Source: Tolypothrix bouteillei VB521301 (GTDB taxonomy: Bacteria > Cyanobacteriota > Cyanobacteriia > Cyanobacteriales > Nostocaceae). From it: a DNA stretch of 64,000 bases. The translations under genes and the position numbers were made by a program. Numbering within the stretch: position 1 is the first letter of the stretch; each line of letters opens with the position of its first letter. The notes under the pieces were generated by a model. The model did no database searches. It was given only the letters and a program-made list of their open reading frames with translations, and had not been told where the DNA came from. Location: the NCBI RefSeq assembly GCF_000760695.4, contig NZ_JHEG04000001.1:7687617-7751616 (forward strand), read 5' to 3'. Shown here one piece after another: positions 1 through 64,000 of this stretch.

Positions 1-14
1 ACTGAAAAGCTAGC

Positions 15-188
15 ATGGCAATGAAGTGCATTGACCAAATGCCAGTTCCCATGGCAATAGATCCTGCTAGCAGCCATTTCCATCGTCGCCATCTTGAGGC
101 ACGTGTAACTCGCCCAGATAAATCTAGGGCTGTATATGAGGCGATAACGGCAATTATGAAAGAGAGTATGACTAGTGGTAAGTTATAA
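15..188 (+). CDS. possible small ORF, unknown (57 codons)
   Basis: A 57-codon frame opens with ATG ten bases after an in-frame TGA near the window edge and ends in TAA. The product is mixed and charged in its second half (HRRHLEARVTRPDKSRAVYE), without membrane segment or signal peptide. I do not recognise it. It could be a real small gene or the tail of a larger frameshifted gene starting before the window. Its base composition is more gene-like than the AT-rich stretch that follows. No clear ribosome binding site can be judged because the window starts here. Confidence 0.25.
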   Translation: MAMKCIDQMPVPMAIDPASSHFHRRHLEARVTRPDKSRAVYEAITAIMKESMTSGKL

Positions 189-676
189 GTACCTATCATT
201 TCACGATACATATTTTTAGGTAATAAAATTAAATAATGGCTTTTTTAAGAATATTAGATAAGTCTTTCCTCAGTCAATTTCCAAGTTTCCACGCATGAAT
301 ATTTCATCAAAATAGAATGTTGATATTTATCTGGGAAAATGCTGAAAAATACATCTTTTTCAGCAAACACACTTACAAGTTTCAGAAACATCAATCTTAG
401 CCTTTTATTTTCTCGGTCATTCAATAGAATGAGTATTTTTTTCTTTTTTGAAGTTTTTTTAGAAAAAAATCAATTATTTGTAAAATATGCAAATAAGAAT
501 GGCACTATCTATAAGTTTCGTAACTTATATAATATTTTTGAAATATATTTAAGGTAGGAAATACCCCAGCAAAAGTAGCATATGGTGGGCGTTTTCCACC
601 CAACTTAAAATTTTTCATAAGTCATTTATTATTTTTATAATTAAACTGGCATCCTTGGCGTGAAAAGTGGTAAAAG
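189..676. other. AT-rich intergenic region
   Basis: This stretch is strongly AT-rich and holds no gene I can support. A short frame at 339-557 gives a Phe/Asn/Ser-rich product typical of chance translation. Around 582-599 lies a small inverted repeat (GGTGG / CCACC) resembling the fuller palindrome at 12436-12458. It sits downstream of the glgX stop, but no clean T-tract follows it. Confidence 0.5.
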
Positions 677-2737
677 TTAGTGATGAGCCATAAGGACTAC
701 GGTAGAGCGCCCTTGTGCCTGATAAGTTTCTTTCTCAACAGGAAGCGCGGTTTGGAGATCGCAAAAATCCTCCGGGCTTGGTAACGCGGTATCTACAATG
801 CGATACCATTTGTACCCATTTTCCAAAAGTGGTAGTTCAAACGCGAGTGATTCCCAATAGGCATTGAGAATGACGTACAAATGCTCGTGAAACTTTGGGT
901 GACGAAGGGTAAATGCCAAACTGTGGGACTCATAACTCCAATCAGGCTGACCTAATTGCGTTCCATGCCAAATAATGTGTGGTTGATGGCTGCCGTAACT
1001 GACTGCTAAAATCCGATCTTGATGAAAAATTTTGAGTGATTGCGTTAATGAGATGAGTTTTTGAGTAAATCGCAGTACCTCACAGTGTTTGTCGATCGCA
1101 CTCCAGTCAAACCAACTTAATTCATTATCTTGACAGTAAGCATTATTATTACCTTGTTGCGATCGCCTTACTTCATCACCCATTAGTAGCATGGGCGTTC
1201 CCTGAGACACAAACAGAATAGTTAAAAAATTCTTGATTTGACACAACCGCAGTTGATGAACTGCTAGATCGCGTGTTTCCCCTTCAATATTGCAATTCCA
1301 ACTATAGTTGGCGTTAGTGCCATCGCAGTTGTCTTCTCCGTTCGCTTGATTGTGTTTGTCGTTATACGACACGAGATCGTTCAGCGTAAATCCATCATGA
1401 CAAGTAATAAAATTTATACTTCGGTGCGGTTCGCGATTTGGTTGAGAGTAGATATCGGGGCTTGCCATAATGCGATTGGCAAGTGCCTTCACCATTCCCA
1501 CATCACTTTTGACAAAGCGGCGCACGTCATCTCGATAAGGTCCATTCCATTCAGCAAAACGCTCGCCTACAAAAGCTCCCACTAGATATAGCCCTTCGGC
1601 ATCCCATGCTTCTGCGATGAGCTTAGTTCCTGCTAAAACTGGGTCAGCATCAATCATCAATAACGCTGGCGGACGAGTCAAGAGTTGTCCTGCTGCTCCC
1701 CTAGCAAGAACCGCTGCCAAATCGAAGCGAAACCCATCAACGTGCATTTCGGAAACCCAATAGCGCAGGCAATCTAAAACTAAATTGTTTCCTGCTACAC
1801 TATTTGCCTTAAAAGTATTGCCACAACCACTATAGTTGCGATAAGTAGCTCTATTGTCTCCAAGTATGTAATAGTCCCAATTACTGAGCCCGCGAAAAGA
1901 TAAAGTAGGTCCTCGCTCGTCGCCTTCTGCTGTATGATTAAACACAACATCTAAAATCACTTCAATCCCCGCCCGATGCAAAGCTTTTACCATATCGCGG
2001 AACTCGTTGACTGGGCTAAATGGATCGGCACAGGAACTGTAGCCAACGTGAGGTGCAAAAAAGGCGATGGGACTGTACCCCCAGTAGTTTTTTAGACCCG
2101 GTCGAGCGTCTTCTCGATCGAATTGGTGGGCAGGTAATAATTCTACAGCTGTTATACCTAATTCCTGTAGGTAAGGAATTTTTTCAATTAATCCTGCGTA
2201 TGTTCCCCGTTTTTCCGGAGATACACCAGAGTTGGGATGTTGTGTGAAAGCACCTACGTGAAGTTCATAAATGATAGTTCTGTTGTAACGAGTTTTGGGG
2301 GGAGCGTCATCTTCCCAATCGTAGGCACTGCTATCAATGACAACGCTTCTTAAAGCTCGAGCACAGTTGTCACCTGGTTGGCTTGCTGCTTGACGACTGT
2401 AGTTTTCCCAGTTTGCGATCGCTTTGGTATAAGGATCGAGCAATACCTTGTCGCCATCACAGCGCAATCCTCGTTCGGGTGCAAACAGTCCGTGTCCCCG
2501 GTAGGCATAAACTTGTCCGGCTCCAATTCCAGGGACAAACACGTGCCAGTAATGAGCTGTTTTGTTTTGTTTGGGGTCGAGTGGTATAACGTGACTTGGT
2601 TGAGGGTCGTTAGGGCGATCGAACAGTAACAGTTCAATTGCAGTGCAATCTCTTGAAAACAAACAGAAGTTTACACCACCATCACGAATAGTCGCGCCAA
2701 TTGGGAAGCTTTTGCCCGGTAAAACATCAACTGTCAT
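677..2737 (-). CDS. glgX: glycogen debranching enzyme GlgX (isoamylase-type, GH13)
   Basis: The enzyme hydrolyses alpha-1,6 branch linkages of glycogen in the cytoplasm, releasing chains for phosphorylase and maltodextrin use. At 686 residues it has the usual length for GlgX/TreX. An N-terminal CBM48-like domain covers about residues 8-130, followed by the GH13 barrel. Conserved regions are visible: DVVFNH (263-268), GFRFDL with the nucleophile Asp339, IAEAWD with the acid/base Glu376, and CHDGF with Asp448 as transition-state stabiliser. All catalytic residues are present. The ATG at 2737 is followed at once by the expected N-terminus. The gene stands alone, divergent from the cell-wall enzyme gene with about 165 bases between. 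Family assignment is firm; GlgX versus plant-type isoamylase rests on length and context. Confidence 0.93.
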   Translation of the reverse strand: MTVDVLPGKSFPIGATIRDGGVNFCLFSRDCTAIELLLFDRPNDPQPSHVIPLDPKQNKTAHYWHVFVPGIGAGQVYAYRGHGLFAPERGLRCDGDKVLLDPYTKAIANWENYSRQAASQPGDNCARALRSVVIDSSAYDWEDDAPPKTRYNRTIIYELHVGAFTQHPNSGVSPEKRGTYAGLIEKIPYLQELGITAVELLPAHQFDREDARPGLKNYWGYSPIAFFAPHVGYSSCADPFSPVNEFRDMVKALHRAGIEVILDVVFNHTAEGDERGPTLSFRGLSNWDYYILGDNRATYRNYSGCGNTFKANSVAGNNLVLDCLRYWVSEMHVDGFRFDLAAVLARGAAGQLLTRPPALLMIDADPVLAGTKLIAEAWDAEGLYLVGAFVGERFAEWNGPYRDDVRRFVKSDVGMVKALANRIMASPDIYSQPNREPHRSINFITCHDGFTLNDLVSYNDKHNQANGEDNCDGTNANYSWNCNIEGETRDLAVHQLRLCQIKNFLTILFVSQGTPMLLMGDEVRRSQQGNNNAYCQDNELSWFDWSAIDKHCEVLRFTQKLISLTQSLKIFHQDRILAVSYGSHQPHIIWHGTQLGQPDWSYESHSLAFTLRHPKFHEHLYVILNAYWESLAFELPLLENGYKWYRIVDTALPSPEDFCDLQTALPVEKETYQAQGRSTVVLMAHH

Positions 2738-2903
2738 GTGTTAGGTTGGAACCCAATAAATTTTTAATTGCAGGCACTACATAATCCTATCGCACACAAA
2801 AGAAAACTTCCCTTTCTATATGTTATCGGTCACTGCTCGCTTCCTCATCAAATCCTTATGTAAAATTCCTGATACTTACGGATGACAAAAAATACCGCAA
2901 TTT

Positions 2904-4256
2904 ATGATGCTAGAGATATTGCATCAGGGTAACAAGACAACAAACATGGATTTAGCGACATACTCTACTAACTTAAAGCTCACCCAACTCCCTCAAGAAT
3001 TGATAACAGAAGTGCAGCAATGTTTGAGCGATGGAGGTTACAAAGTCACTATTAATGGCATTGCTGATGCAGCCACAAGGCAAGCATTTTCTGACTTTAA
3101 GAAAGCATCGTATTTGCAAGATCCTGAATACCTCGGTCCGAGCACAGCCACAGCATTACTGAAACTCAAGAAAAACAGGACCGCTTCCCAACTTGTACCG
3201 GGATTAAACTACTTAAGATTAACCCGAACTCCGGAGAAAGATCAGTTTGGCTGTCAAGTCCTTAAACTCCAGTATTTTAAAGATGGTCAAGTAATTGATG
3301 AAATAAATATGCGTTCCGGACAGCCATCAAAGCAGTACTTCCGCAAAGGGGTAGATAGCATCTCTGGCAGTGGCGAACCCCTACCGGAAGGACGTTGGAG
3401 AATAGAAAATCTTTTTTGGGCTGGTGGCAAAGATAATTGGATGGCAAGTCATGGCGAAGGTATTGGACCCGTTAGCGTTCCTTTAACTTACGATGGACCG
3501 GGTATGACAGGACGATCTGAAATTGTTATTCATAACGACCACAATGCTAACCAGGGAAAATCGGGTTCTGTAGGATGCCCGGTTACGTATAATTTGAATG
3601 ATATGAAAAAAGTTGTAACATGGTTGCGCGACACCGATCCAAGATACTTATACGTAGATTGGAACCTTGGCAGTTGTCCTTCCGTATATGCAGTGCTTCA
3701 AGTCTCAAACAAACTCCCTCGCCCTGGAGTAGAACTGATAAAAAAGTTTGAAAGCTGCTTTCTTAATGCCTATCCCGATCCGCTCTCAGGCAATGAACCC
3801 ATCACAATTGGCTGGGGATGCACTCTTAAAGAAGACGGCTCAAAATGGCAGCTTGGCGATCGCATCACTCAAGAGCGAGCAGATAAATTATTAATCGATC
3901 AGCTGAGCAATCGGTACGTGAGTGACTTAGAACAAAGCGTTCCTTTTTGGGAACAGATGAATGAAAACCAAAAAGGCGCGTTGCTCTCCTTTGGGTACAA
4001 CCTAGGGAGCAAATTTATGACTGAGGGCGATTTTGATTCTATTCGTCGCATCCTCAAAAACAAGCAATGGGCAGAACTACCCGAAACTTTATCTCTTTAT
4101 CGCAATCCTGGAACCCATGTAGAACTGGGTCTAAAGCGTCGTCGATTTGCAGAAGGGTTAGTTTGGCAAGGCGTTTCCGTAGAAGAAGCCTACCTTAAAG
4201 CAATGGCAATTGCACAAAAGGGCGATCGCGTTCCTGTTGCAATCAGAAGACGGTGA
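2904..4256 (+). CDS. PG-binding / L,D-transpeptidase-like / GH24 lysozyme fusion
   Basis: Three parts can be seen. Residues about 25-95 look like a peptidoglycan-binding domain (LPQELITEVQQCLSDGGY, then a repeat-type helix). Residues about 110-255 resemble an L,D-transpeptidase (YkuD-like) core, with IVIHNDHN and, downstream, SGSVGCPV matching the His and Ser-x-Gly-Cys pattern. Residues about 275-435 match the phage-type lysozyme family GH24: VELIKKFESC with the catalytic Glu, then TIGWGCT, then ALLSFGYNLG. The protein would bind peptidoglycan, cut glycan strands and perhaps act on peptide links. No clear signal peptide is visible, so its route to the periplasm is unknown. A second start at 2946 (MDLATYSTN) fits the domain border equally well. 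The absence of phage genes nearby argues against a prophage endolysin. Confidence 0.8.
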   Translation: MMLEILHQGNKTTNMDLATYSTNLKLTQLPQELITEVQQCLSDGGYKVTINGIADAATRQAFSDFKKASYLQDPEYLGPSTATALLKLKKNRTASQLVPGLNYLRLTRTPEKDQFGCQVLKLQYFKDGQVIDEINMRSGQPSKQYFRKGVDSISGSGEPLPEGRWRIENLFWAGGKDNWMASHGEGIGPVSVPLTYDGPGMTGRSEIVIHNDHNANQGKSGSVGCPVTYNLNDMKKVVTWLRDTDPRYLYVDWNLGSCPSVYAVLQVSNKLPRPGVELIKKFESCFLNAYPDPLSGNEPITIGWGCTLKEDGSKWQLGDRITQERADKLLIDQLSNRYVSDLEQSVPFWEQMNENQKGALLSFGYNLGSKFMTEGDFDSIRRILKNKQWAELPETLSLYRNPGTHVELGLKRRRFAEGLVWQGVSVEEAYLKAMAIAQKGDRVPVAIRRR

Positions 4257-4263
4257 ACTACCA

Positions 4264-4293
4264 CACACTCAATCGGTACTTCGATTGAGTGTG
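4264..4293 (+). terminator. perfect 12-bp hairpin downstream of the lysozyme fusion gene
   Basis: Arms 4264-4275 and 4282-4293 are perfectly complementary (CACACTCAATCG / CGATTGAGTGTG) with a six-base loop, starting eight bases after the stop codon. No T-tract follows, so intrinsic termination is plausible but not certain. The TTAC at 4295-4298 directly after it marks the border of the older transposon remnant. Confidence 0.55.
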
Positions 4294-4507
4294 CTTACAG
4301 CAATAAAAGCAGAAAGCCCACCCCTTCTAGGGGTGTGGGACGCGAATAATGCGGGAGGCAAAGCCACACCGCATTTTCGCTCATAAATGCGTAGCACATG
4401 GACGGTGCTTTCAAGTTTTATCCGGAATTATGGAACATCTCAAAAGTGCTCTAAGTGTGGAAAAGTCTTGACATACTCCGCGCCCTAAAAGTGCGCGGAT
4501 TCTAGGC

Positions 4508-5633
4508 TCAAGCAACAACTGCGGACATAGCCCGTCTTACGTCGTCTAACCCAACAGTTGATGCCCCAACTGTACAAATATTTTTAGCGGCGTTTTCGTC
4601 TCTCCCATTCAACGATTGACAAGACCGGCAGCGCCACTGTCTGACAGACAAATCCAGATTTTCTAGAACGTATCCGCAATGAGAGCAAGTCTTGGTAGAC
4701 GGATACCAGCGATCTATAAATACAACTTGTTTGCCTTTGATAGTGGCAACCCACTCTAGAATTTGGAGAAATTCTCCAAAAGCTAGATCTGATATTTTGC
4801 GACCCCAAAGACGTTGCATTCCTTTGAGGTTGAGTGTCTCGAAACAAAGCACGTCAAACTTATTGGTTAAGTCGTGAGCTAACTTCCACTCGCCAGTCGC
4901 ATCTAGCATTGGTCACGCCTTCGTATTTGCGTACCAAATTTTTTCTAGCTCGTTCTCGATTGGAAGAACCTTTTAACTTTTTGGAATGCTGTCTGCTCGC
5001 TTTCTTGATGGCGTTGAAAGACTGTTTTAAAAATTGAGGAGACTCAATTTTTGTACCATCCGAACAAGTGAGGAATGTCTTAAGTCCAAAATCAAACCCA
5101 GCAATTTTACCTGTCTCGAATTTGATTTGCGGACTGTTTGTATTGTCAACTACGATCACCATAAACAGTTCGCCCAGTGGTGTCCGTTTAATGGTTAATG
5201 TTTTGACCGTTCCTTCAATTTCTCTGGACTTCCAAAATTGATAGACTCGATTTCCAATCTTGATCCTATTAGCACCCAGAAACTTGTATCCTGCTTGTTT
5301 GAGAGTGAAGGATCTGTACTTCTTGATTTTCTTGAATCCTGGTGGACGAACCCCCTTTTTGTTGTACTTGAAAAATAATTGGTACGCTTTCTCAATGCGC
5401 TGACAGATGTCCTGTGCTGCTTGAGAACCCACCAATTGCCAAAACGGGTTCCGCTTTCGCAATTTAGCAATATGAGATTGAAGCTTTGCACAATTCAAGT
5501 GCTTGCCCCACATCTTGTAGTACCGATGATGCAGGGCAATGCAATGGTTGTAGATAGCCCCTGACGCGTTAATCGTTCGCTTGAGGTGTCTATTCCGCTT
5601 GTGTTCGTACAGCTTAAACTTCAATGATTTCAT
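4508..5633 (-). pseudogene. tnpB: tnpB, RNA-guided nuclease gene with a one-base frameshift
   Basis: The likely start is the ATG at 5633 (MKSLKFKLYEHKRN); an upstream ATG at 5651 adds six residues. The first frame carries the N-terminal helical part and RuvC-I (IAGFDFGLKTF with its Asp). The second frame, down to 4508, carries RuvC-II (FDVLCFETLNLKGM with Glu), two CxxC pairs of the zinc finger and RuvC-III (GRDENAAKNI). The frames meet near 4889-4892: removing one base joins CDW to WKLAHDLTNK, which is the normal family reading. The repaired product would be about 375 residues, typical for TnpB. As it stands the ORF gives a truncated protein lacking two catalytic acids. All catalytic residues are otherwise intact, so the damage looks recent or could be a sequencing slip. 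Confidence 0.88.
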
Positions 5634-5670
5634 GTTATTATTGTCCCACATTTGTCGGCAATATCACAGC

Positions 5671-5817
5671 ATGAAAAAATGAACAGTGCGGTGTTCGGAC
5701 GAAGAGTATGAGATACTAGTAGAGCATTGCAAACAAACAAGTCGCACTCAAAACGATGTGATTCGTGAGTTAATTCGGAAATTGAAGAAAAGCCGTCCTA
5801 GAAGGACGGGGCTTTAA
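5671..5817 (+). pseudogene. small ribbon-helix-helix (CopG/MetJ-like) ORF in the tnpB element, stop at codon 4
   Basis: From the GTG at 5686 the frame encodes 43 residues with a clear RHH pattern: VRCSDEEYEILVEHC, then SRTQNDVIRELIRKLKK. It matches the strand-helix-helix of small DNA-binding regulators. The frame upstream begins with ATG at 5671 but meets TGA at codon 4 (5680-5682); a CGA-to-TGA change would explain it. Restart at GTG 5686 is possible. It is divergent from tnpB with about 37 bases between the two starts, so it may bind the shared promoter region. Its 3' end overlaps the left-end hairpin of the element, so the last residues are encoded by the transposon end. Confidence 0.6.
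5793..5809. repeat. left-end hairpin of the younger tnpB element
   Basis: Arms CCGTCCT (5793-5799) and AGGACGG (5803-5809) flank the loop AGA. The same arrangement, with CCTAGAAGG at its centre on the matching strand, occurs in the older element at 4319-4343. This supports both being subterminal transposase recognition hairpins. Confidence 0.7.
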
Positions 5818-6187
5818 ACCCATTTTTTTGGTAAAGAAAACGCTTTCTACTAGAACGCATATCTGTCCTCATTGTCTTCACATTCAGGGGAGAGACCACA
5901 ACGCAGCTCGCAACATCCTTGAGATCGGACTACGCCACATCCTTCAAGTCGGCGGAGCCGCCCAACGGAGTGGCTCCCGTACCGTGGGGCACACGGGAAC
6001 GTTAATCGCCTCTGGAGACATCGACCTCTGTTCTGGTGAAGAAACTCCTCAGAATAAGTCGGGTCGAAGAAAGAGGAACTCTCAGAAGTGATTCTGGGAA
6101 TCCCACGCGCTTTTAGCCGTGGGAGGATGTCAAATACTAAAGTTAGAGTTTGGAGAATTAAGATAGAAAGCACTACTTGATATCTAT

Positions 6188-9100
6188 TTGCGATCGCAAA
6201 AAATAAAAATGAGTCTCAATATTAATGAGTACCAATTTCTGGAAGTTCTTTATGAAGGAGACAATACCTGGATTTATCGTGCTTTCAAGAAGACAGCGCC
6301 AAATTGGGTGATGGTTAAAACTCTCAAAGCGGAGTATCCAACCATAGAACAACTCGCTCATCTCAGACACGAATATAAAATCCTCCAAAACCTTGACATA
6401 GATGGAATTGTGAAACCGCTTGCTGAGGTTAGTTACAAAAACGGTTTAGCACTTATTTTGTCTGATTTTGGGGGAGAACCTTTAAAAAACTTTATTAATA
6501 CAAAAAAAATTGAGTTAAGTAGTTTTTTAGAAATTGCAATTCAATTAGCATCAATATTAGCTCATTTGCATCAAAATCATATTATTCATAAAGATATTCA
6601 ACCCTATAATATTTTCATTAATAGAAAAACAGGTCAAGTTCAAATTATAGATCTTAGTCTTTCATCTTTTTTGCCAATAGAAAATCCGACGATAGGCAAT
6701 TTTCATCTACTTGAAGGTGCCCTAGCCTATATGTCACCAGAGCAAACTGGAAGGATGAACCGCTCTATTGACTATCGAAGTGACTTTTACTCTCTAGGCG
6801 TCACTTTCTATGAAATCCTAACAGGACAACTACCATTTCAAGGAACAGATCCTTTGGAATTAGTTCACTGCCACATCGCTAGAACTCCGATACCAATTTG
6901 CCAATTAAATCCGGAGATTCCCCAAGCCATTTCTGATATTGTTATGAAGTTATTAGCGAAGACTGCTGAAGAGAGATATCAAAATGCTTTGGGACTAAAA
7001 TTTGACTTAGAAGAATGTCAGAGAAAATTACAAGCAACAGGAAAGATTGAAGATTTTTTCATCGGACAGCTTGATTTATACAGTCAATTTCTAATTCCTC
7101 AAAAACTTTACGGTCGGGAACAAGAAGTGACCGCTCTAACAGACGCTTTTAAGCGAGTGAGTCTTGGTGCAACTGAAATGATGTTAGTCAGTGGTTATTC
7201 AGGCATTGGTAAAACTTCTTTAGTAAATGAAATTCATCAAGCCGTTGTTTGCCAGCAAGCATACTTTATTTCTGGTAAATTTGAACAATTTAAGCGAAAC
7301 ATTCCCTACAGTTCTTTGATTCAAGCTTTTCAAGAACTCCTGCGACAAATTCTAACAGAAAGTCAGGAAAAAATAACAATTTGGAAAGCAAAACTTTTAA
7401 ATGCTCTTGGTTCTAACGGTCAGGTTATTATTGATGTAATTCCTGAAGTTGAATGGATTATCGGTCGTCAGCCAGATATCGCTCAATTAGGGCTAACCGA
7501 ATCTCAGAATCGTTTTAATCGGGTATTTCAACAATTTATTCATGTTTTTTGTCAAAGAGAACATCCATTAGTGATGTTTTTAGATGATTTACAATGGGCA
7601 GATTTAGCTTCTTTAAAGTTAATTCAGATGCTGATCGGTCACTTAAATAGCCAATATCTCTTACTGATTGGGGCTTATCGGGATAACGAAGTTAATGAAG
7701 TGCATCCTTTGAGGTTAACTTTAGAAGAAATTGAATCATTGGGTGTAGTCGTCAACAAAATTACCCTTCAGCCTTTGCTGATTTCCCATGTCGAACAATT
7801 AGTTAGGGAAACTCTCCGTACTGATTCAGAAAAATCACGCTTGCTTGCCGAGCTAGTGTTTAACAAAACCCAAGGAAATCCTTTCTTCTTAATTCATTTG
7901 CTCAAATCTCTCTATCAAGAAAATCTGTTAGTATTTAATTTTATTAAAGGCTACTGGCAGTGGAATATCGAGCAAATTCAAGACATTGATATCACAGATA
8001 ATGTCATTGAGTTGATGGTGAATCGAATTCAAAAACTGTCATCGAACACCCAAAATGTCTTAAAGTTAGCGGCTTGTATTGGGGATAAATTTACGCTGGA
8101 TCTTCTCAGTATTGTTAACCAAAAATCTTTGTCAGAAACAGCAACAGATTTATGGGAATCTCTACAGGCAGGTTTAGTTTTGCCCTTGAATCAATCTTAT
8201 AAAATTCCCCTTGTGTTTGATTCGGAAACAATAGAGACTGGGAACTTGCGGTTGACAACTGGGCAAGAATCTTCCTCTTCACCAATCGTTAATTCCGAGA
8301 TCCCAATCGTTTATAAGTTTTTACATGACCGAGTTCAACAAGCAGCTTATTCTCTAATTGTAGATTCACAGAAAAAGGAAACTCACTTAAAAATTGGTAA
8401 ATTGCTACTGCAAAATACGACACCTGAAGAACGAAGAGAACAGATCTTTGCTTTAGTCAATCAACTGAATTACGGTACCGATCTATTGACTTTAGAATTA
8501 CAAAAATATGAGCTAGCTGAACTCAATCTTATAGCCAGCCAGAAAGCAAAAGCAGCGACAGCGTATGACTCCGCTGTTCGTTATTTAAAAGTAGGGTTGA
8601 AGTTATTGCCTGCTTCTAGTTGGCACCAACGATATGAACTCACATTGAGTTTATATCATGAAGCTGCCGAAGCAGCATTTCTTAGCGGTGATTTTGAGCA
8701 CATGGAGCAACTAGTTGAAGTTGTGCTAAAACAAGCCAAAACACAACTGGACAAAGTGAAAGTTTATGAATTACGAATCAAAACTTGTGGAGTGCAAAGA
8801 AAACTCCTCGAAGCGGTGAAAATAGGCCTACAAGCTTTGGAAATTCTGGGAGTAAAATTGATTGAATCACCTACTTCTCTGGATATTCAGCAAGCAATTC
8901 AGGAAATAACAGTATCTTTAGCTCATAGCGGTATAGAACATTTAATTAATTTACCGATAATGACAGACGCGAATAAGCTAGCCACATTTCGTCTGATAGC
9001 TAGTTTGGTTCCTGCTGCCTATCAATCTGCACCTGCACTATTTATTTTGATGGCTTGCGAGCAAGTCAAGTTATCTATTCAAAATGGAAATATCTCTCTA

Positions 9101-12100
9101 TCAGCTAGCGGGTTTGCTGATTATGGAGTTGTTTTTAGTGGATTGTTACAAGATATTGATGCTGCTTATAAATTTGGACAATTAGCATTAAATTTATTAG
9201 AACGATTGGATGCTCGTGAGGTAAGAAGTCAAACCTTATTTAAGGTTTCAACGTTTATACTCCACTGGAAACATCATGTTAGGGAAACTTTACCACTGCT
9301 AGAAGATGCTTACTCTAATGGATTGGAATATGGCGATTTGATACATTCTGGATATTCAGCTAGTAATTATTGCCAATATTCATATTGGAGCGGTGCAGAG
9401 TTAAAAAAACTCGAACAGGAAATGGCTCGATATGGTCAGGCGATCGCTCAAATTAATCAAGAAGCTGCTTTGAAGTGGCATCAAGTCTGTCATCAAGCAG
9501 TTTTAAACTTAATAGGATTGTCTAAAAATCCTTGCGATCTAGTGGGCGATGCTTACAATGAAACCCAATTTTTACCCCTTCACATCCAATTTAACGAACG
9601 AACGTTAGTGTGTTATGTATTTCTTAACAAATTAATCCTTTGTTACTTGTTTGGAGAATTTTCTCAGGCTGCTGAAAATGCTATCAAAGCCGAACAGTAT
9701 TTGGATGGAGTTATAGGATGGTTAATTGTACCGCTGTTCTATTTCTACGATTCTTTAGCACAACTTGCCGTATATCGCTCCGTACCAAATTCACAACAAG
9801 AACACCTTTTAAGTAGGATAATAAACAATCAAGAAAAGATGCAAAAATGGGCAAACTATGCTCCTATGAACTTTCAGCATAAGTACGATCTTGTGGAGGC
9901 AGAAAAAGCACGAGTTTTAGGTCAATATTGGCAAGCTACAGAGTTTTATGACCGAGCCATCCTTGGAGCTAAAGAACAGGGATATATTCAGGAAGAAGCC
10001 CTCTCTAACGAACTCGCAGCAAAATTTTATTTTGAGTGTGGACGGGAAAAAGTAGCACGGACTTATCTAAATGATGCATATTATGGATATTTGTGTTGGG
10101 GAGCAACGGCAAAAGTTAAAGATTTAGAAGCAAAGTTTTTTCAAGATTTTTCTCCTATTTTAAAGCAAAAAACCACAATTCTAGAGGTCGAGCAGAAAAA
10201 TAATTCTACAAGTGCCAGCAGTTATGGAGCTTTTGATTTAGCTGCTGTTATGAAAGCATCTTTAGCTCTTTCCAGCACAATTGTATTAGATAAGCTACTG
10301 GCTAACTTGATGCTTATTGTGATTGAAAATGCTGGTGCTGAAACAGGCTTTTTTATTTTGGAAAAAGCAGGGCAATTATTTATAGAAGTTTCAAGAAAAT
10401 GTGGTCAAGAGGAGATAACATCACAGCAATCAATACCCGTAAATTCCAGCCAGCAGCTACCAATATCGATTGTAAATTACGTGCATCGAACTCATGAGAA
10501 TGTTGTTTTAAATGATGCCACGCTTGAGAAAGTCTTTGCAACGGATAATTACATCATCACCAATCAACCCAAATCTATTTTATGTACGCCCATCGTTAAT
10601 CAAGGTAAACTCATTGGCATTCTTTATTTAGAAAATAACTTGATCGCTGGAGCATTCACACCAGAACGTTTGGAAGTTTTGCAACTTTTATCTTCGCAAG
10701 CGGCTATCTCAATTGAAAACGCACGTCTTTATAACGATCTAGAAGATTCCAATCGAACTCTAGAAGCAAAAGTCCAAAAGCGAACGTTAGAGCTACAAGC
10801 AAAAAATTTGCGACTTCAACAAGAAATTCGCGAACGTCAACGAGCAGAAGAAGTCGCTGCAGCCGCCAACCAAGCAAAAAGCGAATTTCTTGCAAACATG
10901 AGCCACGAGCTTCGCACTCCGCTTAATGGTATATTAGGTTACACTCAAATCTTTCAAAAAGATAAAAGTTTAACAGATAAGCAAATAAAGGGTATAAACG
11001 TTATTTATCAATGTGGAGAACACTTACTAACGCTGATCAACGATATTTTGGATCTCTCTAAAATTGAAGCGCGGGAAATGGAACTTTACCCTCAAGAATT
11101 TAATTTTCCGGACTTTCTTGAGAGTATTGTTCAACTTTACTGCATCCGTACCGAACAAAAAGAAATTTCATTAATTTACCAAACGCCTTCTCCCCTGCCG
11201 CGAATTATTCGAGCCGATGAAAAAAGATTGCGTCAGATTTTAATGAATTTACTTAGCAATGCTGTCAAGTTTACGGAAAAAGGCAGTGTGACTTTCACAG
11301 TATGGGAAATTGGGAATGGTGAGAAGGGAGACAAGGGAGACAAGGAAGAAAATTCTACCTTGTCTACCCCCTCCTCAATCCCTAAAATTCGCTTTCAAGT
11401 TGAAGATACAGGTATTGGCATTCCATTAGAGCAATTGGAAGAAATCTTTTTACCTTTCAAGCAAGTTGGTGAAGACAGACGCAAGACTGAAGGAACGGGC
11501 TTGGGGTTGGCAATTAGCCGTCAATTGGTTCAGATGATGGGCGGTGAACTGAAAGTAAAGAGTAATTTAGGCAAAGGCAGTGTTTTTTGGTTTGATTTGG
11601 GGGTTTCCGAGGTAATACTTCCGTCTGGTCTTAAATTTCTTCAGAAATCGAATATTATTGGTTTTTTAGGAACCAAACGAAAAGTTTTGGTTGTAGATGA
11701 TAAATGGGCGAATCGTTCGGTTTTAGTCAATTTATTACAACCTTTAGGATTTGAAGTCGCAGAAGCAACAGATGGTTTAGATGGTATTGATAAAGCACGA
11801 GAATTTGAGCCAGATATCATTTTTATGGACTTAGTGATGACGGTAATGGATGGCTTTGAAGCTACCCGTCGTCTTAAAATGCTACCAAACTTCAAACATA
11901 CGGTGGTGATAGCAGTATCTGCTAGCGTTTTTGAATTCGATCGCCAGCAGAGCCGAGAAGTGGGTTGCGATGATTTTCTTCCCAAACCGATTAGAAAAGC
12001 TGAGCTTTTAGAAAAATTAAGAATTTACTTGGCTTTGGAATGGGTTTATGAAGAAGTAGATAACAACGTACAACTTTCTACTCTCCCTTCCCCAAGTGCT

Positions 12101-12307
12101 GATATCAACTCCCTTGTGGCTCCACCTGCGGAAGAACTGGCGATTTTGCTTCATTTAGCAATGAAAGGTGACCTCAAAAGTATTGCTAAACGATCTGTAG
12201 AATTAGAGAAATTGGATGAACAATTTGTACCTTTTGCTAACCATTTGCGCCAACTTGTTGAAGGTTTCAAAAGCAAACAAATACTGGAATTCTTGAGAAA
12301 ATATTAA
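6188..12307 (+). CDS. giant Ser/Thr kinase - AAA ATPase - GAF - hybrid histidine kinase
   Basis: This 2039-residue signalling protein joins two kinase types, as in the HstK-like family of heterocystous cyanobacteria. A Ser/Thr kinase domain (about 10-280) keeps the lysine in [13 protein letters not shown] with the catalytic Asp, and an IDL metal site in place of DFG. A STAND/AAA-type ATPase follows, with Walker [10 protein letters not shown] near 335 and Walker [12 protein letters not shown] near 463. A long helical TPR-like region runs to about 1340, then a GAF domain (1350-1515). HisKA carries the phospho-His in [14 protein letters not shown] near 1571. HATPase (1675-1805) has DTGIGIP and [11 protein letters not shown]-terminal receiver (1831-1950) has VVDDK and the acceptor Asp in FMDLVM. 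A start at 6209 ([10 protein letters not shown]) is more likely than the first ATG. A palindromic repeat is inserted in frame in the ATPase domain of the histidine kinase. Confidence 0.92.
11325..11372 (+). repeat. palindromic repeat inserted in frame inside the HATPase domain
   Basis: The DNA has two direct copies of GGGAGACAA and an inverted counterpart (CCTTGTCTACCC). It encodes a low-complexity stretch ([18 protein letters not shown]) between two strands of the kinase ATPase domain. Such GGAGACAAGG / CCTTGTCTCC repeats are common between cyanobacterial genes. Here the length keeps the reading frame open. Confidence 0.6.
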
Positions 12308-12435
12308 GTCGGGTAGGCAATACCAGCTCGTTGGGTACGGACAAATAAACTAGAAAAGTGAGTTCTCAAACCAGTGTCGATCTAGTTTCTTGGGCAATAC
12401 TTTGAGAGTATTGGCATTGCTGACCACAAGTCTAA

Positions 12436-12458
12436 TACGGTGGGCAATGCCCACCGTA
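12436..12458. repeat. 23-bp near-perfect palindrome (TACGGTGGGCA)
   Basis: An 11-bp arm, one central base and its exact complement lie between the stop of the giant kinase and the stop of convergent obg. The position suits a terminator for both genes, but no T-tract is seen. A shorter relative is at 582-599. It looks like a member of a dispersed palindromic repeat family. Confidence 0.6.
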
Positions 12459-12489
12459 ACGGTATATGAAATTACCATAGCAAGAGAGG

Positions 12490-13518
12490 TTAAACAGGAA
12501 TTTCTTCAACCTCAACAGCATTCATCTGGTCGAGAATTGACCAAACTTGCTGTAACAACGGTTGCAATCCAACACCAGTGACTCCTGAAATGAGGAAAAC
12601 AGGAGAATGAGACAGGTGGTTGAGTTGCTCGGCTAGAGCATCCAAATCCTTTGTTTCTCTATCAACAGCATCAATTTTATTGAGCGCTAAAACTTGCGGG
12701 CGTTCTGATAAACCCTGTCCGTAAGCTTGTAACTCTTGCTGAATTGTTTTGTAGTCTGCGATCGCATCATCACTTGTAGCGTCAATTAAATGTAGCAGTA
12801 TGCGGGTACGCTCGACGTGACGCAAAAAATCGTGTCCCAGCCCCGCACCTTGGGAAGCACCCTCAATCAACCCAGGAATATCCGCAAACACCGTACCATC
12901 ACCTGTAGGCTTTCGCACAACTCCCAAATTCGGTACTAAAGTTGTAAAGGGATAATCAGCAATTTTGGGGCGTGCTGCTGATAAAGCGGAAATCAAAGTT
13001 GATTTTCCTGCATTTGGCAATCCAATAATGCCCACCTCTGCCAAAAGTTTTAACTCCAAACGGAGGAACTTTGTCTCCCCCGGTAAACCAGGAAGCGCGT
13101 ATTCGGGAGCGCGATTGCGGTTGCTCAAAAAATGCTGGTTTCCCAATCCGCCTTTACCGCCTGCAGCAATCAGTAACGATTGTCCTGGTTTGACTAAATC
13201 CCCGAGGATTTCATCCGTTTCTGCGTCATAGACAATAGTTCCTACCGGGACTTCAATGTTTAAATCTTTTCCATTGGCTCCCGTTCGGTTATTTGGTCCC
13301 CCACGAGAACCATTTTCTGCTTGAAAACGGTGCTCGTAGCGAAAGTCTAGCAAAGTTTGCAGGTTTTCCACGGCAACTAGGTATATCGAACCGCCTTTTC
13401 CCCCATTACCACCAGAGGGACCGCCTGCAGGTACGTACTTTTCTCGTCGGAAGGCGACTATACCATCCCCTCCTTTCCCTGCTTCTATTTCAATTTCTGC
13501 TCGATCGATAAATTTCAT
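12490..13518 (-). CDS. obg: Obg-family GTPase (ObgE/CgtA)
   Basis: Obg is an essential GTPase bound to the 50S ribosomal subunit and linked to ribosome assembly and stress control. The glycine-rich Obg fold fills residues 1-159 ([19 protein letters not shown]). The G domain follows with G1 GLPNAGKST (166-174), G3 DIPG (213-216), G4 NKID (280-283) and G5 ISG. The length of 342 residues is normal, and the short acidic tail (AVEVEEIPV) replaces the OCT domain of Firmicutes. The ATG at 13518 opens the canonical [15 protein letters not shown]-terminus. A repeat element begins about five bases upstream of the start codon, so it probably overlaps the promoter or leader. Confidence 0.97.
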
Positions 13519-13523
13519 AATAT

Positions 13524-13817
13524 GTTAGTTGCTAATTGCTAATGGCTAATGGCTAATGGTGAGACCAGCCCTGCAGGCGGGTTTCCCGCCGTAGGGGACT
13601 GGCGAACCCGAAGGGCGAACCCGAAGGGCTAATGGCTAATGGCTAATTGTTAGTTCTTAGCCATTAGCCCTCTGTTGTATCTCAGGAGCGGAGACGCTTC
13701 GCGATGCCGCAGGCTATGCCCGCAAGGGCTATACGCCAGTTCCCAGGGCGCGGGAAACCCGCGCCCTGCGGGCTGGACTCACCATTAGCTATTAGCAATT
13801 AGCCATTAGCCATTAAC
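13524..13817. repeat. non-coding repeat element with terminal inverted repeats
   Basis: The left arm (13524-13567) and right arm (13774-13817) are imperfect inverted copies about 44 bases long, built from GCTAATGG / CCATTAGC heptamer-type units. The interior holds GC-rich inverted pieces (GGCGGGTTTCCCGCC, GCCCGCAAGGGC). It fills the whole gap between the obg start and the next gene, whose TAG stop coincides with the arm tip. Related copies lie at about 55403-55640 and, in part, 16184-16300 and 56953-57010. No protein is encoded, so it is MITE-like or REP-like. Confidence 0.7.
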
Positions 13818-14512
13818 TAAATATATGGTGAAACATCTTCACCGCACTCATCCGCCAGATAGGAGAGAGCGCGGAAACGCAAGCCTACTAGTTGCTCGTA
13901 GAGTGGATTTAGTTTACACAACGGTGGAATGTGAACGATCTTACGTCCAAAAAGAGTCACATCCCTTTCAAATGGGCATTGTGATGGTATCATTTTACAT
14001 AAAAAACGTGCAACTCTTGGGTCTTGAATATCTAACTTGTCTAGCCATTCTCTTAGAGGGTGAAGTGCATCAGCTTGGTGCTTTGTCGGTATGGGTTGTA
14101 GGGAAACTGGAGATGTTGGGATAGTTGCTGTCACTTGGTGAGAGTGTTCTAATGTATGGCGCAGTGCTTCTAACATATCTTCTGGCTCTTCCAGAACTTT
14201 GCAGAACTGGTGCAAAATATAGTCTTCGCTGGAAGAATATGTTCCATCTGCGATCGCGACCATGACAGCTGTGCGGAGAAAGTTTTCTGCAGCTTTTGTC
14301 CCTTTCCCCAGAACTGTGGATAATTCTTCTGGTTCTATGGGCTCGTAGGATTCTACCTTAATGCTGGGAGCGAGTTCATCCTTAGTGAGGTTAGCAATTA
14401 ATTCTTGTTCTTGAGCGTCAAAGTCACCATCTGCCCAAGCAATGGTTAGTAACCCACGCAGCCAAGCAGCTATCTGTTCGTTGGTGTATGGAGATTTTAC
14501 AACATTTGTCAT
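13817..14512 (-). CDS. TerB-like domain fused to Mo-dependent nitrogenase C-terminal domain
   Basis: Residues about 8-115 resemble TerB-type helical domains (LLTIAWADGDFDAQEQELI, then VMVAIADGTYSSSEDYIL). These have two acidic loops that could hold metal. Residues about 150-231 match the cyanobacterial Mo-dependent nitrogenase C-terminal family (PLREWLDKLDIQDP, then CPFERDVTLFGRKI, then PLCKLNPLYEQL). Despite the family name, this domain is found as a stand-alone cyanobacterial protein and its activity is not established. There is no signal peptide or membrane segment, so it is cytoplasmic. A linker rich in Thr, Ser and Pro joins the halves. No nif gene lies nearby, so a role in nitrogen fixation cannot be read from the context. 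Confidence 0.75.
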   Translation of the reverse strand: MTNVVKSPYTNEQIAAWLRGLLTIAWADGDFDAQEQELIANLTKDELAPSIKVESYEPIEPEELSTVLGKGTKAAENFLRTAVMVAIADGTYSSSEDYILHQFCKVLEEPEDMLEALRHTLEHSHQVTATIPTSPVSLQPIPTKHQADALHPLREWLDKLDIQDPRVARFLCKMIPSQCPFERDVTLFGRKIVHIPPLCKLNPLYEQLVGLRFRALSYLADECGEDVSPYI

Positions 14513-14972
14513 AAACTCAAGCCCTCAAGCAATTCTGAGTTTATCGTAACTTGAGGGTTGTGGAGAGTAGGGAGTGAAGGAGCTAGCAGTAAAACCCTTC
14601 TTAAGAAAGTCTTGCAAATTTTTCTGAGAAAAACTATTTATACCGATCCCACCTCTCTAACCCTAGAGGGAAACCCCAGCTAACCTTAATTAGGGCTAGT
14701 TCCAATTAATTGCATGAACCGTTTGGTGAAATGGTATTACATGAAATTGCTTGAGATACTGGACGCAATAGATTAGAATTTTCATAACTTTGCTATTGCA
14801 AAAACCTCTCAAATAGCATCTCGCGTTTAAAAGAATGAAGGATAAAGGATGAAGGTTGAAGTTTTTTGCCTTCAAATCCGGTATTACCACCCGTACCCGG
14901 ATAAATTCTTAAGGTTTTCTTCATTTTTTCCGCACCAAACTCCCTCCTTCAATTAAAAGTCAAGGTTAAATA
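14513..14972. other. intergenic region with an inverted repeat and heptamer repeats
   Basis: Both flanking genes start from this region. An 8-bp inverted repeat (CCCTCAAG / CTTGAGGG, about 14522-14560) lies in the leader of the TerB-like gene. Around 14836-14861 there is a degenerate heptamer run (GAAGGATAAAGGATGAAGG) of the kind scattered in cyanobacterial genomes. I see no protein gene or RNA gene. A frame at 14696-14890 on the minus strand has no gene-like features. Confidence 0.45.
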
Positions 14973-16085
14973 ATGTTTTATTTTGGCATTGAACATGAAG
15001 TCGCTTTCCTCAATCAAGAAGGAAAGTTTGCCGATTTTTCTCGCACAATATACGCTGATTTCAATAAAATTATCGAAAAACTACCGACTTATCCTAGCGA
15101 TCGCACTCAATTACATATTGGAGATGCTGGGATCAGAAAAAAGAGGTGGTATATAGAAGGCTTTGAGCGCTTTTCTGAAGCTGCAGAAATGATTGATTGC
15201 GTTCCTAAAGGTATCGAAATTAGAACAACTATACACCCTGATATTCACAGTACTATTACTGAACTATCAGAAAGTTTTCAATTGTTAAAGGAAGTTGCTC
15301 AAGAGTTTGGTTTTTCACCCGTTTTAATCAGTTTTAATCCATACCTTACCAATTACGAACCCAATCCCCCCTTGAATGATGTTGAAAGAAAAGATCTACA
15401 AGCCTATCCTGACGAGGAAGCTTACATTTATATGGTCACCTACGGACCCGACTTAAACATTTCAGTTACCGATCTATCTATTGAATGTGTTATTGATATC
15501 GGGCAAAAATTAACTTATTACAGCCCTTACATTGTTCCTTTTAGTTATAGTTCTCCCTTTTATGAAGGAACATTATGGCAAGGGCTTTCCGTGAGAACTT
15601 TTGTCAGAACAGGAAAAAGACCCGCGACTCTAGTTTTTGTAGAAACTCAGGAACAACTGATTAAAAGCGTTCCTTCTTCAACAAAAATTGCTCGACTTCC
15701 TGCGGAAGTTGGGCGTATTGAATTTAAAGCCTTTGATAGTTGTTCTGATTTTTCTATTTATGCTCAGTTGCTAGCATTATTAAAAGGTCTGGTTTTAGAC
15801 CAAACACTGACGGGTAGAGCCATTGTACCTGATACCGCTTTGCATCAACTTTCTGCAAGAGAAGGGTTTGATAATGAAGAGATTTTTGCGATCGCAACCC
15901 AAGTCATAGAAGCTGCTGAAGTTGCTCTCAAGGACGATCCAGATGCTTGTTTGTTAGTAGAACTTAAAAAGTCTCTTCAGACAAGAAAAACACCAGCACA
16001 TGATACGATCGCGACTTTTCAAAGATTGGGTTCGATAGAACAGGCATTACAAACAACTTATACACAATTCTCGTCAAGTCAGTAA
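14973..16085 (+). CDS. gshA: glutamate-cysteine ligase, cyanobacterial type
   Basis: The enzyme makes gamma-glutamylcysteine from glutamate, cysteine and ATP, the first step of glutathione synthesis in the cytoplasm. The 370-residue protein opens with MFYFGIEHEVAFLN; the GIEHE signature belongs to the GCS2-like ATP-binding fold. It then shows KGIEIRTT, a GFSPVLISFNP strand, SYSSPFYEGTLWQGLSVRTF and RLPAEVGRIEFKAFDS, which follow the cyanobacterial GshA subgroup. Length is normal. The ATG at 14973 places the signature at residue 5, as expected. It is a single gene with repeats on its 3' side. Related carboxylate-amine ligases are an alternative, but the overall pattern favours GshA. Confidence 0.8.
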   Translation: MFYFGIEHEVAFLNQEGKFADFSRTIYADFNKIIEKLPTYPSDRTQLHIGDAGIRKKRWYIEGFERFSEAAEMIDCVPKGIEIRTTIHPDIHSTITELSESFQLLKEVAQEFGFSPVLISFNPYLTNYEPNPPLNDVERKDLQAYPDEEAYIYMVTYGPDLNISVTDLSIECVIDIGQKLTYYSPYIVPFSYSSPFYEGTLWQGLSVRTFVRTGKRPATLVFVETQEQLIKSVPSSTKIARLPAEVGRIEFKAFDSCSDFSIYAQLLALLKGLVLDQTLTGRAIVPDTALHQLSAREGFDNEEIFAIATQVIEAAEVALKDDPDACLLVELKKSLQTRKTPAHDTIATFQRLGSIEQALQTTYTQFSSSQ

Positions 16086-16498
16086 ACCACGGGACTTTCT
16101 TGTGGCACATTTCCAGGCTTCCTCACCAGTGTTATACTAAATCCGCGTCTTGTACCCCCTTTATAATTTAGTCCGCGCAGGCGGTGAGTCCAGCGCTGCA
16201 GGCGGGTTTCCCGCGCCCTGGCGACTGGTGAGACCAGCCCTGAAGGCGGGTTTCCCGCGCCCTGGGGACTGGCGAACAAGGGAGGGCGAACCCGAAGGGA
16301 CTTTGTTTGTATAGCCGCGATTACGAACATCGCTGGGCTAAAAGGGGTTAGAAAAGTGGATTTGGTATTAGTCAAAATGTCCACCCTTGACCTTCTTCAT
16401 GAGTGGAGGTAGCGTCTCTAATAAAAGCATTCCCAGGCTCAGCCTGGGAATGAAAAATTATAGGAGTTCCCCTGTTAAGCGTTCCCTTATTTGACGAA
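16086..16498. repeat. intergenic region with tandem 44-bp repeats and a strong hairpin
   Basis: Two tandem copies of a 44-bp unit (start GTGAGNCCAGC, centre GGCGGGTTTCCCGCGCCC) occupy 16184-16227 and 16228-16271; a partial third continues to about 16300. The same text occurs within the repeat elements at 13524-13817 and 55403-55640. At 16428-16452 lies a hairpin with perfect 11-bp arms (CATTCCCAGGC / GCCTGGGAATG), a family also seen at 32646-32670 and 57344-57368. It lies between the stops of two convergent genes. No gene was found. Confidence 0.65.
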
Positions 16499-18217
16499 TT
16501 ATGAATTACGTAAATTGTCCGTACCTGGCAACGAAGCGCGTTGAACGATAGGTCTCGACCACACTTTTTTGTAATCTTCAATTGCACCGCTATAATCTTT
16601 CAGTTTAGACCGAGCATTACCTCGACTAATATAAGCCTTCGCATCATCAGGATTCATTTGCAGAAAGTAGGTGTAATCTTCAATTGCACCAGTGTAATCT
16701 TGAAGCTTAGCTCGAGCATTTGCTCGATGGATATAAGGTTCTGCATCATTAGGATTGAGTGCGACAGAGAGGTTGTAATCTTCAACAGCCCCTTTGTAAT
16801 CTTCCATCTCATAACGGCAATTTCCCCTATTAAAGTAAGCCTTAGCATCATTAGGCGCGCTTTTGATAATTTGGGTATAATCTTCAATGGCACCTTTATA
16901 ATCTTTAAGTTGAAAGCGGGAGTTTGCCCGTTTTAAGTAAATATCTGGATCGCTATCACTGCTTTCTAAATACTGCGTGTAATCATCAATAGCACCTTTG
17001 CAATTTTCTATCTCAAAGCGGGTATTACCTCGACTGACATATCCTTCGCCTAGCTCGGAGGTTATGTCCAAAGATGGAACATAATTTTGCATTTCATATT
17101 GGGAATGCCCGGAGTTGAGATAAATTTCGTTATTATTGGTATCGTTATAATGAGGTAATAAAGAATGAGTAGAGCTTTCAATAGCACTACTGGAATTCTC
17201 AATCTGAGAAAGTTCAATTTGAGAAAAACTGCAATCTGGGATGATATTAATATTGGTGCCAAAATTGCGGGAATTGTCCCCTAAAGCTGGAGCATGGTGA
17301 AAAGGAATTTGTTGTCTATCTCCAAGTTCGGAATTGATAGAACCAAAATTGTCAGGAGTGCTTTGCATCGCATGGCTGTAGTCCGTAATTGCTCCTTGAT
17401 AGTCTCCTAGCTCTAAACGGAGCAGTCCTCGATAATAATGAGCTTCACTATCATTGGGATGAAACTGCAAATACAAATCAAAGTCTGCCATCGCTCCTTT
17501 TTTGTCTCCCAATTTTTGACGGGCTAGTCCTCGACCGTAATATGCCTTAAAACCTCGAGGATTTAGACGTAAAAACTGGTTAAATTCTGCGATCGCCCCT
17601 TGATAGTCTCCTTTTTTTGCTTTTTCCTCTCCCCGTTGGTAAAAGATTTCAATGAACTCCTGTTGCTGACGAAGTTGTGCGTTGGCTTGCTGTCGTTGAG
17701 TGAGAGTACGTGACAAAGCGATCGCATTCCGCCGCAACTCCAATTGTGCTACAACTTGATGGCTTAACAATCGCAGTGCTTCCACCTGTTCGAGAGTTAA
17801 ATCTCTCGGTACGAAGTCTATAACACAAAGGGTTCCAACGCCAAATCCTTCTGGCGTAATCAAAGGCGCACCAGCATAAAACCGAAGGTTGGGTTCTGCA
17901 GTAACGAGGGGATTTTTAGCAAATCGACCATCCAGTAACGCGTTTCTAACAACGAGTGGTTGTTGTTGCAAGATTGAGTAGGCGCAGAAAGCAACATCTC
18001 GCTCGGTTTCAGATATTGTTACACCTATCTTGGATTTAAACCACTGCCGATTTCCATCCAGTAAGCTGATCAAAGCTACTGGAGTACGACAAACTTGTGC
18101 AGCTAAGAAGGTGAAATCATCAAACACTTTCTCTGGAGGGGTATCAAGGATTTGATACTGTCGCAGTGTATAGAGTCTGGCAATTTCGTTACTGGGTAGA
18201 GGCGGTTTTGGGTTCAT
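16499..18217 (-). CDS. GAF domain protein with multiple TPR repeats
   Basis: Residues about 10-170 form a GAF-type sensor (LYTLRQYQILDTPPEKVFDD, then DVAFCAYSIL, then APLITPEGFGVGTLCVID) like those opening many cyanobacterial sensor proteins. A glutamine-rich coiled coil (about 175-215) follows. The rest is made of tetratricopeptide repeats with the recurring phrase GDYQGAIADY or LKDYKGAIEDY every 34 residues, at least eight copies. A Ser/Asn-rich spacer at about 290-370 interrupts the array. There is no kinase, cyclase or DNA-binding output, so it probably acts as a scaffold passing a ligand or redox signal to a partner. The neighbouring CHASE2-GGDEF-EAL gene, same strand, is a possible partner, but 245 bases separate them. 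Confidence 0.85.
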   Translation of the reverse strand: MNPKPPLPSNEIARLYTLRQYQILDTPPEKVFDDFTFLAAQVCRTPVALISLLDGNRQWFKSKIGVTISETERDVAFCAYSILQQQPLVVRNALLDGRFAKNPLVTAEPNLRFYAGAPLITPEGFGVGTLCVIDFVPRDLTLEQVEALRLLSHQVVAQLELRRNAIALSRTLTQRQQANAQLRQQQEFIEIFYQRGEEKAKKGDYQGAIAEFNQFLRLNPRGFKAYYGRGLARQKLGDKKGAMADFDLYLQFHPNDSEAHYYRGLLRLELGDYQGAITDYSHAMQSTPDNFGSINSELGDRQQIPFHHAPALGDNSRNFGTNINIIPDCSFSQIELSQIENSSSAIESSTHSLLPHYNDTNNNEIYLNSGHSQYEMQNYVPSLDITSELGEGYVSRGNTRFEIENCKGAIDDYTQYLESSDSDPDIYLKRANSRFQLKDYKGAIEDYTQIIKSAPNDAKAYFNRGNCRYEMEDYKGAVEDYNLSVALNPNDAEPYIHRANARAKLQDYTGAIEDYTYFLQMNPDDAKAYISRGNARSKLKDYSGAIEDYKKVWSRPIVQRASLPGTDNLRNS

Positions 18218-18462
18218 CTTGAGTAAATTGCTAGTAGCTGGTTTGATAGATTACACGCTTACTTTGAGTTACTGTTTGCTTTTCACTGATTTCAGTGCTC
18301 GTTAATATAAGTCTTCACCACAGCGAACATTGTTTCCGGGCAATTCTACGGTAAAGGTATTCATTTTTTTTACTCTCTCCACAAATTCTACTTCTCCAAA
18401 GGTCAAATTTCCGACTTCCTTTAAGAAGTCAGAAAGCTTACCTCTTGATACCCTATCTCCCA

Positions 18463-21117
18463 TTACGCTTGAGGTATTTTGTGTTGTTCCTCTACCAAAT
18501 AGCTACCTGTTGTGGAAAACTGGCTTTGTAATAACGCCGTTGCTGTCTTGCTATCTACAGGTTTGGAGAAGAAATAGCCTTGTCCGTATTCACAATTAAG
18601 CGCTTGCAATTTTGCTTTTTGTTCGACTGTTTCTACACCCTCAGCAACAATGTCCATTCCCAAGGAATGACTAAGCATCACAATGGTTTGAACAATTGCT
18701 GCATCTTCATCCGTGTCTTCCATTCGACTGACAAACGAGCGATCTATTTTAAGTGTATTTACGGGAAAACGATGTAAATAGCTTAAAGATGAATACCCAG
18801 TCCCAAAATCGTCTATACTTAGTCTCAAATTTAAATTTCTTAAGCGTAGCATTACTGATATGGCTGCTTCCACATCATTCATAGCTACGCTTTCAGTAAT
18901 TTCTAATTTTACACTCCGCCCGTCCAATCCAGTTTCTTGCAAAGATTGTTCAATGTATTCAACTAAATCCGGTTGAGTGAACTGTTGCCCGGAAAGATTT
19001 ATACTCATCATCAGGGGCGGGCTTGCAGGAAATTGGGCTTGCCATATAGATAATTGACGGCAAGCAGCTTGAAAAATCCACTTTCCTAGAGGAATAATTA
19101 GACCAGTTTCTTCTGCAACTGAAATAAATTCTAAAGGAGAGACAAAACCGTGTTTGGGATGGTTCCACCTAACAAGCGCTTCAAAACCAGCTATTTTTTC
19201 CGTAATTAGCGACACTATTGGCTGGTATACAAGATACAATTCTTCTAATTCTATTCCCCGGCGGAGATCGGCTTCGAGTTGAAATCGCTTGATGACTTGC
19301 GTGTGCATACCTGTTGCAAAGACTTGGTGACGGGCTTTACCTAAGTCTTTTGCCCGGTACATAGCTATATGAGCATCTCTCAATAACTCTACTGGATGGT
19401 AGTTAAGTTCGCTTTGATTAAAGGCTATACCAATGCTAATACTCGTAAATATTTGTTGCCCATCTTTTTGAAACGGTTGACTGATTTGCTGTTGAAGTTC
19501 ATCGGCTAATTGAGTTGCTTCACTGGTATGGCTGATGTTTAAGAGCAAAATCGCAAACTCGTCGCCTCCTACCCTTGCAACTGTTCCTCTACTTCTGACA
19601 CCGGCTTTTAATCTTTGTGCCGTATTTTTTAAGAGTTGGTCGCCTACTTGGTAACCAAGGCTTTCATTAATAATTTTGAAGCGATCTAAATTCAGAAATA
19701 ATACGGCAAATCGCGTATTTTGATGAAGTTGTGAGTTTGAGATCGCTACTTCCAAACTTTTAAGAAAACAGTCTCGATTGGGTAAATCTGTAAGGGGATC
19801 GTGAAGCGATCTGCGTAATAAAACGTAGCAAAATGTACTAACTCCTGTAGTTATTAATGTTAGCGATGCAGGGACAAAAGGTATCCAGCCTCCGTGAAGA
19901 AAGATGTAGAAGCAAATGCCACATAAGCCAGCCCAAGAAACCACTCCCACGACCCCTAAAAGAAGAGGATGTCGAAGCCGACATGCCAATGCACCACCCA
20001 CTAAAGCCCATAAAAATATCCATAGGATTTCCTCCCATTCCGACCAAAACCAAACTAACGGTTTTCTATCTAACGCAGTACTTAGGATTTGACTGACAAA
20101 TTGCGCGTGGAGAAAAACTCCTGGTGTTCTTGGTTTTGCCGACTGTCCTGCATTATAAGGAGTGAAAAAGATATCTTTAAGACTGGGTGCGGTTGTACCA
20201 ATTAAGACGACCTTATCCTTTACCAAATTCGGATTGATTTCTTTACGTAACACTTGAGTTAAAGTAACTTGTCGCGCTACATCTATCGAACCGTAAGATA
20301 CAAGCACCTGATAGCCAGCATCGTCAAGATTGTGATAGCCGCCAGAATGAGTATTTAAAGCAGGAAAAGTGGTGTTGCCTAATTGCAATCCATCCGGTAA
20401 AGTTTTGAACGCAACATTTTGCTGTGCTAAATATTTGAGACTCAATCGCAGGGAAAAAGAGTAATACTTTTTCTCGCCTTCATATGCGTACATCAAATTA
20501 CGACGGATAACACCGTCAGGATCGAGTAATAAGTCGTTAAAGCCTGTTTGCTCTGGGGGTACACCTCGAATAGAAGGAACTTTTTCAGCATCTACACCCC
20601 CAAGCTCGTAAATACTAAGTACATTAGGAAGGCGAAGTTGCTGAAGCAGGGCATTTTCACCTGGTGGTACTGAAATATTGCGATAAAGGTCTATCCCAAT
20701 AGCCCTAGGCTTGTATTGTTGCAAGTTCTTTAAGGCTTGGGCAAGAATTTGATCTGAGATAGGCCACTTTTTGAGTTTCTCGATATCCGCTTCTGTAATT
20801 GCAACAACCAACAGTCGTTCGTCTGGTTCGGAATTAGACTCAAGGCGCACCATTTGGTCAAAGGCAAGTAATTCCAAAAACTGCAATCCACCTGTGTATC
20901 TGGCAGCTAACACTAACCCTGCCATAAGAATACTGGCTGCAAGAACCGATTGTTGGACACTTAATGTTGCAATAGCTTTATGCTGACAGTAGCTGTTAAG
21001 CACTGAGAGTAGTGAAGACAACTTTTTTGTAAATTGAGCAATCACAGAAGGGTTGGTTGGGGGTTGTGGATTGTGGGTTAGGGGCTGACGACCAACGACT
21101 GTACGGGCGCAAAGCAT
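18463..21117 (-). CDS. CHASE2 - GGDEF - EAL membrane signalling protein
   Basis: A hydrophobic segment (ILMAGLVLAARYTG, about 63-78) leads into an extracytoplasmic CHASE2 sensor. Three more membrane helices lie at about 355-425. A diguanylate cyclase domain carries the intact RVGGDEFAILL near 515. A phosphodiesterase domain carries EALVRWNHPKHG near 645 and DDFGTGYSSLSYL further on. Both motifs look catalytic, so it may make or break cyclic di-GMP. The first ATG (21117) lies inside a hairpin repeat and the first 24 residues read as repeat translation (QPLTHNPQPPTNPS); a GTG at 21045 is a more natural start. The DUF928 gene lies just upstream on the same strand, likely co-transcribed. Confidence 0.9.
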   Translation of the reverse strand: MLCARTVVGRQPLTHNPQPPTNPSVIAQFTKKLSSLLSVLNSYCQHKAIATLSVQQSVLAASILMAGLVLAARYTGGLQFLELLAFDQMVRLESNSEPDERLLVVAITEADIEKLKKWPISDQILAQALKNLQQYKPRAIGIDLYRNISVPPGENALLQQLRLPNVLSIYELGGVDAEKVPSIRGVPPEQTGFNDLLLDPDGVIRRNLMYAYEGEKKYYSFSLRLSLKYLAQQNVAFKTLPDGLQLGNTTFPALNTHSGGYHNLDDAGYQVLVSYGSIDVARQVTLTQVLRKEINPNLVKDKVVLIGTTAPSLKDIFFTPYNAGQSAKPRTPGVFLHAQFVSQILSTALDRKPLVWFWSEWEEILWIFLWALVGGALACRLRHPLLLGVVGVVSWAGLCGICFYIFLHGGWIPFVPASLTLITTGVSTFCYVLLRRSLHDPLTDLPNRDCFLKSLEVAISNSQLHQNTRFAVLFLNLDRFKIINESLGYQVGDQLLKNTAQRLKAGVRSRGTVARVGGDEFAILLLNISHTSEATQLADELQQQISQPFQKDGQQIFTSISIGIAFNQSELNYHPVELLRDAHIAMYRAKDLGKARHQVFATGMHTQVIKRFQLEADLRRGIELEELYLVYQPIVSLITEKIAGFEALVRWNHPKHGFVSPLEFISVAEETGLIIPLGKWIFQAACRQLSIWQAQFPASPPLMMSINLSGQQFTQPDLVEYIEQSLQETGLDGRSVKLEITESVAMNDVEAAISVMLRLRNLNLRLSIDDFGTGYSSLSYLHRFPVNTLKIDRSFVSRMEDTDEDAAIVQTIVMLSHSLGMDIVAEGVETVEQKAKLQALNCEYGQGYFFSKPVDSKTATALLQSQFSTTGSYLVEEQHKIPQA

Positions 21118-21128
21118 TGCGCCCGTAC
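21101..21128. repeat. 12-bp-arm hairpin between the DUF928 and CHASE2 genes
   Basis: Arms 21101-21112 (GTACGGGCGCAA) and 21117-21128 are perfectly complementary around a four-base loop. The hairpin starts two bases after the DUF928 stop and covers the first ATG of the CHASE2 frame. It could attenuate or process the shared transcript, or be only a dispersed repeat. Confidence 0.7.
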
Positions 21129-21130
21129 AA

Positions 21131-21853
21131 CTAACGATTACTTAATATCTCAACCTTTAACAGGGGTTCTTGTGCGAGCGCTTCTAACTTTTCAGTTTGC
21201 AAAAGTTTTGTCCAACTTGTAGTTAACTGAGAGTCATTAGGTTGAGTGTAACGAGGTTCAGCCAATGTCACAAGTGCATCTTGCCAAAGTCCCGCACTAG
21301 CATACAAGTCAGCACGATCTACAGATGTTTTTGTTTGCTCTAACTTCTTCAGAAACATAGGGTCTGGTTGAACTCGTCGAATCCAACCAGAGACAACAAT
21401 ATCTTTAGCTCTATTTTTGGGTTCGCAAATCACCGATAAATACCACCGATAGTTCTTATCAACATTGAGTGGAGGTAAAGATTTTTCTTGAGGCAAGCTG
21501 ACATTAATAATTCCGGATGAACCTGTTTTTATAAAACTTTTTTCGTAGACTAAATGGTTTTTATCGTCTCGCAGGACAAACTCTACTGTTTTGGGAGTAG
21601 AGGTTTGGGGTACAAAGAAAAACAACGTGGGGTAAGCCGCTTGTGTCAATCCCAAATTGTTTTCGGGCGCTAATGCTGTCAGTTGCTTGGCGTTAAGTTC
21701 GCAACCACTGCGCGTTCCACCTCCTACACGCCGTCCTGGTAATCCCTCTCTAGATCCTGCCATAACTACTTGTGGTAGCATCGCTGAGAAAGCCAGTAGA
21801 GAAGTCAAAAAGATATTTATCAGGACCCTTATTTTATTTTTTTTTTCAAGCAT
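21131..21853 (-). CDS. DUF928 family secreted protein
   Basis: The 240-residue protein begins with a signal peptide (about 1-32, hydrophobic core INIFLTSLLAFSAMLP, cleavage after VMA). The mature part has the features of DUF928: GLPGRRVGGGTR, LTALAPENNLGLT, PTLFFFVP and RADLYASAGLWQDALVTL near the end. Its function is unknown; the family is confined mainly to cyanobacteria. It lies in the periplasm or outside the cell. It is the first gene of a likely pair with the CHASE2 gene. The divergent FHA-exoprotein and CHAT genes complete a neighbourhood I know to recur in cyanobacteria. Confidence 0.85.
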   Translation of the reverse strand: MLEKKNKIRVLINIFLTSLLAFSAMLPQVVMAGSREGLPGRRVGGGTRSGCELNAKQLTALAPENNLGLTQAAYPTLFFFVPQTSTPKTVEFVLRDDKNHLVYEKSFIKTGSSGIINVSLPQEKSLPPLNVDKNYRWYLSVICEPKNRAKDIVVSGWIRRVQPDPMFLKKLEQTKTSVDRADLYASAGLWQDALVTLAEPRYTQPNDSQLTTSWTKLLQTEKLEALAQEPLLKVEILSNR

Positions 21854-22358
21854 ATTTCTGTACTATTTAATTTCATCTTGCAAAATACTCTAGCAATCTT
21901 GATATAGCATTATTTTATAACTTTTGAAATTATTAAATCAATATTTTTATGGACTTTTCATACTTAAAATATTTTTTTAAGCTAATTTAAAATTTGAGTA
22001 ATTTCAACTAACTAAATATTAAATTCATGAAAATATATTTTCTTTTTCAGTAATTACAACTATTACAAAATCAATTCTGTTAATTAACAAGTATAAGAAT
22101 CATATTTGATTTACGAGACAATAGTGACCATAGAAACCCGGAACGTGAAAATACTGGGTTTCTTCATCTCACAAATCATTCAATTCAAGGGATAAAGTTT
22201 TTGTAGCCGAACTTTACACTTGAAGTCATTGTGAATTACAACAGAACAGTTATCAGATCTTCTGAACAATTGTAACAAGCCGTCCACTACATTGATTTTA
22301 GGCGGCTGTTAAGTTCCCGACTTCTAAATAAAGTCAGGGATTTAGACAAAGTTAACCT
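21854..22358. other. AT-rich divergent intergenic region with hairpins
   Basis: This 505-base region separates the DUF928 and FHA-exoprotein genes and must hold both promoters. Its first 250 bases are very AT-rich. A hairpin (GAAACCC / GGGTTTC, 22134-22162) belongs to a repeat family also seen at about 55299-55331. A second (TCCCGACTT / AAGTCAGGGA, about 22314-22340) lies just before the exoprotein start. I cannot name promoter boxes with confidence. Confidence 0.45.
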
Positions 22359-22361
22359 TTG

Positions 22362-25300
22362 ATGCTTCACAAACAGATCGCTAGATCGACGCGATCGATA
22401 TGTTTCTTAACATTTACTTTGTTAGTAAGTCAAATTATAAATATGAATGTTAAGCCGCTAGGCGTCCAAATATCAAGACATATTTTATATAAAATCTCTT
22501 TTAAATTTGTCAAGCAGTTTACTGTTACTTTTTTTATAGCAATCAATCCCGCAATGGCGATCGCGCAAATCTCTCCGGATAGCACGCTATCCAACCCAAC
22601 AGTTGTCACAAGTGGGACAACACCGGGTCTGGATTTTGTCATTACAGGAGGAACACAGGTAGGCAATAACTTGTTTCACAGCTTCACAACTTTTTCCGTA
22701 CCCACTGGAGGGTCTGGAATTTTCAACAACGATACAAGTGTTGAAAATATCATCGGTCGTGTCACGGGTGGAGCCATATCTAATATTAATGGTTTAATTC
22801 AAACTCAAGGCAAAGCCAACCTGTTTCTGATTAATCCAAATGGTATTGTCTTTGGACCAAACGCCGAGCTAAATATTGGTGGCTCCTTTATTGCAAGTAC
22901 TGCCAATAGTTTAAAACTTTCCAATGGGGAGGAGTTCAGCGCTACCAATCCTACCACTCCTTTATTAACCATTAGCGTTCCTATTGGCTTGCAATTCGGT
23001 AAAAATGCGGGTTCCATTGTGAACCAATCCCAATTTAATAAGGATGGAATAGTCACAAATTTTTTGGGAAAATCGGCTGGGCTTCAAGGGCAACCTAATA
23101 CGACCTTGGCATTACTCGGTGGTGAAATCGCGGGAAATGGAAACATAACGGTTCCTGATGGTCGAATTGAACTGGGTAGTGTGGGAGATGAAAGTTTTGT
23201 CAGTTTAAACCCAACCTCTCAAGGGTTTGCTTTGGGATATGGAGGTGTTGGGACATTTCAAAATCTTCAACTTCAAGGATCGTCAATTGATGTTAGCGGT
23301 ATGGGTGGTGGTATTATTCAGATACAAGGGCAGACAGTGAATTTACTGGAGCATTCAAGTATTACTGCTAAAACGGATGTCGATGGCACGGAGAGTGGTG
23401 GTGGAATTGCAATCCGAGCCAATCGGTTACTTGTGAGCGATTCCGATATCCGAACGTTTACATCAAGTTCAGTTCCTGGGGGAGACGTGACTCTGGAAGC
23501 TCAAAAAATGACCTTTACTGGATTTGACACAGTTGTTTTTACAGACACAGAGGGTGTGGGTCGTGGAGGCAATATGACTGTTCGGTCTGCCGATCTGGAA
23601 TTAACTAACCTCAGTATCTTGGGAACTCAAACAAGAGGAATGGGAAAGGGAGGAGATGTAAGGATTGATACTAATAATTTACGGTTGGGAGATGGAGCAC
23701 AAGTAGCAGTTTATACTACAGATAGTGGATTGGGCGGTAATTTAACAGTAAAAGCCTCAGACTCCATCGCTATAGTAGGAGAGTCAAATTTACTGAATCC
23801 GCCACTTCCGAGCCTCCTATTTACTGACACAACTGGATCTGGAAAAGCTGGAGATATCAGAATTGAAACTGGAAATTTGAGCGTTCGAGATGGAGCAAGG
23901 ATATCTGCTTCTACTTTCAGTGATGGGGATGCTGGTAATATAGCAATTCAGGCTCGTAAAGTAGAACTCACAGGCAATCAAACGGCTAGCCAAGCTAGTG
24001 GTGTATTTAGCCAAGTTGAACCAGAAGCAAGCGGTCAGGGTGGCAGCATTGCGATCGATACCGAAACATTACGTATTGATAGCGGTGCTCAAGTGTCAGT
24101 TGGTACTTTTTCTTCTGGTAAAGCTGGCAGTATTTCTGTTGTTGCTCAAAGCGTCGAAGTTCAAGGAGAAGCAACAGATTCTCAATTTAGTGGTTTGTTT
24201 GCTCAAGTGGAAACTGGGGCAACCAGTCAAGGCGGTAACGTATCTTTAAAAACCGAACAATTGACTCTTGAAGGAGAACAAGCGCGAATTTCCGCTTCTA
24301 CATCCGATGTCGGTGCGGGAGGAAGTGTTGAAATTAACACCAAGCAATTATCAATACAAGACGGTGCTCAAATTCAGGCAATAACCAACGGTTTAGCACC
24401 TGGTGGAAAAATAGACTTGACAGCTACAGATACAGTCCAACTCCTTGGGACTTCTCAGGATGGTCAGTCTTTTAGTGGGTTATTTACTTCAACATTTGGG
24501 GAAGCACCGGCGGGCAATTTAACGATTAATACTGGCAATCTACTCGTTCGGGATGGAGCACGCATCTCTGCTTCTACTTTTGGTGGAAGTGAAGGAGGAA
24601 ACGTAACGATTAATGCATCTGATACCGTCAAGCTAATTGGAACTTCTCGTGATGGTAAGGCGAGTAGTGGGTTATACGTACAAGCAACGGGAACTGGAAA
24701 GGCTGGTAATATTAACCTTACTGCTCGTTCTCTTTTGCTCGACCAACAAGGAAGGATTTTAGCAGAAACCGCTTCTGATGATGGTGGTGAAATTGCATTA
24801 CAAGTGCGGGATATAACTCAAATACGTCGCGGTAGCTTAATTTCTGCAACAGCAGGAACTACTAGCGGGCAGGGAAATGGCGGCAATATTAATATCAATA
24901 CACGTTTTTTGGTTGCAGTGTCTTCAGAAAATAGCGACATCAAAGCTAATGCATTGGAAGGACGGGGAGGGAACATTAAAATTTCATCTCAGAGCGTTTT
25001 TGGTACTGAATTCCGCGTTCGAGAAACGCCATTGAGCGATATTACTGCGAGTTCTACTTATGGTGTTAGCGGTGCTGTGGAAATTAAAACCCCTGATGTT
25101 GACCCAACTCACGGATTGGTAAGCTTACCCATACAATTGACTGATGCTTCTAATACCGTCGCTCAAGGTTGTCGGGCTAATCGAGGACGGGCGGTTGGTA
25201 AGTTTGTAGTGACTGGACGGGGTGGGCTTTTGCCTAACCCTGAAAATATGTTGAACGCTGATATGTCATTGCAAGATTTGGATACTTCTCCCATTCCAAC

Positions 25301-25499
25301 AGGTAAATCCGCCTTCATCCGTGGGGCTCAAGAAATTGTATCATCACCAACTTATACGAGCGTTCGGGAGAGCGATTCGATCGCGGAGGCTCAAGCGATC
25401 GTTATGAATTCCAAAGGTGAAATTATGCTTGTAGCACAAGCTCCTCAAGTTACTCCCCACAGCCCTTGGTTATCTTCAACTGATTGTCAAGGCAAGTAA
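22362..25499 (+). CDS. filamentous-haemagglutinin-type exoprotein (two-partner secretion)
   Basis: This 1045-residue surface or secreted protein has the TPS domain that two-partner systems need for export. After a long N-terminal extension with a signal-peptide core (FTVTFFIAINPAMAIA, cleavage before QISPD), the TPS domain covers about residues 70-235. It includes the NLFHSF motif and NPNGIVFGP. The rest is a right-handed beta-helix with recurring DGARISASTF, GKAGDIRIETGNL and related turns. The C-terminal region has a pair of cysteines. The ATG at 22362 follows a TTG by three bases. No TpsB/ShlB pore is in the window, so the partner must lie elsewhere. The CHAT gene starts 58 bases downstream and is probably co-transcribed. 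Confidence 0.88.
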   Translation: MLHKQIARSTRSICFLTFTLLVSQIINMNVKPLGVQISRHILYKISFKFVKQFTVTFFIAINPAMAIAQISPDSTLSNPTVVTSGTTPGLDFVITGGTQVGNNLFHSFTTFSVPTGGSGIFNNDTSVENIIGRVTGGAISNINGLIQTQGKANLFLINPNGIVFGPNAELNIGGSFIASTANSLKLSNGEEFSATNPTTPLLTISVPIGLQFGKNAGSIVNQSQFNKDGIVTNFLGKSAGLQGQPNTTLALLGGEIAGNGNITVPDGRIELGSVGDESFVSLNPTSQGFALGYGGVGTFQNLQLQGSSIDVSGMGGGIIQIQGQTVNLLEHSSITAKTDVDGTESGGGIAIRANRLLVSDSDIRTFTSSSVPGGDVTLEAQKMTFTGFDTVVFTDTEGVGRGGNMTVRSADLELTNLSILGTQTRGMGKGGDVRIDTNNLRLGDGAQVAVYTTDSGLGGNLTVKASDSIAIVGESNLLNPPLPSLLFTDTTGSGKAGDIRIETGNLSVRDGARISASTFSDGDAGNIAIQARKVELTGNQTASQASGVFSQVEPEASGQGGSIAIDTETLRIDSGAQVSVGTFSSGKAGSISVVAQSVEVQGEATDSQFSGLFAQVETGATSQGGNVSLKTEQLTLEGEQARISASTSDVGAGGSVEINTKQLSIQDGAQIQAITNGLAPGGKIDLTATDTVQLLGTSQDGQSFSGLFTSTFGEAPAGNLTINTGNLLVRDGARISASTFGGSEGGNVTINASDTVKLIGTSRDGKASSGLYVQATGTGKAGNINLTARSLLLDQQGRILAETASDDGGEIALQVRDITQIRRGSLISATAGTTSGQGNGGNININTRFLVAVSSENSDIKANALEGRGGNIKISSQSVFGTEFRVRETPLSDITASSTYGVSGAVEIKTPDVDPTHGLVSLPIQLTDASNTVAQGCRANRGRAVGKFVVTGRGGLLPNPENMLNADMSLQDLDTSPIPTGKSAFIRGAQEIVSSPTYTSVRESDSIAEAQAIVMNSKGEIMLVAQAPQVTPHSPWLSSTDCQGK

Positions 25500-25557
25500 A
25501 ATTGCCAAGTCATAAACCACAAAGTTATAGTAATGCGATTTGATAGACAGGCTAAAT

Positions 25558-28191
25558 ATGAAAATTCGATATACACTATCTTATCGTCCGCTACTCACAT
25601 TCCTTATTTGGATGTTGTTAGGGCTAGTTATCGCTTTATTTATAACTGGTACAAATGTGAAGCTCGTTATTGCTTCTAATACCGATTCTCAGTTAACCTA
25701 CCCCTTTCCTTCCCTACCAGAGGAAAGTAGGGCAAACGAAGTATTACAACAGGAGAATCGCGGTAAGGAGTTGTACGAATTAGAGCAATTTGTGGAAGTT
25801 GTCACGATCTGGCAAAACGTTTTTCAAGCTTATCAACAGCAAGGAGATAAACTCAATCAAGCTAGAGTTTTAAGTAATCTTTCGTTAGTTTACCAAAAAC
25901 TGGGTCAATGGTCTCAAGCAACAACGGCACTCGATCGAGGTTTGGAAGTGCTAGAGGGTCTGGGGAAAACAGCAAGTTCTCAATCTAAAGAGCAATTAAA
26001 AGTTTTAGCTCAAGTACTCAATACACGAGGGAATTTAGAGTTAGCAACCGGACAACCCGAGCGAGCGCTTGCAACCTGGCAAAAAGCCACTGCAGCTTAT
26101 ACTCAAGCAGAAGATCGAACAGGAGTTATCCGCAGTTCGATCAATCAATCGCAAGCTTTTAGGGCTTTAGGGTTAAATCGTCGCGCCTTATCTACTCTGA
26201 CACAAGTTAGCCAAATTCTAGAAAAACAACCTGACTCTCCAATTAAAGCCGCCGTTCTGCGTAACTTAGGGACTAACTTGCGTTTGGTGGGCAAATCAGA
26301 ACAAGCACAGCAATCTTTGCAACAAAGTCTGGCGATCGCGCAAAAATTAAAATTACCATTAGATATAAGTGCAGCTGCCATCGATCTGGGGAACATAGCT
26401 CGTGCAAATAAACAGATGGAAGCGGCTTTAGATTTTTATCAAAAAGTTGTGGCTATTTCTCCGTCACAAATCCTCAAAGTTCGAGCCAATCTCAATCAAC
26501 TTAGCACCTTAATTGATCTGAAACGGTGGGATGTGGCGCGGAAGTTAAGCCGAGACATTGAATCTCAACTTCCCAACCTTCCGCCCAGTCGAGTCGTTGC
26601 TTATATGCGGCTTAACTTTGCCCGGAGTTTAACCCGTATGGAACAGGCAAAAATTCAAGATGCACCAACTATAGAGAGTATTGCCCAACTTGTTGCAATG
26701 ACTGTGGAACAAGCAAAAAGTATAGGCGACAAACAAGCAGAAATTTATGCATTGGGGCGACTCGGTAGCTTGTACGAAGCAACTCAGCAATGGTCTATTG
26801 CTCGAGATTTAACCCAGAAAGCTTTAATGCTGGCTCAAACTCACAATGCACCAGATATTGCTTATCTTTGGCAATGGCAGCTCGGACGCCTTTTAAAAAA
26901 ACAGGGAGATGTATCTGGAGCGATCGCAGCTTATACTCAAGCTGTAAAAAATCTTCAAGTGTTACGCAACGAACTTGTTGGTGTTGAACCAGATGTACAA
27001 TTTTCCTTTCGGGAAAGAGTAGAACCAGTTTATCGAGAATTGGTCAGCTTGCTTTTACAACCAGGGAAAACAGAACCAAACCAAGAATCTCTACGTCAAG
27101 CCCGTCAAGTTCTTGAGTCTTTACAATTAGCAGAATTAGATAACTTTTTCCAAGAAGCGTGCTTGGATGCAAAACCGAATTCTATCGAACGCTTTGATGC
27201 TAATGCTGCTGTTATTTATCCCATCATTTTGCCAGATCGTTTAGAAGTTATTATCAGCTTACCACAACAACCCCTGCTCCACTATGCAACTCCTATCGAG
27301 CAAAATCAGTTAGAAAATCTTGCAGACAAGCTACGTCAAAATCTCGTCATTCGTTCTAGGGACGATTATATGGCATTGTCGCAACAACTCTATGATTGGT
27401 TACTCCGTAAGAGCGAAACTTACTTAAACAGAAGTGAAGTTAAAACATTAGTTTTTGTGCTAGACGGTGTCTTGCGAAATATTCCAATGGCAGCATTACA
27501 CGATGGCAAACAATTTTTAATAGAAAAGTATAGCATTGCACTTACACCCAGTTTGCAGTTATTACCTGCCAAACACTTACAACAAGAAAACTTGAAAGTC
27601 TTAAGTGCTGGGCTAACTGAAGCAAGGCAAGGCTTTTCTTCTCTTGAATATGTAGAAATAGAATTGCAGGAAATTAAATCTGAAGTTCCATCTGTAGTTC
27701 TTTTGAACCAAAAGTTTACCAGTAAGAATCTCCAAAAAGAAATTCAATCAGCTTCCTTCCCAATTGTTCACATTGCTACTCATGGAAACTTTAGCTCAAA
27801 AGCCTCGGAGACTTTTATCTTAACTTGGGATGGTCGAATTCAGATCGATGAATTTGATAGTTTACTTCAAAACAATCAACAAAATCGGAAACAAGCTATT
27901 GAACTTTTAGTTCTTAGTGCTTGTGAAACAGCAGCGGGAGATAAGCGTGCGGCTTTGGGGTTGGCGGGAATTGCTGTTAGGGCAGGTGCTCGCAGTACTT
28001 TGGCAACATTATGGTCTATTAACGATGAAGCCACTGCTGACTTAATGGGAAAATTTTACCAGCAGTTAACCAATACTCAACAAACTAAAGCAGAAGCTTT
28101 ACGGAAATCTCAATTGGCTATTTTAAAAGATCCTAATTACGAACACCCCATTTACTGGGCACCTTATGTTTTGATTGGAAATTGGTTGTAA
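25558..28191 (+). CDS. TPR protein with C-terminal CHAT (caspase-like) peptidase domain
   Basis: An N-terminal hydrophobic segment (LLTFLIWMLLGLVIALFITG, about 12-32) suggests export or anchoring. Residues about 60-480 are tetratricopeptide repeats. The C-terminal 330 residues are a CHAT domain with the catalytic pair intact: His in FPIVHIATHGN (about 740) and Cys in LVLSACETAAGD (about 788), followed by GLAGIAVRAGARSTLATLW. CHAT domains are clan CD cysteine peptidases related to caspases. The ATG at 25558 is preferred over a TTG six codons upstream. It directly follows the FHA-exoprotein gene, suggesting the two proteins act together at the cell surface or in processing. The substrate is unknown. 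Confidence 0.9.
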   Translation: MKIRYTLSYRPLLTFLIWMLLGLVIALFITGTNVKLVIASNTDSQLTYPFPSLPEESRANEVLQQENRGKELYELEQFVEVVTIWQNVFQAYQQQGDKLNQARVLSNLSLVYQKLGQWSQATTALDRGLEVLEGLGKTASSQSKEQLKVLAQVLNTRGNLELATGQPERALATWQKATAAYTQAEDRTGVIRSSINQSQAFRALGLNRRALSTLTQVSQILEKQPDSPIKAAVLRNLGTNLRLVGKSEQAQQSLQQSLAIAQKLKLPLDISAAAIDLGNIARANKQMEAALDFYQKVVAISPSQILKVRANLNQLSTLIDLKRWDVARKLSRDIESQLPNLPPSRVVAYMRLNFARSLTRMEQAKIQDAPTIESIAQLVAMTVEQAKSIGDKQAEIYALGRLGSLYEATQQWSIARDLTQKALMLAQTHNAPDIAYLWQWQLGRLLKKQGDVSGAIAAYTQAVKNLQVLRNELVGVEPDVQFSFRERVEPVYRELVSLLLQPGKTEPNQESLRQARQVLESLQLAELDNFFQEACLDAKPNSIERFDANAAVIYPIILPDRLEVIISLPQQPLLHYATPIEQNQLENLADKLRQNLVIRSRDDYMALSQQLYDWLLRKSETYLNRSEVKTLVFVLDGVLRNIPMAALHDGKQFLIEKYSIALTPSLQLLPAKHLQQENLKVLSAGLTEARQGFSSLEYVEIELQEIKSEVPSVVLLNQKFTSKNLQKEIQSASFPIVHIATHGNFSSKASETFILTWDGRIQIDEFDSLLQNNQQNRKQAIELLVLSACETAAGDKRAALGLAGIAVRAGARSTLATLWSINDEATADLMGKFYQQLTNTQQTKAEALRKSQLAILKDPNYEHPIYWAPYVLIGNWL

Positions 28192-28210
28192 GCAGTAACT
28201 GATGAGAAAG

Positions 28211-30355
28211 TTAAGGTGTTAAAAATTTTAGATGCTCTCCCGGTTGAGAATGAAATTCTTCGGGGCTTCCTTGTATTTTGACTTGACCTTTCTCCAAAAA
28301 GACTATGAAATCTGCTCGCCCAATAACTTTGGGTCGATGGCTGATAAGAATGGTTGTCTTACCTTGTCTGTTATATAAAATTTTATCTAAAACTTCTGCT
28401 TCTAATACGGGATCTAATGCACTTGTTGATTCATCTAAAATCAGTATGGATGGATTGGCAACAAGTGTTCTGGCTATGGCTAATCTTTGCTTTTGCCCTC
28501 CTGAGAGATTAACACCAAATTCTCCCAAGATAGTTTGGTAGTTATCTGGCAATTCTTTAATAAATTCATCTGCTCCAGCAATTTGGCAAGCTGTAACAAT
28601 TTGCTCAAAAGATGCGTTGGGGTAACTCAAGCGGAAATTATCTAGGATAGAACGGCTCCAAAAATGAGTTTCTTGGGGAACTAATATCACTTGCTGTCGT
28701 CTGCATTCTAAAGATAAATCTTTCTGGTTATAAATTCCATAACAAATATTACCAGCTTGGAGTGGATATAATCCGGCAATGAGTTTAGCTAACGTGCTTT
28801 TGCCACAACCCGATCTTCCAATTAAAGCAGTGATTTTTCCTCCAGGAATTGTTAAGGAAAATTTCTCTAATAATTCTACTCTCCCGATGTGATGAAAATT
28901 AATTTTTGTACAAATAATTTCTGCGTCGCTAGGAATATTTGCCCAAGGTTTGTGCTGTTCGTTTCGATCTTCAGGAGTCGTATCTATAACTTCTATAATA
29001 CGTTGAGCAGCTGTTTGCACGCGAGTGAATTCTTCTATAATATCAATTAATGTATTAATTAATATCGTCACGTTAATACTCATGGTGTTAAATGCCAAGA
29101 GTTGACCAATGCTTAATTCTTGTGCGATCGCTAAATTGCTACCAACCCAGAGTATAGCGATACTGCCAATTCCAGAAACTAAATTAGAAAATATATTATT
29201 AGTAATTGCTATTTTAATTGTCCAAAAATTCAGATTAGCAAGATTACCAAAACGGTATTGAATTTCTTCCCAAGTCTGGGGTACAGCATTGGCAGTTTTG
29301 AGAGTCAGTATACCTTTAAAGCTTTCTATTAAGACTCCTTGATTTTCTGATTTTGTCACAATGACATCACGAATTTGACGGCGCAAGTTCGGTAAATACA
29401 TGAATGTTGTCAGAGTCATCAACAGAGAAAATGCTATAGATAAGAAAAATAACTTTGAACTGTAAACATACATAAATCCCAAGGAAACGAAGGCAACAAA
29501 AAGTTGACTTGGAAGATGAAGAATCACTTGGGAAGCTAACTGATTAATTTCTTCAATATCTCTAAGCCTGCTGACAATTTCGCCACTGCGACGTGTTTCA
29601 TAATAAGTTAGGGGAAGGCGTAAAATTTGTCTGCCAAAATCTAGAATAAGTCCTAATTCAAAACGTTGGGCAAATTGGGCAATTAAGTTAGTCTGTACTA
29701 GCTTTAAGGTACTACTAAAGATATTTATAATTGCAGCACTAAGCGCTACGCTCATCAAAAGATGCGTATCATTCTGAATTAATACGTCATCAGTCAAGAT
29801 TTGAATGAGAAAAGGATTTGCAAGAGCAAGAAGCCCCATCACTAAGTTAATGACAATTGCCTCAGTCAAAATACTGCGATATGGCAAAATCCGTGTTAAT
29901 AATCTTTTGAAGCCATCAATCTTATCTGACTCTTGCTGATAAAAACGGATTTCATCTGGTATGAGTAACAGCATGATGCGATTTGCCCAAGCTGTTGTTA
30001 ATTCATCATAACTAATGTAGCGAATCCCCACACCTGGGTCAGCAATAATATATTTTTTTTTCTTTTGCCCGTATAAAACAACCCAGTGATCTCCTTTCCA
30101 GTGAATGATAGCAGGTAGAGGAACGTCACTGAGTCTATCAATTAGTTGAGGAGCTGCTCTGACTTGTCGGGCATTAAAACCAAGGCTTTCTGCGCCACGT
30201 CTTAAACCAACAAGTGTCGTGCCTAGTTGTCCGGTACCGACAACTTCCCGAATTCGACTCATTGCAAAGGTGCGCCCGTAATATTTGGCAATTGTGGCAA
30301 TGCAAGCAGCGCCACAATCTTCTTCACCATATTGCAAGACTATTTGGTATCTCAT
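28211..30355 (-). CDS. peptidase C39-containing ABC exporter (bacteriocin-type)
   Basis: This inner-membrane exporter cuts double-glycine leaders and pumps out the mature peptide using ATP. The N-terminal C39 domain has all catalytic features: Gln8, Cys14 in EEDCGAAC, His90 in GDHWVVLYG and Asp106 in ADPGVG. Six membrane helices follow (about 160-440). The nucleotide-binding domain has Walker A GRSGCGKST near 512, signature LSGGQKQRLAIAR, and Walker B ILILDESTSALD. At 714 residues it is full length. The small double-glycine peptide gene lies 153 bases upstream on the same strand and the HlyD adaptor gene is divergent. The set forms a type 1-like export system, with an outer-membrane TolC-type channel expected elsewhere. 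Confidence 0.93.
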   Translation of the reverse strand: MRYQIVLQYGEEDCGAACIATIAKYYGRTFAMSRIREVVGTGQLGTTLVGLRRGAESLGFNARQVRAAPQLIDRLSDVPLPAIIHWKGDHWVVLYGQKKKKYIIADPGVGIRYISYDELTTAWANRIMLLLIPDEIRFYQQESDKIDGFKRLLTRILPYRSILTEAIVINLVMGLLALANPFLIQILTDDVLIQNDTHLLMSVALSAAIINIFSSTLKLVQTNLIAQFAQRFELGLILDFGRQILRLPLTYYETRRSGEIVSRLRDIEEINQLASQVILHLPSQLFVAFVSLGFMYVYSSKLFFLSIAFSLLMTLTTFMYLPNLRRQIRDVIVTKSENQGVLIESFKGILTLKTANAVPQTWEEIQYRFGNLANLNFWTIKIAITNNIFSNLVSGIGSIAILWVGSNLAIAQELSIGQLLAFNTMSINVTILINTLIDIIEEFTRVQTAAQRIIEVIDTTPEDRNEQHKPWANIPSDAEIICTKINFHHIGRVELLEKFSLTIPGGKITALIGRSGCGKSTLAKLIAGLYPLQAGNICYGIYNQKDLSLECRRQQVILVPQETHFWSRSILDNFRLSYPNASFEQIVTACQIAGADEFIKELPDNYQTILGEFGVNLSGGQKQRLAIARTLVANPSILILDESTSALDPVLEAEVLDKILYNRQGKTTILISHRPKVIGRADFIVFLEKGQVKIQGSPEEFHSQPGEHLKFLTP

Positions 30356-30508
30356 TTAGCAATCGCGGTCAGTCAAGGCATAGTGTTTTATCTTGATTAG
30401 TATTCCCACTTTGAGCTTTTGTCGCTCGATACAGCCCGGAATTCAATCAAAATTTATTATGCCTGACCCCACCGTAAATGAGGCATCTTCAAGCCTTTGG
30501 CTATCTGC

Positions 30509-30712
30509 CTATCTGCCTACTACACCTTGAGCACTTGAAGCAACCCTGCCACGGGTGACGGTAGTACCACCAACTATACTCGAACCCTGAACATCGGTTA
30601 AATCCTCAGCGAGTTCGAGTTCTTGCTCCTGAGTCGCTAGAATATTTAGCCACTTGTTTTTTTGCTTGCATAGCTCTTCCTGGCTGTGCTGCTTGTGTTT
30701 CATAGGGAACAT
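30509..30712 (-). CDS. candidate double-glycine leader peptide (bacteriocin-like or signal precursor)
   Basis: A 67-residue peptide starting at ATG 30712 has a charged leader ending in a double glycine. Residues 1-49 include the acidic amphipathic part LNILATQEQELELAEDLTD and finish with SSIVGG at 44-49. An 18-residue core, TTVTRGRVASSAQGVVGR, would remain after cleavage. A good ribosome binding site (AAGGA, complement of 30720-30724) lies seven bases upstream. The gene precedes the C39-peptidase ABC exporter on the same strand. The core is rich in Val, Gly, Ser, Thr and Arg and has no Cys, so no lanthipeptide or disulfide chemistry is expected. I recognise no known family. A frame reaching back to 30748 lacks such a binding site. 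Confidence 0.65.
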   Translation of the reverse strand: MFPMKHKQHSQEELCKQKNKWLNILATQEQELELAEDLTDVQGSSIVGGTTVTRGRVASSAQGVVGR

Positions 30713-30719
30713 ATTTTTG

Positions 30720-30724
30720 TCCTT
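30720..30724 (-). promoter_or_regulatory. ribosome binding site deciding the start of the double-glycine peptide
   Basis: AAGGA on the minus strand stands seven bases before ATG 30712. It selects this start over the ATG at 30748 and the one at 30703, giving a 67-residue product. Confidence 0.6.
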
Positions 30725-30953
30725 GTATGAGGATAAATAAAATGCCAAAAAAACACGAAGTTACAAGTATGAGAGCTTCATTCATAGAATGAGACACACT
30801 TACTTATTTTCTCGCGTGCGTAAATTCTAATTTATAGATATCGGGTTTAACAAGCTCCAGAAAACCACTTAATCAAAAGTTTAATTTAGAACACGGTTTT
30901 AAGAAAAATCTACTAAAATAGCAGAGCTAAATTCTTCCTATAACTAACTCTTA

Positions 30954-32456
30954 ATGCTTGATGCAGATTCACCTTCAAAAACCAAGAACCAAGGGGTGCC
31001 GAATCCAGACTTTCTCCACTCTGCCACGCCAGAAGAATTTTTGCCTCCCATTAGCAACTGGTGCTCTATTGGTGGCATTGTTCTCCTGGCTATCTTTGGT
31101 GTTACGCTGACACTTGCCAATCTCATAAAATTTAATGTTACGATTAAAACTCCGGCTGTGGTTCGTCCTAATGGGGAATTGCGTTTGGTACAAGCCGCCA
31201 CGGAAGGCACGATTAAAAGTATTGCAGTACAGGCGAATCAAGTTATCAAAAAAGGTGATGTCATTGCCACAATGAATGATGACCGTTTGCAAACTAAAAA
31301 AAACCAACTGCTAACCAATATTGAAGAAGCTACACTGCAACTGACTCAACTGAATGCTCAAATTAAAGCATTAGATGGGCAGATAGGAGCAGAAGGCAAA
31401 CGTACCAACCGCGCTATTGCCATAACTCAAGCCGAGCTAGAGCGCAGCCAACAGGATGTCCAACAAAAGAAAGCGATCGCATCCGCTCAATTACGAGAAG
31501 CTCAAGCTAATTTAAAGCAAGCTCAGGTAGAATTACGCAAAACTCAACTTGCGTTAAAATCAGCCCAAGCTCAGTTAAAATCTAGTGAAGTTTCATTAAA
31601 AGCAGCTAAAGCACGGCGAGATAGATATCAACCTTTAGCAAAAATCGGCTCAATTTCTGTAGATCAATTTCAAGAAGCACAACTGACCGTACAACAGCAA
31701 GAACAACTGTTGATATTACAAACAACCACTTTTGAAGCACAGCAAGAAGCTATTAAGCAGCAACAACAGGCGGTAAAAGCAGCAGAAGCGAGATTGCAAG
31801 CAGCCTTTGCATCTCTCGACTCCAATGGTGCGATTCTCACCATCTCTCAAGCGAAAATTGCGGAAGAAACCGCCGCAGTGAAAGTGACCCTAGCTAAATT
31901 AAATCAAGAACGAGAACAACTGATCCAACGAAGAGTAGAAATTCAGAAACAGTTAAACCGCGAGAAAGAAGAATTTCAACAAGTAGAAGATGATATAAAA
32001 GCTACAGTTCTGCGGGCGACTGCGTCTGGTGTAATTCAACAGCTTAAACTGCGTAATACTTTACAAGTTGTACATCTTGGTGATGTTGTCGCTGAAATTG
32101 CACCTAATGATTCTCCTTTAGTCATTAAAGCACTGGTCTCTTCTTCTCATATTCGCCAAGTGGAACAGAATCAATTGGTGCAAGTACGAGTCTCTAGTTG
32201 TCCCTATACCGATTACGGAACTCTCAAAGCTCGCGTGAGTTCTATTTCTCCAGATTCTGTTACCTCTGACAACACCATAACTCAAACAAATGCTGTGTAT
32301 GAGGTATTTATCCAACCAGAAAGCTTGGAACTTAAGCTAGGCGAGCGCCAATGTATCATTCAATCAGGTATGGAAGTCAGGGCAGATATTATTTCTTCTT
32401 CAGAAACAGTGCTACAGTTTCTGCTTAGAAAAGCCAGACTGTTAACAGATTTGTAA
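30954..32456 (+). CDS. HlyD-family periplasmic adaptor (membrane fusion protein)
   Basis: The adaptor links an inner-membrane exporter to an outer-membrane channel across the periplasm. A 35-residue cytoplasmic head is followed by one membrane helix (CSIGGIVLLAIFGVTLTLAN, about 37-58). A biotinyl-lipoyl-like half (TEGTIKSIAVQANQVIKKGDVI) comes next. A long coiled coil rich in Gln, Ala, Lys and Glu (about 110-350) forms the hairpin, and the second lipoyl half (VLRATASGVIQQLKLRN) and beta-barrel follow. Length is 500 residues. It diverges from the precursor and C39 exporter genes; such adaptors are the standard partner of C39 ABC exporters. The intergenic region 30713-30953 must contain both promoters. 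Confidence 0.9.
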   Translation: MLDADSPSKTKNQGVPNPDFLHSATPEEFLPPISNWCSIGGIVLLAIFGVTLTLANLIKFNVTIKTPAVVRPNGELRLVQAATEGTIKSIAVQANQVIKKGDVIATMNDDRLQTKKNQLLTNIEEATLQLTQLNAQIKALDGQIGAEGKRTNRAIAITQAELERSQQDVQQKKAIASAQLREAQANLKQAQVELRKTQLALKSAQAQLKSSEVSLKAAKARRDRYQPLAKIGSISVDQFQEAQLTVQQQEQLLILQTTTFEAQQEAIKQQQQAVKAAEARLQAAFASLDSNGAILTISQAKIAEETAAVKVTLAKLNQEREQLIQRRVEIQKQLNREKEEFQQVEDDIKATVLRATASGVIQQLKLRNTLQVVHLGDVVAEIAPNDSPLVIKALVSSSHIRQVEQNQLVQVRVSSCPYTDYGTLKARVSSISPDSVTSDNTITQTNAVYEVFIQPESLELKLGERQCIIQSGMEVRADIISSSETVLQFLLRKARLLTDL

Positions 32457-32759
32457 ATTCTACCTTAAAGAAGTCGGGTATTTGGATACCCATCATTTCG
32501 GTAGCTCTACAGCCCAGTGGTTCACCACATTAATTTCGATGGGTAAGTGAACGCACTACCCACTCTCGTTCCCTGGTTCTACCAGGGAACGCAGTCGGCG
32601 AGGCTCTGCCTCGAGCTCCACTGGAGGCGGAGCCTCCAAAAACAGCATTCCCTGGCTCAGCCAGGGAACGAGGTGAGTGTCCATCAAAACTTATGTGGTG
32701 AACCACTAGTTGAAAGATATCAATTAGGCTGTTTTTTTCTATTGTTATTTGAAAAAAAA
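32457..32759. repeat. intergenic repeat cluster with four hairpins
   Basis: Two related hairpins flank the cluster: 32567-32591 (CGTTCCCTGG / CCAGGGAACG) and 32646-32670 (TTCCCTGGC / GCCAGGGAA). Between them lie two smaller ones, GAGGC / GCCTC around 32600-32613 and GGAGGC / GCCTCC around 32623-32637. The motifs recur at 16428-16452 and 57321-57368. The cluster separates the ends of two convergent genes. No gene was found. Confidence 0.65.
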
Positions 32760-33257
32760 TTACAAAATTCCTTTTAAACCGTAGTAGACACAAGCTAAAC
32801 TACCAAATATATAGACAAACCCAGTTGCAAAAAAACCGATGGCTCGTCCAACAGAAGGACCGTATTTGGTAATGACGCCGTAAGCGTAGACAATTCGAGC
32901 TAATGTGAGCGTTCCACCAAGAAGCCACAGCAGCCAAACCTCAGAATGCATTAATTCCAGCGCAATAATCAGCAGCAAGCCAATAGGTACATACTCTGTA
33001 AGATTTCCGTGAGCGCGAACTTTGCGCTGTAAAACAGATTCATCCATAGTTTTGTTAACAGACAACCCTTGGCTGATTTTTTCAACTGTCGCAACCCATG
33101 CTGTTGGATTTGTTAGGGGATCGGGTTGCATCAAAACATCCTCTTTTGACTCACCATGCCAAATTCTAGTTCTTGTCCGTTCCATTACCACAATATAGGA
33201 CAGAGCAAAAGCTATGAGACCATTAAGTCCAATAAAAAAAGTTGAGATTGGAATCAT
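32760..33257 (-). CDS. MAPEG family membrane protein
   Basis: The 165-residue protein has four predicted membrane helices: 5-25, about 90-105, 108-128 and 138-160. It carries the MAPEG signature RAHGNLTEYVP at 81-91. MAPEG proteins include microsomal glutathione S-transferases and relatives; bacterial members are mostly uncharacterised. Compared with typical bacterial members, the loop between helix 1 and the signature is about 30 residues longer and hydrophilic (WHGESKEDVLMQPDPLTNP). It stands alone, convergent with the HlyD gene and divergent from the AraC-type regulator. Whether it uses glutathione is not known. Confidence 0.85.
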   Translation of the reverse strand: MIPISTFFIGLNGLIAFALSYIVVMERTRTRIWHGESKEDVLMQPDPLTNPTAWVATVEKISQGLSVNKTMDESVLQRKVRAHGNLTEYVPIGLLLIIALELMHSEVWLLWLLGGTLTLARIVYAYGVITKYGPSVGRAIGFFATGFVYIFGSLACVYYGLKGIL

Positions 33258-33458
33258 GCTTGTGTGTGTATTATTACAAAAGCGACATTAACTCTTGTCG
33301 GCTTTACCAACATCTACAGTAAAATATTGCTTCCTCATTTGTCTTGATATTACAGGACACAGAATTTGATATAAGATGCCAGTATAGATAGAAATTCAAT
33401 TCTCAAAAAGCGATTGTGATGTCTTATCCGTTTTGATAGGTTTGGAGTAAAGGCTTCT

Positions 33459-34469
33459 ATGACGGTGCCTCCCATAATAGCAATGGAATTTGTTGCAAAC
33501 GCCATCCAGAGGGCTGTTCAACTGGGCATTAACCGACAAATTCTTCTAAAAATGGCTGGGCTAACAATTGAAGATATTACCAATCCAACGAAAAATGTTT
33601 CACTCTACCAGCACACTCAATTATTAGAGAAGCTTGCTGTTCTCAGCAACGACGATTTTTTTGGGTTGCATTATGGCTTTACACATCACGTGTCTAACTT
33701 TGGCATATTGGGCTATGTTTTACTAAACTCTGCTACCGTTGGTTCTGCTCTAAATAGCTTGGTTCAATATTTTGGTGTATGGCAACAAGGGACTGAAGTT
33801 GCTCTGACACTTGATGGCAATACAGCATGGTTATCTTATCAAGTGACAGATGCAGGAATTCCAGTTCGCAAGCAAGACGCCGAAACAGCGATCGCGTTTG
33901 CCATTAATAGCATTCGCACTCTCACCCGTCAACATTGGTACCCCAAAACAGTGTGGCTAGAGCATAACTCTTCTAAAAATACTTCAGAATACAAACAACT
34001 GCTGAATACACCCGTACTTTTTAACCAATCTGTTAATGCTATTGCAATGGAAAGCGAACTTCTCAAACAAAAAGTTCCGTTTGCCGATTTAAGTCTCTTA
34101 CCTATTTTAGAAAGTCGTTTGCATCAGTTCTTTGTTGAGAAAGAAGTAGATAATGAACTAGTAACCTTGGTGAGTCAGTCAATTGCTCGTTCATTGCCGC
34201 AAGGATGTCCAACAATAGGAGATATAGCCTTAAGTTTGGGACTCAGCAGTCGTACTTTACAAAGGTATTTACGCGATCGCAATACTACATATAAGCAATT
34301 GGTAAACAAAACCCGACATCAACTATCGCTGATGTATCTTAAAGAACTTGAATTATCATTGACTGAAATAGCTTTGCTATTAGGATACTCAGAGTTAAGC
34401 GCTTTCGATCGCGCTTTCCAACGGTGGACGGGATTAGCTCCCAACAAGTACCGTGCAATTCAACCATAA
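33459..34469 (+). CDS. AraC-family transcriptional regulator
   Basis: This 336-residue regulator has an N-terminal ligand-binding domain of the Arabinose_bd type (about 10-195; HYGFTHHVSNFGILGYVLLNS). A C-terminal AraC DNA-binding domain with two helix-turn-helix units follows (about 240-335; GDIALSLGLSSRTLQRYLRDRN, then TEIALLLGYSELSAFDRAFQRW). This arrangement matches the OruR/ArgR-like AraC subgroup. The ATG at 33459 is preceded by GGAG and AAAGG stretches. The oxidoreductase gene lies about 130 bases downstream on the same strand and is a plausible target, which is inference from position. The ligand is unknown. Confidence 0.9.
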   Translation: MTVPPIIAMEFVANAIQRAVQLGINRQILLKMAGLTIEDITNPTKNVSLYQHTQLLEKLAVLSNDDFFGLHYGFTHHVSNFGILGYVLLNSATVGSALNSLVQYFGVWQQGTEVALTLDGNTAWLSYQVTDAGIPVRKQDAETAIAFAINSIRTLTRQHWYPKTVWLEHNSSKNTSEYKQLLNTPVLFNQSVNAIAMESELLKQKVPFADLSLLPILESRLHQFFVEKEVDNELVTLVSQSIARSLPQGCPTIGDIALSLGLSSRTLQRYLRDRNTTYKQLVNKTRHQLSLMYLKELELSLTEIALLLGYSELSAFDRAFQRWTGLAPNKYRAIQP

Positions 34470-34602
34470 AGACTCTGGCGCGTGGAATGTATTGGCAATG
34501 TTCCAACACCCCGAAGTTTTGGTGGGTTCTGAATAATTTTTCTATTTAATGGTGCCGTAGCGATGTGGTAGATATAAACTAAACGCTTTCCAGGTGTCAA
34601 TT

Positions 34603-35283
34603 ATGAAAATTGGTATTCTTGGCAGTGGCAACATGGGTCGCTCTCTTGGTATTCTTTGGGCAGAGCAGGGACATCAAGTCTTCTTCGGTGCTCGAACTCA
34701 AGAAAAGGGTGAAGCTGTTGCTGAGTTGGCGGGACACAATACGCAGGGTGGAACAAACGACGAAGCTGCTGCCTTTGGAGATGTCTTACTTTATACTATT
34801 AGAGGAGTCGATCCAGTAGAAGCCATCTCCTCAATTGAGATTTTAAACGGCAAAATCCTAATAGATTGCAACAATTTTGAGATTCCAGAAGGATTTACCT
34901 ACCCGCCTATTGAGCAATCCCTAGCAGAAAAGTTGGCTGCGGAAGTCCCCAATGCTTATGTAGTGAAAGCATTTAACACTTTTGCTCAGGAGGTTTTTGA
35001 GCTAGCACCGACGCCTTTGGAAGATTATAAAGTCTCTGTTTTTGTTGCATCAGATAACGAAAACGCTCGAAAAATGGTGATGCAACTTGCTCTTGAAATT
35101 GGCTTCACTCCAGTGGATTGTGGAGGGCTACGAAATTCACGGTTAATTGAGGGATTGGGAGATTTTATTCGGTTCTTAATTATTGGTCAGAAGTTGGGAC
35201 CATATGCGACGATTTCAGTTGACGTGTTACCCCCTGCTCAATCGGAACGACTGGGCGGACGGCAAAGTTCTAACCTTCGATAA
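34603..35283 (+). CDS. NADPH-dependent F420 reductase-like NAD(P)-binding oxidoreductase
   Basis: The 226-residue protein opens with a Rossmann fold: MKIGILGSGNMG with the GxGxxG loop at 7-12. It continues in the F420-dependent NADP oxidoreductase pattern (GQGTND-type region DEAAAFGDVLLYTIRG, ILIDCNNF, and AYVVKAFNTFAQEV). Relatives without F420 are common in cyanobacteria, so the true substrate may be another carbonyl or quinone compound. The ATG at 34603 has AGG ten bases upstream; a GTG three codons earlier is less likely. It follows the AraC-type regulator and may be under its control. No membrane segment. Confidence 0.82.
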   Translation: MKIGILGSGNMGRSLGILWAEQGHQVFFGARTQEKGEAVAELAGHNTQGGTNDEAAAFGDVLLYTIRGVDPVEAISSIEILNGKILIDCNNFEIPEGFTYPPIEQSLAEKLAAEVPNAYVVKAFNTFAQEVFELAPTPLEDYKVSVFVASDNENARKMVMQLALEIGFTPVDCGGLRNSRLIEGLGDFIRFLIIGQKLGPYATISVDVLPPAQSERLGGRQSSNLR

Positions 35284-35481
35284 ATTCAGTATTTTGCTTT
35301 GAAATAAATACTAGCCATTTTTCTAGGTACTCATCTCCTCATTTTTCTGATGTCAGCCTTAGGTGTAAAACGGCATTATCAATTTATAGCAACTGCATCC
35401 CGAACGCAGATAAGCACAAATAATATCCGCGTTTAGAGTGCAGTTCAAAATTCCCAATTCATCACTCCTTAGAGAAACAAA

Positions 35482-36414
35482 ATGCCTTCACCAGATACAT
35501 CAAATACCCTACTAGCCCTCTCCAACAATATAGCAGAAACAGTCGAGCAAGTTGGAGGCGCGATTGTTGCTATTAACTCTGGTTCCCGTATTTCCTCAAG
35601 CGGAATTCACTGGAATAATGGTATTATTATTACCTCAGACGAAGCACTCCACCGCTACGAAGATATTACAGCAACCCTATTCAACGGACAAACCGTACCA
35701 CTCAATCTTGTAGGACACGATCCCAGTACCGATGTTGCTGTTTTTAAATTGCAATCATCAGAAATTCCCGTAGCGCAGATTGGGGATGCGACAGCTCTCA
35801 AAGTTGGTCATCTCGTACTGGGATTAGCAAGAAGTAACGAAGGTGATATCCGTGCAGCAATAGGTGCTGTGAGTGTTGTTAGTGGTGCTTGGCGGAGTAT
35901 GAGCGGTGGCAATATTGACCAATTTATCCGTCCAGATATTACCCTATATCGTGGCTTTGCTGGAGGAGCACTCGTAGATGCTGCAGGTTATATTATCGGG
36001 ATGAACACGTCAGGAAGACGGGGTACAGCTTTGACTATTCCTGCTTCTACAGTTAATCGCGTGGTCAACCAGTTGTTAGCGAAGGGACGAATAACACGCG
36101 GTTATCTTGGTTTGGGAATGCAAGCCGTTCGTTTGCCGAATAATTTGAAAACAGCACTTAATTTAACTTCAGCAAGTGGTGCGATCGCTGTTAACGTGGA
36201 GCCAAATGGACCTGCTGACAATGCAGGTGTACTGATTGGGGATGTCATAATTACTTTCGATAATTCTGCGGTCAACGACACGGGTGATATATTGGCGCTT
36301 TTGAATAGTAGCGATCGCGTTGGGAAAACTGTGAAGCTACAAATTATTAGGGGTGGAGCGTTAGTTGAGTTAGAAATAGTCGTTGGTGAAAAACCAGTGA
36401 CTGGTGACCAGTAA
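35482..36414 (+). CDS. HtrA-like PDZ protein with apparently inactive protease domain
   Basis: The 310-residue protein has an S1C (HtrA) chymotrypsin-like fold (about 12-200) and one PDZ domain (about 205-300; RGYLGLGMQAVRL, then PADNAGVLIGDVIITFDN). Aligned by eye with HtrA, the catalytic His position in the TNNHVV stretch is Glu54 (TSDEAL). The Asp is kept (Asp84, STDVAVFKL). The GNSGGP serine is Ala160 (GFAGGAL). It is therefore probably a pseudo-protease that binds rather than cuts. No signal peptide is visible, so it should be cytoplasmic. It is the first of three close genes; the next encodes an intact protease 22 bases downstream. SD-like GAG lies before ATG 35482. Confidence 0.85.
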   Translation: MPSPDTSNTLLALSNNIAETVEQVGGAIVAINSGSRISSSGIHWNNGIIITSDEALHRYEDITATLFNGQTVPLNLVGHDPSTDVAVFKLQSSEIPVAQIGDATALKVGHLVLGLARSNEGDIRAAIGAVSVVSGAWRSMSGGNIDQFIRPDITLYRGFAGGALVDAAGYIIGMNTSGRRGTALTIPASTVNRVVNQLLAKGRITRGYLGLGMQAVRLPNNLKTALNLTSASGAIAVNVEPNGPADNAGVLIGDVIITFDNSAVNDTGDILALLNSSDRVGKTVKLQIIRGGALVELEIVVGEKPVTGDQ

Positions 36415-36436
36415 TTAGTAACCAGCGACCAAAATT

Positions 36437-36997
36437 ATGTTTCAAGATATAACAGCAGAGTTTGCAACGATCGCACGACAACTGCGTCAAAGTACTGTAA
36501 AAGTTCGCAGTAGTTCTTTTGGAAGTGGTTCCGGTGTTATTTGGCGAAGTGACGGGTTAATTATTACTAACGCTCATGTTGCCACTCATCATAAAGCAAT
36601 TGTAGAACTGTGGGATGGGCAAGTATATGAAGCGGTACGCATCAGTATCGATCCGACAAAGGATTTAGCTGCTCTAAAAATTGCCAGAACCGATCTACCT
36701 GTAGCAACTATTGGCAACTCCAATGCTTTACGAGTTGGGGAGTTGGTACTGGCTGTCGGTAATCCTTTTGGTGACAGTGGTGCTGTGACAAGTGGTATTA
36801 TCCATGCCAGCAAACAGCACGCAGTTATGGCTGATATCCAGCTCTTTCCTGGTAACTCTGGGGGACCGCTTGCTGATTGTCGCGGACGAGTTATTGGAAT
36901 TAACACCATGATTGCTTACGGTTTGGCTATAGCGATCCCCAGCCTGACAGTAGAGAATTTTTTACGCGATCGCCATCCCGTTGTGGGGGTAATATGA
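36437..36997 (+). CDS. trypsin-like serine protease (S1C), active triad, no PDZ
   Basis: A compact 186-residue protease with a complete triad: His47 in TNAHVA, Asp76 in TKDLAALKI and Ser141 in PGNSGGPL. It lacks the signal peptide, the long activation loops and the PDZ domain usual in DegP/HtrA, so it should be a cytoplasmic bare protease domain. The preceding gene encodes a dead paralogue carrying a PDZ domain. The two could pair, with the dead partner recognising substrates; this is inference. Its stop overlaps the next start by four bases (ATGA at 36994-36997), so translation with the response regulator is probably coupled. Confidence 0.88.
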   Translation: MFQDITAEFATIARQLRQSTVKVRSSSFGSGSGVIWRSDGLIITNAHVATHHKAIVELWDGQVYEAVRISIDPTKDLAALKIARTDLPVATIGNSNALRVGELVLAVGNPFGDSGAVTSGIIHASKQHAVMADIQLFPGNSGGPLADCRGRVIGINTMIAYGLAIAIPSLTVENFLRDRHPVVGVI

Positions 36998-37644
36998 TTC
37001 GGGTATTGGTAGTTGCTGCTTCCCCGGTAGTACGAGCGGGATTATCCGCCGTGCTTGCAACTAATTCCAAACTGATAGTTGTGGGTACTGCATCAGGCTT
37101 GGATAATTTAGGGGGAGAAATCGAGCAACTACAGCCCGATGTTGTACTGGTGGATTTGAGCAGTAATTTTCAACAATCGAGCTGGGAAAAACTGCTTTCT
37201 TTACAACAACAGCAAGATCCTTTTGTATGTCTCGTTCTTGCCGATGAACTTGATAGTATCGATCTTGTGGCTGGTTTGCGTGGGGGTGTGAGGGGTATAT
37301 TACCTCAAACCAGCACTGAATCAGAAATTATTGCTGCTGTTGAGGCTGTTGCTTTTGGGCTGGTAGTGCTGCACTTGGATGCTGTGGAATCTGTACTTGC
37401 TCTTAAAGATGCGAGTGGGCGAGAAAAAGTAGTCGCAACTCCCGTACAAACATTAACACCAAGAGAAATCGAGGTTTTAGAAATGTTGGGTGCGGGGATG
37501 GGTAATAAAGCGATCGCCAAACGATTGCAAATTTCCGAGCATACTGTAAAGTTTCACGTCTCTTCTATTTTCCAAAAATTAGGTGTTTCTACTCGTACAG
37601 AAGCGGTGGCTGTTGGCGTGCGCCTGGGATTGATTATGTTGTAG
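36994..37644 (+). CDS. NarL/LuxR-type response regulator with degenerate receiver
   Basis: The 216-residue protein ends in a LuxR-type helix-turn-helix (about 150-205; LTPREIEVLEMLGAGMGNKAIAKRL, HTVKFHVSSIFQKL), which should bind DNA. The N-terminal receiver is unusual. The acidic pair normally found in VDDHP is Ala8-Ala9 (VVAASPVV), and the conserved Lys near position 106 is replaced (ILPQTS). The acceptor-position Asp54 remains (VLVDLSS). Without the metal-binding acids, ordinary phosphorylation is doubtful. No histidine kinase gene is adjacent. It overlaps the protease gene by four bases, which suggests control by proteolysis or protein binding rather than by a phosphorelay. This last point is inference. 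Confidence 0.88.
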   Translation: MIRVLVVAASPVVRAGLSAVLATNSKLIVVGTASGLDNLGGEIEQLQPDVVLVDLSSNFQQSSWEKLLSLQQQQDPFVCLVLADELDSIDLVAGLRGGVRGILPQTSTESEIIAAVEAVAFGLVVLHLDAVESVLALKDASGREKVVATPVQTLTPREIEVLEMLGAGMGNKAIAKRLQISEHTVKFHVSSIFQKLGVSTRTEAVAVGVRLGLIML

Positions 37645-37828
37645 TGTTTGTAATCTTTTTTAGCCTTTGCTCAAGCCCCAATTTATCACTCTTGAGTTAG
37701 AGGCTTTTTTCTCAAACTTTAGTTATAAATAAATCGTGGTCTAATGGGTCAAGCACATAAAACCACGCTACCTCAAAGTTAGTCTGAAGTGGTCTTATCT
37801 GGGAAGCATCTACCTTTACCTTTTTTAA

Positions 37829-39178
37829 TTAAGTATTGCTTAGTAGTAATGTAACGGAGTATGAACCTAAGAGTAGTGGCTGTTGCAAAGCTGCTAAGCT
37901 CATCGATTTTGTAGTGACTCCGCGAGCATTTAAAGACAGCATTTGGAAATTTTTAGACTGAGTCAGCGCTCGCTTGGATTGCAGGCTCAACTTAACAGCT
38001 TGAGAAGATTTATTAATAAGCAGCAAACTGCGTTTGCCATCTGGTTTTTGTACTGCTAATGCTTCTACAAAAGGGTGATCGCTGGTTGTTTGCATGACCG
38101 AGCCTATCAAGTATTTATTTGCCCAACCAAATATTGTTGCCGGAGGTCGCAGTTTGTTGTTTGGGTCAATCATACCGTAAATTCCATCCTTAAGATGCCA
38201 GGAAGTTGCCATATCAACGCCTGTATCAGCAAGATGTTTCAAGACTGAAGCAAACCAAACTGCGCCTATATGGTTGTGCTGTCTTGTTTCGCCGGACGTC
38301 CACAAATAGTTGATATTGTATTCTCCGAGCAACAGAGGTACTGGACGTTCTGGTATATATTTCTTTGCGATCGCTCGAAAGTCCTTGACTTGACGTGCAT
38401 AGTTAGGTGTGTAAGACATAATCCCATCAGTAGGTTCTTTTGCATCTTTACTGCCATAACGATGCCAGGAGATAAAATCTACATTCTGCTTGCAGGCTGC
38501 AAGAAAAGCTTCCAATCTTCTTGAATTGTCCCACGTCAGCGCTGGTCCCCCTACCTTGATTTGAGGGTCAACAGCCTTCATTGCGTTTGCTACTTTATTG
38601 TAAATTATCCATAATTCGTCTAACTTCCAAGCTTTATCGTAAAGAACTTCTTTTTCATTCAACGGTTCCCAATAAATAACTTTTTTTTGAAGGCGACGGT
38701 TGAGAATTTCTACGAGTTGAGCACATAAGGTAGCATAGCGATCGTACTCGGACTTATCCAACAGCCCGTCTTTGCTCTGTGCCATCCACTTAGGCCAAGC
38801 AGGAAGATTTTGGATAATAGTAGGGTTGTGAGGATAGGAAGCATCGTACCCAGCTTTGATTTTGGGAATATTCCAAGTTTTGGTTGCAGCATCCGTCCAG
38901 CGATCGCATAATGCAGCGTGGTGAATGCGAATTAGCTTAATACCAAGTTCCTGAATATGATTTTGGAAAGTGCGATCGGCGGCACGTTCGGGAGACAAAA
39001 TTTCATAATCATTAGAACCAAAAGTAAACGGGGTAGACTTCGCGATTTGATTTGTCCAATCAATACTGACTTGAGCAGTTTTTTTAGATGCAGCTGTGGA
39101 AGATTTCCATACCGTATCCAACACTCCAAGCGTGACAGCACTAGCTGCGGTCAGTTTAATAATAGCTCTGCGTTGCAT
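37829..39178 (-). CDS. Tat-type exported glycoside hydrolase (GH39-like, clan A)
   Basis: The 449-residue protein starts with a twin-arginine-type signal (MQRRAIIKLTAASAVTLGVL). It then has a (beta/alpha)8-type hydrolase: acid/base Glu175 in YWEPLNE and nucleophile Glu286 in LLLGEYNIN, spaced as in clan A retaining enzymes. A C-terminal beta domain (about 365-449) follows, as in GH39. It is the last gene of the exopolysaccharide cluster, six bases from the kinase gene, so it may trim the polymer made by that cluster. PslG of Pseudomonas, a GH39 enzyme in the Psl operon, is a known parallel. Family placement beyond clan A is tentative. Confidence 0.8.
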   Translation of the reverse strand: MQRRAIIKLTAASAVTLGVLDTVWKSSTAASKKTAQVSIDWTNQIAKSTPFTFGSNDYEILSPERAADRTFQNHIQELGIKLIRIHHAALCDRWTDAATKTWNIPKIKAGYDASYPHNPTIIQNLPAWPKWMAQSKDGLLDKSEYDRYATLCAQLVEILNRRLQKKVIYWEPLNEKEVLYDKAWKLDELWIIYNKVANAMKAVDPQIKVGGPALTWDNSRRLEAFLAACKQNVDFISWHRYGSKDAKEPTDGIMSYTPNYARQVKDFRAIAKKYIPERPVPLLLGEYNINYLWTSGETRQHNHIGAVWFASVLKHLADTGVDMATSWHLKDGIYGMIDPNNKLRPPATIFGWANKYLIGSVMQTTSDHPFVEALAVQKPDGKRSLLLINKSSQAVKLSLQSKRALTQSKNFQMLSLNARGVTTKSMSLAALQQPLLLGSYSVTLLLSNT

Positions 39179-39184
39179 AAAGAT

Positions 39185-41215
39185 TTATGAGTTAGCTATG
39201 GGAGCATGGGAGGGTTGAGAATAGGGCGTAGTCTTGCTTTCTACTCCATTGATAACTAGACCAAAAATTTGGACATTATGTTGAGTCAGTTGTGCAAAAC
39301 TATCATTGACAGGGTTTTTGTAACTGCTATTTGGACGAATCACAAACAGCACATTGGAAATAATAGTAGCCATTAGTGCAGTTTCACTTGTTAAACTGAC
39401 TGGAGCACTGTCAACAATGACATAATCGTAATCTCCATTCTCTTCACAAGTTGCTAATACTCTTTCAAAGTGTCCTCGTTTGATCGTTTCCATAATCTTG
39501 CCTTCCTTAGGAAAACTTGGAAGCAGATCTAAATTTCGTTGTACCGCCACTTGCTCTACTGTAGATCCTGAAATATAACCCAAACGACGGCTAAGTTCAG
39601 ATCTCCGAAAATCTCCATCCACAAGCAGCACTTTAAAACCTAAATCCACTAAGGCATAAGCCAGTCCAATAGCAACTGTCGTTTTACCTTCTCCCATAAT
39701 GGCACTTGTTACTAACAACCGACGATTTTTGAGAGGTTGCAAGCTAATTGCAGAGGCAAGACGTTGAAACTCGACTTCTATTTCATTATTAATCACTTCA
39801 AATTTCGTAATAGAATGTTTCATCCGAGGAATAGTTTGCATCAGTGCAAATTTTCGAGCCTGTAGATCTTTGGCACTTAATAGGGGATTGCGACTTTCTA
39901 AAAATAAAACAAGAGCAATGCTACCAACAACAGATGCCAGAATAGCATTGATTGTCATTAACATTTTTTTTGGACTGATGGGCTTGGGATCGACCTGGGG
40001 TGCATCTAGAACCTGTACATTTGGATATGCATCAAAAGCGTCTATATTGTTTTGCTGGATTTGAGCTAGTAAACCATTATAAACACCAGCCGCAACATCC
40101 ACTTGTCGTTGTAGTTCTGACAGCTTTGCCTGATTTTCAGGTACAGATTTTAAGGTGTCTTTCAGTTGAGTAATTTGAGTGTCTAGTTGCCTTGCTTGTT
40201 CTTTAAGAGCGCTAGCTTCGCTTTCTGCCAGAACCAGTTGTTGAATTAAAGCAGCACGACCTTGAGGATAATTGGGCACTACTGTCGTGTCTACTCTTGT
40301 ACCATCTGCGGTTTGTGCAACATACTCTTGTAAAACACGTTGTAACTGTTTGCGTCGTATAAGTAGGGTTTGAATTTCTGGATGCTCATTAGTAAAGAGA
40401 GATTGTTTCTGACGTAAAGAGTTTTCTACATCAGATAAACGCTGACGTACAATTTGATATTCTTGGTTTTCACCCAAACTGAGAGAGCGAATTGCAGGAT
40501 CTGGTTTTAAATTTAAGCGTTTTGAAAGAACTTTGAGGCGATTTTCATTCGCCTTGGCAGAAGCTAAAGCTTCTGCTCTAGCATTGATTAAACTATTTAT
40601 TGTAGTAACAATACCTTTAGTTTGTTCTTCGTTGTTGACTATACCACTGGATTCTTTAAATTTTGCTAATTTGTTTTGTGCCAAAGTTAATTTTAATTTA
40701 ACTTGTTCCAGTTCTTGCTTATTGTATTCCTGGCGTGCTCGACTGTTAGCTTGCCGCAATTCATTTAAACGTTTTTGATAAGTTTCTGTTAAAACTATTG
40801 CTCTTTGTAATGCCAGTTCCGGGCTAGAAGCATTTACTGTTACCGATAAGATCGTAGATTGTTCCTCTGGTTTTACCGTAAACAGCTTTTTGTACTGAGT
40901 GATACTCTTAAATTTCTTTTTTTCCGGATCTACTGCTAACACCTTCTCTAGCAAAGTATCGCTATTGATAATAGATGCCTGTACATTGAGTGGATTGACT
41001 TCAGTGGAAAAACCAACTTCACCATTCCTTAAAGAACCAAGAGTTCCTAAATTAGCATCAAGTTTGCTATTGGTTTTAGGCAAAATCAGTTGTGTCCCTG
41101 CAACCCAAACTGGTTTAGCAGTTACAAGCGCAAAACCAGTGCTGAGAACAACAAACAAATTAAAAGCAATTAATAATTTCCATCGTCTAGTTACGATCGT
41201 CGCTATTTTATTCAT
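39185..41215 (-). CDS. Wzc-like polysaccharide co-polymerase with tyrosine kinase-type domain
   Basis: This inner-membrane protein controls chain length and export of exopolysaccharide. A Wzz domain follows the first membrane helix (about 14-35), with a long periplasmic coiled coil to about 410 and a second helix near 415-435. The cytoplasmic BY-kinase domain has Walker A IMGEGKTT (about 505) and Walker A' LLVDGDFR (about 531), and a Walker B-like YVIVDSAPV. The usual tyrosine-rich tail is reduced to a single Tyr (TTPYSQPSHAPIANS). Length is 676 residues. It lies between the polymerase and hydrolase genes. Regulation by autophosphorylation may be weak or absent. Confidence 0.88.
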   Translation of the reverse strand: MNKIATIVTRRWKLLIAFNLFVVLSTGFALVTAKPVWVAGTQLILPKTNSKLDANLGTLGSLRNGEVGFSTEVNPLNVQASIINSDTLLEKVLAVDPEKKKFKSITQYKKLFTVKPEEQSTILSVTVNASSPELALQRAIVLTETYQKRLNELRQANSRARQEYNKQELEQVKLKLTLAQNKLAKFKESSGIVNNEEQTKGIVTTINSLINARAEALASAKANENRLKVLSKRLNLKPDPAIRSLSLGENQEYQIVRQRLSDVENSLRQKQSLFTNEHPEIQTLLIRRKQLQRVLQEYVAQTADGTRVDTTVVPNYPQGRAALIQQLVLAESEASALKEQARQLDTQITQLKDTLKSVPENQAKLSELQRQVDVAAGVYNGLLAQIQQNNIDAFDAYPNVQVLDAPQVDPKPISPKKMLMTINAILASVVGSIALVLFLESRNPLLSAKDLQARKFALMQTIPRMKHSITKFEVINNEIEVEFQRLASAISLQPLKNRRLLVTSAIMGEGKTTVAIGLAYALVDLGFKVLLVDGDFRRSELSRRLGYISGSTVEQVAVQRNLDLLPSFPKEGKIMETIKRGHFERVLATCEENGDYDYVIVDSAPVSLTSETALMATIISNVLFVIRPNSSYKNPVNDSFAQLTQHNVQIFGLVINGVESKTTPYSQPSHAPIANS

Positions 41216-41387
41216 AAAGAGATTATAAATAGTTTATTCCTTCTACAAAGTGGAAATATCGAGAAATTTCTAAGAAACATAAAATAAACAAAATATTCGT
41301 CTATTAAAGACAGCTTTGGCAATGGTGAATATACTGAAAAGGATAGGGATCGGAGATCGGCACTCATTTGCAAATGGTCAATTCCTT

Positions 41388-42728
41388 TTAACTTTTCAGA
41401 TTCCCCGATAATTCCTGCCAATCTGAAACAGACTGAGGATAAGCTTCTGCAAGGATTGTGCCCAACCACAAAAAGTAGAACCAGAAATAAACAATCATCC
41501 AGCTTAAGTTAGTTGCTTGACACAGTATTAACAAAGCAATAAAGCTAGCAAATGCCCGTTGAGCAGTTCTTTTGCCTCGCAATGACGACTGCCAAAAAAA
41601 CCATAACGTTGTTGATACGGCAATGGCAAAGAATGCAAATCCAAACATTCCGTGTAAATACAGAATTTGTGCGTAAGTTGAAAAAGTCCCAAGAGGAAGT
41701 TCAAAAGCTCCGTTACCCCAGGTAACTGTTCGTTCGACAATTCCCCACCCAATCCATGGAGATTCCTTCCACGCCTTAAGAGTTGCAGCAACAACCAAAG
41801 CTCGGTCTTTTGATGAATCCGCTCGAGCTCCATTAAAAGTTTCCATGGGTTTGTCTAGTAACTCGGTTACCTCCATCCCTATGAGAGCACAAATAAAACA
41901 AATTAAGGTTGCAAACCAAAGGAAGCCTTGACGTGCTGAAGCTTTGCGAAAGCAAATGACTGCTAAAAGTGCTATCGGGAAACATATCCATGCTAGGCGA
42001 CTTTGAGCAATAATTAATGTTGCCGTGCAACCTGCTAAAGCATACTTACGTAAATATTTATCTGCTTCACCAAAGCACATAAAAAAGCACAACAGAGCAC
42101 AAACTCCTAGAATCGGTGGATCTGCAGTGTATAGCTCTGTCCGGGCAAGTGGAAGCCCAAAAAAGGGTTGGAACACTGCAAACTTAACCATTAAACTAAG
42201 TTTATCCCCTGGAATTGCTCTAGCCAGAGGTGGCATAATAGGTGGCTGCGGACCTGTACCAAATAAGATAAGGAGTTGAATGCTAAGGGATACTAAGTAA
42301 CCAGCTGTCATCCAAGAAACAGCCCTTGTCACAACACTCATTCTAATACGATGCCAAAAGGGCAGTGTTAGGCAAGAAAAAACTAAAAAGTAACCTTTTA
42401 AGAGCGTGACTACTGTAGCAGCACTTTTCATAGGATTAAAGCTCATTGACGATAACCCCTGGATGTTAGTCCACAGTACTGCTAGACTCAGTAACAACCA
42501 CGTCCAGTGACAAAGTGGTAGCGATCGCTTAACGAGTTTGTCTAAATGAAAATCATAAGCTAGCAAATAAAGAGCAACACCGGGATAAAGCAGAGTCTGT
42601 ACCCCCAAGACCCACCACAGCGGCGTTAGCACAATCGTCCAATAAACCACTCGTTCTGGATGTGACAGGTTTTCTAATTTGTTTTTTGCCTCTAAGAGAA
42701 TTAATTTCTTAGGGAATATATTAAACAT
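41388..42728 (-). CDS. O-antigen polymerase/ligase-like membrane protein (Wzy-type)
   Basis: A polytopic inner-membrane protein of 446 residues with about eleven hydrophobic helices. It has a large periplasmic loop with the O-antigen-ligase pattern around WKESPWIGWGIVERT (about 315-330), the place of the conserved H/E and Gly-rich motif of the Wzy_C family. It probably joins repeat units on undecaprenyl carriers. It lies between the glycosyltransferase and the Wzc-like kinase genes on the same strand, as expected for a Wzx/Wzy cluster. The assignment rests on topology, the loop motif and context, since these proteins diverge fast. Confidence 0.78.
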   Translation of the reverse strand: MFNIFPKKLILLEAKNKLENLSHPERVVYWTIVLTPLWWVLGVQTLLYPGVALYLLAYDFHLDKLVKRSLPLCHWTWLLLSLAVLWTNIQGLSSMSFNPMKSAATVVTLLKGYFLVFSCLTLPFWHRIRMSVVTRAVSWMTAGYLVSLSIQLLILFGTGPQPPIMPPLARAIPGDKLSLMVKFAVFQPFFGLPLARTELYTADPPILGVCALLCFFMCFGEADKYLRKYALAGCTATLIIAQSRLAWICFPIALLAVICFRKASARQGFLWFATLICFICALIGMEVTELLDKPMETFNGARADSSKDRALVVAATLKAWKESPWIGWGIVERTVTWGNGAFELPLGTFSTYAQILYLHGMFGFAFFAIAVSTTLWFFWQSSLRGKRTAQRAFASFIALLILCQATNLSWMIVYFWFYFLWLGTILAEAYPQSVSDWQELSGNLKS

Positions 42729-42752
42729 TTAAATTTTTTGAGAATGCCTCTT

Positions 42753-43682
42753 TTAAAGAGTATGAATTTCTTTATACTCCTCAAATTGTTTTCCTGCAAC
42801 ACCTGCTACCATTCCCAAACTGTGATAAATATATAATAAAGTTTTAATACCTTGATGTTGCCCCATCATAAAAGACAAAGGAATGGATAGTATACCTTTA
42901 AAAACTCGCCTAATTCCCTTGTAAATACACTGAGTTTTAACTGCAATTGATGGTTTTAAGTCTATTTCACAGAAGCTCTCTGTAATGCCAATTCGGTAAC
43001 TTCTTTGCAACAACCATTTTAAATTGGCGCGACTTTGAGGTATCCATTCATGTACTAGAGCATCATTTGTCCACACTATTTTATAGCCCGCACGTTGCAA
43101 TCGCATAAAAAAGTGCCAGTCAGAACCACCCGAAAGTGCCAATCTCTCATCTAGCCACTTATCTTGTTCTCTAAAAACTTCTACACGTATCAGTGTATTG
43201 TTGTTAGCTGCACTTTTCAGTTCATGACCTGTAGGATAACAGGGGCGATCGAAAAATTTTCCTTTGGCAAGCCAATTAGGAATAGAATGAGCAAAGTAAG
43301 GTATAGTTTTTCCCCATACAACATCAGCATTATATGAGCTTTGAACGTACAAAAGTTCATCCAGCCAATTGGGTTCGGGAACTTCATCATCATCGATAAA
43401 AGCGACAAAGTCTACATTTTCTGCAAGAGCACAAGTAATAGCTTTATTGCGTGCAAAGGGAATACCCCGCCGGGGTTCAATATAGCACTTTAAAGCCCAT
43501 TTAAATTCCGCACTGATTTCTTTACAGAATTTACAAGCATGACCGCTTGAATCATTATCAACAACAAGAACTTCTAGGTTAGGGGTTTCACAGTGATGGA
43601 AAGTTAATTGCTTAAGACCATCTAACAGTCGCTTCAATCCACCTGGACGCTGACAAGTATTTAAGCAAATAGCGACTCGCAT
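42753..43682 (-). CDS. family 2 glycosyltransferase
   Basis: A GT-A glycosyltransferase, probably adding one sugar of the repeat unit on the cytoplasmic face. The N-terminus has VAICLNTCQRPGGL and VLVVDNDSSG (donor site), then FIDDDEVPEPNWLDEL, which carries the DxD-type metal motif. A second part of the domain has GGSDWHFFMRLQRAGYKIVW, resembling the ED motif region. The ATG at 43682 has AGGAG four to five bases upstream and is clearly the start; an ATG 18 codons earlier lacks this. It is 309 residues long, with weak hydrophobic stretches near the C-terminus. Confidence 0.86.
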   Translation of the reverse strand: MRVAICLNTCQRPGGLKRLLDGLKQLTFHHCETPNLEVLVVDNDSSGHACKFCKEISAEFKWALKCYIEPRRGIPFARNKAITCALAENVDFVAFIDDDEVPEPNWLDELLYVQSSYNADVVWGKTIPYFAHSIPNWLAKGKFFDRPCYPTGHELKSAANNNTLIRVEVFREQDKWLDERLALSGGSDWHFFMRLQRAGYKIVWTNDALVHEWIPQSRANLKWLLQRSYRIGITESFCEIDLKPSIAVKTQCIYKGIRRVFKGILSIPLSFMMGQHQGIKTLLYIYHSLGMVAGVAGKQFEEYKEIHTL

Positions 43683-43811
43683 TTTTCTCCTGAGTTCAAC
43701 TGAAGCATCAAGGGATGAATAAGAATAACACATCAATAAATTGAGTAATTTCTAATTTCATTATGGATAAAAAATTTGTTTTTGATCCTTTGTGCTTTAT
43801 TCTTCGTTCTT

Positions 43812-45248
43812 TTATTTACTGTGCCATTTAGTTACTAAACGTTGCCGAATATAACTTAATGAATTTTGATATTGTAAAAATTCTTTGGCAGCTAATAAGC
43901 GAACAAATGCTAAATATAAAATTAGAAATAAGATGGGCTGTATAATAATTGGAAAATTTAAAGAAATCACAATTGGTAAAAGCGTTATTAAAGGTGCTTT
44001 AAACACAAAAATTAAAAACTTTTTATAAGACCAGTCTAATCGACGACAAGCCTCCCACCAACAGTAAATAGTCCAAATAATTCCTAAAACTACAGCTACC
44101 GCTATACTGACACCAATAATTCCGTTTATCTTGGCACCAATTGCAAAACTTAAGACAGCAACAGGAGCAATGCTAAGGCTTAGCTTCGCATTAACACCCG
44201 GTTTCCCTTTTGCAGACAGCATGGAAAAAAGCTGACTGTTTATCAGGCGCGAGTAAGCGAAAATGAGCAATCCTGGAATAACTGTACAAACAGGAATCCA
44301 GTGATTTCCAAAGATAAAGGCAATAGTTTGTTGGTTAACAACTAAAAAGAATAAGGCGTATAAGGGAGCAGCGAGGAAAGAAGTTTGTTCAATGACTTTA
44401 ACCAAAGCGTTTTCTCTCTGTTGGTCATCTTCTAATTGAGCAAACACCGACATCCCAACTTGGCTCATTGCCTGAGAAAGAATAGTTGTTATCGCCATTG
44501 TTAACTGGTAAGCAAGATTGTAAAAAGCAAGACTAGTAGTTCCTAGAACGATGCTAACCACAAAATTGTCACAGTTATAAATAACGAAATACCCCAAGCT
44601 AAACCCAGTATTGCCTAAACAATAAGACAAAACTTCCCATCTGACCTCTGAATAAATACGCAAATTGAATTTCTGTTTGGCATAGTGATGCATGAGAATG
44701 CACCCCGTAACCCAACCCGCAGTATCTCCTATGACAAAGGACCAGTAACTGAAACCCAGTAAGGCACTTCCAACCGTGGAAAATACTCTGACGAATGAGG
44801 CAATTAAATTAGAGTTTGCTAACTCTCGATACTGCATCCGTCTTCTCAAAACTCCTTCATGTACGGACTGGAATGAGGAGAGTATGAGATTAATGCCAAA
44901 TATCAGTAGTATCCATACTAGATCTGGTATGCTGTAGTAACTCGCTGCTAGTGGGGATATCAACCCAAGCACTAGAGCTAAAAAGCACCCAATTGCTAAA
45001 CTGATGGTATAGGTTGTGTCTAAATAACGCTTATCTTCAACGCCCTTATAAACGATAAAAGATCCAGATGTGCCTTGGTTAAATAGATTTCCAAAAGCCC
45101 AAAAAATGTAGGCAGTACTGATAACACCAAATTCATCTGGAAGCAACAGCCTTGCTAGCAGCAAGTTACTGAACAAGGCGAGGAAGCGTGTTGCGATCGC
45201 TCCATAGGTCGCCCAAAATCCATTTTTAAGTATAGCGGAAAGTTTCAT
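43812..45248 (-). CDS. lipopolysaccharide/oligosaccharide flippase (Wzx-type)
   Basis: A multi-pass membrane protein of about 478 residues with twelve or more helices. The N-terminal amphipathic lead-in (LSAILKNGFWATYGAIATRFLALFSNLLLARLL) and the FGNLFNQGTSGSF and FAYSRLINSQLF regions match MATE/MOP-superfamily flippases. It should move lipid-linked repeat units across the inner membrane. The start at 45248 overlaps the stop of the upstream glycosyltransferase by four bases (ATGA), so translation is coupled. An upstream ATG at 45371 would read 41 extra non-hydrophobic residues through the neighbour and is unlikely. Confidence 0.86.
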   Translation of the reverse strand: MKLSAILKNGFWATYGAIATRFLALFSNLLLARLLLPDEFGVISTAYIFWAFGNLFNQGTSGSFIVYKGVEDKRYLDTTYTISLAIGCFLALVLGLISPLAASYYSIPDLVWILLIFGINLILSSFQSVHEGVLRRRMQYRELANSNLIASFVRVFSTVGSALLGFSYWSFVIGDTAGWVTGCILMHHYAKQKFNLRIYSEVRWEVLSYCLGNTGFSLGYFVIYNCDNFVVSIVLGTTSLAFYNLAYQLTMAITTILSQAMSQVGMSVFAQLEDDQQRENALVKVIEQTSFLAAPLYALFFLVVNQQTIAFIFGNHWIPVCTVIPGLLIFAYSRLINSQLFSMLSAKGKPGVNAKLSLSIAPVAVLSFAIGAKINGIIGVSIAVAVVLGIIWTIYCWWEACRRLDWSYKKFLIFVFKAPLITLLPIVISLNFPIIIQPILFLILYLAFVRLLAAKEFLQYQNSLSYIRQRLVTKWHSK

Positions 45249-46210
45249 GGCTGCTTTTGGGTATATCTCACTGAACCAAGCGCTTGTCGAATTCCTAACT
45301 TGGCTAGTGGTGCCAAACGCACTGCAAGTAAAGTCAACAGCGATCGCGGATCGCTGTAAAAAATTGACCAATTACAAGCTAGAGCCCGGTTGATAAAGTG
45401 GCTGGCTTGGTCGAGATTCCCTCCTTGGAGAGACAATCTTGCTAAGTAGCGATACATATAAGCGTAGGCAGTTGGTAACATCGGTTCTACCAACTGTGGC
45501 GATCGCTCCATAGCGCTTTGAATCACCTGTTCGTTGCATCGCTGCATTTGTGCTACGTTGAAAGAAAGACCGGATGGACGAACGCGGTAGTAACATAAAG
45601 TCCTCTTATCGCGGTAGAATTGCCATTTTCTGGTTGTTGCGACTCTCAACCAAAAATCAATGTCTTCCGAACTGCGTAAGCTTTCATCAAATTCCCCCAC
45701 TTCATTTATTAATGAACGGCGGAAGACTGCATTAGAACCATGACCTACAAAATTCTTACAAAGTAAAGCAAGCAGTGGATCGGAATGAACGGGTTTACCA
45801 CTTAGGTAAATGGGTATCGGTTTTCCATCATCACGAATTGCTCTAGATGCACTATAAACAACCCCGATCTCTGGATAACGATCGAGGGTTGCTACGTGAC
45901 GGGCGAGTTTATCTGAGTGGTAGACATCATCTCCATCTAGTAAGGCAATATATTCTCCACGTGCATGACGGATACCGTGATTGCGTGCTGATGATAAACC
46001 CCCATTTTGTTTTTGCCATAACTGAAAGCGCGAATCGCTTTTTACAAAAGGCCGAACAATTTCTGCTGTATTATCGGTAGAACCATCATCAACAATGAGA
46101 ACTTCAAATTCTTGAAAAGATTGCTTTTGTAGCGATCGCAATGCATCTTCAATATAAGAACTTACGTTGTAGGCGGGAACTACAACGCTAACTTTAGGAA
46201 TAAAAACCAT
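45245..46210 (-). CDS. family 2 glycosyltransferase
   Basis: This 321-residue GT-A enzyme opens with VSVVVPAYNVSSYIEDAL. It has VLIVDDGSTDNT (donor base), ALLDGDDVYHSDKL (DxD type) and FRRSLINEVGEFDESLRSSEDIDFW, with the acceptor-side ED motif. It should work on the cytoplasmic face to build the repeat unit. The C-terminal helix-rich part (about 230-321) is of the kind seen in exopolysaccharide transferases. It overlaps the flippase by four bases and follows another glycosyltransferase by eight bases, within one operon. The sugar specificity cannot be told. Confidence 0.9.
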   Translation of the reverse strand: MVFIPKVSVVVPAYNVSSYIEDALRSLQKQSFQEFEVLIVDDGSTDNTAEIVRPFVKSDSRFQLWQKQNGGLSSARNHGIRHARGEYIALLDGDDVYHSDKLARHVATLDRYPEIGVVYSASRAIRDDGKPIPIYLSGKPVHSDPLLALLCKNFVGHGSNAVFRRSLINEVGEFDESLRSSEDIDFWLRVATTRKWQFYRDKRTLCYYRVRPSGLSFNVAQMQRCNEQVIQSAMERSPQLVEPMLPTAYAYMYRYLARLSLQGGNLDQASHFINRALACNWSIFYSDPRSLLTLLAVRLAPLAKLGIRQALGSVRYTQKQP

Positions 46211-46218
46211 AACTACAA

Positions 46219-47205
46219 TTACACTCCTACGCTCTCATATCCTGACTCCTTTGGAGGAGTTTGCTCGTGCGATACAGATTTGGGTTTCTTTGTTAAGAGA
46301 AGACGCAACCAAGTCCGTTTCTCTGTAGGAATCAGCCACATACCCAAACATAAAAAAATGTCCATTAGTTGAGGTTTACCAAAACGAATGGCTTCCCATA
46401 AAAGGAAGAAAAATGCTTTCCAATCACCAGTACGAGCAGCTCGCGCACTCACTTCTGCTAAAATAAAAGAGGAATAAGCTCGAGAAGTAACTAAGGAACG
46501 TTTTTCCCTAATCCAGTCCAATGAAAATTGCCAATTCTTGCTACTACTTAAAGTAGGACGCGCATCTCCTACATACCATATAGAAAGAACTTCTGGCACA
46601 AACTCAACTCCTACGCCCTCAACACTTACAGCTCGTAATATCCAATCCCAGTCATCATGTCTTTGTATTGCGATCGAAAAAGGAACTTTTTCCAATAACT
46701 CTTTTGCGGTAAAGATAGTTGAAGACTGAATAATACCTTCACCTTGAAATAAAGTCTTGCGAACAAACAAATATTCACTTAATGGCTCTGATATTTTAGG
46801 AACTCTTCTCGGCCAAATAGAATCTCCTTGTGGTGTTTGAGCTTTTAAATAACAGGATATAATGGGAAGCTTAAACTGGGAAAGTCTAGCAGTTTCAAGT
46901 TGCATTTCTAATTTTTTAGGCATCCATTCATCATCGTCATCTAAAAAAGCTAACCATTTGGCAGAAGCTGCCGAAATTCCAGTATTTCGCGCAACACGAG
47001 AACCTTGATTTGTAGGCAATTCTATCAGTCTCAGTCTAGAGTCATCAATTTCTGATAACGCAGTCCGAGTTTCTGGTTGTGGACCATCAATCACAACGAT
47101 GACTTCGATGTCTTTGAGTGTTTGTGCTAGAGCACTCATGACCGCTCGTTTAACTAATTGAGGTCTGCAATACGTCGGGATCACTACACTGACCAAAGGT
47201 TCCAA
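46219..47205 (-). CDS. family 2 glycosyltransferase, TTG start
   Basis: A 328-residue GT-A enzyme with VSVVIPTYCRPQLVKRAVMS, VIVVIDGPQPET, LAFLDDDDEWMPKKL and IQRHDDWDWILRAVSVEGVG. The start is a TTG at 47205. A strong AGGAGG eight bases upstream supports it, and no ATG in frame lies nearby. It is separated by eight bases from the next transferase and precedes the flippase and others. A 435-base gap to the WecG-type gene upstream suggests its own promoter. The C-terminus has a hydrophobic patch (about 275-300) that may bind the membrane. Confidence 0.88.
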   Translation of the reverse strand: MEPLVSVVIPTYCRPQLVKRAVMSALAQTLKDIEVIVVIDGPQPETRTALSEIDDSRLRLIELPTNQGSRVARNTGISAASAKWLAFLDDDDEWMPKKLEMQLETARLSQFKLPIISCYLKAQTPQGDSIWPRRVPKISEPLSEYLFVRKTLFQGEGIIQSSTIFTAKELLEKVPFSIAIQRHDDWDWILRAVSVEGVGVEFVPEVLSIWYVGDARPTLSSSKNWQFSLDWIREKRSLVTSRAYSSFILAEVSARAARTGDWKAFFFLLWEAIRFGKPQLMDIFLCLGMWLIPTEKRTWLRLLLTKKPKSVSHEQTPPKESGYESVGV

Positions 47206-47640
47206 GTCAATTCCCTCCTAATTTTTCTCTCAAACATGGCAGTACTAACGTCTGTTTTCTTTTTAAAAGAAGCTTTGTTCTAAGACGCTAGAAATTGTAA
47301 TGTGTGGTAATTAGCTCGGATAAATGCACTTATAAGAGTTTAAAAACCTGATATTTTTTTTAACGAACAAGCTAACAACAGTTATGGCACTTTTTTTCTA
47401 AAGTAGCATCCCAGATCTTTCGTAATTTGATTTTTTTTTCAAATTTTGTTTGACAATCAACAGCTATTCTAGTTTATTGACTTTGTCAACCGAAAAATTA
47501 CGGTAGCGCTTAACGATTACTCAAACCTTTGAGGATAGATAAAGATAAAACTTTCCCCCTCATACCAAATGGAAATAAGAAAAGGATAGCTAGTTAGATC
47601 GAGTTAAATTTATGAAAGGCTTTCTCAATCCAAAATTTTA
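47206..47640. other. AT-rich intergenic region within the polysaccharide cluster
   Basis: This 435-base gap lies between the WecG-type transferase and the TTG-starting glycosyltransferase, on the minus strand. It is AT-rich with several T-runs. A palindrome (TTGATTTTTTTTTCAA) sits near 47427-47442. The AGGAGG ribosome binding site of the downstream gene is at its start. Promoter boxes were not convincing. No gene was found. Confidence 0.4.
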
Positions 47641-48576
47641 TTAAATAGATGGGCTACTAGAATACAGTGCAGGCGCAACTGCAACAGGGATCTCCTGCTC
47701 TTGATTGCGATTGTTGAAATTTAAGTAAGAGTTACTGACAGGAACAGCAAGTTCTGGATTGAAAGTGTCAATTGATGATAAAAGTTCTACTCGTAGTGGA
47801 GTATAAAACTTGCCCAAAGCAACTTGCAGTGCAAAAGCTGGATTCCCAAGCAAATAACGAGCAGCTAAACGTTTTGGTTCGCGACACAAACGATACAACC
47901 ACTCTAAGCCTAAATCGGCAAGGGTTGATGGGCAATCAGGTATAACGCCTGCAAGTCTGTCAATCACTGCTCCACCAAGCAAAATAGCATTAACATCTAA
48001 GCGGAGGCGATGCTCGTAAACCCATTTTTCTTGAACTGGCATTCCCATACCCACTATTAATATGTTGGGCTTTTCACGATTGATTTTTTGAACAACTGTG
48101 TGGTTTTGCTGGGGATCTTGCTTGTCGAAATAACCGTGATGTCCGGCAAACTTAGCATTAGGATACTGATTTCTCAGATTTTGCAATGCAGTTTCTAAAT
48201 ATTCAGGTTTGGTTCCAAGGAGAAATACACTCAATCCTTTCTCGTTACATTTCTCCAATAATTTGGGCATCATCAGTGTATAAGAAGCTCGGTACTCCAA
48301 AGGCAAGTTTAACCCCATGTAACCAATTGCCTTTAAAATGCCCACGCTGTCACAATTGACTATTTCCGAACTTTGGAGAAAGTTATAATACCAAGGAAGT
48401 TGCATCGAAAGATTAAAACTGTGTACGTTGTAATTCGCAACAGTTATTTTTTTGTTAGAAACACATGCCGTATGTATGGCATCCACCAGGGAGGGGATAG
48501 TTATACAAGTAATGCGACGCTCTAATAAATAAATATTGAGATTTGGTAATTCTTGAATTTTAGGATTTATTATCAT
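47641..48576 (-). CDS. WecG/TagA/CpsF family glycosyltransferase
   Basis: The 311-residue protein belongs to GT26, which adds a sugar to a lipid-linked primer early in polymer assembly. It shows ANYNVHSFNLS near the N-terminus and VNCDSVGILKAIGYMGL with the catalytic-type Asp. FLLGTKPEYLETAL is followed by ILIVGMGMPVQEKW, where the donor is held. LLGGAVIDRLAG and GLEWLYRLCREPKRLAARY close the domain. The tail of about 45 residues is Pro/Ser/Asn-rich. It is first in order of the exopolysaccharide cluster but separated by 435 bases from the rest. The ATG at 48576 leads into residues close to the family start, though the N-terminus is somewhat extended. Confidence 0.9.
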   Translation of the reverse strand: MIINPKIQELPNLNIYLLERRITCITIPSLVDAIHTACVSNKKITVANYNVHSFNLSMQLPWYYNFLQSSEIVNCDSVGILKAIGYMGLNLPLEYRASYTLMMPKLLEKCNEKGLSVFLLGTKPEYLETALQNLRNQYPNAKFAGHHGYFDKQDPQQNHTVVQKINREKPNILIVGMGMPVQEKWVYEHRLRLDVNAILLGGAVIDRLAGVIPDCPSTLADLGLEWLYRLCREPKRLAARYLLGNPAFALQVALGKFYTPLRVELLSSIDTFNPELAVPVSNSYLNFNNRNQEQEIPVAVAPALYSSSPSI

Positions 48577-49165
48577 TCTTATGATACCTTTGGTTTTATT
48601 AGGTTGTTGGGAGATAAAAGCACTTGAGATAAGGAACCAGACAGGGGATTGAGGGCTAAGAAGTTGGCTCTAAAATGCATACTAGCTTAGCTAATATTGA
48701 GATTGCATCATTAGTTACTCGGAAATTGACTATAAATCTACGTGAAAGAAGACTTTAAAAAGCAAGTATTGCCTTCAAAGCATACGATTGCGAACTCCAG
48801 TACAGTACTTAAGATTTTTAATTTTTGGTTTAAAAAAATACGTCTTCTCGCAAAAATTACTTATTTTGTTTTTACAAAAAAAATACAAAATTAACTGTAG
48901 AATGCATACAACGCTTATTTTTGCGTTGCCATTGTCTGCTATGCAGGTATATTTGCGTCGGTTGATTTTGCATTCAACGTCTTTGATGCTTTTTATCAAC
49001 GTCTCAATCGAGTGCAATCTTTGTGTATTTTTTCTATCTTTTTTAAGAAAACGATAAAAGAATGATTAAGAATATCCCAAAAAAACACCATGTCTGCTTT
49101 TTGTAAGGTTGGCATTCCACAGCGCAGACAACTTATTTCTGAAAAAGTTCCTAAATTTATATAAG
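48577..49165. other. AT-rich intergenic region
   Basis: This region is AT-rich with many A-runs and T-runs and no supported gene. A plus-strand frame at 48788-49057 and its minus-strand counterpart encode low-complexity Phe/Leu/Lys-rich products without a ribosome binding site. The promoter of the WecG-type gene must lie near its left end; no clear boxes could be assigned. Confidence 0.4.
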
Positions 49166-49193
49166 AAAAAAAAAGACGCGCTATGGCACGTCT
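49166..49193 (-). terminator. intrinsic terminator of the 49268-49906 gene
   Basis: On the minus strand a hairpin (AGACG, loop GTGCCATAGCG-type with inner pairs, CGTCT; 49174-49193) is followed by eight T residues (49166-49173). It lies about 75 bases after the stop of the gene read toward it. The stem also resembles a repeat (AGACGTGCCATGGC) common in cyanobacterial genomes. Confidence 0.65.
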
Positions 49194-49267
49194 CTACATT
49201 ACTTTCTCGATAGGAGTTTTGGTTTTATCTCAACCCAATTGAGCTACAGCGTTTCCCAATCCGTTAT

Positions 49268-49906
49268 CTAACTAGTGATTGGCACATTACTAAACGCCCC
49301 AGTATCGGGTACAAAAATATCTAGACTGTTAACCCCTTCGGGAATTCGCAACCATACATAAGCATCAGCAGAAGCTTTAGGACGAAGCGAAAACAGAGAA
49401 ACGCTCCCTGTCGATCGCTTAAAATCTACTCCCTTGTATGTTTCGCTTGTATCGGGGTTTCGAGCTGTTGTGTTAGAAACCCCAATCAGTTCGGCGGGGT
49501 TTACACCATCTGTAGCAAGACGACGAATTCGCATTTGTACGTTGACTACATCTCGATTTCCAGTTTCCGGATCTTTAATCCGCTTGACTGACAGTAACTC
49601 CACCTGTGCTTTATTCCCAAAAGCAGGCTGTAGGTATTGACCGGGTTGAATGGTAGCAGATGCAGTGGTTTTTGATTCTGCTTTTGCAGTGGGAGATGGA
49701 GATGGAGTTGCTTCTGGCGGGGGCGCAGTTGTTGGAGACGAATTGCTAGTTGTTTGAGTTGAAGTTGTTTGGCTGGTTGTTGTGGTATCTCTAGCATTCG
49801 TACTGACAGTTTGTTGCAGCGTGAACACTTGGTAAGCTGCATAACCACTGCATAATAAAGCCAAGGTTGAAAGTAAAACAGCTACAGTAGACAAAAATGT
49901 ACTCAC
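49268..49906 (-). CDS. membrane-anchored protein with Thr/Pro linker and DUF4352-like domain
   Basis: The 212-residue protein has an N-terminal membrane helix (FLSTVAVLLSTLALLCSGYAAY, about 3-25). A Thr/Ser/Gln/Pro-rich spacer covers about 35-88. A soluble beta-rich domain of about 120 residues follows (YLQPAFGNKAQVELLSVKRIKD, VNVQMRIRRLAT, SLFSLRPKASADAYVWLRIP). Such order suggests an extracytoplasmic domain held on a flexible stalk, broadly like DUF4352 proteins. I do not recognise a precise family. It is a single gene read toward the terminator at 49166-49193. It lies between the exopolysaccharide cluster and a cell-wall enzyme gene, so a surface role is plausible. Confidence 0.6.
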   Translation of the reverse strand: MSTFLSTVAVLLSTLALLCSGYAAYQVFTLQQTVSTNARDTTTTSQTTSTQTTSNSSPTTAPPPEATPSPSPTAKAESKTTASATIQPGQYLQPAFGNKAQVELLSVKRIKDPETGNRDVVNVQMRIRRLATDGVNPAELIGVSNTTARNPDTSETYKGVDFKRSTGSVSLFSLRPKASADAYVWLRIPEGVNSLDIFVPDTGAFSNVPITS

Positions 49907-50173
49907 ACCACTACCTCTACTTAATGCTTCAAAATAGGGAAAAACACAGACTTCTTAACTTTGTAATGGGGTGAAAATGTTTGTTTGACTGTTCGCATAT
50001 CGATTCTGAGGGATCGGCTTGTTTCCTAAGTAATCATACAGAGCCGCATTACATTTATAGAAAAAGTCAATTCTATAGCAATCAAACTTATCAATAACAT
50101 TTATGCTATCGGTAGTCTTGCGAGAAATGGAGTTGGCTGCTATCTTGACTCAATAAGCTAATAAGGATAAAGA
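49907..50173. other. divergent intergenic region upstream of dacB
   Basis: The region contains the promoters of two divergent genes, without recognisable boxes. Its end holds AAGGA (50163-50167), six bases before the ATG at 50174, which looks like the true initiation site of the carboxypeptidase. No other gene was found. Confidence 0.4.
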
Positions 50174-50232
50174 ATGATTCTAAAAAAAATTCTACTCGTT
50201 GTTTACTGCTGCTGATTGGTATCCAACTAGGT
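50174..50232 (+). promoter_or_regulatory. dacB: shifted start region of dacB with poly-A tract
   Basis: AAGGA at 50163-50167, ATG at 50174 and an A8 run at 50182-50189 form an apparent initiation region. It is out of frame with the enzyme by one base. Without a change, the ATG frame ends at TGA after 13 codons. The encoded signal peptide appears only if the A-run is nine bases long. Confidence 0.6.
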
Positions 50233-51645
50233 TTGTTTGGAAAACCTGCTAACCCACAAACACAAGTTCCGCCGACTGAAAAGACTGCACAATCAATTTG
50301 CCCCGTTCAACTGCCATCAGCTATCAATGCTGTTCTCGATCGCCCCCTTCTGCTTCGCTCTCGCTGGGGTGTTCTCGTACAAACTCTATCTTCCACGCAA
50401 ACTCTTTACAGTCGGGATGCCCAAAAATATTTTACTCCCGCTTCTGTTGCCAAACTTCTCACAACAGCCGCCGTACTGCAGCAACTGGGTCAGGATTTTC
50501 GCTTTCGTACATCTATATACAGCGATCGCGATGGCGTTTTGCGTGTTGTTGGCAGGGGAGACCCCAGTTTAACCGATGCTCAGCTTACCATCCTAGCAAA
50601 GCAGTTGCAGGAAAAGGGTATCCGAGATATTAGACTTTTGATTGCTGATGATAATTATATTCAAGGAGATATTGTTCATCCCTCTTGGCAATGGGAAGAT
50701 ATACAGTCTGACTATGGAGCGCCTGTTAATAGCTTCATCTTAAATCAAAACGTGTTTGGTTTAAAGCTCCAACCGCAAACCGTTGGCAAACCTTTAGGTG
50801 TTATCTGGACTGACACTGATGAGGAAAAACAGTGGCGCGTAGTCAATCTGTCAGTCACAACAGCAGAAAATCAACCCTCCTTTATTAATATCACCCGTGA
50901 CTTCAAAGGCTCAATCTTACACATTCAAGGGCAATTGCCAGTCAACTCCGAACCAGCATCAGTTAATTTACCTGCGATCGACCCTACAGAATACTTCTTG
51001 CGCCGCTTTCGGAGTGTTTTAAAAACTGAGGAGATTGGCGTTGCACAAACATTTGTGTCTCCTTTTAGCAGACAATACGGTCAAGAACTAGCGGGTGTGG
51101 ATTCTCCGCCTCTATCAGAATTGTTAATCGAGACCAATACCAACAGCAATAATCTTTTTGCTGAGTCCTTACTGAGGGCGTTAGCTATCAAAAAACCGCC
51201 TTCTCTGAACCAAGCAACCGCTGATACGGGATTAGAATTAATGAAAGCGACCTTAACCCAGCTAGGAGTCGATCCAACAGGTTATTCCCTAGTCGATGGT
51301 TCTGGATTATCTCGTAAAAACCTGATCAGCCCAGAAACTTTAGTCCAAACTTTACAAGCAATGGCAAAATCTCCCGCTGGCGCAGTTTACCGAGCATCTT
51401 TACCCGTTGCAGGTAGAAGTGGGACTCTTAAAAATCGCTTTCTCAAAACACCTGCAGAGGGAATTGTACAAGCAAAAACAGGTACGATGACAGGTGTTGT
51501 TTCCCTGGCTGGATATGTGAATGCACCTAACTACAACCCTGTTGTTTTCAGTATTATGGTGAATCAGACAGAACAACCTGCAAGAGTGATTCGCCAAGCA
51601 ATGGATGAAATTGTGGTGATGTTAGCTCGGTTACAGCGGTGTTAA
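50233..51645 (+). CDS. dacB: D-alanyl-D-alanine carboxypeptidase/endopeptidase (PBP4, S13 family)
   Basis: The periplasmic enzyme trims pentapeptides and cuts D,D cross-links in peptidoglycan. It has the SxxK motif (FTPASVAKLL, Ser71/Lys74), the SNN motif in TNSNNLFAESLLR, and KTG in VQAKTGTMTGV, so it is intact. At 470 residues it is normal, but as read it starts at a TTG without a signal peptide. Upstream, ATG 50174 has an ideal AAGGA site; its frame is broken only by an A8 tract (50182-50189). One extra A would give MILKKNSTRCLLLLIGIQLG, a normal signal peptide, in frame with the enzyme. Either a base is missing, or slippage provides it. The function of the catalytic part is not in doubt. 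Confidence 0.9.
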   Translation: MFGKPANPQTQVPPTEKTAQSICPVQLPSAINAVLDRPLLLRSRWGVLVQTLSSTQTLYSRDAQKYFTPASVAKLLTTAAVLQQLGQDFRFRTSIYSDRDGVLRVVGRGDPSLTDAQLTILAKQLQEKGIRDIRLLIADDNYIQGDIVHPSWQWEDIQSDYGAPVNSFILNQNVFGLKLQPQTVGKPLGVIWTDTDEEKQWRVVNLSVTTAENQPSFINITRDFKGSILHIQGQLPVNSEPASVNLPAIDPTEYFLRRFRSVLKTEEIGVAQTFVSPFSRQYGQELAGVDSPPLSELLIETNTNSNNLFAESLLRALAIKKPPSLNQATADTGLELMKATLTQLGVDPTGYSLVDGSGLSRKNLISPETLVQTLQAMAKSPAGAVYRASLPVAGRSGTLKNRFLKTPAEGIVQAKTGTMTGVVSLAGYVNAPNYNPVVFSIMVNQTEQPARVIRQAMDEIVVMLARLQRC

Positions 51646-51800
51646 GCCACTGTCAGCTTTGAAGCATTTAATTTTCTTATGTTGACCGAGGGGGAGAGGG
51701 GGGAGTCAGAGAGACGGGGAAAGCTAGCTGCTTCTCCAAGGTATAGGTTGGGCTGGGAATGCAGCAGTAACGGGTATTATGTTAGCGTGGTTATTGATTT

Positions 51801-52205
51801 ATGAAACCAGAACAAAGGATTAAGCTTAACGTTATGACAGAAGCTAGAAATGTTCTTGGACAACAGCTGGAAATCTGCTGTACTTCTCCCATGACTGGTT
51901 ATTATCGGGATGGTAAATGTAATACAGGGGGAGGTGATTTTGGCGCACACGTTGTGTGTGCTCAAGTCACAGAAGAGTTTTTGGCATTCACTAAGTCTAG
52001 AGGTAACGATTTGAGCACTGCTGTTCCCGCATTTAATTTTCCCGGTTTAAAACCAGGAGATAGATGGTGTTTGTGTGCATCTCGGTGGAAGGAGGCTCTA
52101 GACGCAGGAGTTGCACCACCCATAGTTTTATCAGCAACTCACGCATCTGCTTTAGAATACGTTTCTCTGGAGGAATTGAAGCAGCACGCCGCTGATTTAA
52201 AGTAA
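51801..52205 (+). CDS. DUF2237 family protein
   Basis: The 134-residue protein belongs to the DUF2237 family, a small cytoplasmic fold of unknown function. Characteristic stretches are NVLGQQLEICC, MTGYYRDGKCNTGGGDFGAHVVCAQVT, and GDRWCLCASRWKEAL. The conserved cysteines may bind metal or form a redox site, but this is not established. The first ATG (51801) or the one at 51834 (MTEARNVLG) could be the start; the family normally begins near the latter. It stands alone between the carboxypeptidase and STAND genes with about 150 bases on its left. Confidence 0.85.
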   Translation: MKPEQRIKLNVMTEARNVLGQQLEICCTSPMTGYYRDGKCNTGGGDFGAHVVCAQVTEEFLAFTKSRGNDLSTAVPAFNFPGLKPGDRWCLCASRWKEALDAGVAPPIVLSATHASALEYVSLEELKQHAADLK

Positions 52206-52520
52206 CGCAGTACCAACAGATTTTTATGCAACTGTGCCAAAGACAGAATTGGCACAAATTTTAAATTGCAATCTCTCTAAAAACTCTTTGTTAACTTCAG
52301 TCTAACTTATCCTTCTTCGCCCACAGAAGTGGTGTTGTGTATGGAAACTAAAAACATAAAGACCTAAAAACAATCCTTCATTATAAGCATTGTTTTGAAG
52401 GGTAAAAAATTATAGGGTTGAAAAGTGTAGGACAAATTGTGTTCCATAGTTGGATTTATCAATCATCGGTCATCGGTCAGTGATAAAGGCGCAAAGAGCA
52501 CAGAGAGAAAAGATATAGTT
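52206..52520. other. intergenic region with short repeat fragments
   Basis: Between two convergent stops lie fragments of a repeat with the text ATCGGTCATCGGTCA (about 52463-52480) and an adjacent GGCGCAAAGAGCACAGAGAG-type phrase that is often found between cyanobacterial genes. Nothing else was recognised; no clear terminator. Confidence 0.4.
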
Positions 52521-53852
52521 TCATACTGCAATTAAGCGAGTATGGGCTAAATTTTGTTTCTTCTGATAAGCTTGACGAATAGTTACATCAATATCTATGT
52601 GTTGAGTAATTTTCTCAGCCACATATTCCATCCACATGGGTTGCAAGGTGTAGCATCCAGATTGTTTCTCTATGAGAGACCGCCAATTTAATCCTTCTAG
52701 TGCTTCTAACAAATCGGCTGTGGAGACTGGGGGTACAATTTGTGAGCGGAGTTGTGCGATCGCTGTCCAGCCTTGATTAATGGCAAGCCAGTACATAATG
52801 TTTTGCTCTAACTTAGAAAGGCGGTAAAACTGCCGATCTAGCAAACGACGAATTCCATTAAACACTATCACATTCTGCTGAAAGAATGCTTTAACATCGC
52901 CGTCAAATAGTTCTAGGATTGAACTGGTAACAATTTTTAAGGCTTTAGGGTTATGGCTGTAGAGAGAGCATAATTGTTGCTGTTGAATTTCAGTTGCTGT
53001 AAGTCCTTTAGCTTTGATGACAGCCATTGCCACTTCTTTGGAACCATTTAACTTTAAAGAACGTGTTGTCAAGAAATCTCCTGCAATGGCGTCTACTAGG
53101 GCTGGCTTTTCTCGACTGGTCAAAATTAAACAACTTTGATGTTGCGTCTCTCCTACAATTTGGAGTAACTCATTATATCTCTCATAACTGGGAAGGTAAT
53201 TGCCAGCACGACCCGCTTCTAATATTATTTCCCAATTGTCAATGACTATTAAACAACGAGAGGTACGCAGGTAATGTTTGAGCCGTCCTAAATCGGGTGT
53301 ATTTTCTTGTTGGTTTGAAAGGAAAGATACTAGCTCTGCGATCGTGGTGTCACATGATGGAGCATGGGATAGGGAAAGCCATTTGACATAATCGTATTCG
53401 TGCTGTACTTGTTTGGCAAACTTAAGAGCAAATGCGGTTTTGCCAATTCCGCCCATCCCCAGAATTGCTACTAAACGAGAGTGTTCTTTTACAACCCACT
53501 GATAGAGTTGTGTCAGTTCTTCATTCCGACCTACGAACGTAGAAATATCCATTGCTTCGCCCCAATCAACAGCGTTACGTTCAGCTGGGCGAGTGTAGTC
53601 GGCTTTTTCTAATTCTAAACTAAAGGCTCGAAAGCAGTATTCCAGGGAAAGTTTATCGACTGCTTCGGTGCGTCCCATAATTCGAGAAATGGTATGTAAT
53701 GATAAACCCGTGCGATCGCTCAGTTCTTCATACGTGTAGCGACTACCATTGTTATCGCGGAACTCACTGGAGCGTTTGACGGTTTGAAGTTTGTCCCAAC
53801 CAGTAGTTGAAAGGATAACACCACGCTTGCGAACAGATTTTGAAATTAACAT
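52521..53852 (-). CDS. STAND NTPase with N-terminal HTH (NB-ARC type), no visible repeat sensor
   Basis: The 443-residue protein has an N-terminal DNA-binding-like or adaptor HTH (about 35-85; YTYEELSDRTGLSLHTISRI). An NB-ARC NTPase follows, with FVGRNEELTQL, Walker A GMGGIGKTA (132-140) and Walker B CLIVIDNWE (200-208). A winged-helix tail (RLSKLEQNIMYWLAINQGWTAI, LEALEGLNWRSLIEKQ) ends the protein. Related cyanobacterial proteins usually carry WD40 or TPR sensor repeats after this point. Here none follow and the frame ends in Leu/Ala/Val. Such NTPases act as switches in signalling, regulation or defence, but no effector nuclease, TIR or toxin is encoded next to it. Minimal switch or truncated gene are both possible. 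Confidence 0.8.
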   Translation of the reverse strand: MLISKSVRKRGVILSTTGWDKLQTVKRSSEFRDNNGSRYTYEELSDRTGLSLHTISRIMGRTEAVDKLSLEYCFRAFSLELEKADYTRPAERNAVDWGEAMDISTFVGRNEELTQLYQWVVKEHSRLVAILGMGGIGKTAFALKFAKQVQHEYDYVKWLSLSHAPSCDTTIAELVSFLSNQQENTPDLGRLKHYLRTSRCLIVIDNWEIILEAGRAGNYLPSYERYNELLQIVGETQHQSCLILTSREKPALVDAIAGDFLTTRSLKLNGSKEVAMAVIKAKGLTATEIQQQQLCSLYSHNPKALKIVTSSILELFDGDVKAFFQQNVIVFNGIRRLLDRQFYRLSKLEQNIMYWLAINQGWTAIAQLRSQIVPPVSTADLLEALEGLNWRSLIEKQSGCYTLQPMWMEYVAEKITQHIDIDVTIRQAYQKKQNLAHTRLIAV

Positions 53853-54096
53853 AGACGACTAGAGCAAAAGTATTTCCAAGGGTTTAGGACAACGAGTGGT
53901 TTCTCGTTCTCAATTGAATATTCGCTTGAGGAAAGGTCTGTTGTGGGTGAAGAAGGTTAAGTTAGCTGTTAAGTTAGAGAAAACTTAAGAATAGAGTTTT
54001 CCTTATCTTTTACTTTAAGTTATCTATCTTCACCCACAAATACCCTGGTTGAGGAGAAACTCAAATTATTAAGCTTGCAATTTGAGACCTCTAAAG

Positions 54097-54534
54097 ATGA
54101 TTAATTATAAAAATTCTGAAATCCGCAGCATTTTGAATGGTTTGGGTTACAGAAGCCAGGTCCATACTAACGATCCTGATTTTCCCATTTCTCAGGATGA
54201 GTCAGAATTAACTGATGAGCCGACACGAAAGGCGATTATGAAATTTCAAGTAGATTGCGATCTTAGAGTGGATGGTGTTGTGAATTCACAAACAATTGCG
54301 AAAATGCAGGAAGAAATTAACACTCTCCACTACAAGTTGAATCAGGTTGTGGGAACAAAGATCCCTCTCAATCAACCATTTTACGGACGCCAAACTATTA
54401 ATGCAGTTCAGCAGTTTCAAAGAAGGTACATCATTACAATTGATGGTCTTGCTAGTTTTCCAGTTCGTGAGGAACTTTTTGAATCTTTACAAGATAATAT
54501 GCAGGATATCACAGCAGAGTCTGTAATGATTTAA
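54097..54534 (+). CDS. peptidoglycan-binding-like small protein
   Basis: The 145-residue protein carries two segments like peptidoglycan-binding repeats. The first (about 8-75) reads IRSILNGLGYRSQVH, TDEPTRKAIMKFQVDCDLRVDGVVNSQTI. The second (about 90-135) reads YGRQTINAVQQFQRRYIITIDGLAS. No signal peptide is visible, which is odd for a wall-binding protein. The ATG at 54097 is chosen over a TTG five codons earlier. It is followed 19 bases later by a secreted glycine-zipper protein on the same strand, so the two are likely co-transcribed. Function beyond binding is unknown. Confidence 0.72.
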   Translation: MINYKNSEIRSILNGLGYRSQVHTNDPDFPISQDESELTDEPTRKAIMKFQVDCDLRVDGVVNSQTIAKMQEEINTLHYKLNQVVGTKIPLNQPFYGRQTINAVQQFQRRYIITIDGLASFPVREELFESLQDNMQDITAESVMI

Positions 54535-54553
54535 GCATTTATAAGGTAGAACT

Positions 54554-55147
54554 ATGAAAGCAATCTTGAAAAGCGTATTTTTAACTGGTTTGGTGATGAC
54601 AGGTATTGCAAGCACATCTTTATGTGCTGTTAAGCCTGTAGTTGCTCAAGAGGAAGGGGGTTATGAACTCATAGCACCTACAGGCGTTGTTATTAAAGGG
54701 GTAAGTACTGGCGATCGCCCTGTCTATCTAGATGCCAATCGGAGCTACGAATATCACTTACGAGTTCCCAGAGGTACATATTTTGGCAATACTTATATCC
54801 CTGCTGGTGCAGTTATTGAAGGAAAGTTTGAGCCTACTCGTGGAGGTTTGCGCTATGTAGCGAATTCAGTCAGCTTTGATGATATGACTTACGGGCTTAA
54901 CGCATCTTCCGATCTCATTGAAGGGTATGGCAGTACTAGCAGGAATGCCGTTGCTAAAGATACAGGAATTGGGGCTGCAACTGGGGTTGCAATAGATGAG
55001 TTATTTGGTCACCACTTATCTTTGGGCCATATTTTAGGTGGTGCTGCGGCTGGTGCTGCTGTAGGGGCTGCAACTTCTTCTTCATCCCATCAAGTTGTTA
55101 CTATTTCGCCTGATAGGATTATTACTCTATATAATTCTGGTAGTTAA
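54554..55147 (+). CDS. secreted protein with C-terminal glycine zipper
   Basis: The 197-residue protein has a signal peptide (MKAILKSVFLTGLVMTGI, cleavage near PVVAQ, residue 32). A beta-rich domain follows (VYLDANRSYEYHLRVPRGTYFG, about 55-115). The C-terminus holds a small-residue zipper (LGHILGGAAAGAAVGAATSS, about 155-180), which could insert in or pack against the outer membrane. No family name is recognised. The RBS region before ATG 54554 is AAGGTAGAACT. It forms a pair with the peptidoglycan-binding-like gene, suggesting an envelope function. A hairpin CCCCCT / AGGGGG at about 55247-55265 may end the transcript. Confidence 0.6.
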   Translation: MKAILKSVFLTGLVMTGIASTSLCAVKPVVAQEEGGYELIAPTGVVIKGVSTGDRPVYLDANRSYEYHLRVPRGTYFGNTYIPAGAVIEGKFEPTRGGLRYVANSVSFDDMTYGLNASSDLIEGYGSTSRNAVAKDTGIGAATGVAIDELFGHHLSLGHILGGAAAGAAVGAATSSSSHQVVTISPDRIITLYNSGS

Positions 55148-55402
55148 GTTTTTGCGTCAGTTTTACCCCACCACCCTCTCCTAAAAAAACTACGGTGTAC
55201 ACCCAAGTCTTTTAAAGTGCATTAAAAGTGGTTTCGATCCTCCCTAACCCCCCTAAAAAAAGGGGGAACTCCATTTAGATGCAAAGTGTAAGAAAAAGAA
55301 ACCCACTGTTTGTCCAATAACGGGTTTCTAAGGATTTGTCAATTTTCATATTGTCATTTAAAAGTCATGCAGATATAGCAATCCTAAATCATTTGGAAAA
55401 AA

Positions 55403-55640
55403 TTTGGATTGCTAATAGCTAATGGCTAATGGCTAATAGCTAATGGCTTTTTGACCATTAGCTATTAGCCCTTTAGGTATCTCAGGAGCACAGACGCTAT
55501 GTGCCTTGCACACGCTCCGCGATGTCTTTTTGCTATGCCCGTAAGGGCTATACGGGTTCGCCAGTCCCCAGGGCGAGGGAAACCCGCCTACAGCACTGGA
55601 CTCACCGCCTGCTTTCTCTGGTCTCACCATTAGCAGTTTT
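55403..55640. repeat. second copy of the TAATGGC-rich repeat element
   Basis: It begins with GCTAATAGCTAATGGC units. Its interior contains ATTAGCTATTAGCCCTTTAG, GTAAGGGCTATACGGG and CCCAGGGCGAGGG phrases shared with 13524-13817, and it ends near CTCACCATTAGCAG. The order of shared pieces matches that copy in the main, though parts are lost. No protein is encoded. Confidence 0.65.
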
Positions 55641-55803
55641 CACTCTTATTTTTATATTTCATTTAGGACTGCTATATCGAGTTGGTATTTTGAAGAGATA
55701 GTGTATTGTGTAAATCTAATCTATAAGTATTGTCTTGGTTGGTTGGAATTTTTAACAGTCAAGATAAACCAGTGAAGACGTAAGTTAGAAAGCTTCAATA
55801 TAG

Positions 55804-55992
55804 CAATCTTACATTTATAGAATAAGAAAAATTGATACTCCAAGATATCGTGTTGATGATGACAAATATTTTACATCTGTTAGAGAGTCTACCGACCCAT
55901 TTAGAGTTTCTGCTGTTTTAGACATAAATCTTTCCAAGTTCTTGACATTTACTGCCTACAGTGAAATCAACAGAAGAGATTTGCAAGGTTAA
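55804..55992 (+). pseudogene. start-less frame, possible remnant of a beta-barrel or secreted protein
   Basis: Sixty-two codons stay open from a TAG at 55801 to TAA at 55990-55992 but contain no ATG or GTG. The text (FRVSAVLDINLSKFLTFTAY) alternates polar and hydrophobic residues like outer-membrane strands. The next gene encodes a beta-barrel-like protein. It may be the tail of a decayed relative. The evidence is only the pattern; chance cannot be excluded. Confidence 0.25.
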
Positions 55993-56092
55993 ATGCTTTT
56001 ATATATTACCTTGCTCATCAACATTAAAGAGCTAATTGAGTTCTTTCATGAAAAATTATTAGGTTTAACATTCATACAGAGGAGCCAAGATT

Positions 56093-56662
56093 ATGTATTT
56101 CTCCACCTACCTACCTGCACAAACAACAGTAACAGCTGCTGAAGTACGTACACAAATGCCAGTGGCTTCTGCACCTGGGTTTACAGTTGCTCAGTCTCAG
56201 CCAGTACAACAAAATCCTGGCGCTAAAAAACTGGGGTTGACGGGTGATTACATTGGGGTTGGTATTAACCCTGGTGTAACGAGTGGCGGACATAGTGATG
56301 ATAAATCAGACTTAGGAGGTGATGTTACTGCACGTATTGCCATACCAAAGACACAATTATCAGTACGTCCTTCTGCGATTATCAGTCGCCACAGTGCAGA
56401 TCTTGTCCCAACTGTTACTTACGATCTGCCCGTTGCTAAAAATACTAACGTATTTGGTGGTGGTGGCTATTCTTTTGTTACAGACGAGGGTAGAGATACT
56501 CCATTGGGAAATAAAAATGCTCCAATCATTACTGGTGGTGTAGAAACTAAAATCAGCAAAAATGTGAATGCTTATGCCAGTACTGATTTGGCTTTTGATG
56601 CTTACCGCAACAGTTCTACAGATGCGCTGGGCTTTCAAGTAGGCGTTGGTTATAACTTTTAA
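56093..56662 (+). CDS. outer-membrane beta-barrel-like protein
   Basis: The 189-residue protein has alternating strands ending in a C-terminal Phe (FQVGVGYNF), the typical signature for BAM-dependent outer-membrane insertion. The barrel-like part covers about 45-189 (LTGDYIGVGINPGVTSG, VFGGGGYSFVTDEG, NVNAYASTDLAFDAY). The N-terminal 40 residues are Ala/Thr/Gln/Pro-rich without a classical hydrophobic core. A signal peptide is therefore not evident and the true start may lie elsewhere. A GAGGAG site lies 9-14 bases upstream of ATG 56093. The gene is monocistronic; a 93-base inverted-repeat element begins five bases after its stop. Confidence 0.65.
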   Translation: MYFSTYLPAQTTVTAAEVRTQMPVASAPGFTVAQSQPVQQNPGAKKLGLTGDYIGVGINPGVTSGGHSDDKSDLGGDVTARIAIPKTQLSVRPSAIISRHSADLVPTVTYDLPVAKNTNVFGGGGYSFVTDEGRDTPLGNKNAPIITGGVETKISKNVNAYASTDLAFDAYRNSSTDALGFQVGVGYNF

Positions 56663-56666
56663 CTGG

Positions 56667-56759
56667 CTGGGATTTACGCAACCTCAACTGTTTTTTGAGG
56701 ATTTTATGCGTTCTAAATTCTTCCAAACCTTACCAAGAGGGGCTACGCGTAAATCCCAG
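56667..56759. repeat. 93-bp MITE-like element with perfect 13-bp terminal inverted repeats
   Basis: Arms 56667-56679 (CTGGGATTTACGC) and 56747-56759 (its exact complement) bound an AT-rich interior that also holds a CCTCAA / TTGAGG hairpin. No transposase frame is inside. It lies directly downstream of the beta-barrel-like gene and could affect the end of its transcript. Confidence 0.6.
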
Positions 56760-57663
56760 TCACCAAAAAATGGACGTTCTATCACAGTTGTGCGTGCATA
56801 ATCTCTCCACCTCGTTCTAAGGACAATTACGTTTGGCAGCTTTGCTCCTTCAGCAGTTTCAGCAAATAAGCTTGCATAACGGAGTGTTGATACAAACTAA
56901 CACGAACCACCATAATACCAATTTAATATGAAGCTGCATACAATTAGCCTGCGTATAGCCCTTACGGGCATAGCCTGCGGCATCGCGTAGCGTGCGCTTT
57001 GCGCTTAGGCAGGCTTTATTTGTATAGCCGAGGCAGCGCGTTGCCCAGAGCAGCGCCGTGCCCAGAGAAGTTGCGGCTTGGGGGTTTCCACGTCAGATGC
57101 TTCACTTGGGCAAAGACGACAGGTGCTTCAACGGAGGTTTCCTGCGTTGAAGCGCCTGCCGTCCACTCTTCTAGAGTGAGGGCAATAATGTGCAACTTCA
57201 CATAGAATTGGTATAAGAGCACAATGCCTTGCGTTTAACAACTCAAATGACAACTACAAAAAATAGAAATTTTATTATAGTTATACGTGCATAATATCTC
57301 CCACCTTGCATCTTGAGTACGAGAGGCGGAGCCTCTCTTCAGGCATTCCCAGATAGAGCCTGGGAACGAGAGATGCGAAGTTTAGGGAACCAGGGCATTA
57401 CGCCTTCATGCTCAAGCACAAAAGGTTAGAGACTAGTTTCAGCCATTTTCACTTGATGCGATACAAATAGCCATCAGTTCACCGAATATATAGTAATATC
57501 GAAATTCTTACGTATTGAGAGTGCTGGATTATTTGGAAATAACATATTAGCGATCGCGATTTGCATTAAATATTTTTGTTGACAAATTGTATCCAATCAA
57601 CCTGGTATGATTGAGGATGTTTACGGTCAATCACTTGGCTGTACCTTATACCAATCCTGACGT
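56760..57663. repeat. intergenic region with several repeat types
   Basis: At about 56953-57010 lies a GC-rich piece related, in reverse, to the interior of the repeat at 13524-13817 (GTATAGCCCTTACGGGCATAG). At 57121-57157 is a hairpin with 13-bp arms, one mismatch (AGGTGCTTCAACG / CGTTGAAGCGCCT). At 57321-57337 lies GAGAGGC / GCCTCTC and at 57344-57368 CATTCCCAG / CCTGGGAACG, relatives of 32567-32670. Frames across these pieces are repeat translations. The last 100 bases before 57664 must hold the promoter of the GH74-like gene. Confidence 0.6.
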
Positions 57664-60504
57664 ATGTTCTCTCCTCAGAACAAACGTAGGGCTGCACCTA
57701 CCGCCCTACTTAGTATTTTTATTGTCTTATCGATCGCACCTGCGATTGCTGAATCCTCTTTCATTACAGTCGCACCAGATACGACTAACCAAAACAAGTT
57801 AATTAACAATGCGATCGCTGATTTAGCTGGGATACCTGCAAGAAAAGCGATCGCTACTGAGGACAAGAAAGCGCCTGTTCCAGGGACAAGATTTCCAGCA
57901 CACTCTAACCAACAGCTTTTGAGGATTTTACAAAGAGCAGGATTTGGAATTTTCTCAGATAATATGAGAAGTAAAATGCTTCTGGCAACTGTTTTCTTAG
58001 CTTTACCTATAGAAAACACAGCAGATGGAGCCATAGAGCAAACAATTGAAAGCACGAGCAGCCCCAAGCAGAAGAATCTCTTTTCTTGGCGAAATGTCAG
58101 GCTCAACGGCATGGGGTATATTTCTGGTATGTCTATTTCTCCAGTTGCCCCACACGATGTCTATATCAGAGCAGATATAGGAGGCGCGTACCGCTACGAT
58201 CGAAAGAATGAAAAGTGGATTCCCTTGATGGATATGTTCTCTTCAAGCTTCTCAGGGGGATCTGTTGGTGTTGAAAGTATAGCTGCCGATCCGGTCAACC
58301 CGTCTCGAGTTTATGCTGTTGTCAAATCAATATCAGGTGTTAGCAACAACGGAAGTAAAAAAGTTAATACTTATGCAGGGGAGGTTTTAGTTTCAAATGA
58401 TAGGGGTAAAACGTGGAATCCAACTAGCTTTGTTAAACACGGTATTTATGTTGGTCCAAACGATGATTACCGTAATGAAACAGGAGAACGGTTAGCGATC
58501 GATCCTAATAATCCTAACATTATTTATTTTGCTTCCCGCAAACACGGATTGTGGAGAAAAGAAAAACAGAATGATTGGACAAATCTTAAGGGAGGTCTAC
58601 CCGCTCCTGGTTCTTTATCTGTAGCTGCAACCAATATTGAAAAAAGCTCATGTACTTCCGAGCGTTCAACTTCTACCAGTACTGAAAATAAAAAGAAAGA
58701 AAAACAAGAGAAGCCCGGTCCTGGCTTTACCTTCGTCGTTTTTGATAAGACAACAGGTAAACCAGGAAATTTAACACCGACTCTGTACGTTGGTATTCAC
58801 GGTAGTGGTGTTTGGCAAAGTAAAAATGCCGGGAAATCCTGGAGAAATATTGGGGGTCGTCAAGATCCATTACGTGCCGCAGTTGCTTCTGATGGAACGC
58901 TTTACGTTAATTATGGAACTTATGGCGAGAATAACAAAACTGGTGGTATAGCAAAATTTCAAAATGGAAGATGCTGGGATATTACGCCCGATACAAAAAA
59001 CAGAGTTTACGCAGCTATTAGCGTGCAAAGAGATCGCCCTACGGTGGCTATGGCTATATCAGATCGGATGGTTTATCGAACAAAGGACGGTGGAAAATCC
59101 TGGCAGCGCATTGAGATGGCTATGGGAAGTAAAGACCCTAATTTTCCAGATGCCCCTGTTAATTCATCAGCGCCTGAATACTTCTTATCCTATGCCAGTG
59201 AAGGAGCAGCATCCATCGTTATAGATCCCTCTAATCCACAAAAAGTTTGGTGGACAAATGGCTGGGGAGTTGCACGCACAGACAATGCAGATAGTGAAAA
59301 GCCAGTGTATAGTTGGGTACAAGAAAATTTGAACGAGCTGGCTGCTACAATGGTAAGGGTACCGCCAAAAGCACTGTCAGACGGCGGAGCAGAACTAGTC
59401 ATTGCATCTCAGGATACGATCGGGTTTCGGGTATCCTCTCGCAACCAAGTTCCTAAAAACAAGATTAATCCTGTGGGAATTCCTGTCAACCCAGCTACAA
59501 AATCTTGGGCTAATCCTAACTGGGATGTCTATCCAATACCATTTCCTCATGTAGCAACCGGAACAAGTTTAGACTACGCTTACACCAAACCCAATTACAT
59601 GGCGGTAGTAGGGTTTCATAATTGGCAAGGATTTTGGCCAATTCATGGGTATTCTTCCGATAATGGAAAGACTTGGAAAGCTTTTGAATCATTTCCTGTT
59701 GGGAAAGATTCCTCAAGTGAATATGCTTCCGGAGGTCAGATTGCTATCTCACCTACCAATCCACTTAATATGGTGTGGGCACCTACATGGGGACCCAGTA
59801 CACATTATACGATGGATGGTGGGAAAACATGGAAACCTGCCTTGACGAATAACGGAGAACCTTTACCTAATTCTTGGGGGAATAGGATTCATCCATATGT
59901 AAGTTCCTACATCGTTACAGCTGACAAAGCTGATTCTGAAGGAAAAACATTTTATTACTTTGATGGAACTGCATTTTACTATAGTAAAGATGGTGGTACA
60001 ATCTGGACTAAAAGCAAGGCTGGAGATTTCCCCAGCTTGATTTTGCGCCCCATTATTCTCTCTAATCCACTTAAGCCAGGAGATGTTTGGCTCAGCTTTC
60101 AACGCAATCCAGAAGATATACAACGCAATCCTCTGTATCGATCTATTGATGGAGGTCAAACTTTTAGTAAGGTTAAATCTGTCGATTCTAGCGAGCTCGT
60201 TGCTTTTGGTAAAGGAGACAACAATATTCCTGCTATCTACCTGTTTGGACGCGTGAATGGAGCACAGAAAGATACTCTGTATAAATCAGAAGATATGGGA
60301 AAAACTTGGAAAGCTATTAGCGATCCTCAGACACTCCAATTTCCAGCAGCTTATTGGATGGAAGGCGATATGCGCCAGAAGAATATTATTTATGTCGCTA
60401 CTATCGGTCGTGGCGTTATGGTTGGTGAACTTCAGTATTCTCAAACTTTCAATGTCTTCACATTTACCAAAAGTGTAGTTGATAATATAATGAAGCTTTT
60501 CTAG
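57664..60504 (+). CDS. GH74-like beta-propeller glycosidase (xyloglucanase-type)
   Basis: The 946-residue protein has a signal peptide (ALLSIFIVLSIAPAIA, cleavage near residue 29) and an N-terminal region of about 110 residues with no recognised domain. Tandem beta-propellers follow. The GH74 pattern is clear: RADIGGAYRYD (Asp about 170, first catalytic acid), VGVESIAADPVNPSRVYAV, and repeated BNR-like SNDRGKTW, SKNAGKSW, TKDGGKSW and SSDNGKTW strands. The second catalytic acid cannot be named with certainty. It should hydrolyse a beta-1,4-glucan-type polymer outside the cell, perhaps its own sheath. It is a single gene, convergent with the signalling operon. Confidence 0.82.
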   Translation: MFSPQNKRRAAPTALLSIFIVLSIAPAIAESSFITVAPDTTNQNKLINNAIADLAGIPARKAIATEDKKAPVPGTRFPAHSNQQLLRILQRAGFGIFSDNMRSKMLLATVFLALPIENTADGAIEQTIESTSSPKQKNLFSWRNVRLNGMGYISGMSISPVAPHDVYIRADIGGAYRYDRKNEKWIPLMDMFSSSFSGGSVGVESIAADPVNPSRVYAVVKSISGVSNNGSKKVNTYAGEVLVSNDRGKTWNPTSFVKHGIYVGPNDDYRNETGERLAIDPNNPNIIYFASRKHGLWRKEKQNDWTNLKGGLPAPGSLSVAATNIEKSSCTSERSTSTSTENKKKEKQEKPGPGFTFVVFDKTTGKPGNLTPTLYVGIHGSGVWQSKNAGKSWRNIGGRQDPLRAAVASDGTLYVNYGTYGENNKTGGIAKFQNGRCWDITPDTKNRVYAAISVQRDRPTVAMAISDRMVYRTKDGGKSWQRIEMAMGSKDPNFPDAPVNSSAPEYFLSYASEGAASIVIDPSNPQKVWWTNGWGVARTDNADSEKPVYSWVQENLNELAATMVRVPPKALSDGGAELVIASQDTIGFRVSSRNQVPKNKINPVGIPVNPATKSWANPNWDVYPIPFPHVATGTSLDYAYTKPNYMAVVGFHNWQGFWPIHGYSSDNGKTWKAFESFPVGKDSSSEYASGGQIAISPTNPLNMVWAPTWGPSTHYTMDGGKTWKPALTNNGEPLPNSWGNRIHPYVSSYIVTADKADSEGKTFYYFDGTAFYYSKDGGTIWTKSKAGDFPSLILRPIILSNPLKPGDVWLSFQRNPEDIQRNPLYRSIDGGQTFSKVKSVDSSELVAFGKGDNNIPAIYLFGRVNGAQKDTLYKSEDMGKTWKAISDPQTLQFPAAYWMEGDMRQKNIIYVATIGRGVMVGELQYSQTFNVFTFTKSVVDNIMKLF

Positions 60505-60521
60505 ATTTTGTATAATTGGAC

Positions 60522-60535
60522 GGGCGAGAACGCCC
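60522..60535. terminator. small GC hairpin between convergent genes
   Basis: GGGCG (60522-60526) and CGCCC (60531-60535) with an AGAA loop lie between the stops of the GH74-like gene and the response-regulator/kinase-like gene. It may serve both as a weak terminator; no T-tract follows. Confidence 0.4.
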
Positions 60536-60594
60536 ATTCTACAAGAATCTGATTGATGCACAGTAAAAACATTTACGAGATTTACGAGCAACAC

Positions 60595-61683
60595 TCATAT
60601 ATCTACTGTCACAATTGAACCTTGCGGCTGATTATCTTTGATTGCGATCGCTCCACCGTGAGCTTCAGCTACCATTTTGCAAAATGTAAGTCTCAGCCCA
60701 ATTTGGGAAGCTCCACTTACCAAACTCCCTAACTCATACTGCTCGAGAATGGATTGCTGTAAGTGTTTGCTACTAGTTCCTTCATCGGTAATGGTAATAG
60801 TTGCTTGTTTGAGAGGTTCGGTTGTATTTGAATAATTAACGCGAAATGTAATCGTGCTCCCAGAAGGAGACGACTCAATTGCGTTAGTCAGGAGATTATC
60901 TAGCAAGCGCTGGAACAGATTGGTATCTATGGAGAGCCAGCGTCGTTGCTTTTGGAGTTCGGTTTTTAATTGTATTTGCTTGGAATTAGCGATCGCCTGA
61001 AAATTCGCTATGACTACTTCCACAAGTTCATTCAGGTCTACCTCAACGCGATTTAGCAATAACCTGTTCGATTCCATCTTCGCCAATCGCAATAAACCGT
61101 TGACGATCGCATCAATCTCCAGACCAGCTGCATAAACCATTTCTGCACGTTCCCGGTCTTTAGACTCTAGATTGCTTTGCAGTAATAAGTGGCTTCCCAG
61201 TAACAGAGTAGACATTGGTTGTCCTAAATCTTCCACCACTAGCTTAGATAAATCATGACGCAGGTTAATAGTGGCTTGCAGTGCATCATACTGTTGCTTA
61301 ATCCGCAGCATGGAACGGACACGAGCGCGTAATTCCAGCCCGTTAACGGGTTTTGTGAGAAAATCATCGGCTCCAGATTCTAAAGCACGTGCTAGATCTT
61401 CCTTAGAATCCAGCGCTGTTACTATAATAATGGGAATATGTTTCCAAAGAGAATTTGCCTTTATACGGCTACAGGTTTCAATCCCATCTATTTCTGGCAT
61501 CATTACATCCAGTAAGATAGCATCGGGAAGATTTGTTTCCAGACGGTTTAAAACTTCTTTGCCACTGTTATAGTAGTTCAGGTGGTATCCTTCGCGCCGC
61601 AGCAGCAACTCAATAACCTCAAATCCGTTTGGCTCATCATCAACTATCCACACAGATTGTTTGCGTTCCATTGCTCTTGCCAT
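60595..61683 (-). CDS. response regulator fused to a degenerate histidine kinase-like module
   Basis: The 362-residue protein opens with a receiver (about 8-125) keeping VDDEP, the acceptor Asp59 (ILLDVMMPE) and Lys111 (FLTKPV). A coiled linker leads to a DHp-like helix pair. There the usual VHDLRNP pattern reads VVEDLGQP: the phospho-His is Glu151. The ATPase-like domain keeps NLLTNAIESS (N box), but the DxGxG box reads DEGTSS and the G2 box is weak. Autophosphorylation is therefore unlikely. It may bind partner kinases or work as a phosphate-sensing adaptor. The kinase gene upstream (61781-64000) is on the same strand with about 97 bases between, so the receiver could be its target. ATG 61683 or the ATG four codons later may start it. 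Confidence 0.83.
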   Translation of the reverse strand: MARAMERKQSVWIVDDEPNGFEVIELLLRREGYHLNYYNSGKEVLNRLETNLPDAILLDVMMPEIDGIETCSRIKANSLWKHIPIIIVTALDSKEDLARALESGADDFLTKPVNGLELRARVRSMLRIKQQYDALQATINLRHDLSKLVVEDLGQPMSTLLLGSHLLLQSNLESKDRERAEMVYAAGLEIDAIVNGLLRLAKMESNRLLLNRVEVDLNELVEVVIANFQAIANSKQIQLKTELQKQRRWLSIDTNLFQRLLDNLLTNAIESSPSGSTITFRVNYSNTTEPLKQATITITDEGTSSKHLQQSILEQYELGSLVSGASQIGLRLTFCKMVAEAHGGAIAIKDNQPQGSIVTVDI

Positions 61684-61780
61684 TTGTTAGTTGTTAGTTG
61701 TTAGTTGTTATAGCAGTCGGTGTAGGAATTACAAACACCTTTTCCTTGTCCCTCTTGTTCGGATCTTAAATAGGATTGCT
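61684..61780. repeat. GTTAGTT heptamer repeats between the two signalling genes
   Basis: Several tandem GTTAGTT-type units occur at about 61685-61710, a short repeat type common in cyanobacteria. They lie just upstream of the response-regulator gene start. No clear promoter was seen. Confidence 0.55.
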
Positions 61781-64000
61781 TTAGTTGTCAGTTGTGACTG
61801 GGTTAAGATTTTTGGAAATAGCAGCGACTAGCTCTTTTAAGCTGACTGGTTTTGGTATGTAGTCGTTCACCCCAGATGCTATAACTTTTTCTCGATCTGT
61901 TGCCATGACAAATGAGGTCAAAGCAATGATGGGAATGTTTGCTGTTTCAGCATCCGCCCGGAGGAAGCGCGTAGCTTCTAAACCATCCATTTCTGGCATC
62001 TGTACATCCATTAAAATGAGATCGGGTTGTTGTGTTTTTGCTATCTCTACTGCTTCTCGTCCATTCTTAGCCAGTAAGATCCGGTATCCTTTCGCTTTTA
62101 AATACTGCGTCATGGTGAAGACGTTTGTTTCATTATCTTCTGCAAGCAGCAATAGAGGAGAGGGGGATGGAGGAGAGGAGGGAGAGGGGGGAGATGAGGG
62201 GGAGGGGGGAGAAGGGGGAGATAAGGAAGCCGGTCCTACCTTGTCTCTTACTTCTTCCCACGGAAGTGCAATTGTAAATCTGCTACCAACTCCTAGTTCG
62301 CTTTCAACGCTTACAGTACCGTTGTGTATTTCCACAATTCGCCGAACTAATGATAATCCTAACCCCGTTCCAGCAAATCGACGGGTATAGGAGGTTTCTA
62401 ACTGGACAAAAGGTTGAAATAAGTTGGGTATGTTCTCAGGAGCAATGCCAATACCTGTATCTTCTACGGTAAAGTAAATCAGTTTAGCTGTTGAATCTGC
62501 TTGAACTTCAATCGATACTTTGCCTCCTTCTGGGGTAAATTTGACGGCATTGCTTAACAAGTTGATGAGTGCTTGGCGGATGCGTCTTTCATCCACTTGA
62601 ATAAGATCTATTCCTTCTGGTAAATGCGAACTCAATTGAACCTTTTTCTTAAATGCTATCTGTTTCACAAAGCTGAGGCTGTAGTCACACAATCCCCGAA
62701 CCGATGTGAAACCCAGTTGTAGTTCCATCTTACCAGCTTCAATTTTGGCAAGGTCGAGGATGTCGTTAATGAGTTCCAGTAGGTGCTTACCGCTTTTTTC
62801 TAAGGTGGTGAGAGATTTTCGCTGTTCTTCTGTCACAGGTCCGCACACTTCATCGTTGAGTGCTTCTGTAATTCCTAGAATGGCATTGAGGGGAGTCCGC
62901 AGTTCGTGACTCATATTTGCTAAGAAGCTACTTTTGGCACGGTTGGCAACTTCGGCAGCTTCTTTCGCCTCGCGCAAAGCGATTTCAGCCAGTTTGCGAT
63001 CGTTTACTTCTAGTGCTAGCGCTACAAAGTCGGCAATTGACCCTACAAAGTTTTGTTCGGTCAGTTCCCACTCGCGTGGTTCGGTTCCGACTTGTTCGTG
63101 AAATACCATTCCAACGACTTCTCCCCCAATTAAAATGGGGGCATCAATCAGGGATATAATGTTTTCTGGCTCTAGCAGTTCATCCCATAATTCCTGTACC
63201 CGTGGATCGTTGCGAGTGTCGGTCACGGCGATAGTACGGGCAGTTGCTAGCGCTTGAAAGTAAATTGGATGGTCTGCTGCGTTGCGTTCGCTTCCTGCGG
63301 AGTGTCTCTGCTGGCTGCGTTCGTAAAGGTTGGCGCATTGTAACTTAGTCCGATCGCTATTATAAAGCCACACGCTGACTCTCTCTACTTCTAAAGCGTT
63401 GGCTGCTTTTTGTGCGATCGCTTGAAATGCCGTTTCCAAATCTCCATCTGCGATCGCCTTATGATTTGCCAGTTCCGATAAGACTAAACTGTGTTGCTGC
63501 AGTCGTTGCTCGTTCTTCATCCGCTCTTGAATTTCTTGCTGTAACTCTTGAGTTCGCCGTTCAACTCGCTGTTCTAACTCTTCGTTAGCAGTTGCTAAGG
63601 CAGCAAAAGATGCGCGTAATTGCTGTGCCATTTGGTTAAACGATTCACTCAGCGCTTCTAGTTCATCGATCCCCCTTACTGTGACTGTTGGGATTGAATC
63701 CCCATGAGCAAAATCTTCTTCTGTAGCTCTAAGTGCTAACTCTTTAGCAGCAAAACTTAAGCAATGGATTGGTTTCGCTATCCTGCGGGCGGTGAAAATT
63801 CCCAACACTGTGGCTAGTCCAAAGGCTGCAATACAAAGCCAAATGGTGGTTTGAGTGTTGCGATCGATCTGCTCCATGAAATCTGCTTCTGGAACAACCA
63901 CTGCAATCAGCCAATCTACACTCAGGTTGCTTTGCAATGGTCTGACATCTAAAAACTGCTGTTGGTTTTGAAATTGAAATTTGAGTTGCTCTAAATTCTT
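61781..64000 (-). CDS. hybrid sensor histidine kinase (HAMP-GAF-HisKA-HATPase-REC), 5' end beyond window
   Basis: The reading frame stays open to base 64000, so the N-terminus is missing. The visible part has the end of a periplasmic sensor, a membrane helix (TTIWLCIAAFGLATVLGIF), a HAMP domain (ARRIAKPIHCL) and a coiled coil. GAF comes next (LEVERVSVWLYNSD, IIS LID region, DFVALALE). HisKA carries [14 protein letters not shown]. HATPase has [17 protein letters not shown] and GTGLGLSLV. A Ser/Pro-rich linker precedes a C-terminal receiver (LLLAEDNETN, Asp in LILMDVQMPE). All key residues are present, so this is an active hybrid kinase. It probably passes phosphate to the downstream receiver-containing protein. 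Confidence 0.93.
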   Translation of the reverse strand, partial: KNLEQLKFQFQNQQQFLDVRPLQSNLSVDWLIAVVVPEADFMEQIDRNTQTTIWLCIAAFGLATVLGIFTARRIAKPIHCLSFAAKELALRATEEDFAHGDSIPTVTVRGIDELEALSESFNQMAQQLRASFAALATANEELEQRVERRTQELQQEIQERMKNEQRLQQHSLVLSELANHKAIADGDLETAFQAIAQKAANALEVERVSVWLYNSDRTKLQCANLYERSQQRHSAGSERNAADHPIYFQALATARTIAVTDTRNDPRVQELWDELLEPENIISLIDAPILIGGEVVGMVFHEQVGTEPREWELTEQNFVGSIADFVALALEVNDRKLAEIALREAKEAAEVANRAKSSFLANMSHELRTPLNAILGITEALNDEVCGPVTEEQRKSLTTLEKSGKHLLELINDILDLAKIEAGKMELQLGFTSVRGLCDYSLSFVKQIAFKKKVQLSSHLPEGIDLIQVDERRIRQALINLLSNAVKFTPEGGKVSIEVQADSTAKLIYFTVEDTGIGIAPENIPNLFQPFVQLETSYTRRFAGTGLGLSLVRRIVEIHNGTVSVESELGVGSRFTIALPWEEVRDKVGPASLSPPSPPSPSSPPSPSSPPSPSPLLLLAEDNETNVFTMTQYLKAKGYRILLAKNGREAVEIAKTQQPDLILMDVQMPEMDGLEATRFLRADAETANIPIIALTSFVMATDREKVIASGVNDYIPKPVSLKELVAAISKNLNPVTTDN
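62155..62225. repeat. purine-rich low-complexity tract coding a Ser/Pro linker
   Basis: On the plus strand the tract is almost pure G and A (units of GGAGAGGGGG and GGGGGAGA). On the coding strand it gives repeated Ser-Pro-Pro units joining the HATPase and receiver domains of the hybrid kinase. Slippage could change the linker length in triplets. Confidence 0.6.

Follow-up and report, generated by a model that had tools for sequence, protein, structure and literature searches.

An HtrA-like PDZ protein and a pseudo-receiver regulator share a conserved operon with its own upstream element in cyanobacteria

What do a protease-like protein without its catalytic residues and a response regulator without its phosphotransfer residues do in the same operon? 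This question is raised by a locus of Tolypothrix bouteillei VB521301, which we analysed within a stretch of 64,000 nucleotides (the window). The original prediction described an HtrA-like protein with a PDZ domain (G1), a second HtrA-like protein (G2) and a NarL-type regulator (G3), and read them as a new regulatory module in which a pseudo-protease directs a protease and a regulator freed from phosphorylation. The three ORFs were indeed found on the forward strand (35482-36414, 36437-36997 and 36994-37644) as a single operon in the order G1-G2-G3, with G2 and G3 overlapping by ATGA (36994-36997). The features of the locus are as follows.

35311..35327, forward strand: unit 1 of an operator-like element (CTAGCCATTTTTCTAGG), exact consensus
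35335..35352, forward strand: unit 2 of the operator-like element (CTCCTCATTTTTCTGATG), direct repeat of unit 1 at 24 bp
35374..35379, forward strand: -10-like hexamer CATTAT, 21 nt 3' of the element, with a putative promoter role
35482..36414, forward strand: G1, HtrA-like pseudo-protease with PDZ domain; Glu54, Asp84, Ala160
36103..36378, forward strand: PDZ domain of G1 (residues 208-299), with the carboxylate-binding-loop region GYLG (207-210)
36437..36997, forward strand: G2, HtrA-like protease with His47-Asp76-Ser141, PDZ-less in this lineage
36994..37644, forward strand: G3, NarL-type regulator with pseudo-receiver and LuxR-type HTH (residues 152-206)
37627..37641, forward strand: GLIML at the C-terminus of G3, candidate PDZ ligand that may contact G1

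G1 has the domain order of an HtrA/Deg protein, a trypsin-like domain followed by a PDZ, with both Pfam Trypsin_2 and PDZ_2 over cut-off. Its predicted fold (pLDDT 92.7) is nearest to the solved structures of MucD, DegQ, Deg1, DegS, AlgW and HhoA. In agreement with the original prediction, the catalytic His and Ser are replaced (Glu54, Ala160) and the PDZ is kept; Asp84, on which that prediction was silent, is retained. The His-Asp-Ser triad of an HtrA/Deg protease is incomplete in G1. Like the single-PDZ HtrA/Deg proteins (DegS, AlgW, and cyanobacterial HhoA, HhoB and HtrA), G1 combines a trypsin-like domain with one PDZ. Unlike them, it has no hydrophobic N-terminal segment and is encoded with a regulator, and in this lineage it lacks His and Ser and falls far below the curated NCBIfam cut-offs for the Do/HhoA/DegS families (best 158.9 vs 416.2 bits). 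A cytoplasmic location, proposed earlier for all three proteins, was judged by hydropathy alone. It fits G1, as in 103 of 105 orthologues no 19-residue stretch exceeds 1.6 within the first 60 residues, and G2, which peaks at 0.66 over the same region in the window; the measure is uninformative for G3, where it reaches 1.97.

The two G1 replacements are unlikely to be accidental, because Glu54 is present in 120/120 rows and Ala160 in 112/120 when the query is aligned with its closest homologues. Across the wider set, however, 34 of the 105 orthologues keep both His54 and Ser160. We scored G1 as dead when either residue was missing in the alignment, a Thr in place of Ser counting as dead. On a quick tree (SH-aLRT only, catalytic columns included), catalytic loss arose repeatedly, with 7 changes of which at least 4 are forced. 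The query falls in a starred clade whose 52 rows are all dead and include every row with a Nostocales genus in its record title. Intact orthologues, which had been proposed as a sign of recent decay, therefore exist, but judging from this tree the loss is old in the query's lineage. Inactive Deg peptidases have been described in Nostoc punctiforme ATCC 29133 and Anabaena variabilis ATCC 29413, where inactive and PDZ-less Degs cluster together (PMC4877387, 2016). G1 and G2 probably correspond to these proteins, although the accessible part of that paper gives no regulator operon, promoter element or wider distribution of the pair.

The G2 triad is intact (His47, Asp76, Ser141), and these residues are almost always conserved: His47 in 64/64 and Ser141 in 63/63 readable named rows, and Ser141 in 120/121 close homologues, the single exception being Tyr. 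The window protein has 186 aa and no PDZ match, as noted originally. This is a lineage variant, since most G2 orthologues are long enough for a PDZ (61 of at least 245 aa vs 13 of 171-244 aa, judged by length and not by domain search), and absence of a PDZ was rejected as a defining trait of G2. Among the 61 long proteins, 29 end in AA and 10 in AT, which is unexplained.

Conservation of the gene linkage shows that the locus is not a local oddity, as it recurs across cyanobacteria and on contigs binned to other phyla, among them Acidobacteriota, Chloroflexota and Eremiobacterota (possibly mis-binned, with GC and tree place as the only checks). Among 68 named representatives, G3 was found downstream of G1 in 65 and G2 in 54, with genes called by scripts from ORFs; at two of these loci (L115 and L160) neither was found downstream. 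At L015, the gene order is G1-G3-G2. The best 61 G3 matches in 388 Cyanobacteriia genomes, taken at a cut-off of 163.6 bits set by eye, come from 61 different genomes; of these, 59 also belong to the 63 genomes that have G1. Clustering of neighbours revealed no further conserved partner, the largest recurring family being present at 7 of 80 named loci. The proposed three-gene module thus stands as a conserved core of G1 and G3, whereas 29 of 105 units, including 24 with a dead G1, yielded no G2.

This distribution bears on whether a dead G1 serves as an allosteric partner or targeting subunit of a live G2, with G3 merely a co-transcribed regulator of expression. In the magnetosome proteins MamO and MamE, a catalytically dead HtrA-family protein similarly stands beside a live one. 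The parallel is supported by this precedent, by MamO and MamE being among the weak NCBIfam matches, by the near-constant integrity of G2, and by the 47 of 105 units that combine a dead G1 with G2. However, 29 units pair a live G1 with G2, and in 24 the G1 is dead and no G2 was found, so that a dead G1 with a live G2 is not the conserved state, and a fixed pair of this kind was rejected. The live partner here is dispensable, in contrast to MamO/MamE, and the constant partner of G1 is a transcription factor, G3. We therefore consider this explanation unlikely, and a pseudo-protease directing a protease does not define the unit.

G3 was correctly assigned as a NarL-type regulator. Its LuxR-type HTH is clear (GerE 75.7 bits vs a cut-off of 23.5), whereas its receiver scores below the Pfam Response_reg cut-off (23.7 vs 30.2 bits). 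The predicted fold (pLDDT 87.2) is nearest to the solved structures of LiaR, VraR and ChrA. Residues 6-11 read VVAASP, and of the usual receiver residues (DD, D, T/S, K) only Asp54 remains, the others being Ala8, Ala9, Ala83 and Pro104; the last aligns with the Lys of NarL LLKD. G3 is thus a pseudo-receiver, a predicted receiver fold without the phosphotransfer residues, and this state is a constant feature across units: Ala8 is found in 120/120 rows of the query and its closest homologues, and nearly all members lack both the Lys and the first of the two metal-binding acids. Weak phosphorylation may nevertheless be possible, as the second acid (Asp or Glu) is kept in 16/59 rows and the Lys in 1/77, and more so for the window protein, which retains Asp54, as do 118/120 rows of close homologues. 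Asp54 aligns with the Asp of NarL LLDL, which is the NarL phospho-acceptor. As to a nearby kinase, no histidine kinase domain turned up in the six nearest neighbours scanned, in line with the original prediction, but such domains do occur elsewhere in the window (6188-12307, 60595-61683 and 61781-63937, from a domain scan of part of its ORFs).

Pseudo-receiver regulators such as NblR, BldM/WhiI, VpsT and RitR likewise have a receiver fold without phosphotransfer residues, and a 2025 review describes the way they are activated as 'a mystery' in its abstract (PMC12632262). G3 differs from these proteins, as covered in the accessible part of that review, in its conserved link to an HtrA-like protein; the words protease and HtrA are absent from the review's main text. 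A literature search on whether NfSrr1, a LuxR-family protein of Nostoc flagelliforme (PMC12157317), could be a G3 gave nothing decisive in the accessible text.

Both G1 and G3 have conserved regions that might meet. In G3, exactly 12 residues follow the TEA motif in 91 of 93 readable orthologues and the last residue is Leu in 86 of 93, giving a tail -GL(I/V)xL. Of 27 other regulator-profile matches in the same genome (G000), four have a tail of equal length and one of these four ends in Leu; a tail of this kind is not confined to G3 (L189). In G1, conservation of the GYLG loop was judged from an alignment of rows gathered without a loop pattern, in which G, L and G are invariant and Tyr is present in at least 90%; all four are invariant in another alignment. 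A separate G1 set, the best 80 of 434 relatives, was chosen using a pattern of that loop. The PDZ is kept where G1 catalysis is lost.

The original prediction missed a 42-bp tandem element 5' of G1 (35311-35352), which occurs only once in the 9.95-Mb genome when up to 3 mismatches are allowed. With upstream starts picked by script, 94 of 104 orthologous upstream regions outscored the maximum of 1,040 single-base shuffles and 96 that of 1,040 dinucleotide shuffles. As the model was trained on 71 of these regions, the 33 held-out ones are more telling, and 23 and 25 of them, respectively, beat the two maxima. Some of the 10 regions below the single-base maximum are contig ends or have an altered spacer. 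A -10-like [CT]AnnnT lies exactly 21 nt 3' of the element in 79 of 94 elements (0-3 at each of the other offsets from 8 to 27), and at the customary spacing we saw no conserved -35 hexamer. The exact E. coli NarL heptamer TACYYMT is present in 15/94 elements vs 4.3 expected from shuffles, a modest excess, and was rejected as the identity of the element. An RNA element was also rejected: the only two Rfam matches (E 0.42 and 0.76) both fell short of their gathering scores, and the -10-like box is 3' of the element.

A simpler view of the operon is that G3 is a constitutive or dosage-controlled autoregulator and that G1 and G2 serve cytoplasmic quality control under stress with no direct contact to G3. 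The dedicated, single-copy element fits this view, and control of a pseudo-receiver by expression level alone has been considered (PMC12632262, accessible part). It would leave unexplained both the strict C-terminus of G3 and the retention of G1 with G3 after catalytic loss, and we regard it as improbable.

The element could instead be bound by a different, widespread regulator or by a sigma factor, with G3 acting elsewhere in the genome. Consistent with this, a partial Mantel test controlling for G1 and receiver distances found no co-variation between element and G3 HTH (r = 0.065, p = 0.18), a test of low power because the HTH helix SEHTVKFH is nearly invariant; co-variation of the element was seen with G1 distance (r = 0.23, p = 0.0005). 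A half-site search for a further G3 regulon in G000 gave 5 matches, its own site included, vs 1 in the control, none above noise. However, the fixed-spacer pattern found 26 sites in 26 of the 388 genomes (0 with reversed-pattern controls), and 25 of these are at G1, 24 directly upstream of it and one on a decayed remnant (G095). This pattern matches 24 of the 63 G1 genomes, the remainder requiring the looser element model. The sole exception (L218 in G136) lies next to an unrelated gene as a local repeat carrying 3 mismatches, and no G1, G2 or G3 was found within the surrounding 11 kb. In addition, the element model accepts 7 of the 9 contigs binned to other phyla, 4 of these 7 lying outside the training set, which fits a cognate regulator moving with its site. 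Control by another regulator is therefore very unlikely.

That G1 and the G3 receiver are relics of decaying genes, as the catalytic residues gone from both might suggest, is extremely improbable given the invariance of Glu54 and Ala8 (each 120/120), the old dead-G1 clade, and dN/dS values well below 1 by a simple pairwise count (G1 0.08-0.35 in 15 pairs, 14 of them of dead G1; G2 0.08-0.37 in 13; G3 0.05-0.21 in 14), which indicate that dead G1 is under selection. Recent decay was rejected on these grounds. Genuine G1 decay is seen elsewhere, in G095.

We favour, at about even confidence, a self-contained control circuit without ordinary phosphorylation, in which G3 autoregulates through the element and G1 governs G3. 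The conserved upstream element points to self-regulation. As the only DNA-binding protein of the unit, G3 would bind the 42-bp element and activate its own operon; repression appears less likely, since no conserved -35 was seen and the element is positioned like that of a class II activator. Less certainly, G1 would take the place of a two-component kinase, with its PDZ holding or releasing G3, whose hydrophobic tail is a plausible ligand. Misfolded or cleaved proteins of the cell could then, through their C-termini, compete for G1 and free G3. The output proteases, at a level set by the circuit, would be G2, the sole intact protease of this operon, and G1 where it is catalytic. The 24 units with a dead G1 and no G2 found imply that the unit can in some cases do without proteolysis of its own.

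The claim of a new regulatory module thus holds for a conserved unit without ordinary phosphorylation machinery, although not for the dead-G1/live-G2 pairing as its definition, and the circuit looks undescribed. A broader reading, possible but doubtful, makes the unit one of a class of signalling systems that work without a kinase. The sensor kinase would be replaced by an HtrA-like PDZ protein, whether catalytic or not, which would recognise the C-termini of proteins and control a dedicated activator of the pseudo-receiver type by competing for that activator's C-terminal tail, and the cassette would move between phyla together with its operator. In this family, HtrA catalysis has been dispensed with repeatedly, while the PDZ and the genetic linkage stayed. 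With its conserved partner protein, its dedicated promoter element and lineages that have naturally lost catalysis or G2, the unit makes control of a pseudo-receiver by a partner protein directly testable.

The operon comprises three genes (G1, G2 and G3) in a genome of 9.95 Mb whose closest named protein matches come from Scytonema species:

35482-36414, plus strand: G1, HtrA-like protein in which PDZ follows a trypsin-like domain; its catalytic positions hold Glu54-Asp84-Ala160.
36437-36997, plus strand: G2, HtrA-like protease with His47-Asp76-Ser141 and without PDZ.
36994-37644, plus strand: G3, regulator with an HTH of LuxR type; its receiver-like domain carries Ala8-Ala9, Asp54 and Pro104, which align with Asp-Asp, Asp and Lys of NarL.

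The ORFs and domains of the window thus bear out the operon, residues and domains of the original prediction. The predicted fold of G1 is confident (pLDDT 92.7), and the nearest folds in a fold search were MucD, DegQ, Deg1, DegS, AlgW and HhoA; that of G3 is good (pLDDT 87.2), with LiaR, VraR and ChrA nearest and NarL lower in the list. A series of minus-strand genes, including one GH39-like and one Wzz-like, lies downstream (37829-48576). Distant from the operon, the window also encodes a Ser/Thr kinase-AAA-GAF-histidine kinase protein of 2039 aa (6188-12307) and two histidine kinase/receiver genes (60595-63937).

At E <= 1e-60, searches detected G1 in 115 of the 217 genomes from the window's family and in 63 of 388 genomes sampled from its class. 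Aligning the query with its nearest homologues, gene by gene, showed Glu54 and Asp84 in 120/120 and Ala160 in 112/120 G1 sequences, and Ala8 and Ser10 in 120/120 and Asp54 and Pro104 each in 118/120 G3 sequences. Where present, G2 is nearly always catalytically intact (His47 and Asp76 in 121/121, Ser141 in 120/121, the remaining one being Tyr). In the class sample, aligned as the query plus 62 G1 orthologues (63 rows) after removal of seven duplicate loci, position 54 of G1 was His in 34, Glu in 14, Tyr in 9, Asp in 3, Gln in 2 and a gap in 1, and position 160 was Ser in 32, Ala in 14, Leu in 9 and another residue in 8. For G3, position 8 was acidic in none of the 59 readable rows, position 9 was Asp or Glu in 16 of the 59, and Pro104 was present in 52/58. 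Among the named set (the best 80 of 434 relatives) with the query, position 8 was Ala in 73, Ser in 2 and Gly in 2, and position 104 was Pro in 61, Ser in 11, Ala in 2, Leu in 2 and Lys in 1.

We built a tree from 105 G1 orthologues plus four further HtrA proteins encoded in the window's genome, in which G1 was scored as live when His54 and Ser160 were both present (34 rows) and as dead otherwise (71 rows). This label requires seven changes on the tree, at least four of them forced by the starred branches, and the replacements at the catalytic positions are lineage-specific (Glu/Ala, Tyr/Leu, Asp/Ser, His/Asp). One starred clade of 52 rows, including the query and every row bearing a Nostocales genus name, is entirely dead. 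Judged from sequence divergence, purifying selection acts on G1 in its dead state: dN/dS was 0.08-0.35 in 14 dead pairs, similar to G2 (0.08-0.37, 13 pairs) and G3 (0.05-0.21, 14 pairs); the one live pair gave 0.12, with dS saturated. A 2016 review (PMC4877387) had already described inactive Deg peptidases from Nostoc punctiforme ATCC 29133 and Anabaena variabilis ATCC 29413, with Degs lacking PDZ placed in the same cluster.

It had been proposed that the operon is a new regulatory module, in which dead G1 directs live, bare G2 and a phosphorylation-free G3. This is partly supported: the unit is real and old, but G1 and G3 form its core together with a promoter element dedicated to it, and proteolysis is optional. 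Out of 105 units, 47 combine dead G1 with G2 and 29 live G1 with G2, and no G2 was found in 24 with dead and 5 with live G1. The 76 G2 proteins include 61 of at least 245 aa, 13 of 171-244 aa and two shorter pieces. Among the 61 PDZ-length proteins (L009-L077, L106-L185), the C-terminus is Ala-Ala in 29 and Ala-Thr in 10, which could serve as a tail for degradation or for PDZ binding. Of the 68 named representatives, 65 have G3 downstream of G1; in L115 and L160 no G2 or G3 was found, and the third exception, L162, sits at the edge of its contig. L015 has the genes in the order G1-G3-G2. Across the 388 genomes, the 61 best G3 matches fall in 61 genomes, 59 of which carry G1 (counted from listings, with a cut of 163.6 bits set by eye; the next match, at 163.0 bits, is in a genome without G1). 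In the four remaining G1 genomes, G3 scores lower but adjoins G1 (G141 and G223), is cut by the contig end (G006), or was not found, with G1 shortened (G276). Clustering of the flanking genes placed no other family in more than 7 of the 80 named loci (the best 80 of 434 relatives).

Nine contigs among these best 80 were binned to other phyla, namely Acetothermia (L106), Chloroflexota (L123, L149), Acidobacteriota (L147, L162, L183), Gemmatimonas (L168) and Eremiobacterota (L172, L178), assignments that may reflect binning errors. All nine G1 proteins keep His and Ser, and seven contigs have the order G1-G2-G3, that of L172 stopping within G3; L162 breaks off inside G2, and L183 is without G2. 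In the G1 tree, eight form two clusters without a cyanobacterial member (SH-aLRT 80, which is weak, and 96), and L106 stands alone, adjoining the large dead clade. L106 also carries an extra HtrA-like gene directly after G3 (10505-11413).

Word counts upstream of G1 revealed a conserved 42-bp element, CTAGCCATTTTTCTAGG, about 7 nt and CTCCCCATTTTTCTGATG, the two blocks being direct repeats at 24 bp (units 1 and 2):

35311-35352: element, window copy, one mismatch to the pattern, none expected from 100 shuffles.
35374-35379: -10-like hexamer CATTAT, 21 nt downstream of the element.

A model of two blocks separated by 5-9 nt, trained on 71 of the 104 representative upstream regions scored, placed 94/104 higher than any of 1,040 single-base shuffles (23/33 outside training) and 96/104 higher than any of 1,040 dinucleotide shuffles (25/33 outside training). 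Seven of the nine other-phylum contigs pass (L106, L123 and L162 in training; L147, L149, L172 and L183 outside it), and L168 and L178 fail. In the 94 elements the spacer is 7 nt in 71, 6 nt in 22 and 8 nt in 1, and [CT]AnnnT starts exactly 21 nt past the element in 79, with 0-3 at each other offset from 8 to 27; no -35 hexamer was apparent in the column counts. A degenerate pattern, its spacer fixed at 7 nt and at most three mismatches allowed, gave 26 matches in 26 of the 388 genomes and none with the reversed control. By coordinates, 24 of these matches stand immediately upstream of G1, which covers 24 of the 63 genomes with G1, and the window's own genome contains just one copy of the site. 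The site in L236/L242 (G095:C41:30823-30864) belongs to a decayed G1, whose frame matches G1 with an early stop and a short start left, and no G2 or G3 was found in the surrounding 11 kb; that in L218 (G136) is an unrelated local repeat.

On sequence grounds, the element is best explained as the operator of G3, the operon's own DNA-binding protein, which would activate its own transcription unit, because a single-copy element stays with one operon over such distances and the -10-like box directly downstream comes with no visible -35 hexamer. The recognition helix of G3 is nearly invariant, like the element. We found no specific co-variation of the G3 HTH with the element in a test of low power (partial Mantel r = 0.065, p = 0.18); binding of the element by G3 is thus putative. 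In L060, L063 and L068, which have Tyr/Leu at the G1 catalytic positions, the G3 helix is altered (LSEHTIKYHTSAIF) and unit 2 ends in GGGG instead of GATG, a single event suggestive of co-change.

Finally, the GYLG region of the PDZ carboxylate loop is among the most constant parts of G1 (G, L and G invariant, Y at least 90%), and it stays while the catalytic residues vary between orthologues. HtrA-type PDZ domains are established to bind protein C-termini (PMC4877387), and peptide complexes of DegS and AlgW were among the fold matches of G1. G3 ends in GL(I/V)xL. Of the 93 orthologues that could be read, 91 have exactly 12 residues past a TEA motif, four more rows cut before this motif being excluded; the C-terminal residue is Leu (86), Ile (4), Phe (1) or Gly (2). 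The two odd tails are L036, truncated where the fetched locus ends, and L165, with an early stop. Out of 27 other regulator-profile matches in the window's genome, four carry a tail as long as that of G3, one of them Leu-ended. Given the constant PDZ loop, the binding of C-termini by such domains and the strict G3 tail, we propose with modest confidence that G1 binds the tail of G3, and that cell proteins with exposed C-termini would compete with it for G1. The words protease and HtrA are absent from the main text of a 2025 review of pseudo-receivers (PMC12632262), and among the papers listed in a literature search, with subscription papers and preprints outside it, none was seen to describe the gene combination or the element core. 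If G1 does bind the tail of G3, the pseudo-receiver would gain a partner-based switch.
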